28,646 nt of DNA from Bordetella parapertussis. Its GTDB lineage: Bacteria > Pseudomonadota > Gammaproteobacteria > Burkholderiales > Burkholderiaceae_B. Under the pieces are notes generated by a model. It did no database searches, had not been told where the DNA came from, and saw nothing but the letters and a program-made list of their open reading frames with translations. The DNA lies in assembly GCA_945872285.1 (NCBI GenBank), contig CAMBZR010000039.1:1-28646 (forward strand). The letters are read 5' to 3'. Of the stretch, positions 1 to 28,646 are shown one piece after another (the stretch's first letter is position 1; each line of letters opens with the position of its first letter). Both the position numbers and the translations under genes were made by a program.

Positions 1-5
1 AGGGC

Positions 6-31
6 AAAAAACCGGCGAAAGCCGGTTTTTT
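6..31. terminator. Bidirectional rho-independent terminator
   Basis: A perfect 5-bp GC stem (CCGGC at 12-16, GCCGG at 21-25) with a GAAA tetraloop is flanked by six A on the left and six T on the right, so it can terminate transcription on either strand. On the minus strand it sits about 55 bases past the stop of the racemase gene and is the natural end of that transcript. On the plus strand it would end whatever gene lies before the window. Confidence 0.9.
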
Positions 32-84
32 AGTTGAGGCTTTAAGCGCGTATGACGCTCTAGGCGTCCAAGCGCTTAGAGTCT

Positions 85-756
85 TTAATTGCCTAACAAT
101 ACACGCCCAATTGCCATCGCTGCGCCCGCTTGCGCAGGCTCAATGACCGGAATCCCTAGCTGTTGTTCTAGCCAGCTGCGATGCTCGGCCATGCCGGCGC
201 AGCCCAGCACCACCACATTGGCCTGTTTTTCGTCACGTAACCGTGTGCCAACCGACAGCAAGCCCGCGCGGGTACGAACCGAGTCAGACAACTCAACGAC
301 CTGCATGCCAAGCGGCAAGTCGCCGGCCACGCGATCTAAAATCCCCATCGCACCAAAGGCGCGCAGATGTCGCGAAATCGATTGCTGCAAGATCGCGATC
401 ACGCCGACTCGATGACCGCGAGTCATCGCCGTAAACATGGCCGACTCCATTACGCCCAAAACGGGCTTGCGGGTGGCTTCTCGAACCGCATGCAGGCCAG
501 GGTCGCTAAAGCAGGCAATCACATAGCCAGCGGCCGCGTCACCGTGCTCAGCATCAAGCTTGCGCACCAGGTTAACGAGCGGGAGCGTCACGTTTTCGAC
601 GTCGAGCTGGCATTGAATACCAGGCGGGCCCTCGGCCAGCGTCAGGCAGCGCAGTTTGGGGCCTCCCGCGATCCGCAACGAAGCCAGTCCGGCATCAAAG
701 GCATCGGTAACTGCCTGCGTTGAATTGGGATTGATCAAAAAAATAGTGCGATCCAT
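85..756 (-). CDS. Asp/Glu/hydantoin racemase family protein
   Basis: A 223-residue protein of the Asp/Glu/hydantoin racemase superfamily, the usual length for hydantoin racemases. These cytosolic, cofactor-free enzymes epimerise an alpha carbon with two opposed cysteines. Both are present: C82 in ACFSDPG and C186 in VVLGCAGM. Their spacing is close to the Cys76/Cys181 pair known from characterised hydantoin racemases. The N-terminus (IFLINPNST) is typical of the family. The start is supported by AAAGGA about 10 bases upstream. The gene is divergent from the SDR and hydantoinase genes, which supports a role in racemising a 5-substituted hydantoin or related cyclic substrate for the stereoselective hydantoinase. 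The family also contains maleate isomerase-like and Asp racemase members, so the substrate is inferred from context. A strong terminator follows the gene. Confidence 0.85.
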   Translation of the reverse strand: MDRTIFLINPNSTQAVTDAFDAGLASLRIAGGPKLRCLTLAEGPPGIQCQLDVENVTLPLVNLVRKLDAEHGDAAAGYVIACFSDPGLHAVREATRKPVLGVMESAMFTAMTRGHRVGVIAILQQSISRHLRAFGAMGILDRVAGDLPLGMQVVELSDSVRTRAGLLSVGTRLRDEKQANVVVLGCAGMAEHRSWLEQQLGIPVIEPAQAGAAMAIGRVLLGN

Positions 757-954
757 GGCAAAAATCCTTTAGCGCTGGCTGGCAAGATTAACGACGACGT
801 AATAATCTTACCGTGCTTAGACAAATTCGCCACCCAACGGGCAACTTATTGCTATGCTTACTCGGGTAAACCGGTACGAGTCGCAGCGGTCAAGCTACGC
901 TCGCTTGAGCTCACAACTGCGCGGTGTCGTGCAGCAAAATTTTCAGGAGGCATC
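757..954. promoter_or_regulatory. Divergent regulatory region, racemase / SDR
   Basis: This 198-base gap separates two divergent genes and must carry both promoters. It holds a 7-bp inverted repeat, AAGATTA (784-790) and TAATCTT (803-809), centred about 40 bases upstream of the racemase start, a plausible operator. I could not find convincing sigma-70 boxes for either gene. A clear AGGAGG ribosome site (945-950) precedes the SDR start. No regulator gene is adjacent in the window. Confidence 0.45.
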
Positions 955-1734
955 ATGGATTTAGGGATTCGCGGCCGACAGGCGCTTGTGTGTGCCTCAA
1001 GTAAAGGCCTGGGATTGGCCTGCGCGCAGCAGTTGGCGCGCGAAGGGGTTGAGTTGGTGATGTTGGCGCGCGGGCAAGAAGCGCTTGAGGCGGCCGCACA
1101 AAGCATTCGTGCCGAGACCGGCGTCAAGGTCATAACGATCGCAGCCGACATTGTCACGCCAGAGGGTCGCGCAAAGGTACTGGCGGTGTGCCATGCTCCA
1201 GATATCCTGGTGACCAACGCGGGTGGCCCCAAGCCGGGCAATTTTCGTGAATGGAGCCGCGAAGACTGGCTGGCGGCGGTGGATGCCAACATGATTACAC
1301 CGATTGAATTGATACGCGCGACCGTCGATAAAATGATCGAACGTAAATTTGGCCGCATCGTAAACATTACCTCGATGTCGGTGAAACATCCGATTGAGCA
1401 TCTTGGCTTATCGAATGGTGCGCGTGCCGGCTTAACGGGGTTTATCGCGGGGCTGTCTCGTCAAACGGTTAAACATAATGTGACGATCAACAACTTGTTA
1501 CCCGGCCCGTTTGCCACCGATCGTTTGTTGCAAACCACTGAAAAATTAGCGCGCGATAGCGGTAAAAATATCGATGAATTTATGGCATTGCGCCAAGCTG
1601 CTGTGCCAGCAGGCCGCTTTGGAACACCTGCTGAATTTGGTCAGGCCTGTGCATTTTTGTGTAGCGCAGGCGCGGGCTTTATGACTGGGCAAAATTTATT
1701 GCTCGATGGCGGTATTTATCCAGGAACCCTCTAA
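955..1734 (+). CDS. Atypical SDR family oxidoreductase
   Basis: A 259-residue short-chain dehydrogenase/reductase-fold protein. Visible elements are a Rossmann glycine loop (CASSKGLGLA, residues 13-22), the NAG motif (NAGGP, 88-92), the beta-5 segment GRIVNITSMS (133-142) with S140, and a C-terminal GQNLLLDGG. The usual YxxxK catalytic pair is absent: the aligned positions are S153 and R157 (LSNGARAGL), and the glycine loop starts with Ala-Ser instead of Thr-Gly. A known 3-oxoacyl-ACP-reductase-like SDR subgroup has the same departure, so it need not be a decayed gene, but the reaction is unknown. An AGGAGG ribosome site lies 4 bases before the ATG. The stop codon abuts the hydantoinase start with no gap, so the two are surely co-transcribed and probably translationally coupled. 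Confidence 0.85.
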   Translation: MDLGIRGRQALVCASSKGLGLACAQQLAREGVELVMLARGQEALEAAAQSIRAETGVKVITIAADIVTPEGRAKVLAVCHAPDILVTNAGGPKPGNFREWSREDWLAAVDANMITPIELIRATVDKMIERKFGRIVNITSMSVKHPIEHLGLSNGARAGLTGFIAGLSRQTVKHNVTINNLLPGPFATDRLLQTTEKLARDSGKNIDEFMALRQAAVPAGRFGTPAEFGQACAFLCSAGAGFMTGQNLLLDGGIYPGTL

Positions 1735-3201
1735 GTGACGACTCCAACTCTCGACTTTGACCTCACCATTCGCAATGGCCGCATCTCAACCGACAGCACA
1801 ACGTTTTTTGCTGATATCGGCGTGCGAGATGGTGTGGTTGTGGCGATTGCAAAAAACTTGCCTAAGGGCAAGCGTGACATTGATGCGACGGACCGCTGGG
1901 TATTGCCCGGCGGCATCGACAGCCATTGCCATGTCGAGCAACTATCGGGCATGGGCATGATGTGTGCCGATGATTTTTATAGCGCAACGGTGTCTGCCGC
2001 ATTTGGCGGCACCACCACGATCATCCCGTTTGCCGCGCAGCATCGCGGCAATCAGATCCCCGAGGTGGTTGCAAGTTACGCAAAGCTTGCCGCCGAAAAA
2101 GCCGTGATCGATTACGGGATTCATTTGATCTTGGCCGACCCCACGGAAGAGGCGCTGACCACGCACTTGCCTGCAGTCATTCGCGAGGGCATTACGTCGT
2201 TCAAGATCTATATGACCTACGACCGGATGAAGCTTGACGATTATCAAATCTTAGATGTGCTTGAGGTGGCCGGTCGCGAAGGCGCGTTAGTGATGGTACA
2301 CGCCGAAAACAATGACATGATCCGCTGGATTGCCAAGCGCCTGGTCGAGCGCGGTTTGACAGCCCCCAAGTACCACGCGGTGGCTCACACTCCGCTGGCT
2401 GAGACCGAAGCCACCAATCGCGCCGTTGCGTTGGCCACGCTCATGGATGTGCCCTTGTTGATCGTGCATGTCTCGGGCCTTGAAGCCGTGCGCGTGATTC
2501 ATTCGGCGCAAGCGCTTGGCTTGCCGATTCATGCCGAAACTTGTCCGCAGTATTTGTTTTTAACGGCTGAGGATATTGATTTGCCCGGCACCGAAGGCGC
2601 CAAGTTTTGCTGCAGCCCACCGCCGCGTGATCCTGAATCGCAAGAGGCCGTCTGGCAAGGTTTGATCAACGGCACCTTGCAAATGTTTTCATCAGATCAC
2701 GCGCCTTATCGTTACGACACCAGCGGCAAGCTGCCCAAGGGTGAGGCCACGACGTTCAAGGATATGGCCAACGGCGTGCCCGGAATTGAAGTACGCCTAC
2801 CTTTGTTGTTTTCTGAGGGCGTATTGAAAGAGCGCATGAGTATCGAACGTTTTGTGGCAGTGACGGCCACCAACCACGCGATGACCTACGGGTTATATCC
2901 CCGCAAGGGTACGATCGCCGTGGGAAGTGATGCAGATCTTGCCATCTGGAATCCAGAAAAAAAGGTCACGATCTCAACCAGCATGTTGCACGACAACGTG
3001 GGCTACACGCCCTATGAGGGTAAACAAATTATCGGTTGGCCCGAAGTGGTGGTCAGTGCGGGGCGAGTGGTTGTTGAAAACGGTGTTTTACACGCCGAGC
3101 GCGGCAGTGGTCGCTTTATCAAGCGCGGCACCCCCGAACCGGTTTTGCGTCAGCGCTTAAGTGGCAATCCCAATTCGATTATGCGTAAGTACTTTAGTTA
3201 A
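1735..3201 (+). CDS. D-hydantoinase / dihydropyrimidinase
   Basis: A 488-residue cyclic-amidohydrolase TIM-barrel enzyme of normal length for dihydropyrimidinases and D-hydantoinases, which open dihydropyrimidine or hydantoin rings to N-carbamoyl amino acids. All binuclear-metal ligands can be placed: H64 and H66 (DSHCH), the carboxylated lysine K157 (SFKIYMTYD), H189 (MVHAEN), H245 (IVHVSG) and D321 (FSSDHAP). Tyr162, five residues after the lysine, corresponds to the substrate-binding tyrosine of the family. The start is GTG, directly after the SDR stop codon. Its stop overlaps the convergent ATPase stop inside TTAA. Natural substrate (dihydrouracil, 5-substituted hydantoin or another cyclic imide) is unresolved; the divergent racemase favours a chiral hydantoin-like compound. 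No N-carbamoylase is seen nearby. Confidence 0.92.
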   Translation: MTTPTLDFDLTIRNGRISTDSTTFFADIGVRDGVVVAIAKNLPKGKRDIDATDRWVLPGGIDSHCHVEQLSGMGMMCADDFYSATVSAAFGGTTTIIPFAAQHRGNQIPEVVASYAKLAAEKAVIDYGIHLILADPTEEALTTHLPAVIREGITSFKIYMTYDRMKLDDYQILDVLEVAGREGALVMVHAENNDMIRWIAKRLVERGLTAPKYHAVAHTPLAETEATNRAVALATLMDVPLLIVHVSGLEAVRVIHSAQALGLPIHAETCPQYLFLTAEDIDLPGTEGAKFCCSPPPRDPESQEAVWQGLINGTLQMFSSDHAPYRYDTSGKLPKGEATTFKDMANGVPGIEVRLPLLFSEGVLKERMSIERFVAVTATNHAMTYGLYPRKGTIAVGSDADLAIWNPEKKVTISTSMLHDNVGYTPYEGKQIIGWPEVVVSAGRVVVENGVLHAERGSGRFIKRGTPEPVLRQRLSGNPNSIMRKYFS

Positions 3202-4373
3202 CGAGCGCGCAGTTTTTCAGCCAAGGCGTGCAAGCTGATTGCTTGTGCGCCGTGGCGCAGCGGTAGAGTTTCGCTACCTGGGTAAACCACATAGCGCTGT
3301 TCAATTTTAAGATCGTCGCACGCTGCACTAAAACCTTTTTCTGGGCTCGGTGTCATCGATCGCTTCACTTCGATGGCGATTTCAGGTTGACCTCCTTTTT
3401 CAAAAATCAGATCGATCTCTGCACCGCCTTGCGAACGATAAAAATAAGGCGTGCGGCGTTCGCCCGCTGAGATGACGAGGCTCTCGATCGCGTGACCCTC
3501 ATAACTGAGCCCGCACACGGGGTGCCCTAATAAATCATCAAGCGTTTCGAGTGACAGTAGCGCATGCAGAATCCCGCTGTCGCGCACATAAACTTTGGGT
3601 GACTTGACCAAGCGCTTGCCGACGTTGCCAATATAAGGGGCAAGTCGACGTAACAACTGCAGGTCAACCAATAAGTCAATGTAGCGGTCAACGGTGGGGC
3701 TGGAGACACCCAAGGCGCTCGCGATGCGAGATTGATTGAGCATGCCGCCTTGTTGGTGTCCGATCATGGTCCAAAGCCGAGCGATCGTTTGAGCGGGCAT
3801 TCTCGGTGCAAACATCGGTACATCGCGCTCAAGATAACTGCGAATGAAATCGCGCCGCCAGGTCATGCTGACCGCGTCATCGGGCGCCAGCAGGCTTTCT
3901 GGGAATCCGCCTCGTAGCCAAAGTGTGGGCTCGTCGATCTGCGCGGTGTATGCCTCGCCGATATCAAGCGGCGCAATGTCTAGATAAGCGACGCGTCCGG
4001 CCAGCGTTTCGCTGGATTGCTGCATGAGATCGAGTGCGGCAGAGCCAAGTAGCAAAAACTGTCCGCTTCGTTGCCCTGCTCGACGGCGTTCGTCAATAAT
4101 GCCCCGCAAGATTTCGAAGATCCCGGGCAGGCGATGGATCTCATCCAGGATGATGAGCTTGTTGCCCTGCGCGCGCAGATAGGCATCCGCCTCTTGCATT
4201 TTGTTGCGATCGGCTGGGCGTTCAAGATCAAGATAAATTGAGCCAGTGGGCCAGTCTTGGGCGATCTGGCGGGCAAGCGTTGTTTTGCCAACTTGGCGGG
4301 GCCCAAGTAGCACCACGGCAGGGGTATGCGCGAGCCGCTGACGAACAATTATTTCTGCTTGACGAGGTATCAT
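3198..4373 (-). CDS. AAA family ATPase with DUF4143 domain
   Basis: A 391-residue protein of the widespread DUF4143 ATPase group, whose biological role is poorly defined. The N-terminal AAA-like domain has a Walker A (GPRQVGKT, 24-31), Walker B (LIILDEIH, 73-80) and a sensor-like FLLLGSA strand near residue 110. A middle winged-helix-like stretch follows (about 205-260; SRIASALGVSSPTVDRYIDLL), and the C-terminal DUF4143 part has a PD-(D/E)xK nuclease-like pattern (GAEIDLIFE then IAIEVKRS), seen often in this group. It begins MIPRQ, with little ribosome-site signal, only 10 bases from a TTTAAC/GTTAAA dyad. The last bases overlap the hydantoinase stop. It is not obviously connected to the metabolic genes and may be an independently moving cassette. 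Confidence 0.88.
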   Translation of the reverse strand: MIPRQAEIIVRQRLAHTPAVVLLGPRQVGKTTLARQIAQDWPTGSIYLDLERPADRNKMQEADAYLRAQGNKLIILDEIHRLPGIFEILRGIIDERRRAGQRSGQFLLLGSAALDLMQQSSETLAGRVAYLDIAPLDIGEAYTAQIDEPTLWLRGGFPESLLAPDDAVSMTWRRDFIRSYLERDVPMFAPRMPAQTIARLWTMIGHQQGGMLNQSRIASALGVSSPTVDRYIDLLVDLQLLRRLAPYIGNVGKRLVKSPKVYVRDSGILHALLSLETLDDLLGHPVCGLSYEGHAIESLVISAGERRTPYFYRSQGGAEIDLIFEKGGQPEIAIEVKRSMTPSPEKGFSAACDDLKIEQRYVVYPGSETLPLRHGAQAISLHALAEKLRAR

Positions 4374-4488
4374 CCTGACAATTTTAACACCTATCGTTAA
4401 ATTTGGGAGGATAAATACGGGTTTTAGCTAAAACACCTTGGCGGTTAAATACTGACCACAGGCGTCAACACCGTAAACGTGGTTGTCG
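4374..4488. promoter_or_regulatory. Upstream region of DUF4143 ATPase with repeated bipartite motif
   Basis: This gap separates two minus-strand genes. It contains two copies of a bipartite motif, AACACCT then GTTAAAT, with 3 bases between halves in copy one (4386-4402) and 5 in copy two (4432-4450). Copy one also forms a TTTAAC/GTTAAA dyad (4383-4388, 4396-4401). Between the copies lies a perfect 14-base palindrome, GTTTTAGCTAAAAC (4421-4434). The proximal copy is about 10 bases from the ATPase start, and a TAAAAT box on the minus strand would give a very short leader. An operator for autoregulation is a reasonable reading but is inference. Confidence 0.4.
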
Positions 4489-5259
4489 CTATCTTTTTAG
4501 AACAATCCGCCATGGCTGGAAACGCAGCCAGAGGTCGGCTTGTTTGAATGAGGGGGTTGCCTGTACGCGAGTAAACCACTGATCTAATGGACTATCTAGA
4601 TCGACTAGGCCGTATTCACCAATCATTTTCAGGCGACCAAGCAGCACTGCAGTGACGACATCTGCTGAGCTGGTGTTCTCACCGAAAAGCATGGCCGAAG
4701 ACGCAGGCAGGATATTCAAAAATTTGCGGATGTGTGCACGCTCGATCTCAAGCTTGTCGACGAGTTTGCCTTCTGTAAAGTAGGCAAGACGTTCGCGGTT
4801 GATATTAATTTTTTTAGTCAAGGCGAGTGGGTCTGGTGAGCTAGTTAACTCCGCTTCTAGCTTATGAATAACCCCGCGCAGCATTTTCGGTACGATCAAC
4901 CTAAGCGGTGGGATACTGAACAGTGCTTTGCCAAAGGTCAGCTTTTCAATCGAAATGGAATACTGGACAGCGACAATATTTTCAATACTCTGGGTGACTG
5001 CTGAGTCGCTATCCATCCATCGTTCGCCCGCGAGTTTAGCGGCGTATTTCAAGATGTCGCGGCTATCTGTGAGCGTCTGCGTCCCATCCACTAGCGCAGG
5101 TACGGTCATGTGAGGATTTATTTTCAGATACCAGTCTGAAAGTTGTTCTTTAGCCGGATGAATGTCCATGCGACGATACGTAGAGGGTACTTTCGCAGAA
5201 AGTAATGCGAGCCTTGCAATCATCGAATAGTAGGAGGATGAGGCATGATAAAGAATCAT
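4489..5259 (-). CDS. Glutathione S-transferase family protein
   Basis: A 256-residue GST-like protein. The N-terminal thioredoxin-fold domain (about 1-80) starts ILYHASSSYYS, with serines where GSTs activate glutathione, then has the cis-proline segment HMTVPAL (P54) and the glutathione gamma-Glu-binding DSRDI (65-69). The rest is an all-helical C-terminal domain, a little longer than in classic GSTs. Such proteins conjugate, reduce or isomerise electrophiles in the cytosol. An AAAGG ribosome site lies about 12 bases before the ATG. It sits between the DUF4143 ATPase and a broken dioxygenase gene, so the neighbours give no reliable hint of substrate. A link to aromatic catabolism through the dioxygenase remnant is only a guess. 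Confidence 0.82.
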   Translation of the reverse strand: MILYHASSSYYSMIARLALLSAKVPSTYRRMDIHPAKEQLSDWYLKINPHMTVPALVDGTQTLTDSRDILKYAAKLAGERWMDSDSAVTQSIENIVAVQYSISIEKLTFGKALFSIPPLRLIVPKMLRGVIHKLEAELTSSPDPLALTKKININRERLAYFTEGKLVDKLEIERAHIRKFLNILPASSAMLFGENTSSADVVTAVLLGRLKMIGEYGLVDLDSPLDQWFTRVQATPSFKQADLWLRFQPWRIVLKR

Positions 5260-5318
5260 CGCGGTATACCTTTGAAAGATACGGCATGTTGAAAAGCAAT
5301 GCGTGCGTTTGAATCAAT

Positions 5319-5504
5319 TTATGGTAGACGACCTATAGTCATCCAGTGGGGTAACAGGATCACAGTCCCTTTGAGTGCGCGCGTGGCTAGCAGCTGTTTG
5401 CCGTAGGTGGCTAATGCAGGACCTGACGTGCCAGGCGAAATCGCAAAGAGCGGTGCGCCATGAGAGATAAACAATACCGGAGCTAAAGAAGGCTTGGCCA
5501 TCAT
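5319..5504 (-). pseudogene. Truncated LigB/DODA-type extradiol dioxygenase (N-terminal fragment)
   Basis: A 61-codon open frame resembles only the beginning of class III (LigB) ring-cleavage dioxygenases of the 4,5-DOPA dioxygenase/YgiD type: VLFISHGAPLFAI with the first metal-ligand histidine, followed about 35 residues later by the second family landmark, LLPHWMT. The full enzyme has about 260 residues, and here homology stops right after HWMT. The remaining 60 bases before the GST gene show no further match in other frames. The fragment is therefore a deletion remnant and cannot encode an active enzyme. Its start ATG (5504, or 5501) has no clear ribosome site. Confidence 0.7.
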
Positions 5505-5649
5505 TGATGGTTGGAGAGAGGGCTTGGTCGGGGGGCACGGTCATTGCTAAGCACTTTGTCATTATAAATAACTTGGGGCGATGGCTTGGATTACAAGCTT
5601 ACCCAAAAGAGGCTACCATTTTGCATCACTCACAATTTCAGGTGCTTTT
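5505..5649. promoter_or_regulatory. Upstream region of IlvD-family gene
   Basis: This stretch precedes the dehydratase and lies between it and the dioxygenase remnant. A TATAAA box (5563-5568) could serve as a -10, with TTGCTA at 5544-5549 upstream, but the spacing of 13 bases is too short for a good sigma-70 promoter, so this is tentative. An in-frame ATG at 5581 would add 23 residues lacking family character; the ATG at 5650, preceded by CAGGTG, fits better. Confidence 0.25.
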
Positions 5650-7413
5650 ATGTCCAGCTCAGACGACAAAAAAAATAGTCACTCGATCAACCCTGCCGCC
5701 AGCGAAGACGGGATATCAAAGGGTTTAGCCAACTATGGCGATCGCGGATTTTCATTGTTTTTGCGTAAGGCCTTTATTAAGGGGGCTGGGTATACCGATA
5801 CGGCGCTTGAGCGCCCAGTGATTGGCATCACCAACACTGGCAGCGCCTATAACCCTTGCCACGGCAATGCACCGCAGTTGATTGAAGCGGTCAAGCGTGG
5901 CGTGATGCTGGCAGGTGGCTTGCCGATGGATTTTCCGACCATCTCGATTCACGAGAGTTTTTCGCAGCCCAACAGTATGTTTCTGCGCAACCTGATGTCG
6001 ATGGATACCGAAGAGCTGCTGCGTGCCCAACCGATGGACGCGGTGGTGCTGATTGGTGGTTGCGATAAAACGGTGCCGGCACAATTGATGGGCGCGGCCT
6101 CGGCAGGGTTGCCTGCGGTGCAATTGATTACTGGTTCAATGTTGACGGGCTCGCACCGTAGCGAGCGCGTGGGTGCTTGTACAGATTGTCGTCGCTATTG
6201 GGGCAAGTTTCGCGCCGAAGAAATTGATGCCGAAGAGATCGCCGCGGTCAATAAACAATTAGTGGCGAGCGTGGGCACCTGTTCGGTGATGGGCACGGCC
6301 AGCACCATGGCCTGTATCGCTGAGGCCTTAGGTATGACAGTGCCCGGCGGCGCCTCGCCACCGGCAGTCACTGCAGATCGCATGCGCATCGCCGAGCAAA
6401 GCGGCACGTTAGCCGTTGAGATTGCGCGCAAGCGTTTAACGATTGATAAAATTTTGACTGAGAAAGCGTTTGAAAACGCGATGCGTGTGCTGTTAGCGAT
6501 TGGTGGGTCAACCAATGCCATCATTCACTTAACCGCCATCGCGGGTCGTATGGGTCTTGAAATGGATCTCAAGGCACTTGACCGTATGGGCCGCGAAACC
6601 CCAGTGCTGCTCGATTTAAAACCTTCGGGTCAGCACTACATGGAAGACTTCCACCACGCCGGCGGCATGGCGACTTTGTTGCGCGAACTCAAACCTTTGT
6701 TGCATTTAGATGCGTTGACCGTCACGGGTCGCACGCTCGGTGAAGAGATCGAGGCCGCGGGCCCCGGCTTTAAGCAAGAAGTCGTTAAGACCGCAAAAAA
6801 TCCGATTTTTCCGCAGGGTGGCATTGCGGTTTTGCAAGGTAATCTAGCCCCAGGCGGCGCGATTATTAAACAATCGGCAGCGAACCCTAAGCTGATGGAA
6901 CACGAAGGTCGCGCCGTCGTGTTTGAAAATCTTGAAGACATGGCCAATCGTATTGACTTGCCTGATTTAGACGTGACAGTCGATGACATTTTGGTGCTCA
7001 AACATATCGGACCCAAAGGTGCGGCGATGCCTGAGGCCGGCTACATGCCGATCCCTAAAAAATTGGCCGTTGCAGGTTGCAAAGACATTGTGCGGATTTC
7101 AGACGGACGCATGAGTGGCACCGCCTTTGGCACGATCGTGTTGCACGTGACGCCAGAGTCGGCGATTGGTGGCCCGTTGGCTTATGTGCAAAACGGTGAT
7201 CGCATCCGCTTAAGCGTTGAAAACCGCGAACTGTCACTCTTGGTGAGCGACACCGAGCTTGCTCGACGTCAGGCTGAGAAGCCCGCAGTCGTACCCACTG
7301 CACAGCGCGGCTATCGCAAACTATTTTTGCAAAGCGTCACACAAGCCGACAAAGGCGCCGACTTTGACTTCTTGATGCCGCCGATGACGGGGGTGGTGCC
7401 TAAAGTTAAGTAG
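5650..7413 (+). CDS. IlvD/Edd family dehydratase, probably sugar-acid dehydratase
   Basis: A 587-residue [2Fe-2S] dehydratase. Cluster ligands are C70 (NPCHGN), C138 (GGCDKT) and C211 (GTCSVMG). Their spacings of 68 and 73 residues equal those of Cys59/Cys127/Cys200 in the characterised Rhizobium L-arabinonate dehydratase. K140, two residues after C138, matches the carbamylated Mg-binding lysine, and S489 (GRMSG) the catalytic serine. This points to a pentonate/aldonate dehydratase rather than the branched-chain amino-acid enzyme, although the family is easy to misname. The reaction removes water from a 2,3-dihydroxy acid to give a 2-keto-3-deoxy acid. Start chosen at 5650; an upstream ATG at 5581 is possible. 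Its last 8 bases overlap the convergent acyl-CoA synthetase. No sugar transporter or aldolase is adjacent, so physiological substrate stays open. Confidence 0.88.
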   Translation: MSSSDDKKNSHSINPAASEDGISKGLANYGDRGFSLFLRKAFIKGAGYTDTALERPVIGITNTGSAYNPCHGNAPQLIEAVKRGVMLAGGLPMDFPTISIHESFSQPNSMFLRNLMSMDTEELLRAQPMDAVVLIGGCDKTVPAQLMGAASAGLPAVQLITGSMLTGSHRSERVGACTDCRRYWGKFRAEEIDAEEIAAVNKQLVASVGTCSVMGTASTMACIAEALGMTVPGGASPPAVTADRMRIAEQSGTLAVEIARKRLTIDKILTEKAFENAMRVLLAIGGSTNAIIHLTAIAGRMGLEMDLKALDRMGRETPVLLDLKPSGQHYMEDFHHAGGMATLLRELKPLLHLDALTVTGRTLGEEIEAAGPGFKQEVVKTAKNPIFPQGGIAVLQGNLAPGGAIIKQSAANPKLMEHEGRAVVFENLEDMANRIDLPDLDVTVDDILVLKHIGPKGAAMPEAGYMPIPKKLAVAGCKDIVRISDGRMSGTAFGTIVLHVTPESAIGGPLAYVQNGDRIRLSVENRELSLLVSDTELARRQAEKPAVVPTAQRGYRKLFLQSVTQADKGADFDFLMPPMTGVVPKVK

Positions 7414-9526
7414 TCACCTCAATCACCGCATCGACCGCATACGCGCCTTGCCCTGCGGGCATGGCGAGTACGGGGTTTAGGTCGATCGATTGCAGGCGTG
7501 GGCCTGCAGCAACGGCAAACGCGGAGAGCTGTGACAACATCTTTGCCAGCGCTTTGATATCAGCCGGTGTACGGCCACGTGCACCTAGCAAAAGTGGTGC
7601 ACCTTTGATTGAGCGAATCATTGCTTCGGCCACATCTACACCGAAGGGGCAGCGATGTAACACCACGTCTTGCAAAATCTCAACAAAAATCCCCCCTAAA
7701 CCAAACATGGCCATTGGGCCGAAGACGGGGTCGCGGTGAATGCCTAAAATACATTCGACGCCGCCCTTCAATTGCTTGGCAACTAAGACGCCGTCTAGCT
7801 TAGCCTTGGGGGCAGCGGTGCGACCGCGTTGCATCAGCAAGTCAAAGCCTGCGCGTACGTCAGCATCGTTTTCAATATCTAGCAGCACACCGCCGATTTC
7901 AGACTTGTGCAAAATATCTGGGGAGACGATTTTCATCACGACGGGGTAGCCGATTTTCTTTGCGGCTTCAACGGCAGCATCTGCACTGATGCAAACCTCC
8001 TCGGGTGCTGAGGGGATGCCTGCTTGCGCAAGTAATAACTTTGCCTGCGCTTCACTTGGATTGGTGTGTGGCAAGGCGAACGGTGCGATCACGGGCGCGA
8101 CTTGAGCGGCTGGTTTTGCAAAGGCACGACCAAACTGCCCCATGGCTTCAATGGCTACGACCGCGCGAGCAGGATCCTCAAAGACGGTAAAACCATCGCG
8201 TTCATATTCGCGAATCTGATCGCGCCCGCCCATTAATGACAAGGCAAAAATACAATTTGGGTGCTTACTGCGCGCAATATTTAATTGCTCGCGCAACCGC
8301 GGTGCGATACTGGGAACACAACCTGTGTACGTAAAGAAACCCAAGATTGAACTGTATTTGCCCTCGGCAATCAACGCATCGGTGAAAGTGCTGATCAAGG
8401 TCATTTCGTTTAGATACTGTGCAGTGACATCCACGGGATTACGGGGTGCCGCAAACGGCAAGAGCTTTAGCAAGCGTGCTTGTGACTCAGCCGGCATTTC
8501 TGGCATTGGCAAGCCAATGGCATCGGCCGCATCCGAAATAATCACGCCGGCGCCGCCACTGACGGTGATCACGCCAAGGGTGTTATTTTCGGGATAAATC
8601 CCTCGCGCAGCCAAGCGGGCGATATCCAACATTTGCTCGGTGGTTTGCACACGCACCACACCTAACTCTTTGAGCACCGCATCGGTCACGCGATCATCGC
8701 CTGCGATCGATGCCGTGTGCGATTGTGCGGCAGCGCTGCCGACCGCGCTGCGGCCAACCTTCATCATGACCACCGGTTTGCGTGCGCGGCGTGCGGCCTC
8801 AAGGCCCGCGACAAACCCAGCAGCCTCTTTGATGCCCTCTGAATACAACATGATGACGGTGGTGTCTGGGTCATCGACCGCAACTTGCAACATATCGCCC
8901 ACGGTTAAGTCGGCCTCGTTGCCGGTCATGATGAGCGCAGACAAACCAATATCGTTGGCGGTTGCCACGGCCATTAAATGCGCCCCATAGGCGCCCGACT
9001 GACTAATAATCGCCACGCCACCTGGCTTTGGAAACTCAAGCTCACAGCCGGTTGCAAAGGTTGCGTAAAACTTATGGACGGGGTTGATCAGGCCTAAAGA
9101 ATTGGGGCCGATCAGGCGCATGCCATGCTCATGAGCCACTCGTACCAATTCGAGTTGAGCCGCGGCACCTTCGGGGCCCGTTTCGGCAAAGCCTGAGCTA
9201 AATAAGATCGCCGCCGCGCAACCGCGCTCGGCCAAGGCACGCACCGATTCAAGTGCGGCCGAGGCCGGCACGATCACAATCCCCACATCTGGGGTTTCAG
9301 GCAAAGCGGCAATCGAGGCGTAGCTGGGCAGTCCTTGCACCGTTGCGCGATTTGGGTTCACCGGGAAAATCTTGCCTTTGTAGCCTTGGCTTAACATGTA
9401 CGAAATTGGCCGCCCGCCAATACGCAAGGGGTCATCCGAGGCACCGATCACGGCAACCGACTGCGGTTTAAGTAGCTTGAGCAAGCGCGCAGGGTCATTG
9501 GGGCGTGCTGGGTGTGGGGCGGTCAT
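7406..9526 (-). CDS. NDP-forming acyl-CoA synthetase (fused alpha-beta subunits)
   Basis: A 706-residue protein of the ADP-forming acetyl-CoA synthetase / protein-acetyltransferase superfamily. Order: CoA-binding Rossmann domain (about 14-140, SVAVIGASDDPLRIGGRP), succinyl-CoA-ligase-like flavodoxin domains (about 165-460) with the phospho-histidine H270 in AQSHTASIAG, then an ATP-grasp domain (about 490-706). No acetyltransferase domain follows, so it is a ligase-type member making acyl-CoA from a carboxylic acid, ATP and CoA. The start at 9526 has a GGAG site about 10 bases upstream; a longer frame reaches 9631 but its N-terminus lacks family similarity. It ends inside the tail of the convergent dehydratase gene. 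Acid substrate unknown; such genes are common in aromatic and branched acid catabolic clusters of Burkholderiales. Confidence 0.87.
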   Translation of the reverse strand: MTAPHPARPNDPARLLKLLKPQSVAVIGASDDPLRIGGRPISYMLSQGYKGKIFPVNPNRATVQGLPSYASIAALPETPDVGIVIVPASAALESVRALAERGCAAAILFSSGFAETGPEGAAAQLELVRVAHEHGMRLIGPNSLGLINPVHKFYATFATGCELEFPKPGGVAIISQSGAYGAHLMAVATANDIGLSALIMTGNEADLTVGDMLQVAVDDPDTTVIMLYSEGIKEAAGFVAGLEAARRARKPVVMMKVGRSAVGSAAAQSHTASIAGDDRVTDAVLKELGVVRVQTTEQMLDIARLAARGIYPENNTLGVITVSGGAGVIISDAADAIGLPMPEMPAESQARLLKLLPFAAPRNPVDVTAQYLNEMTLISTFTDALIAEGKYSSILGFFTYTGCVPSIAPRLREQLNIARSKHPNCIFALSLMGGRDQIREYERDGFTVFEDPARAVVAIEAMGQFGRAFAKPAAQVAPVIAPFALPHTNPSEAQAKLLLAQAGIPSAPEEVCISADAAVEAAKKIGYPVVMKIVSPDILHKSEIGGVLLDIENDADVRAGFDLLMQRGRTAAPKAKLDGVLVAKQLKGGVECILGIHRDPVFGPMAMFGLGGIFVEILQDVVLHRCPFGVDVAEAMIRSIKGAPLLLGARGRTPADIKALAKMLSQLSAFAVAAGPRLQSIDLNPVLAMPAGQGAYAVDAVIEVTT

Positions 9527-9688
9527 TGTGTGGGTCTCCGGCGATATACGAGCGTTGTTATTTGTGTTTAGGGCATCGAAATAGCCTTCGATCATACCGC
9601 CGAGTAAAAACCTGTGTTCAATCCCTAGCAATCTAGTGGGGTTTTCAGTACGATACTCAACTCAGTCTTCTAGCAACTGGGGCTTGTC
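9527..9688. other. Intergenic region upstream of acyl-CoA synthetase
   Basis: This stretch holds the start-proximal region of the minus-strand acyl-CoA synthetase. I see no intact gene in it and no convincing promoter boxes. It lies directly before the dienelactone-hydrolase remnant, and any upstream part of that gene has been lost or scrambled here. Confidence 0.4.
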
Positions 9689-9691
9689 TTA

Positions 9692-9829
9692 AGCCTGCCA
9701 CACGCGTTTCATGCCAAGTATCGTCCAAGCTATTGTGCCGCTGAAGCGAAAAAAGGTTGGGAGCGAGCGCAGGCTTGGTTTAAGAAATATTTGTCATCAA
9801 ATCGGCGGGCTGCTCGCTTGCTCTTTTAA
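9692..9829 (+). pseudogene. C-terminal remnant of dienelactone hydrolase family gene
   Basis: On the plus strand this open stretch translates to SLPHAFHAKYRPSY, a short linker, then GWERAQAWFKKYL, the hallmark C-terminus of dienelactone hydrolase proteins (GHAF-H-A-x-Y-R-P-S-Y, and W-x-R-x-x-x-W-F at the end). It includes the position of the catalytic histidine (codon 9701-9703). An in-frame stop at 9671 blocks it upstream, and there is no start codon or N-terminal part. The homologous portion ends at about 9793, just before the antisense 3' end of the LysR gene, and the frame runs on to a TAA at 9827. This is a dead fragment of a gene of about 230-290 codons. Confidence 0.7.
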
Positions 9830-10708
9830 GAGCGCGGCAAAGATTTCTGCCAAAGGCGAGCGACTGGCGGTTTGTGGGTAAATCAAGGCGTAGCGGGTGA
9901 TCACCTCAGTCTTGAGTGGGCGGATGACCACCTCGCTTTGTGCGAAGTAGGCGGCCGTCAAGCGGCCCACCATGGTGATGCCCGCACCCGCAGCAACCAG
10001 CGCGCAGGCGATGGATGAGCTTGGCGTTTCCATCAACACATTCGCAGTCGCTCCTTCAGATTGAAAGGCATCATCAATTTGATACCGAAGATAACTGTGT
10101 TGCGAGAGCAAGATCATCCGCTCGTCATTCAGGTCTTTGCAGGAAATCACTTTTTTTCTTGCCAGAGGATGCTTCGGCGGCAAGACAACGACGACTTGTG
10201 CAGCGGGTAAGGGTTCGAAATCAATCGCCTGACGTGCTAGCGGTAGCTCGACCACACCAATATCAAATTGGTGTGTCGCGACCAAATCTGCGATTTGACG
10301 TGAAGGTAGGCTCTGTAAAAAAACCGTGACATTCGGGCGGGTGTCTAATAACTGCGCGATGGCGTGGGGCACCATGCCTTGCGCAAGGGCGGGTAAACAG
10401 GCTACGCGCAAGGCGCCGGTGCGCCTTAACCGAATATCTTGTGCCACCTGAGCGATGCGCTCAACGCCGCTGTAAAGCGGTTCAACCTCTCTGAAAAGGG
10501 CTTCGGCCTCGGGGGTTGGGATCAGTTTGCGCCCATGCCTGACAAACAGCGCGAACCCTAGTCGTAGTTCTAGCAGCCCGATGGTGCGACTCACACCGGG
10601 CTGGGTCACGTTCAGCAGCTTGGCGGCCCCCACCACACTACCCGCGAGCATGACCGAGCGAAACGCCTCAATATGCTTAAGATTTATTTCAGCTTTCATG
10701 TATAACAT
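9797..10708 (-). CDS. LysR family transcriptional regulator
   Basis: A 303-residue LysR-type regulator. Residues 1-65 form the winged helix-turn-helix (LKHIEAFRSVMLAGSVVGAA, then VTQPGVSRTIGLLE), and about 95-295 the periplasmic-binding-protein-like effector domain. The pattern around the helix resembles the NocR/OccR/GcvA-like branch that controls opine and amino-acid genes; this is from memory, not a search. It is transcribed away from the ABC-transporter/oxidase operon, the classic LysR arrangement, so it most likely activates that operon in response to the imported compound. ATGs at 10708 and 10699 are both possible; neither has a good ribosome site. The tail overlaps a plus-strand gene remnant. 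Confidence 0.87.
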   Translation of the reverse strand: MLYMKAEINLKHIEAFRSVMLAGSVVGAAKLLNVTQPGVSRTIGLLELRLGFALFVRHGRKLIPTPEAEALFREVEPLYSGVERIAQVAQDIRLRRTGALRVACLPALAQGMVPHAIAQLLDTRPNVTVFLQSLPSRQIADLVATHQFDIGVVELPLARQAIDFEPLPAAQVVVVLPPKHPLARKKVISCKDLNDERMILLSQHSYLRYQIDDAFQSEGATANVLMETPSSSIACALVAAGAGITMVGRLTAAYFAQSEVVIRPLKTEVITRYALIYPQTASRSPLAEIFAALLKEQASSPPI

Positions 10709-10831
10709 TTAAGCATAAGCAAAGCGAAAAATGTACATATTATTTTGTTGAAACTAGGACTAAGCTAGGTTTGCACAGGTTCGACAGACCATTTTGTGCC
10801 AAACGAAGGTGTTCCGAACAGGAGAACTCTA
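10709..10831. promoter_or_regulatory. Divergent control region, LysR / transporter-oxidase operon
   Basis: The 123 bases between divergent starts should contain the LysR binding sites and the operon promoter. Visible elements are an AT-rich stretch at 10709-10747 with the palindrome ATGTACAT (10731-10738), and a direct repeat CTAGG at 10754 and 10765, one helical turn apart. A TTGAAA hexamer (10748-10753) could be a -35 but has no good -10 at normal spacing, which would suit an activator-dependent promoter. An AGGAG ribosome site lies before the binding-protein start. Confidence 0.45.
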
Positions 10832-11863
10832 ATGAGTAAGCTTTTCGTATTTTTAACAACGCTGGTGTTGGCCTTGTCGCTAGGCAATCAGGCCACTGCA
10901 CAGCAAAAGTTAGTGGTCGCGGGGTATGGTGGTTCGTTCGAAGACATTATGCGCAAAGATATTTTTCCGGCCTTTGAAAAAAAGCATAACGTCAAGATTG
11001 ATTTTGTTGCTGGCAACTCAACCAATACGGTTGCACGCTTGCAGGCACAAAAAGGCAATCAAGAGATTGATGTGGCAATTGTGGATGACGGCCCAATGTA
11101 TCAGGCCATTGCCTTAGGTTTTTGTGCGCCTATCGAAGGCATGCCGGTTGATGATATTTATAAAACGGCACGCTACAAAGACGATAAAGCGGTGGGGTTA
11201 GGTATCGTGGCTACGGGCATCATGTACAACAAAAAGATTTTTGCCGAAAAGGGTTGGGCAGTACCGACCTCTTGGAACGACCTGGCCGATCCAAAATTTA
11301 AGAAACTTGTTGTGATTCCGCCCCTCAATAACACCTATGGCTTACACGCAGTTATTGAGTTTGCCCGGCAAGGCGGAGGCGGTGAAAAGAATATCGACCC
11401 AGGTTTTAAAGCGTTTAAGGATAAAGTTGGGCCAAACGTGTTGGTGTACGAGCCCTCGCCTGGCAAAATGACTGAGCTCTTTCAAAGCGGCCAAGCGGTA
11501 ATTGGCGTCTGGGGCACTGGCCGCGTGAAGTCTTTCGCGGATACGGGTTTCCCAGTCGGGTTTGTATACCCTAAAGAAGGCGCATATGTCTTACTCGCTT
11601 CGGCGTGTCCGGTTGCCAAAGCGAAGGCTAACCCTTTAGCGCAAGAATTTGTTCGCTATCTGTTAACCCCTGAAATTCAAAGCGTCATGGGTAGCTCGTA
11701 CGGCTATGGTCCGGTTAACAAAAAAGCGACTATTAAAGACGATGCCAATGTCCCCCTGCCAATCGGAAAGCGTGCGGCGGACTTGATCGTTGCCGATTGG
11801 GACGTCATTAACAACAATCGTGAGGCTTGGAATAAACGTTGGACACGTGAAATTGAGCGCTAA
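10832..11863 (+). CDS. ABC transporter periplasmic substrate-binding protein (PotD-like)
   Basis: A 343-residue extracellular solute-binding protein of the polyamine/iron type. A Sec signal peptide is clear: MSKLF, a hydrophobic core, and a likely cut after Ala in NQATAQQ (about residue 23). The mature protein starts KLVVAGYGGSFEDIMRKD, typical of this group. The start at 10832 follows an AGGAG site; an upstream in-frame ATG at 10796 would put a charged stretch before the signal peptide and is unlikely. It is the first gene of the operon, followed 34 bases later by its ATPase. Members bind polyamines, opines, amino acids or related cations; the ligand here is unknown, but the downstream amine-oxidising enzymes suggest a nitrogen-containing one. 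Confidence 0.92.
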   Translation: MSKLFVFLTTLVLALSLGNQATAQQKLVVAGYGGSFEDIMRKDIFPAFEKKHNVKIDFVAGNSTNTVARLQAQKGNQEIDVAIVDDGPMYQAIALGFCAPIEGMPVDDIYKTARYKDDKAVGLGIVATGIMYNKKIFAEKGWAVPTSWNDLADPKFKKLVVIPPLNNTYGLHAVIEFARQGGGGEKNIDPGFKAFKDKVGPNVLVYEPSPGKMTELFQSGQAVIGVWGTGRVKSFADTGFPVGFVYPKEGAYVLLASACPVAKAKANPLAQEFVRYLLTPEIQSVMGSSYGYGPVNKKATIKDDANVPLPIGKRAADLIVADWDVINNNREAWNKRWTREIER

Positions 11864-11897
11864 TGTTTGATCGTCTAAGTATCAGTGCTGCCGTGCC

Positions 11898-12953
11898 ATG
11901 AGCTATCTTGTTTTAAATAACTTGACTAAGCGCTATGGTACGGCCGCCGCAGTCGACGGGCTGAGCCTGTCGATTGCGCAAGGCGAGTTTGTCTCGCTGT
12001 TAGGCCCGTCGGGCTGCGGTAAAACAACCACCCTGCAGATGATTGCGGGGTTTGTTGAGCCGACGGCTGGCAGCATTGTGTTGAACGGAAAAGAGCTGCG
12101 CATTGTCCCCGCGAATCGGCGAGGGTTAGGGATTGTGTTTCAAAACTACGCGCTGTTTCCACACATGACCACTGCGCAGAACGTAGCCTTTGGCCTTGAG
12201 ATGCAAGGCGTGTCTACGGCAGAGTGTGCGGATCGCGTGGCCGACATTCTTAAAATGGTGGGCCTCACGCATCTGGCTGACCGTTATCCAGCGCGTATGT
12301 CGGGTGGGCAACAGCAACGCGTGGCGTTAGCACGCGCCTTGGTGATCAAGCCAAGTGTGTTGTTGCTTGACGAACCTCTGTCTAATCTTGATGCAAAGTT
12401 GCGCGAAGAGATGCAGCTTGAGTTGCGTAGTATTCAGCGCACACTCGGTACGACAACGGTGTTGGTGACACACGATCAATCCGAGGCGCTTGCCTTGTCT
12501 GATCGCATTGTTGTGATGAACCAAGGTCGGGTTGAGCAAATTGCCGAGCCTTTTGCTGCCTATGAACAACCCCAGTCTGAGTTTGTGGGGGGGTTTTTAG
12601 GCAAAGCGAATATTTTTCAAACACAGGCAGAGGTATCTGCCGCGACACCCTCTATTCGGATTGGTGAAGCGGTGCTGCCACTTGACGGCACCACGACACC
12701 TTTAGGTAGCGTCCTCGTACGGCCAGAAAAAATTCTTTTTACAGACCCGCAGCCTGCAGCGTTGCCGGGCATCATGAAGACACGCGTGTTTCAGGGTAAT
12801 CACTGGTTGTGTTTAGTCAGTACCTCAGTCGGCGATGTCTTGGTGATTCGACAAAATGATAGCGTTGCCGTGCCAGACGAAGGTACAGCTGTGCACTTGC
12901 GTTGGCGTGCGCAGGATATGCGCGCAGTCCTGTCCTCTCAGCCGAAAGTTTAG
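11898..12953 (+). CDS. ABC transporter ATP-binding protein (PotA-like)
   Basis: A 351-residue ATPase energising the importer on the cytoplasmic side of the inner membrane. It has Walker A GPSGCGKT (36-43), Q-loop glutamine at 82, signature SGGQQQ (135-140), Walker B LLLDEP (155-160), H-loop H192, and a C-terminal TOBE-type domain (about 275-345), as in PotA and other spermidine/putrescine-type importers. It sits between the binding protein and two permeases. The ATG at 11898 gives the normal N-terminus; there is no strong ribosome site in front of it. Confidence 0.93.
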   Translation: MSYLVLNNLTKRYGTAAAVDGLSLSIAQGEFVSLLGPSGCGKTTTLQMIAGFVEPTAGSIVLNGKELRIVPANRRGLGIVFQNYALFPHMTTAQNVAFGLEMQGVSTAECADRVADILKMVGLTHLADRYPARMSGGQQQRVALARALVIKPSVLLLDEPLSNLDAKLREEMQLELRSIQRTLGTTTVLVTHDQSEALALSDRIVVMNQGRVEQIAEPFAAYEQPQSEFVGGFLGKANIFQTQAEVSAATPSIRIGEAVLPLDGTTTPLGSVLVRPEKILFTDPQPAALPGIMKTRVFQGNHWLCLVSTSVGDVLVIRQNDSVAVPDEGTAVHLRWRAQDMRAVLSSQPKV

Positions 12954-12966
12954 CTGGTCAGCGCTG

Positions 12967-13827
12967 ATGGTGATCAAACCTACACAAGCGCCTTGGCTGC
13001 TGAGCACCCCAGCCTTGGTGCTGTACGCCACTTTTTTGATTGCGCCGCTTGCCAGTGTGTTTTTGATCAGCTTCTTTAATTTCGAGTTTTACGGTGGGAT
13101 ACAAGTTTCGTTCTCGCTTAAAAACTATCTAGAGATCTTGACTGACAGCTACTATTACGAAGTTTTTGCGCGAACCTTCGGTGTGGCCTTCGCCGTTACA
13201 CTCGCCTGCGTGGTGTTGGGTACCGCTGAGGCCTATGTGTTGTCGCGTATGCGCAATCCCTGGAAAGGCTTATTTTTAATGGTAGTTTTAGGGCCCCTAC
13301 TCATCTCCGTGGTGGTTCGTACCTTAGGCTGGGCACTGTTGTTTGGTTCGACCGGTTTGATTAGCAAAGCCCTGCAGGCGCTTGGCCTAGCTTCTGGGCC
13401 GGTCAGTTTGATGTATTCAAATCTTGGTGTCGGGATTGCGCTCACGCACGTGATGGTGCCCTTCATGGTAATCGCGGTGTGGGCCTCCCTGCAACGAATC
13501 AACCCCTCGACCGAAGCTGCGGCTTTATCGTTGGGGGCGAGCCAGCTCACGGTGATCAGACGTGTGATTGTGCCGCAAGTGATGCCTGGAATCTTATCGG
13601 GTTCGATTATGGTGTTTGCGATGTCAGCGAGTGCTTTCGCAACGCCTGCGATTGTAGGTGGCCGCCGTTTGAAAACGGTTGCAACTGCAGCCTATGATGA
13701 ATTTTTAAATACCTTGAATTGGCCGCTTGGCGCAGCGTTGGCCATGCTCTTGCTGGTGGCGACGATCGTTGTGCTGATCTCGACCAATCGTTTAATCGAA
13801 AAGCGCTACGGCGCGGTTTTTAACTAA
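12967..13827 (+). CDS. ABC transporter permease (PotB-like)
   Basis: A 286-residue inner-membrane permease with about six hydrophobic helices and the EAA loop that docks the ATPase (AALSLGASQLTVIRRVIVPQ, about residues 182-201). It is the PotB-type partner of the next gene. An ATG at 12967, 13 bases after the ATPase stop, gives the N-terminus MVIKPTQAPWLLSTPAL; the open frame extends upstream to 12856 inside the ATPase gene, but that extension has no membrane-protein character. Part of the operon. Confidence 0.9.
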   Translation: MVIKPTQAPWLLSTPALVLYATFLIAPLASVFLISFFNFEFYGGIQVSFSLKNYLEILTDSYYYEVFARTFGVAFAVTLACVVLGTAEAYVLSRMRNPWKGLFLMVVLGPLLISVVVRTLGWALLFGSTGLISKALQALGLASGPVSLMYSNLGVGIALTHVMVPFMVIAVWASLQRINPSTEAAALSLGASQLTVIRRVIVPQVMPGILSGSIMVFAMSASAFATPAIVGGRRLKTVATAAYDEFLNTLNWPLGAALAMLLLVATIVVLISTNRLIEKRYGAVFN

Positions 13828-13836
13828 GGGGCGAAT

Positions 13837-14640
13837 ATGTTTTTACGCAACGGCCCCATCGGTTTGATTTTTCATACGTTATTCATTTTGTTTATCCTTG
13901 CGCCAATCATCATGGTCTGCGCCGTGGCGTTCACGGGTGATGGCTTTATTTCGTTGCCAGTGAATGGCCTGTCGCTGCGCTGGTTCAAGGCGATCTTGAA
14001 CAATCCGCGGTTCATGGATGCGTTTGTGTTTAGCCTGGGGCTTGGCTTGATCTCGGCCTCGATCGCGATTGTGATCGCAATCCCGTCTGCGTTGGCCACC
14101 GCGCGCTATCAGTTTCGTGGGCGCGAAGCGCTGATGGCGTTTTTCCTGTCGCCCTTGATGATCCCGCATATTGTTTTAGGGCTAGCGTTTTTAAAATTCT
14201 TTACCAGCATCGGTGTATCGGGCACTTATTTTGGTTTGGTGGTCGCACACACCATTGTGGTGATGCCTTACGCACTTAGGCTTGTGCTCGCGTCAGCGAC
14301 TGGTCTTGATCCGTCTCTTGAGCGTGCGGCGTTGTCGCTGGGGGCGTCTACCTGGACGACTTTTCGTCGCATCGTTTTGCCACTGATCATGCCCGGCGTA
14401 GTGAGTGGTTGGGTGATCGCCTTTATCACCAGTTTTGACGAACTCACGATGTCGATTTTTATCGCCTCGCCATCGACCACAACTTTACCTGTGCGGATTT
14501 TCTTGCATATTGAAGATACGATTGATCCGCTGGTCACAGCGGTTTCAGCCGCACTGATTTACATCACCATGATTGCGATTTTTATTCTTGATCGCGCCAT
14601 CGGACTTGAAAAACTTTTTGTTGGAAAGGGACGTGCTTAA
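13837..14640 (+). CDS. ABC transporter permease (PotC-like)
   Basis: A 267-residue second permease with about six membrane segments and an EAA loop, AALSLGASTWTTFRRIVLPL (about residues 167-186). It pairs with the preceding gene to form the heterodimeric channel. AGGGGCG lies just before the ATG as ribosome site. Its TAA stop overlaps the next ATG by one base (TAATG), so the first flavoprotein is translationally coupled to the transporter. That coupling is good evidence that uptake and oxidation serve the same substrate. Confidence 0.92.
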   Translation: MFLRNGPIGLIFHTLFILFILAPIIMVCAVAFTGDGFISLPVNGLSLRWFKAILNNPRFMDAFVFSLGLGLISASIAIVIAIPSALATARYQFRGREALMAFFLSPLMIPHIVLGLAFLKFFTSIGVSGTYFGLVVAHTIVVMPYALRLVLASATGLDPSLERAALSLGASTWTTFRRIVLPLIMPGVVSGWVIAFITSFDELTMSIFIASPSTTTLPVRIFLHIEDTIDPLVTAVSAALIYITMIAIFILDRAIGLEKLFVGKGRA

Positions 14641-15812
14641 TGAGCAACACAATAGAACACGAGGCGCTTGCCCCACCGCGACCGCGGCACCATAAAGGGG
14701 TGTACGACGCCTTAGTCATTGGGGGCGGTTTGGTCGGCTCGGCTGTGGCGTTTGGCTTGCGCCAAAAAGTTGACCATGTTGCAGTGCTTGATGAAGGCGA
14801 TATCGCTTTTCGCGCGTCGCGCGGTAATTTTGGTTTGGTGTGGGTGCAAAGTAAAGGCATGGGTATGCCGGCCTATGGGCACTGGACGATGTCGTCTCAA
14901 GCCTTGTGGCCTGAGTTGGCGCGTTTGCTGAACGAGATCACGGGTTTAGAGGTTGGGTTAGAGCAGCAAGGTGGCTTACACCCCGTGCTCAATGAAGAAG
15001 AGTACGAACAACGCATCAAGTTTATGACCACGTTGATGGGCCAACCTGGCATGGTGCAGTACGACTGGAAAATGCTCGATCACAAAGAGCTTAAAGATTT
15101 GGTGCCAGGGATTGGCCCCGAGGTTTTGGGTGCCACGCATACGTCTGTCGATGGCGTCGCGAATCCGTTGAAGATGTTACGCGCGTTGCACACGGCCTTT
15201 GATCGTCAAAAGGTCGACTATCTGCCGCTGCATCCTGTGGGCGAGATTGAGCAAAAAAATGGCGTCTTTGAAATGACCACACCACACGGTGTGATTCGCG
15301 CCCATAAGGTGGTGCTGGCCTCGGGCTTAAACAACCAAACGCTGGGTAACAAAGTGGGCTTATCAATCCCCGTGCGACCTCAGCGCGGCCAGATTGTGGT
15401 GCTTGAGCGCACCCGCCGTATGTTGCACACGCCTTTCAGCACGCTGCGGCAGATGGATGAAGGCACTTGGCTGATTGGGGATTCGCAAGAGGAAGCAGGT
15501 TATGTCGATGGCATCGTTGGTTTGCCCGTGCTGGCGACCTTGGCGGATCGCGCCGTACGCACGATGCCAGCGCTCAAGCACGTGCGCGTGGTGCGGTCTT
15601 GGTCAGCACTGCGCGTCATGTCTAAAGATGGCTTTCCAATTTACGAACAATCTGCGACGCATCCTGGTGCGTTTGTGGCTACCTGTCATAGCGGCGTGAC
15701 GTTAGCGGCTGCGCACGCCTTGCGGATTGCCCCCATGGTGATTGAGGGCGCATTGCCCGACACGATGGCTCCTTTTTCAACTCGGAGGTTTCATGTACAA
15801 CAGGCTGCCTGA
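14640..15812 (+). CDS. DAO-type FAD-dependent oxidoreductase (HcnC/OoxB-like), copy 1
   Basis: A 390-residue flavoprotein of the D-amino-acid oxidase/glycine oxidase fold. The FAD-binding motif is VIGGGLVGS (26-34), preceded by a roughly 20-residue N-terminal extension. The mid-part has SIPVRPQRGQIVVLE and the C-terminal flavin loop VATCHSGVTLAAAHA (about residues 349-363). In HcnABC, opine oxidases (OoxAB, NoxAB) and bacterial L-proline/D-amino-acid dehydrogenases, this subunit oxidises a C-N bond, passing electrons to the membrane quinone pool through the partner subunits. Here the Fer2-type and HcnB-like genes follow immediately; the Fer2 gene starts 20 bases before this stop. Substrate specificity cannot be read. 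Sarcosine oxidase beta subunit is the main alternative family name. Confidence 0.88.
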   Translation: MSNTIEHEALAPPRPRHHKGVYDALVIGGGLVGSAVAFGLRQKVDHVAVLDEGDIAFRASRGNFGLVWVQSKGMGMPAYGHWTMSSQALWPELARLLNEITGLEVGLEQQGGLHPVLNEEEYEQRIKFMTTLMGQPGMVQYDWKMLDHKELKDLVPGIGPEVLGATHTSVDGVANPLKMLRALHTAFDRQKVDYLPLHPVGEIEQKNGVFEMTTPHGVIRAHKVVLASGLNNQTLGNKVGLSIPVRPQRGQIVVLERTRRMLHTPFSTLRQMDEGTWLIGDSQEEAGYVDGIVGLPVLATLADRAVRTMPALKHVRVVRSWSALRVMSKDGFPIYEQSATHPGAFVATCHSGVTLAAAHALRIAPMVIEGALPDTMAPFSTRRFHVQQAA

Positions 15813-16101
15813 AGCACAGCAAGCCTTAGCGCTTGCGCCAGTAGTTGTCACCATCAACGGTCAAACCGTGCAATGTCGCGCGGGCGATAGCGTCGCAGCG
15901 GCCTTATTAGCGGCAGGGGTCAACGAGTGTCGCGATACTGCAGTCAAAGACGTGCCACGTGGTCCGTTCTGTTTAATGGGCATTTGTTATGACTGCCTGG
16001 TGATGATCGATGGTCAACCCAACCAGCAAGGCTGCATGATCCCCGTGCGTAGTGGCATGAAAATCGAACGCCAACTAGGCGCACGTGAGGTACAAGAATG
16101 A
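15793..16101 (+). CDS. (2Fe-2S)-binding protein (HcnA-like / sarcosine oxidase alpha N-terminal type)
   Basis: A 102-residue ferredoxin-like protein of the Fer2_4 type. The cluster cysteines are C60, C65 and C68 (PFCLMGICYDCLV) and C81 (QQGCMIPVR), in the order typical of HcnA and of the N-terminal domain of some opine oxidase and sarcosine oxidase alpha subunits. It carries electrons within the flavoprotein complex. A GGAGG ribosome site lies 5-9 bases before the ATG at 15793. It overlaps the upstream flavoprotein by 20 bases and the downstream one by 4 (ATGA), strong signs of translational coupling and a stoichiometric complex. Confidence 0.93.
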   Translation: MYNRLPEAQQALALAPVVVTINGQTVQCRAGDSVAAALLAAGVNECRDTAVKDVPRGPFCLMGICYDCLVMIDGQPNQQGCMIPVRSGMKIERQLGAREVQE

Positions 16102-17606
16102 TTACTACAACGCATTGCGATTTATTAGTCGTGGGTGCAGGGCCTGCGGGCTTGGCGGCTGCCACGACGGCCGCGCAACAAGGTGTTGCCACAATCTTGT
16201 TAGATGAGCAGGCCGCGCCCGGTGGGCAGATTTATCGTGCGATGACAAGCACGCCGATCCTCGACCGAAAAATCTTGGGCGAAGATTATTGGCATGGTGA
16301 ATCGCTGCTCGAGCCTTTCAATCAATCGGGGGCACAGTACCTGCCCGGCGCAACGGTCTGGGCGGTGGCGCAAATGACGGTTGCCGATGCCACGCAGGGT
16401 TTTGAAGTTGGCTATTCGGTTGCGGGCGAGGCCCGCATGTTGCACGCCAAACAGATCGTGTTGGCCACAGGCGCACAAGAACGGCCGTTTCCGATCCCGG
16501 GTTGGACTTTGCCTGGCGTGATGACAGCAGGGGCTGCCCAAGTGTTGTTGAAGTCTTCGGGGATTGTGCCGGGTAAGGGGACGATACTGGCCGGCTGTGG
16601 CCCGTTGTTGTATCTCATCGCGTGGCAATATTTAAATGCAGGCATCAAGGTCGACGCCTTGCTCGACACGACACCGCCTGGGCGTTTAGGACAAGCCTTG
16701 CGCCACGCGTGGGGGTTTTTGACCTCACCGTATCTTGTCAAAGGCTTGAAACTTTTGCGTGAAGTGAAGGCCCAAGTTCGTATTGTGAAAGGTGTGACGG
16801 CGCTTGAAGCGTTGCCTGGTGATGCCCCAAAAGGTGATGCCCAAAAAGGACATGCCCAAGAAGGAAACGCCCAAAATAATCAAGCTTTGCAAAGTGTGCG
16901 TTTTACTGCGGGTGGTCGTACCGAGACGCTAGCTGCCACGCAACTACTCTTGCATCAAGGTGTGATCCCCAACATCAATCTCGCGCAAGCAGTCGGTGTT
17001 GAACAACAATGGAATGAACTGCTCTTGTGCTGGGAGCCCAAGGTTGATTCGTGGGGTGGCACTAATGTGCCGGCGGTCAGCATTGCGGGTGATGGTGGCG
17101 GTATTGCGGGCGCCTGGGCGGCCGAGCATCGCGGCCGCCTGTCTGCGTTGCAGGTCGCGCATCAGCTTGGCAAAATGACAGCGGCGCAACGGGATGCCGC
17201 GAGCGTTGCGCCACGCGCCGCGTTTATGCGTGCGATACAAGGGCGCGAGTTTTTCGATACGCTGTACCAGGCGCCCGAGCAGTTTCGTTTGCCCACGGGC
17301 GACACGATCGTGTGTCGTTGCGAAGAAATTACCGCCGCTCAGGTGCGCGAAACGGTCAGCCTAGGATGCCCTGGGCCTAATCAGATGAAATCCTTTTTGC
17401 GTTGTGGCATGGGTCCCTGTCAGGGGCGTTTTTGCAGCGTCACGGTCACTGAACTGATCGCCCAAGAGCGCAAGGTCACACCACAAGAGGTGGGTCACTA
17501 TCGTTTGCGCTTTCCAACCAAGCCGCTCACGCTCGGCGAGTTGGCAGCGCTGCCGCAAACAGACGACTCTAAAAAAGCCGTGATCCGTTTAAAGAAACCG
17601 GTGTAA
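16098..17606 (+). CDS. FAD/NAD(P)-binding oxidoreductase (HcnB/OoxA-like) with C-terminal BFD-type [2Fe-2S] domain
   Basis: A 502-residue pyridine-nucleotide-disulfide-oxidoreductase-fold protein. The first FAD motif is VVGAGPAGLAA (11-21), a second dinucleotide motif lies near residues 155-165 (GKGTILAGCGPLL), and the C-terminal BFD-type cluster cysteines are C406, C408, C436 and C441 (CRC, then RCGMGPCQGRFC). Family members act as the alpha subunit of HcnABC and opine/octopine oxidases. Residues 241-260 are a four-copy pentapeptide repeat of the form G-x-A-Q-x, encoded by a 15-bp tandem repeat and not part of the family core. The ATG overlaps the preceding gene by 4 bases. A second DAO gene follows after 19 bases. 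Confidence 0.9.
   Translation: MITTTHCDLLVVGAGPAGLAAATTAAQQGVATILLDEQAAPGGQIYRAMTSTPILDRKILGEDYWHGESLLEPFNQSGAQYLPGATVWAVAQMTVADATQGFEVGYSVAGEARMLHAKQIVLATGAQERPFPIPGWTLPGVMTAGAAQVLLKSSGIVPGKGTILAGCGPLLYLIAWQYLNAGIKVDALLDTTPPGRLGQALRHAWGFLTSPYLVKGLKLLREVKAQVRIVKGVTALEALPGDAPKGDAQKGHAQEGNAQNNQALQSVRFTAGGRTETLAATQLLLHQGVIPNINLAQAVGVEQQWNELLLCWEPKVDSWGGTNVPAVSIAGDGGGIAGAWAAEHRGRLSALQVAHQLGKMTAAQRDAASVAPRAAFMRAIQGREFFDTLYQAPEQFRLPTGDTIVCRCEEITAAQVRETVSLGCPGPNQMKSFLRCGMGPCQGRFCSVTVTELIAQERKVTPQEVGHYRLRFPTKPLTLGELAALPQTDDSKKAVIRLKKPV
16818..16877 (+). repeat. In-frame 15-bp tandem repeat, four copies
   Basis: Four consecutive 15-base units start at 16818, 16833, 16848 and 16863, each beginning GG and carrying GCCC at the centre, for example GGTGATGCCCAAAAA. 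They keep the reading frame and encode G-D-A-P-K, G-D-A-Q-K, G-H-A-Q-E and G-N-A-Q-N. The first two copies are nearly identical and the later ones diverge, as expected for a minisatellite that expanded recently from one unit. It lies in a loop region between the FAD-binding and central domains of the HcnB-like protein. Confidence 0.85.
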
Positions 17607-17625
17607 TTCTCGGGCAACGATTGCA

Positions 17626-18783
17626 ATGACAGAACACGCGCACGCCGCAGCCGTCATCATTATTGGTGGCGGGTTGCATGGCAGTTCAACGGCGCTGCAT
17701 TTAGCGCGCGCGGGTGTTCACGCGTTGGTACTTGAAAAAAACTATATTGCCCGCCATGCATCCGGAGTCAATGCCGGCGGCGTGCGAACGCTGAGTCGGC
17801 ATCTGGCAGAGGTGCCCTTGTCGCTGGCCTCGCGTGAAATCTGGTTAAAGCTACACGACTGGGTCGATGATGATTGTGGCTTTGATCAAAACGGTCAAAT
17901 GCGCATCGCCGAAGACGAGGCAGATGTTGCAACATTGCGTGCGCGCTTAAAAACGATGCACGAGCATGGCTACACCCACGAAGAGTGGCTTGACGCTGAC
18001 GAGGTGCGTGCGATCGTGCCGGCGATTACGCCCAGCATTCAGGGTGGTTTGATTGTGCGTGCCGATGGTTCGGCTGATCCCTATCGCACGACCCGTGCGT
18101 TTAGATTCAAAGCGCAAAGCTTGGGTGCACGCGTGATCGAAGGGATACAGGTACAACAGCTGCGGCGCAGTGCCGGTCAGTGGCAGGTGCAAACCGATCA
18201 AGGTCTGTTTACTACCCCTATTTTGGTGAACTGTGCAGGCGCTTGGGCTGATAAAATCGCGGCCCAAATGGGTGAGCCTGTGCCGCTTGACCCGGTGGGG
18301 CCCATGATGTTGGTCACAACCGCAATGCCGCATTTTTTAAATCCAGTCGTGTTGGGTACGGGGCGACCTTTGTCATTTAAGCAACGGGCCAACGGCACGG
18401 TCTTGATTGGCGGGGGTCGTTTAGCCTATGTCGATCGTGAGCGTGACTGGAGCGAACTTGATTTCAGACAACTTGCCCAAGGTGCGCGTACGGTATGTGA
18501 TTTATTTCCGCATATGAAGCAAGCCATCATTAGCCGAGGCTGGGCCGGTATTGAAGCCCAGATGCCAGACGGGATTCCGGTGATTGGCCCGAGCAGTACT
18601 GAACAAGACCTGTATCATGCCTTTGGGTTCTCGGCACATGGGTTTCAGATGGGGCCCATCGTTGGCAAGATTACCGCTGACTTAATTACGACGGGTCAAA
18701 CGGATTTACCGATTACCCCTTTTTCAATCGCGCGCTTTCAAACAGGTGCGCCTTCTCTTACTCAGGAGCATTTTCATGGCTAA
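17626..18783 (+). CDS. DAO-type FAD-dependent oxidoreductase, copy 2
   Basis: A 385-residue DAO-fold flavoprotein with the FAD motif IIIGGGLHGSSTALHLARAG (11-30) and the C-terminal loop AFGFSAHGFQMGPIVGK (about 329-345). It resembles sarcosine-oxidase-beta/OoxB-like proteins. It is a distinct relative of the first DAO subunit in the operon rather than a recent duplicate: the flavin motifs differ (LVGSAVAF versus LHGSSTAL). It may be an alternative beta subunit using the same alpha/gamma partners, or may act on a later intermediate. No clear ribosome site precedes the ATG. The RidA-like start lies 8 bases inside its end. Confidence 0.86.
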   Translation: MTEHAHAAAVIIIGGGLHGSSTALHLARAGVHALVLEKNYIARHASGVNAGGVRTLSRHLAEVPLSLASREIWLKLHDWVDDDCGFDQNGQMRIAEDEADVATLRARLKTMHEHGYTHEEWLDADEVRAIVPAITPSIQGGLIVRADGSADPYRTTRAFRFKAQSLGARVIEGIQVQQLRRSAGQWQVQTDQGLFTTPILVNCAGAWADKIAAQMGEPVPLDPVGPMMLVTTAMPHFLNPVVLGTGRPLSFKQRANGTVLIGGGRLAYVDRERDWSELDFRQLAQGARTVCDLFPHMKQAIISRGWAGIEAQMPDGIPVIGPSSTEQDLYHAFGFSAHGFQMGPIVGKITADLITTGQTDLPITPFSIARFQTGAPSLTQEHFHG

Positions 18784-19129
18784 CATTACTCGCTTAGACT
18801 CAAACGCACGGCTCAGCCGCGTGGTCATTCATGGTGACACGGTGTATGTTGCAGGCATCACTTCAAGCGTCAAGGGTGATATCGTGGCGCAAACGCGCGA
18901 TGTGTTTCGCCAAATCGATGGCTATTTAGCCGCTGCGGGTTCAGACAAGCATCACCTGTTAACTGCACAAATCTGGCTCAAAGACATCACTGCAGATTTT
19001 GCGGGTATGAATAGTGTGTGGGCTGAATGGGCGCCTAAAGATGCGTTGCCCACACGCGCAACAGGCGAGGTCAAACTGGCTGCGTCTGACTTGTTGGTTG
19101 AAGTCATCGTTTCTGCCGCAAAAAAGTAA
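18776..19129 (+). CDS. RidA-like (YjgF/YER057c/UK114) protein
   Basis: A 117-residue RidA-superfamily protein. It shows R94 (PTRATGEV) and E109 (LLVEVIV), whose spacing of 15 residues equals that of the catalytic Arg105/Glu120 pair in Salmonella-type RidA. RidA proteins hydrolyse reactive imines and enamines, such as 2-aminoacrylate, to keto acids and ammonia. Following an amine-oxidising flavoprotein, it very likely clears the imino product. An AGGAG site ends 8 bases before the ATG. It overlaps the upstream gene by 8 bases and is separated from the next by only 2 bases. Some RidA-like subgroups have lost activity, but here the key arginine is present. Confidence 0.92.
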   Translation: MANITRLDSNARLSRVVIHGDTVYVAGITSSVKGDIVAQTRDVFRQIDGYLAAAGSDKHHLLTAQIWLKDITADFAGMNSVWAEWAPKDALPTRATGEVKLAASDLLVEVIVSAAKK

Positions 19130-19131
19130 GC

Positions 19132-20427
19132 ATGTCTAACGTTGCTGTCATCGGGGCCGGCCCTGCTGGCCTGATGGCGGCTGAAACACTTGCGCTGGCC
19201 GGTCACTCGGTCCAAGTGTTTGAAGCCAAGCCCTCGGCGGGCCGTAAGTTTCTGATGGCGGGTCGCGGTGGTTTAAATATCACGCACTCTGAGCCTGCCG
19301 AGCGTTTCAATGCGCGGTATGGGGCGCGTGCGCCTGAATTTGCGACGATGTTGGCTGCGCTTGATGCCAATGCCCTGCGTGAATGGGTACAGGGCTTAGG
19401 AATTGACACCTTTGTCGGTTCGTCAGGGCGTGTGTTTCCGGCTGAAATGAAAGCGGCTCCGTTGCTGCGGGCCTGGATCAATCGCCTACGTAAACAAAAC
19501 GTGCAGTTTTTAATGCGTCATCGCTGGTTGGGGTTTGTGCTAGAGCAGGGTTCCCAAAAACAATCCTTGCGTTTTGAGTCGCCGAAAGGCGAAGTGACTG
19601 TCACACCTGATGCCACCATTCTTACCTTGGGCGGCGGCAGTTGGGCGCGCCTTGGGTCAGACGGCGCCTGGTGGCCGTTGTTACAACAACAGGGCGTCGA
19701 GCTTGCGCCGCTGCTGCCGAGCAACGGAGGCTTCGAAACAAAATGGTCGCAATACTTTATTGATCAGTGCGCAGGTCAGCCGCTTAAGACAGCCGAGTTT
19801 TGGCTGACGATCGCGCCTGTCAAGGCAACCAAAGGGCGTCCTAAAAGCGCTAAAGCCACACGCACACTCGCGGCAGGGAAGCAGACCGCACATCTGCGGG
19901 GCGAATGTTTGATGACCGAACAGGGGCTTGAGGGCGGTGCCATCTATACGCTGTCAGCAGCCTTGCGCGATGAAATTCTGCGTCACGGTTCGGCTACGTT
20001 GTACCTTGATTTATTACCCGATCACACCGCGGATAAAGTATTGACCGAAGTCTCGCACCCTCGAGGTACGCGCTCACTCTCCTCGCACCTTCGCTCACGC
20101 TTAGGTGTACATGGCGTCAAAGCTGCACTGTTACGCGAATGCTTGTCCGCTGAAACATTTAAAGACCCGGTGCAGTTAGCCGAGGGTCTGAAATCCCTAC
20201 CAATTGTCTTAACCGCATGCCGCCCAATCGATGAGGCGATCAGTACGGCAGGTGGTGTGCAGTTTGAAGGCCTGACCAAGCAGCTGATGATCAAAACCTT
20301 GCCCGGCGTGTTTTGCGCCGGCGAAATGCTCGATTGGGAAGCCCCCACAGGCGGATATTTAATCAACGGCGCAATGGCCTCGGGTAAAGCGGCTGCGGTT
20401 GGGGTGAGTGAGTGGTTGAGTGGCTAG
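19132..20427 (+). CDS. HI0933/BaiN-like NAD(P)/FAD-dependent flavoprotein (PP_4765 type)
   Basis: A 431-residue flavoprotein of the HI0933/YhiN/BaiN superfamily. The FAD motif is VIGAGPAGLMAAETLALAG (6-24) and a characteristic GRKFLMAGRGGLNITHSEP follows (37-55). The C-terminus has ISTAGGVQFEGL, then GEMLDWEAPTGGYLING, the family tail. The best fit I can recall is the PP_4765-type flavoprotein subgroup, function unknown; BaiN reduces bile acids but that assignment should not be transferred. It starts 2 bases after RidA and is the last gene of the operon. Its stop overlaps the opposing small gene by 4 bases. Its link to the oxidase pathway is only positional: this gene is often found alone elsewhere. 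Confidence 0.88.
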   Translation: MSNVAVIGAGPAGLMAAETLALAGHSVQVFEAKPSAGRKFLMAGRGGLNITHSEPAERFNARYGARAPEFATMLAALDANALREWVQGLGIDTFVGSSGRVFPAEMKAAPLLRAWINRLRKQNVQFLMRHRWLGFVLEQGSQKQSLRFESPKGEVTVTPDATILTLGGGSWARLGSDGAWWPLLQQQGVELAPLLPSNGGFETKWSQYFIDQCAGQPLKTAEFWLTIAPVKATKGRPKSAKATRTLAAGKQTAHLRGECLMTEQGLEGGAIYTLSAALRDEILRHGSATLYLDLLPDHTADKVLTEVSHPRGTRSLSSHLRSRLGVHGVKAALLRECLSAETFKDPVQLAEGLKSLPIVLTACRPIDEAISTAGGVQFEGLTKQLMIKTLPGVFCAGEMLDWEAPTGGYLINGAMASGKAAAVGVSEWLSG

Positions 20428-20726
20428 GCGCTACTTTTTGTTTTGCGCTTTGAGGCTGTAGCTAGATTCTGATTTGCCCACGCCAAGGCGCTGTCTAGTT
20501 TTTTTGCAGTTGAAGGCTGGTGCAGCCATCGTTCGTTGTCTGGGATGATTGTTACCGTTCGAATGACCCAGACGCCGGGTTCGGGGTTTTCGACTAATAC
20601 CTTTCGCCCAGCGAACTCTTTACCGAGTGAGATCTGTCCACTTGTCCCAATTGACTTAACGATCTGTTGTTCTGCTGGAAGTGCATCCATGTCGCGCCTC
20701 TCTATTTTCATGCTGCATGATTGCAT
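20424..20726 (-). CDS. Small AbrB-like / antitoxin-like hypothetical protein
   Basis: A 100-residue basic-tailed protein that I recognise only in outline. The segment QIVKSIGTSGQISLGKEFAG then KVLVENPEPGVWVIRTVTI looks like the swapped-hairpin beta region of AbrB/MazE-type DNA-binding proteins, and the C-terminal helix KLDSALAWANQNL could bind a partner. No toxin gene accompanies it: the opposing operon starts right at its stop codon. It may be an orphan antitoxin or stand-alone regulator. An internal start at 20711 (MKIERRD) is equally likely, as neither has a ribosome site. It is convergent with the flavoprotein gene. Confidence 0.55.
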   Translation of the reverse strand: MQSCSMKIERRDMDALPAEQQIVKSIGTSGQISLGKEFAGRKVLVENPEPGVWVIRTVTIIPDNERWLHQPSTAKKLDSALAWANQNLATASKRKTKSSA

Positions 20727-20848
20727 TATCGCATGAAATTAAATAGAAACCCAATGAAATGGGATGCTAGCCCTATATTTTTTGCTCAATTTGTGCAAAA
20801 GTTAGGGCTTACGCTTACGTTACACCCCACCTTTGAGCCGACCTCACC
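20727..20848. promoter_or_regulatory. Intergenic region with long nested dyad upstream of amidohydrolase
   Basis: This region lies between a minus-strand small gene and the plus-strand amidohydrolase. It contains a two-tier inverted repeat: outer arms AGCCCTA (20769-20775) and TAGGGCT (20803-20809), and inner arms TTTTGC (20780-20785) and GCAAAA (20795-20800), with nine bases in between. There is no following T tract, so a terminator is unlikely. It could be an operator, perhaps for the convergent IclR regulator, or a leader hairpin. No clear sigma-70 promoter was found. Confidence 0.5.
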
Positions 20849-22354
20849 ATGAGCCTTCTTAGTCCTGACGAACTTGCCGCCTTAATCCCTGCTGAATCAT
20901 CGATTTTTCCGGCGCCGATCCCGGTTCAGTGTGTTTCAAGTGATGAGTTTTTGCCCGGGGCTCAAACGCCTAAGCAAAAAGAATATGAAGCACGTGTGAA
21001 GTCGCTTGGTGCAGAGCTTGCAAAAAAACAGGGCCTCACGCGTCGCAAGTTTTTTAAATCAGCCTCTGGGATGGCCGCCGCGTTTTTGGCAATGAATGAT
21101 ACCTATGGGCCGATGTTTGGTGTATCGCGCGCCGAGGCCGCGACGCCCGAAATGGCTAATGAGCGCGCCAAGGCGTTGTCTGGCCAGTTCATCATGGATA
21201 TGCACACGCACTTTTTGCGGGATGACACCAGCCTTGAAGGCTTCGTGCGCAGTCGCGAGGCGGTTGGCAAAGCGGGTTGGAATCCAGCCTTGGTGGGTAA
21301 GCCGCAGAAGCTCGAAGACCTTAAGTTTGCCAATTACTTAAAAGAAATATTTTTGGATAGCGATACCAAGGTGGCGTGTATCAGTGGTGCGCCCTCAGAG
21401 AAGGTGAGCGATTGGTTTTTAACCAACGATATGAAAAACCAAGCACGTGCCACGATCAACTCAATCGCTGGTTCAAAGCGCGCCTTTGCCCACGCCATCT
21501 TTACCCCGGGCTATGCAGGTTGGCTAGACGAAATCGATCGTGCGATTGAAGTGCTTAAGCCCGACTCATTTAAGGGCTATACGATTGGTGACAACACAAA
21601 TAAACAGTTGTCTGTGCACCCCTGGCGTTTAGATAACGAAAAACTTGTGTATCCCGCGTACGAAAAGTTTGTGAAAGCCGGGCTTAAAAATGTATGTATT
21701 CATAAAGGGTTGTTTCCGCCCTCTGTTGAAAAGAATTTTCCAAACCTCTTGCAATATGCCAAGGTCGATGATGTGGCGAAGGCCGCCAAAGATTGGCCAC
21801 AACTGAACTTCATCATTTATCACGGTGGCTATCGTTATAGCGGTGGTGGCGGCGCCCAAGGTGCCTGGGGACAATTTGAAAAAACAGGTCGCATCGACTG
21901 GGTCAGTGATTTGGCGGATATCCCCGGTAAGTATGGCGTCAACAATGTGTACGCCGATGTCGGGCAGCTTTTTGCACAGTCTACGATTGCTGATCCGCGC
22001 GTTTCGGCGGTGATGATGGGCCAGTTGATCGCTGGCTTGGGGGCAGACCATGTCTGTTGGGGCACAGATGCCATCTGGACCGGTGCACCACAATGGCAAA
22101 TCGAAGCGCTGCGTCGTCTTGAAATCCCAGAAGACTTACAAAAGCGTTATGGGTTGAAGCCGCTAGGCCCTGCTGATGGCCCGGTTAAGCGTGCCATTTT
22201 TGGTGAGAACAATGCGCGGCTGTACAACTTTACGGCGGCTCAGCGGGCTGCCGTTAGCGGCGATAAGATTGCCAGCGGTAAAGCGATTTATGACCGGCAC
22301 GGTGACGGGCGCACCAACATGGCTTATGGCTATGTGAATCGCGGAGTCGCTTGA
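20849..22354 (+). CDS. Tat-exported amidohydrolase-family (ACMSD-like) metal-dependent hydrolase
   Basis: A 501-residue protein with a long N-terminal region before a twin-arginine signal: TRRKFFKSAS (R65, R66), hydrophobic GMAAAFLAM, and a likely cut after SRAEA (about residue 97). The mature enzyme is an amidohydrolase-2 TIM barrel with metal residues H119/H121 (DMHTHF), a mid histidine in FIIYHGG and the catalytic-Asp site GTDAIWTG near the end. Export folded through Tat suggests a metal-containing periplasmic hydrolase or decarboxylase. The 63-residue stretch before the arginines is longer than a normal n-region and could be cleaved or form a small domain. Gene is convergent with the IclR regulator 4 bases away. 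Substrate unknown. Confidence 0.85.
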   Translation: MSLLSPDELAALIPAESSIFPAPIPVQCVSSDEFLPGAQTPKQKEYEARVKSLGAELAKKQGLTRRKFFKSASGMAAAFLAMNDTYGPMFGVSRAEAATPEMANERAKALSGQFIMDMHTHFLRDDTSLEGFVRSREAVGKAGWNPALVGKPQKLEDLKFANYLKEIFLDSDTKVACISGAPSEKVSDWFLTNDMKNQARATINSIAGSKRAFAHAIFTPGYAGWLDEIDRAIEVLKPDSFKGYTIGDNTNKQLSVHPWRLDNEKLVYPAYEKFVKAGLKNVCIHKGLFPPSVEKNFPNLLQYAKVDDVAKAAKDWPQLNFIIYHGGYRYSGGGGAQGAWGQFEKTGRIDWVSDLADIPGKYGVNNVYADVGQLFAQSTIADPRVSAVMMGQLIAGLGADHVCWGTDAIWTGAPQWQIEALRRLEIPEDLQKRYGLKPLGPADGPVKRAIFGENNARLYNFTAAQRAAVSGDKIASGKAIYDRHGDGRTNMAYGYVNRGVA

Positions 22355-22358
22355 CCGC

Positions 22359-23153
22359 TCAGTCAGGTTCAGCAGTCAGCAAGTGCTTTTGAATCTGCTC
22401 GATCGCTTTGGTGATTTCGCTCAGCGCGAGGTCTGAGCGAGCTTTATCCATGCGCGTGGTTAAGGTTGAGACGCTGATACCGGCAATCGGCACATTGTTC
22501 TTATCCCTCAAGGGCACGGCAATCGAACGCACGCCCGGCAGTTCAATCACGTCACTAATCACAAAGCCACGCGTGCGCGCACGTGCAATGGTCTTGCGCG
22601 CGTTGGCTTCAGAATAATTTGGATATTTTTCGCGACAGCGCTCGGCATTGACTTTAAAGATACGCTCGATCTCGTTGTCATCCAAAAAACTCATGATGGC
22701 TAACGCACCACCGCCCACATTCAAGGGGCGTCGTTTGCCGACCTCAAGCACAAACACCTTGATCGGAAACGCCCCCTCAGCGCGATCGATACAGACTCCA
22801 TCAAACCCTGCGCGAGCGGTCAGCGACACGGTATCGCCCGTGGCCTGCGCGATTTGTTGCAGGTGGGGGTGACACAGGTCGCGAATATTGGTGCGCGGGC
22901 TGGCGGCCAGGCCCATTTCGTAAATGGCGCTGCCTAAAAAATACCGTTTGGTGCTTTCGTCTTGCCGGATCAGGCCTTCAGAGACCAAGCCTTGCAGGAT
23001 CCGGTGCGCGGTGGGGCGCTCGATGGCGACCTCGGTGCACAGATCGATGAGGCGGGCGCCAATGCGGTTACGCGCTGACACCCCGCGCAGCAGAGCTGCA
23101 ACGCGTTGCACAACTTGCGTACCTGATTTAGTGGCGGCGCTTGGAATCGTCAT
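22359..23153 (-). CDS. IclR family transcriptional regulator
   Basis: A 264-residue IclR-type regulator. Residues about 12-75 form the winged helix-turn-helix (VVQRVAALLRGVSARNRIG, then ERPTAHRILQGLVSEGLI), and about 85-255 the GAF-like effector domain (GDTVSLTARAGFDGVCIDR, then GVRSIAVPLRDKNNVPIAG). It lies convergent with, and 4 bases from, the amidohydrolase; IclR proteins commonly control catabolic genes next to them. Candidate targets are the amidohydrolase and the msrC-GMC genes that run divergently from it. Two GTCGTAC direct repeats (23175, 23192) lie 22-45 bases upstream of its start, a possible autoregulatory site. Confidence 0.92.
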   Translation of the reverse strand: MTIPSAATKSGTQVVQRVAALLRGVSARNRIGARLIDLCTEVAIERPTAHRILQGLVSEGLIRQDESTKRYFLGSAIYEMGLAASPRTNIRDLCHPHLQQIAQATGDTVSLTARAGFDGVCIDRAEGAFPIKVFVLEVGKRRPLNVGGGALAIMSFLDDNEIERIFKVNAERCREKYPNYSEANARKTIARARTRGFVISDVIELPGVRSIAVPLRDKNNVPIAGISVSTLTTRMDKARSDLALSEITKAIEQIQKHLLTAEPD

Positions 23154-23411
23154 ATTTCATTATTCCACATCTTGGTCGTACCAACCACATAGTCGTACAC
23201 GCTGAGCAATATCTGTGACAAGATACCGAGGATAAGATCGCTTACCGAATTTTGCTGGGCAACTGCTGCACTAAGATCCTTTCAGCGCGATCGTGCCAGT
23301 AAACTGGTGCTCTGTTTGCTATGACGCTCGACGATTGCCCTTTTCAACATGACTTTCTACGACTGCCATGCTCGCCATGACGTTCGACGACTCAAGCCCC
23401 ATTTAGCCAAT
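23154..23411. promoter_or_regulatory. Divergent region, IclR regulator / msrC-GMC genes
   Basis: These 258 bases separate the divergent IclR and msrC genes and hold no gene. Features seen are the direct repeats GTCGTAC at 23175-23181 and 23192-23198 (17-base pitch), the small dyad TGGT-CGT-ACCA within the first copy, and a degenerate 28-bp tandem repeat reaching the msrC start. No strong promoter boxes were found by eye. Confidence 0.4.
23321..23404 (+). repeat. Degenerate 28-bp tandem repeat, three copies
   Basis: Three units begin at 23321, 23349 and 23377, exactly 28 bases apart. The first 19 bases are conserved (copy 1 ATGACGCTCGACGATTGCC; copy 2 ATGACTTTCTACGACTGCC; copy 3 ATGACGTTCGACGACTCAA), the rest is not. 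A 28-base pitch cannot keep one reading frame, and the third copy runs almost to the msrC start (23412). The ATG at the head of copy 2 opens a longer msrC frame, but this looks accidental. Confidence 0.65.
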
Positions 23412-23903
23412 ATGTTTGACACCACCTCTCTTGCGCACCTACCCAAGCCCGCTCAGTACGAGGCGCTAGCTACGCAAGCGCACGCCTTGATGGCAGGTGA
23501 ACATAACCTGATTGCGAATGCCGCTAACCTGTCTGCGTTGGTGATGAGTACTTTGCCCGACTTAAACTGGGCGGGCTTTTATTTGTACGACGGCACCGAG
23601 CTAGTGTTGGGGCCCTTTCAGGGTAAGCCTGCTTGCCTGCGCATCGCACTCAATCGTGGCGTGTGCGGCAAGGCAGCGAGCACGGGGCAAACGCAACTCG
23701 TGCCTGATGTGCATGCGTTTCCGGGCCATATCGCCTGCGATGCGGCGTCGCGCTCTGAGTTGGTGGTGCCGTTGTTGCATCAGGGTAAGCTGCTTGGTGT
23801 GTGGGATGTCGACAGCCCCGTGTTGAATCGTTTTGACGCGATCGACCAAACTGGCATGCAAGCCTTGTGTAAAATTTTTCTTTCTTCACTGTTGCCGGAA
23901 TAG
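23412..23903 (+). CDS. msrC: Free methionine-(R)-sulfoxide reductase (GAF domain)
   Basis: A 163-residue single-GAF protein of the fRMsr family, which reduces free methionine-(R)-sulfoxide in the cytosol using thioredoxin. The three catalytic cysteines are C75 (PACLRI), C85 (GVCGKAA) and C109 (HIACD). Their spacings of 10 and 24 residues match Cys84/Cys94/Cys118 of the E. coli enzyme. The family marks NWAGFY (52-57) and SRSELVVPL (113-121) are present. The ATG at 23412 gives the family length; a frame opening at 23349 lies in the tandem repeat and is not supported. The GMC oxidoreductase follows 8 bases downstream. Confidence 0.93.
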   Translation: MFDTTSLAHLPKPAQYEALATQAHALMAGEHNLIANAANLSALVMSTLPDLNWAGFYLYDGTELVLGPFQGKPACLRIALNRGVCGKAASTGQTQLVPDVHAFPGHIACDAASRSELVVPLLHQGKLLGVWDVDSPVLNRFDAIDQTGMQALCKIFLSSLLPE

Positions 23904-23911
23904 ACTCACTT

Positions 23912-25519
23912 ATGAGCACACCCAACGCGTTAGACTTTGATTATGTCGTCGTAGGTGCAGGCTCAGCCGGTTGCCTGCTGGCCAATCGCTTGTCAGCGGA
24001 TCCGTCTAAACGAGTCCTACTACTAGAAGCAGGCGGGCCCGACAACTGGCATTGGATCCATATCCCCGTGGGCTATTTGTATTGCATCGGCAATCCGCGC
24101 ACCGACTGGTGTTACCAAACCAAGGCCGACCCAGGTTTGAATGGACGTCAACTCGGTTATCCACGTGGCCGTGTGTTGGGCGGGTGCTCATCAATTAACG
24201 GCATGATTTACATGCGTGGCCAGCGCGCCGATTACGATGATTGGGCTGCCCAAGGTAATGCAGGCTGGGGGTGGGACGACCTGCTGCCTTTGTACAAAGG
24301 CATGGAAAACCACCACGGCGGCGAGTCCGAGTTTCATGGCGCGGGCGGCGAATGGAATGTCGAACGTGTGCGCTTGTCGTGGGAGATTCTGGATTCGTTT
24401 CGCGCAGCGGCAGCGCAGGCAGGCATCCAACCCGTTAACGACTTTAATGCGGGTGATAACGAGGGTAGTGACTACTTCGAAGTGAATCAGCGCGAAGGTT
24501 GGCGTTGGAACACCTCAAAAGCCTTTTTGCGCCCAGTCAAACAGCGCCGCAATCTCACCGTGTTGACGCATGCCCACACCACGCGCTTGGTGTTTGAAGG
24601 TAAGCGTGTGACGGGTGTTGAGTTTCTTAAAGACGGGCACAAGCAAATCGCACGCGCGCACACTGAGGTGGTGATGGCCGCTGGTTCAGTCGGTACGCCG
24701 CAAATCATGCAGGCCTCGGGCTTAGGTGCAACAAGTTTGCTGGCGCCTCTGGGGATTCAAACCGTGCACGAGCTACCCGGCGTCGGGCAAAACTTGCAAG
24801 ACCATTTGCAGTTGCGCATGATCTATCGCGTTGAGGGCACGCGTACCTTAAACACCATCGTGAATTCACTGTGGGGTAAGGCCATGATCGGACTCGAGTA
24901 CGCCTTAACGCGGCGCGGTCCCATGAGCATGGCACCTTCGCAATTAGGCGTGTTTGCCAAGTCAGATCCGCAACAAACACGCGCCAATGTTGAATACCAC
25001 GTGCAACCGCTATCGCTTGAAAGATTTGGCGAGCCCTTGCATAGCTTTCCAGCGTTTACCGCTTCGATTTGTAACGTGCGCCCCACTAGCCGTGGTCATG
25101 TCAATATCGTGTCGCCCGACACTGAGCAGCCGCCCGAAATTCTATGTAACTATTTATCGACCGCCGAGGATCGCCGCGTGGCGGCTGACAGCATTCGCTT
25201 AACGCGCCGGATCGTGGGGCAGTCTGCGTTGGCACGCTTTAATCCTCAAGAGATTAAGCCGGGTCTCACCGACGATAGCGAAGAGTCGCTGGCGCGTGCG
25301 GCAGGCGAAATCGGCACCACGATTTTTCATCCGGTGGGCACGTGCAAAATGGGTCAAGACGCGATGGCCGTGGTCGATGCGCATTTGCGCGTGCACGGGG
25401 TCCAAGGCCTGCGCGTTGCAGATGCTTCGATCATGCCAACCATCACGTCGGGCAATACGAATTCACCCACGCTAGTGATTGCCGAGAAGGCCGCAAAAAT
25501 GATGTTGCGTGGCGTTTAA
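23912..25519 (+). CDS. GMC family oxidoreductase (choline dehydrogenase-like)
   Basis: A 535-residue glucose-methanol-choline oxidoreductase. The N-terminal FAD motif is YVVVGAGSAGCLLANRLSAD (11-30), GMC signature 1 lies around GRVLGGCSSINGMIYMRGQ (about 87-105), and signature 2 in AAGSVGTPQIMQASGLG (about 255-271). The catalytic pair is H473 (HPVGTCKMG) and N517 (SGNTNSPT). These enzymes oxidise primary alcohols with FAD; many Burkholderiales paralogues are misnamed choline dehydrogenase, and BetA-type substrate use is not shown. It starts 8 bases after msrC and is probably co-transcribed. No betaine aldehyde dehydrogenase is adjacent. Confidence 0.92.
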   Translation: MSTPNALDFDYVVVGAGSAGCLLANRLSADPSKRVLLLEAGGPDNWHWIHIPVGYLYCIGNPRTDWCYQTKADPGLNGRQLGYPRGRVLGGCSSINGMIYMRGQRADYDDWAAQGNAGWGWDDLLPLYKGMENHHGGESEFHGAGGEWNVERVRLSWEILDSFRAAAAQAGIQPVNDFNAGDNEGSDYFEVNQREGWRWNTSKAFLRPVKQRRNLTVLTHAHTTRLVFEGKRVTGVEFLKDGHKQIARAHTEVVMAAGSVGTPQIMQASGLGATSLLAPLGIQTVHELPGVGQNLQDHLQLRMIYRVEGTRTLNTIVNSLWGKAMIGLEYALTRRGPMSMAPSQLGVFAKSDPQQTRANVEYHVQPLSLERFGEPLHSFPAFTASICNVRPTSRGHVNIVSPDTEQPPEILCNYLSTAEDRRVAADSIRLTRRIVGQSALARFNPQEIKPGLTDDSEESLARAAGEIGTTIFHPVGTCKMGQDAMAVVDAHLRVHGVQGLRVADASIMPTITSGNTNSPTLVIAEKAAKMMLRGV

Positions 25520-25758
25520 GATTTTAAGATTCGTGTCGCCGCTTCGCGATTCGGTGTGCGCATCGCTTTCTCAGGTCAACATTGATTGAAAGCAGAATCA
25601 TTCAGAAACGATTGAGTGACAATTCTTACACATAATTGAGCGTAAATACTCTCGTTTAGGCAATCGTCTACGGTATAGTCCTTAGCTTAGGTTGTTGTCG
25701 ACTCCTTGCTTTGCAGCGGCAACCCTCTGGTATTTCGTTCTCATTCAAAAGGCCGCCC
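25520..25758. other. Intergenic region upstream of antiporter
   Basis: No gene is visible in these 239 bases. There is a short inverted repeat GCGAT/ATCGC (about 25549-25569) after the GMC gene, too weak to call a terminator, and a TATAGT hexamer (25674-25679) that could be a -10 without a good -35. AT-richness between 25600 and 25650 fits a promoter zone for the antiporter. Confidence 0.3.
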
Positions 25759-27030
25759 ATGACCATGCCGCATTCCATTCAACTGATCGCAACGGTCTTG
25801 TTTGCGGTGGCGATTGTGCACACCTTTTCAGTCCCCGTGTTTGCGCGCCTCGCACACAAGAACGGTCCGCACGCCGGGCTGTGGCATTTTTTGTCTGAAG
25901 TTGAGGCCGTATTTGGCATTTGGGCGTTTGTGCTGCTGGTGCTGATGGCGTTCATCGCAGGCGTGCCCACCATGGTTGATTACGTCGACACCCGCAACTT
26001 TACAGAACCACTCTTTGTGTTTGCCATCATGGTCGTGGCGGCGAGTCGCCCGATTATCGAACTCGTCGGCGGCATTGTGCGCACAATCGCGCGCGTTATT
26101 CCGGTGCGCCGACAACTTGCCACCTATTTTGTCGTGCTAACCGTTGTACCGCTTTCGGGGTCTTTGATTACCGAACCTGCCGCAATGACCTTAGCGGCAC
26201 TTCTGTTGCGCGACGCCTACTTTAAACGCCCCGGCCACAGCGCTTTTAAATACATGACGCTTGGTGTGTTGTTCGTCAACGTGTCGATCGGCGGCGTTCT
26301 AAGCGCCTACGCAGCTCCGCCCGTGTTGATGGTGGCGCAAACGTTTGGCTGGGATTCCGCCTATATGCTGACGCACTTTGGTTGGCGTGCGGTGCTGGCC
26401 GTCGCGTTTAACGCCTTAATTCTGACCATCATTAATCGTAAAGCCTTGGCGAACGGCGAGGTTGAAACCCACCGTGGCGTCACGCAAGACGCTCCCGTGC
26501 ACGTGCCACCGCTCACCATTTTGGTTCACATCGCGTTCTTGGTGGGCATCGTTGTCTTTGCCCATCACCCTGCCGTTTTTATGGGTCTTTTGATTTTATT
26601 TATCGGTTTTTGCCATGCCTACAAGCGGTTTCAATCCCCCTTGATGCTTAAAGAGGGCTTGATGGTTGCGTTCTTTTTGGCAGGCCTCGTGCTGCTCGGT
26701 GCGTTACAAAAATGGTGGCTGCAAGATTTGCTCGGTAGCTTGTCGCCGGTTGTGCTGTTTTGGGGCGCCACTGCACTGACGGCCATCACCGATAACGCAG
26801 CATTAACCTATTTAGGCTCGCTGGTAGATGGCACCACCGAGGCCTGGCGGTATATGCTGGTGGCGGGCGCCGTCACAGGCGGGGGGTTAACCGTGATTGC
26901 GAATGCGCCAAACCCCGCCGGTTTCTCGATTTTGAAGTCAAGCTTTGATAACGAAACGATTTCACCGGGGCCGTTGTTTATTGCCGCGCTTGGCCCCACA
27001 CTTGTCGCAGCCGCATTATTTTTGTTCTAG
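25759..27030 (+). CDS. Putative Na+/H+ antiporter
   Basis: A 423-residue polytopic inner-membrane protein with about eleven or twelve hydrophobic segments. I recognise it as the putative Na+/H+ antiporter family of the ion-transporter superfamily by the pairs ITEPAAMTLAALLLRD (about 139-154) and TAITDNAALTYLGSLVDG (about 337-354), each with acidic/polar residues in a re-entrant-like loop, and GGLTVIANAPNPAGFSIL (about 376-393). Ion specificity is not shown. An ATG at 25759 with AAAAGG upstream gives a normal N-terminus; the open frame extends to 25711 without family character. The gene stands alone between the GMC and amidase genes. Confidence 0.85.
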   Translation: MTMPHSIQLIATVLFAVAIVHTFSVPVFARLAHKNGPHAGLWHFLSEVEAVFGIWAFVLLVLMAFIAGVPTMVDYVDTRNFTEPLFVFAIMVVAASRPIIELVGGIVRTIARVIPVRRQLATYFVVLTVVPLSGSLITEPAAMTLAALLLRDAYFKRPGHSAFKYMTLGVLFVNVSIGGVLSAYAAPPVLMVAQTFGWDSAYMLTHFGWRAVLAVAFNALILTIINRKALANGEVETHRGVTQDAPVHVPPLTILVHIAFLVGIVVFAHHPAVFMGLLILFIGFCHAYKRFQSPLMLKEGLMVAFFLAGLVLLGALQKWWLQDLLGSLSPVVLFWGATALTAITDNAALTYLGSLVDGTTEAWRYMLVAGAVTGGGLTVIANAPNPAGFSILKSSFDNETISPGPLFIAALGPTLVAAALFLF

Positions 27031-27037
27031 GATTTTT

Positions 27038-27052
27038 TTAGGCTTTGCCTAA
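27038..27052 (+). terminator. Possible weak terminator after antiporter
   Basis: A perfect 6-bp hairpin, TTAGGC (27038-27043) and GCCTAA (27047-27052) with a TTT loop, lies 8 bases after the antiporter stop, followed by GCACTTTT. The stem is short and the T run is interrupted, so termination strength is uncertain. Confidence 0.35.
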
Positions 27053-27108
27053 GCACTTTTGGCAGCGCCTCATTCTTTGACCTTCACCCCTTGCCAGAGC
27101 ACCTTGCC

Positions 27109-28524
27109 ATGTCAGATCTTGCCTACTCTACCCTTACTGAACTTGCGCAAGGCTTGCGTAAAAAAACTTTCAGCTCTGAAGAGCTTGCACGCGAATATTT
27201 AACGCGTATCGACAAAGCCAATCAGGCCTTGCACGCCTACGTCAGCGTCGACCCTGACAGCGTCTTGGCCCAAGCCCGCTCTGCCGATGCACGCCGCGCT
27301 GCGGGTGTCAGCCTAAGTGCTCTAGATGGTGTGCCAATCGCTGCTAAAGATCTGTGCGAAATCGAAGGTCAAATCACCACGGGCGGCTCACAAGACTGGG
27401 TCGCGCGCCGCAGTGCTACCACTTGCACGGCTCTAGAGCGCCTGTTGCGGGCCGGCATGATCAATTTGGGCAAAACCCATATGGTCGAATTTGCCTTCGG
27501 CGGCTGGGGCACTAACCCTGTCATGGGCACGCCCTGGAATCCCTGGGATCTGACGACCCATCGCGTGCCCGGCGGTTCGTCAAGTGGCTCGGGTGTGGCT
27601 GTGGCCGCGGCGCTTGCGCCGGCAGCGCTTGGTTCGGACACGGGTGGTTCGGTGCGAATCCCGGCTGCACTAAACGGCATTACGGGTCTCAAGACCACGC
27701 GCGGGCTGATTAGCTTGCATGGTGCGCTGGCCTTGTCGGGAACGCTCGATTCGATTGGACCCATGACGCGCGATATGCAAGACAGCGCGTTGCTGACCGC
27801 ACTGATGGCGGGTGCCGATCCGCTTGACCCAACAAGTTGCGGACATCCTTTGTTTCATTGGCAAGCTCCACCCGAGGGCGCTAAGCCCTTGCAAGGCGTG
27901 CGTCTCGCGATGTTTCCGGCGGAGAAATATCCCGTTGAGGTGGGCCCAGACGTTGCCCGCATTCTTGAAGACGCCCGACGCGTACTCGTCGAGCTTGGTG
28001 CGCAAATGGTTGAAAAGCCGTTTCCCTTTGATTTCAAAGACATGATGCTGCGCAACGGCCACATTACTGCCGCCGAAGCGTATGCCTTGCATCGCACCTA
28101 TATTGACGATGCCGCACGACCGTTTGGCGAGTTCGTGCGCAAGCGCGTGCAGTCGGGGCGTAATATTTCTGCGGCCGATTACATCGACGCCATGGCCGAT
28201 CATCGCCGCACGATCGCTGCTTGGACAAACTGGATGAGTAACGTCGATGCACTTTTATCGCCTTGTGTCCCAATGGGCGCCTGCCCCCTGACAGAGGTCA
28301 ATGAATCAAAAACGCCAACGTCTGCTTTTACCCGTGCGGGCAATTACACTGGTGCCTCGGGGGCTTCGCTGCCAGCGGGCTTTGCCGACAACGGCATGCC
28401 GGTTGGCGTGCAACTCTTAGGCAAGCCCTTTGATGACGCGATGATGGTTAAGATCGGCATCGCTTTCCAGCGTGCGACGCAGTTTCATTTGGCTCGCCCT
28501 GAGCTTAAAACGCTGGGTCTGTAG
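27109..28524 (+). CDS. Amidase signature family hydrolase
   Basis: A 471-residue amidase-signature enzyme. The Ser-cisSer-Lys triad is present: K80 (GVPIAAKDLCE), a cis-serine in PGGSSSGSG (about 157-159), and the nucleophile S181 in GSDTGGSVRIPA. Such enzymes hydrolyse carboxamides, including aryl and aliphatic amides and some carbamoyl or urea derivatives; GatA subunits are relatives but no gatB or gatC is adjacent. The start is the ATG at 27109; the open frame continues to a TTG at 27091 but the ATG gives the usual N-terminus. It might cleave an amide formed by neighbouring steps, such as an N-carbamoyl product, but this is only suggested by the absence of another carbamoylase here. Confidence 0.9.
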   Translation: MSDLAYSTLTELAQGLRKKTFSSEELAREYLTRIDKANQALHAYVSVDPDSVLAQARSADARRAAGVSLSALDGVPIAAKDLCEIEGQITTGGSQDWVARRSATTCTALERLLRAGMINLGKTHMVEFAFGGWGTNPVMGTPWNPWDLTTHRVPGGSSSGSGVAVAAALAPAALGSDTGGSVRIPAALNGITGLKTTRGLISLHGALALSGTLDSIGPMTRDMQDSALLTALMAGADPLDPTSCGHPLFHWQAPPEGAKPLQGVRLAMFPAEKYPVEVGPDVARILEDARRVLVELGAQMVEKPFPFDFKDMMLRNGHITAAEAYALHRTYIDDAARPFGEFVRKRVQSGRNISAADYIDAMADHRRTIAAWTNWMSNVDALLSPCVPMGACPLTEVNESKTPTSAFTRAGNYTGASGASLPAGFADNGMPVGVQLLGKPFDDAMMVKIGIAFQRATQFHLARPELKTLGL

Positions 28525-28589
28525 CAAACGGCAAGAGTTGAAAGCGGTCTGCGTCACGCGGTTTTAGTCAAGATAAAAAGGATTGTTTA

Positions 28590-28630
28590 GCCTTGCGAAA
28601 AGGCGCGCGGGCAAATTTCACCCCGCGCGC
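28590..28630. other. Hairpin cluster downstream of amidase
   Basis: Two overlapping hairpins follow the amidase: GCCTT/AAGGC (28590-28594, 28600-28604) with a 5-base loop, and a strong GC stem GCGCGCGGG (28603-28611) / CCCGCGCGC (28622-28630) with a 10-base loop. No T tract follows on the plus strand; on the minus strand a TTTT run follows closely after the GC stem. It may act as a terminator for genes converging here or as a processing site. Nothing else gene-like is seen in 28525-28646. Confidence 0.4.
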
Positions 28631-28646
28631 GCGTATTAGCCATGAG

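Follow-up and report, generated by a model that had tools for sequence, protein, structure and literature searches.

A conserved bacterial operon pairing a PotABCD-type importer with a two-beta dehydrogenase of the OdhABC family, probably serving the catabolism of an opine-like secondary amine

In Bradyrhizobium japonicum USDA110, the genes bll7193-bll7190 encode a flavin-containing opine dehydrogenase, OdhB1-C-A-B2 (Watanabe 2015, PMC4575208). According to the main text of that report, either beta subunit assembles with one common alpha and gamma; both complexes were purified and assayed, each beta being recovered together with alpha and gamma. The P. putida and B. japonicum enzymes are described there as alpha4beta4gamma4 assemblies, with their cofactors and a dye-linked opine dehydrogenase activity, and a physiological role of beta1 was doubted. 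The alpha/beta/gamma family, as outlined in the same text, also covers D-hydroxyproline, L-proline and HCN synthesis. The authors who described the sac genes of plasmid pTiEU6 themselves compared that set with the B. japonicum one, in the part of PMC6733357 that deals with it.

We analysed a stretch of DNA of 28,646 nucleotides, hereafter the window, which contains a real operon composed of a divergent LysR gene followed by the genes for a binding protein, an ATPase, two permeases, DAO1, gamma, alpha, DAO2 and RidA. The features are the following.

9797..10708, minus strand: LysR-type regulator, divergent (Pfam HTH_1 and LysR_substrate)
10832..11863, plus strand: periplasmic substrate-binding protein, SBP (Pfam SBP_bac_8; PotD/FbpA/AttC fold class)
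11898..12953, plus strand: importer ATPase (Pfam ABC_tran and TOBE_2)
12967..13827, plus strand: importer permease A, PotB-like (Pfam BPD_transp_1; likely start ATG 12967)
13837..14640, plus strand: importer permease B, PotC-like (Pfam BPD_transp_1)
14640..15812, plus strand: DAO1 or beta1, OdhB1/OoxB-like type-1 catalytic subunit (Pfam DAO)
15793..16101, plus strand: [2Fe-2S] gamma subunit, OdhC-like (Pfam Fer2_4)
16098..17606, plus strand: alpha subunit, OdhA/OoxA/HcnB-like, with an FAD site and a BFD-like [2Fe-2S] domain (Pfam Pyr_redox_2, Fer2_BFD, SO_alpha_A3)
17626..18783, plus strand: DAO2 or beta2, OdhB2/LecH/SacH-like type-2 catalytic subunit (Pfam DAO)
18776..19129, plus strand: RidA-family protein (Pfam Ribonuc_L-PSP)
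19132..20427, plus strand: HI0933/BaiN-like flavoprotein (ORF listing and Pfam), not counted as an operon member

From the SBP gene to the BaiN-like gene, the ORF listing and the sequence give nine junctions, with gaps of 34, 13, 9, 19 and 2 bases and overlaps of 1, 20, 4 and 8 bases. AGGAGA precedes the SBP start ATG at 10832, and the TAATG that had been reported to tie uptake to oxidation is present between permease B and DAO1. The ORF-tool start of permease A at 12856, which overlaps the ATPase gene, is unlikely. Genes for arginase, ornithine cyclodeaminase or opine synthase were not found within the operon by Pfam and NCBIfam profile searches. Counts of promoter-like sites (2 vs 7.2 expected) and terminator-like sites (21 vs 16.3 expected) were not informative; one of the terminator-like sites, at 20418, falls where the BaiN-like gene ends.

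Both DAO proteins carry the signatures of beta subunits: GGGLVG at position 28 and RSW at 319 in DAO1, GGGLHG and RGW in DAO2. Among proteins from 74 chosen loci, GxGxxG was present in 60/63 beta1 and 52/52 beta2, and R-x-W, a motif tied to FMN binding in the text of PMC4575208, in 62/63 and 50/52, respectively. The gamma cysteines C60, C65, C68 and C81 form C-x4-C-x2-C-x12-C, and all 73 extracted gamma proteins fit C-x4-C-x2-C-x11~12-C. Alpha has the FAD motif GAGPAG and a second [2Fe-2S] motif, C406-x-C408-x32-C441-x4-C446; 73 of the 74 extracted alpha proteins show C-x-C-x30-34-C-x4-C. The x32 spacing differs from the x15~20 printed in a legend of PMC4575208, and the annotated OoxA of A. 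vitis F2/5 has the same cysteine spacing as the window alpha. By blastp, DAO1 is 44% identical to OoxB, 40% to the SacE-position and 34% to the NoxB-position protein, DAO2 46% to the LecH-position and 41% to the SacH-position protein, and alpha 46% to OoxA, 41% to the LecG-position protein and 37% to the Sac alpha of pTi1D1108. Heterotetrameric sarcosine oxidase was considered and rejected: alpha has 502 amino acids and scores 132.3 bits against TIGR01372 (soxA), whose cut-off is 1164, gamma scores 22.9, and the solved sarcosine oxidase alpha subunits have 964-965 amino acids.

A quick beta tree (117 rows, SH-aLRT support only, BjOdhB1/B2, PpOdhB, D-HypDH and HcnC left out) placed 63 DAO1 rows, among them OoxB and the proteins at the NoxB and SacE positions, in one clade with a support of 100, and grouped the DAO2 rows with the LecH- and SacH-position proteins; DAO1 and DAO2 were only distantly related to each other. 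The beta, gamma and alpha motifs, the B-C-A order and the type-1/type-2 grouping of the betas are those of the Odh/Oox/Nox/Lec/Sac family. The best PDB match of DAO2 was 1y56_B, which we take to be the beta subunit of archaeal L-proline dehydrogenase. An enzyme of the same kind acting on a D-amino acid, D-hydroxyproline or a cyclic imino acid would agree with this match and with the D-HypDH and archaeal L-ProDH complexes being relatives in PMC4575208, where 1y56 is placed as the archaeal enzyme. However, both DAOs sit in groups with opine-plasmid proteins, in a tree built without D-HypDH subunits, 1y56_B forms a long branch of unsure placement on the DAO2 side, and B. japonicum OdhAB2C is reported in that text as inactive on L-proline, so that we regard such a substrate as unlikely.

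The original prediction had suggested looking for conserved neighbourhoods holding the whole set. We took the best 80 of 515 DAO2 relatives from named genomes and scored a gene only where the locus had enough flank. Alpha lay beside DAO2 in 72/73, Fer2 in 72/73 and DAO1 in 69/70 loci, and the full four-gene importer was present in 59/61, but RidA followed DAO2 in 42/75 only; a recognisable LysR gene was found in 37/58. Neither RidA nor LysR is therefore obligatory. No Bradyrhizobium title was present among these 80. Gene order was conserved more than expected by chance. In an even phylum sample, 15/17 dual-beta loci had the importer, and one genus (9 loci) combined importer and beta1-gamma-alpha-beta2 as in the window, RidA being present in 8/9. 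The dual-beta genes together with an importer of the PotABCD type are conserved in alphaproteobacteria as well as betaproteobacteria, and the distances of beta1, beta2 and alpha correlate (r 0.92-0.95, 40 loci). In Azospirillum lipoferum-type loci, importer genes lie on the strand opposite to the dehydrogenase genes, indicating that the system does not depend on one common transcript. Compared with two close relatives, DAO1 gave dN/dS values of 0.009 and 0.014, which show purifying selection. In the close kin of the window, few operon proteins are as strictly conserved as beta1, which makes a spare part unlikely.

It might also be supposed that DAO1 and DAO2 are stand-alone oxidases for two consecutive steps, only one of them using alpha and gamma, since the best PDB matches of DAO1 are glycine oxidases and the two DAOs are distantly related. 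Yet gamma and alpha occur with DAO1 alone in 13/38 and with DAO2 alone in 7/38 loci of the phylum sample (two of these, L202 and L207, are incomplete and their labels unsafe), which indicates that either DAO can partner gamma-alpha. The co-purification of both B. japonicum betas, described in PMC4575208, and the R-x-W motif of both window DAOs also argue against this scheme, which we consider very improbable.

All four importer proteins missed the curated NCBIfam cut-offs of a true polyamine importer PotABCD: the ATPase fell just below that of the potA subfamily (343.8 vs 355.6), permease A scored 143 against PotB (cut-off 348), permease B 165.3 against PotC (326) and SBP 34.8 against PotD (582). 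The SBP model was predicted with a mean pLDDT of 92.1 and matched 4edp, 3pu5, AfuA, AttC, AgtB and PotD in the PDB; its fold class includes agropine, GABA, iron and sugar-phosphate binders, a range too wide for the importer type to name the ligand. An octopine (OccQMPT) or Lec/Sac type of importer was also rejected, SBP having SBP_bac_8-type domains and matching neither OccT nor SacA by blastp at E 1e-3. An operon for polyamine uptake and oxidation would explain the matches to PotA/PotB/PotC-type models, but with every Pot score under its cut-off and so broad a fold class it is hardly credible. That the substrate cannot be predicted from sequence had been stated before, and our own conclusion is the same.

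The best NCBIfam model of the LysR protein was PRK11013, under its cut-off, and identity was 42% over 194 amino acids to OccR of pTiA8196 and 29% to the SacR-position protein of pTi1D1108; it is likely to be the substrate-responsive switch of the operon. Near the C-terminus, 41/41 RidA proteins extracted from chosen loci have the pattern P[ATVSPR]R, which we take to be the Rid arginine. We propose that RidA may act as an imine hydrolase on the dehydrogenase product. DadA/DadY of P. aeruginosa provides a tested precedent, as presented in the relevant part of PMC9714295, of a Rid protein clearing the imine from a flavin amine dehydrogenase.

The last gene had been included in a ten-gene same-strand operon. 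This held for the part from SBP to RidA, tightly packed and conserved in order, but not for the BaiN-like gene (TIGR03862), found downstream in only 9/68 loci with enough flank among the best 80 of 515, all nine with a DAO2 76-97% identical to that of the window. It is present in 18/20 searched genomes of the window's genus, among them G013, G015, G016, G023 and G031, which have no alpha match at 1e-60, and lies on a separate contig from alpha in G006, G017 and G032; it was thus rejected as a part of the system. Because it directly follows RidA after 2 bases, co-transcription in the window is possible. An amidohydrolase (20849-22354) and an IclR (22359-23153) gene were likewise set aside, since within the best 80 of 515 it is only the near relatives that have them next to the operon.

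Beside the gene content, order, homology, subunit class, motifs, conservation and purifying selection established here, we place a reading that we consider probable, namely that the operon serves the uptake and catabolism of an opine-like secondary amine through a two-beta dehydrogenase of the OdhABC (Oox/Nox/Lec/Sac) family. The match of gene order with Odh and sac and the conservation of the importer set across classes uphold the import and oxidation, under a dedicated LysR, of the original prediction. SBP and the importer would carry the compound, presumably an N-carboxyalkyl amino acid or close analogue, into the cell, and LysR would turn the set on in its presence. One common alpha-gamma electron-transfer pair would serve either catalytic beta, DAO1 or DAO2, both being probably used in this operon. 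The beta FAD would accept a hydride from the C-N bond, and electrons may pass via FMN and two [2Fe-2S] clusters to the alpha FAD and a respiratory acceptor; the imine would be hydrolysed with the help of RidA into an amino acid and a 2-oxo acid. Counting against this reading are the other reactions served by the enzyme family, an importer of neither octopine nor Lec/Sac type, the missing arginase, ornithine cyclodeaminase and opine synthase genes, the optional RidA and LysR, and the x32 spacing in alpha. A variant of the hydrogen cyanide synthase HcnABC, named as a relative of the same assembly in PMC4575208, can practically be dismissed, as a dedicated importer, LysR and RidA suit catabolism better and both betas group with opine-plasmid proteins (in a tree without HcnC).

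More tentatively, the importer and the two-beta dehydrogenase, in many cases along with RidA, could constitute a distinct, widely inherited non-Agrobacterium module, in which both heads are needed for two stereoisomers or members of one family of N-carboxyalkyl amino acids from soil or water rather than crown galls, around a common alpha-gamma hub that hands the imine to RidA; this extension is possible but doubtful. Our data add weight to the view that, for bacteria living away from crown galls, opine-like compounds are ordinary nutrients, a view raised in 2015 for P. putida and Bradyrhizobium (PMC4575208, main text), and the conservation of beta1 bears on the question of its role left open there. 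Among open-licence papers, we did not find in print a dual-beta set coupled to an importer of the PotABCD type, the frequent RidA with this set or the strong constraint on beta1, and none of the open-licence matches listed for opine and RidA was on the subject by title.

The two-beta enzyme gene set itself was already described in 2015. It had been supposed that known systems have neither a second DAO subunit nor a RidA of their own, and that the combination might be undescribed; these views have to be abandoned. As reported in the parts of PMC4575208 and PMC6733357 concerned, two betas occur in B. japonicum Odh, purified in 2015, and in the pTiEU6 sac set, recognised together with an importer and a LysR gene. 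In octopine-type plasmids, the annotation places RidA directly after ooxA. B. japonicum Odh, likened to the window by its published order and motifs, has the four genes in the window order, with the type-1 beta gene first and the type-2 beta gene last, and the same motifs; transporters are named as putative, and RidA or YjgF was absent from the main text of PMC4575208 in a term search. On pTiBo542, lecFGH shares gamma-alpha-beta2 with the window, the LecH-position protein being 46% identical to DAO2, but has an NAD-type opine dehydrogenase gene in place of beta1 and a different importer. The octopine operon ooxB-Fer2-ooxA-RidA (pTiA8196, A. vitis F2/5) shares the divergent LysR, an importer, beta1-gamma-alpha and RidA, but lacks beta2, has the amino-acid-type OccQMPT importer and carries ornithine cyclodeaminase downstream, plus arginase in F2/5. 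The succinamopine set sacA-H/sacR of pTiEU6, as described in PMC6733357, has sacEFGH in the order beta1-gamma-alpha-beta2, an ABC importer and LysR as in the window, with an importer of the Lec/Sac type, unlike the window. Its layout is found again on pTi1D1108, where, in contrast to the window, the annotation of the stretch shows no RidA and two genes for NAD-type opine dehydrogenases adjoin, and whose Sac beta1, beta2 and alpha are 40%, 41% and 37% identical to those of the window.

By its sequence, the enzyme part of the window operon fits an opine dehydrogenase of the OdhB1-C-A-B2 type. The genes are arranged as follows.

9797-10708, minus: LysR gene, divergent from the operon
10832-11863, plus: binding protein
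11898-12953, plus: importer ATPase
12967-13827, plus: permease
13837-14640, plus: permease B
14640-15812, plus: DAO1 (beta1)
15793-16101, plus: [2Fe-2S] protein (Fer2, gamma)
16098-17606, plus: OoxA/HcnB-like flavoprotein (alpha)
17626-18783, plus: DAO2 (beta2)
18776-19129, plus: RidA
19132-20427, plus: BaiN-like flavoprotein

Across the nine junctions from the binding protein to the BaiN-like gene, no gap exceeds 34 bases and no overlap exceeds 20, and AGGAGA lies upstream of the start at 10832. The TAATG junction between permease and oxidase, noted in the original prediction, is indeed common to the end of permease B and the start of DAO1. Residues 241-259 of the alpha protein (window 16818-16874) form a repetitive stretch of 19 residues, in a region that is gapped in nine aligned relatives; alpha measures 482-502 aa in same-genus kin, as if the repeat number changed among them. 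At the left edge, window 85-3201 holds a 223-aa ORF with no NCBIfam match at 1e-20, an ORF judged SDR-like by eye, and a gene for a D-hydantoinase/dihydropyrimidinase; these may belong to a further set for the catabolism of amides or hydantoins.

The flavin-containing opine dehydrogenase purified from P. putida is OdhB-C-A, according to Watanabe et al. (PMC4575208). In the B. japonicum set OdhB1-C-A-B2, as described there, either beta assembled with common alpha and gamma subunits and a mixed complex was not seen; beta2 complexes oxidised octopine and not nopaline, and beta1 complexes were weakly active on octopine. In that paper's grouping, type-1 beta falls with Oox and Nox, and type-2 beta is closer to archaeal L-proline dehydrogenase. 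A quick tree of beta proteins (117 rows, SH-aLRT support) was built from a subunit set that leaves out some members, such as the DAO2 of L175 and the DAO1 of L200. It placed 63 DAO1 rows in a single clade (SH-aLRT 100), including OoxB of A. vitis F2/5 and pTiA8196 (L024, L134) and the proteins at the NoxB (L133) and SacE (L132, pTi1D1108) positions. The window DAO1 fell with OoxB in a 40-row subclade (SH-aLRT 96), and DAO2 rows clustered with LecH- and SacH-position proteins (48 rows, SH-aLRT 97). 1y56_B lay on the DAO2 side, on a long branch that makes its placement unsure, and the weakly matching upstream DAO proteins of L183 and L199 were basal or outside. Identities of the window proteins were 44% (DAO1 to OoxB), 46% (DAO2 to LecH) and 46% (alpha to OoxA), and the cysteine, FAD and FMN motifs are retained. 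Substrate, assembly, electron acceptor and regulation of the window system are presumptive, as is the role of its RidA; the fold class of its binding protein is broad.

An alignment of ten DAO2 proteins, searched against named genomes, gave at least 598 pattern matches and at least 515 relatives that were confirmed. The counts below are from the best 80; since only top-scoring loci were counted, the figures exaggerate conservation. Among these 80, restricted to loci with enough flank for each gene, alpha and Fer2 were each present in 72/73, DAO1 in 69/70, the complete four-gene importer in 59/61, a recognisable LysR in 37/58, RidA directly downstream of DAO2 in 42/75 and the BaiN-like gene in 9/68. 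Where all flanks were available, 53 of 54 loci held DAO1, Fer2, alpha and DAO2, and 52 added at least three importer genes to the four enzyme genes. RidA was also found in 35 of those 52, and LysR came on top in 19. One DAO2 relative among the 80 (L122) had no partner gene. The Amidohydro_2 amidohydrolase at 20849-22354, with a twin-arginine-like stretch close to its start (by eye), adjoins the operon in near relatives only among the same 80.

In an even draw of 397 genomes across the phylum, alpha matched at 1e-60 in 37 genomes, at 39 places. The 38 loci apart from the nearest genome comprised 17 with beta1 and beta2, 13 with beta1 only, 7 with beta2 only and 1 with neither, the labels being unsafe for L183 (dual on a 29% upstream match, its stretch ending shortly past alpha), L202 (ending at alpha) and L207 (ending just before alpha). 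RidA was nearby in 24. A PotABCD-type importer, scored present when at least three of four genes were found, accompanied 15/17 dual loci versus 3/13 beta1-only and 1/7 beta2-only loci. These 15 represent seven genera, with nine loci from a single genus, and 13 have RidA nearby.

Other genomes of the window's genus (L041-L043) have a beta1-only version, with LysR, PotABCD-type importer, DAO1, Fer2 and alpha at 40-62% identity to the window genes; beta2 may therefore be missing within one genus. In four genomes of one genus (L191, L192, L196, L204), an ornithine-cyclodeaminase-like gene is followed by Fer2, alpha, DAO2 and RidA, with neither DAO1 nor a recognised importer within the stretch. A TRAP transporter replaces the ABC importer beside beta1-gamma-alpha-RidA in L023 (Oceanisphaera), L190, L194 and L197. 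In the lec-like locus of pTiLBA1191 (L046), alpha and DAO2 are annotated as several pieces, in contrast to pTiBo542.

PMC4575208 holds that the physiological role in B. japonicum is possibly confined to the beta2 complex. In the window's kin beta1 is not decaying, since against two close relatives its dN/dS was 0.009 (L027, the lowest among the ten genes) and 0.014 (L030, equal to permease B); dS was about 1 for L030, and in the remaining three comparisons it was largely saturated. Values for alpha (0.046, 0.030) and beta2 (0.046, 0.044) were all higher. At larger distances permeases were more conserved than beta1, as against L036 (82-83% versus 73%). Distances of beta1, beta2 and alpha correlated at 0.92-0.95 over 40 dual loci (0/500 permutations that high), partly because of shared species history.

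The original prediction held that known systems lack a second DAO subunit and a built-in RidA. Both arguments for novelty fail, because two betas are described in OdhB1-C-A-B2 (PMC4575208) and sacEFGH (PMC6733357), and RidA is annotated after ooxA in two octopine-type plasmids. A dual-beta set paired with an importer of the PotABCD type, and the frequent RidA, were not found in published open-licence literature and may still be new. For Rid proteins a tested precedent exists in P. aeruginosa, where DadY clears the imine that DadA releases (PMC9714295). According to PMC6733357, sacEFGH of pTiEU6 comprises four genes with two noxB-like components, with ABC importer, binding-protein and LysR genes alongside. 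Adjoining the sac-like genes of pTi1D1108, L132 19054-22001 holds a further LysR gene and the first part of one more importer. The binding protein of this importer shares 26% identity with the one in the window, and that paper terms the pTiEU6 counterpart of the importer potABCD-like. The layout of pTi1D1108 itself resembles the pTiEU6 sac genes, which the same paper likens to the B. japonicum set, proposing two complexes for different opines.
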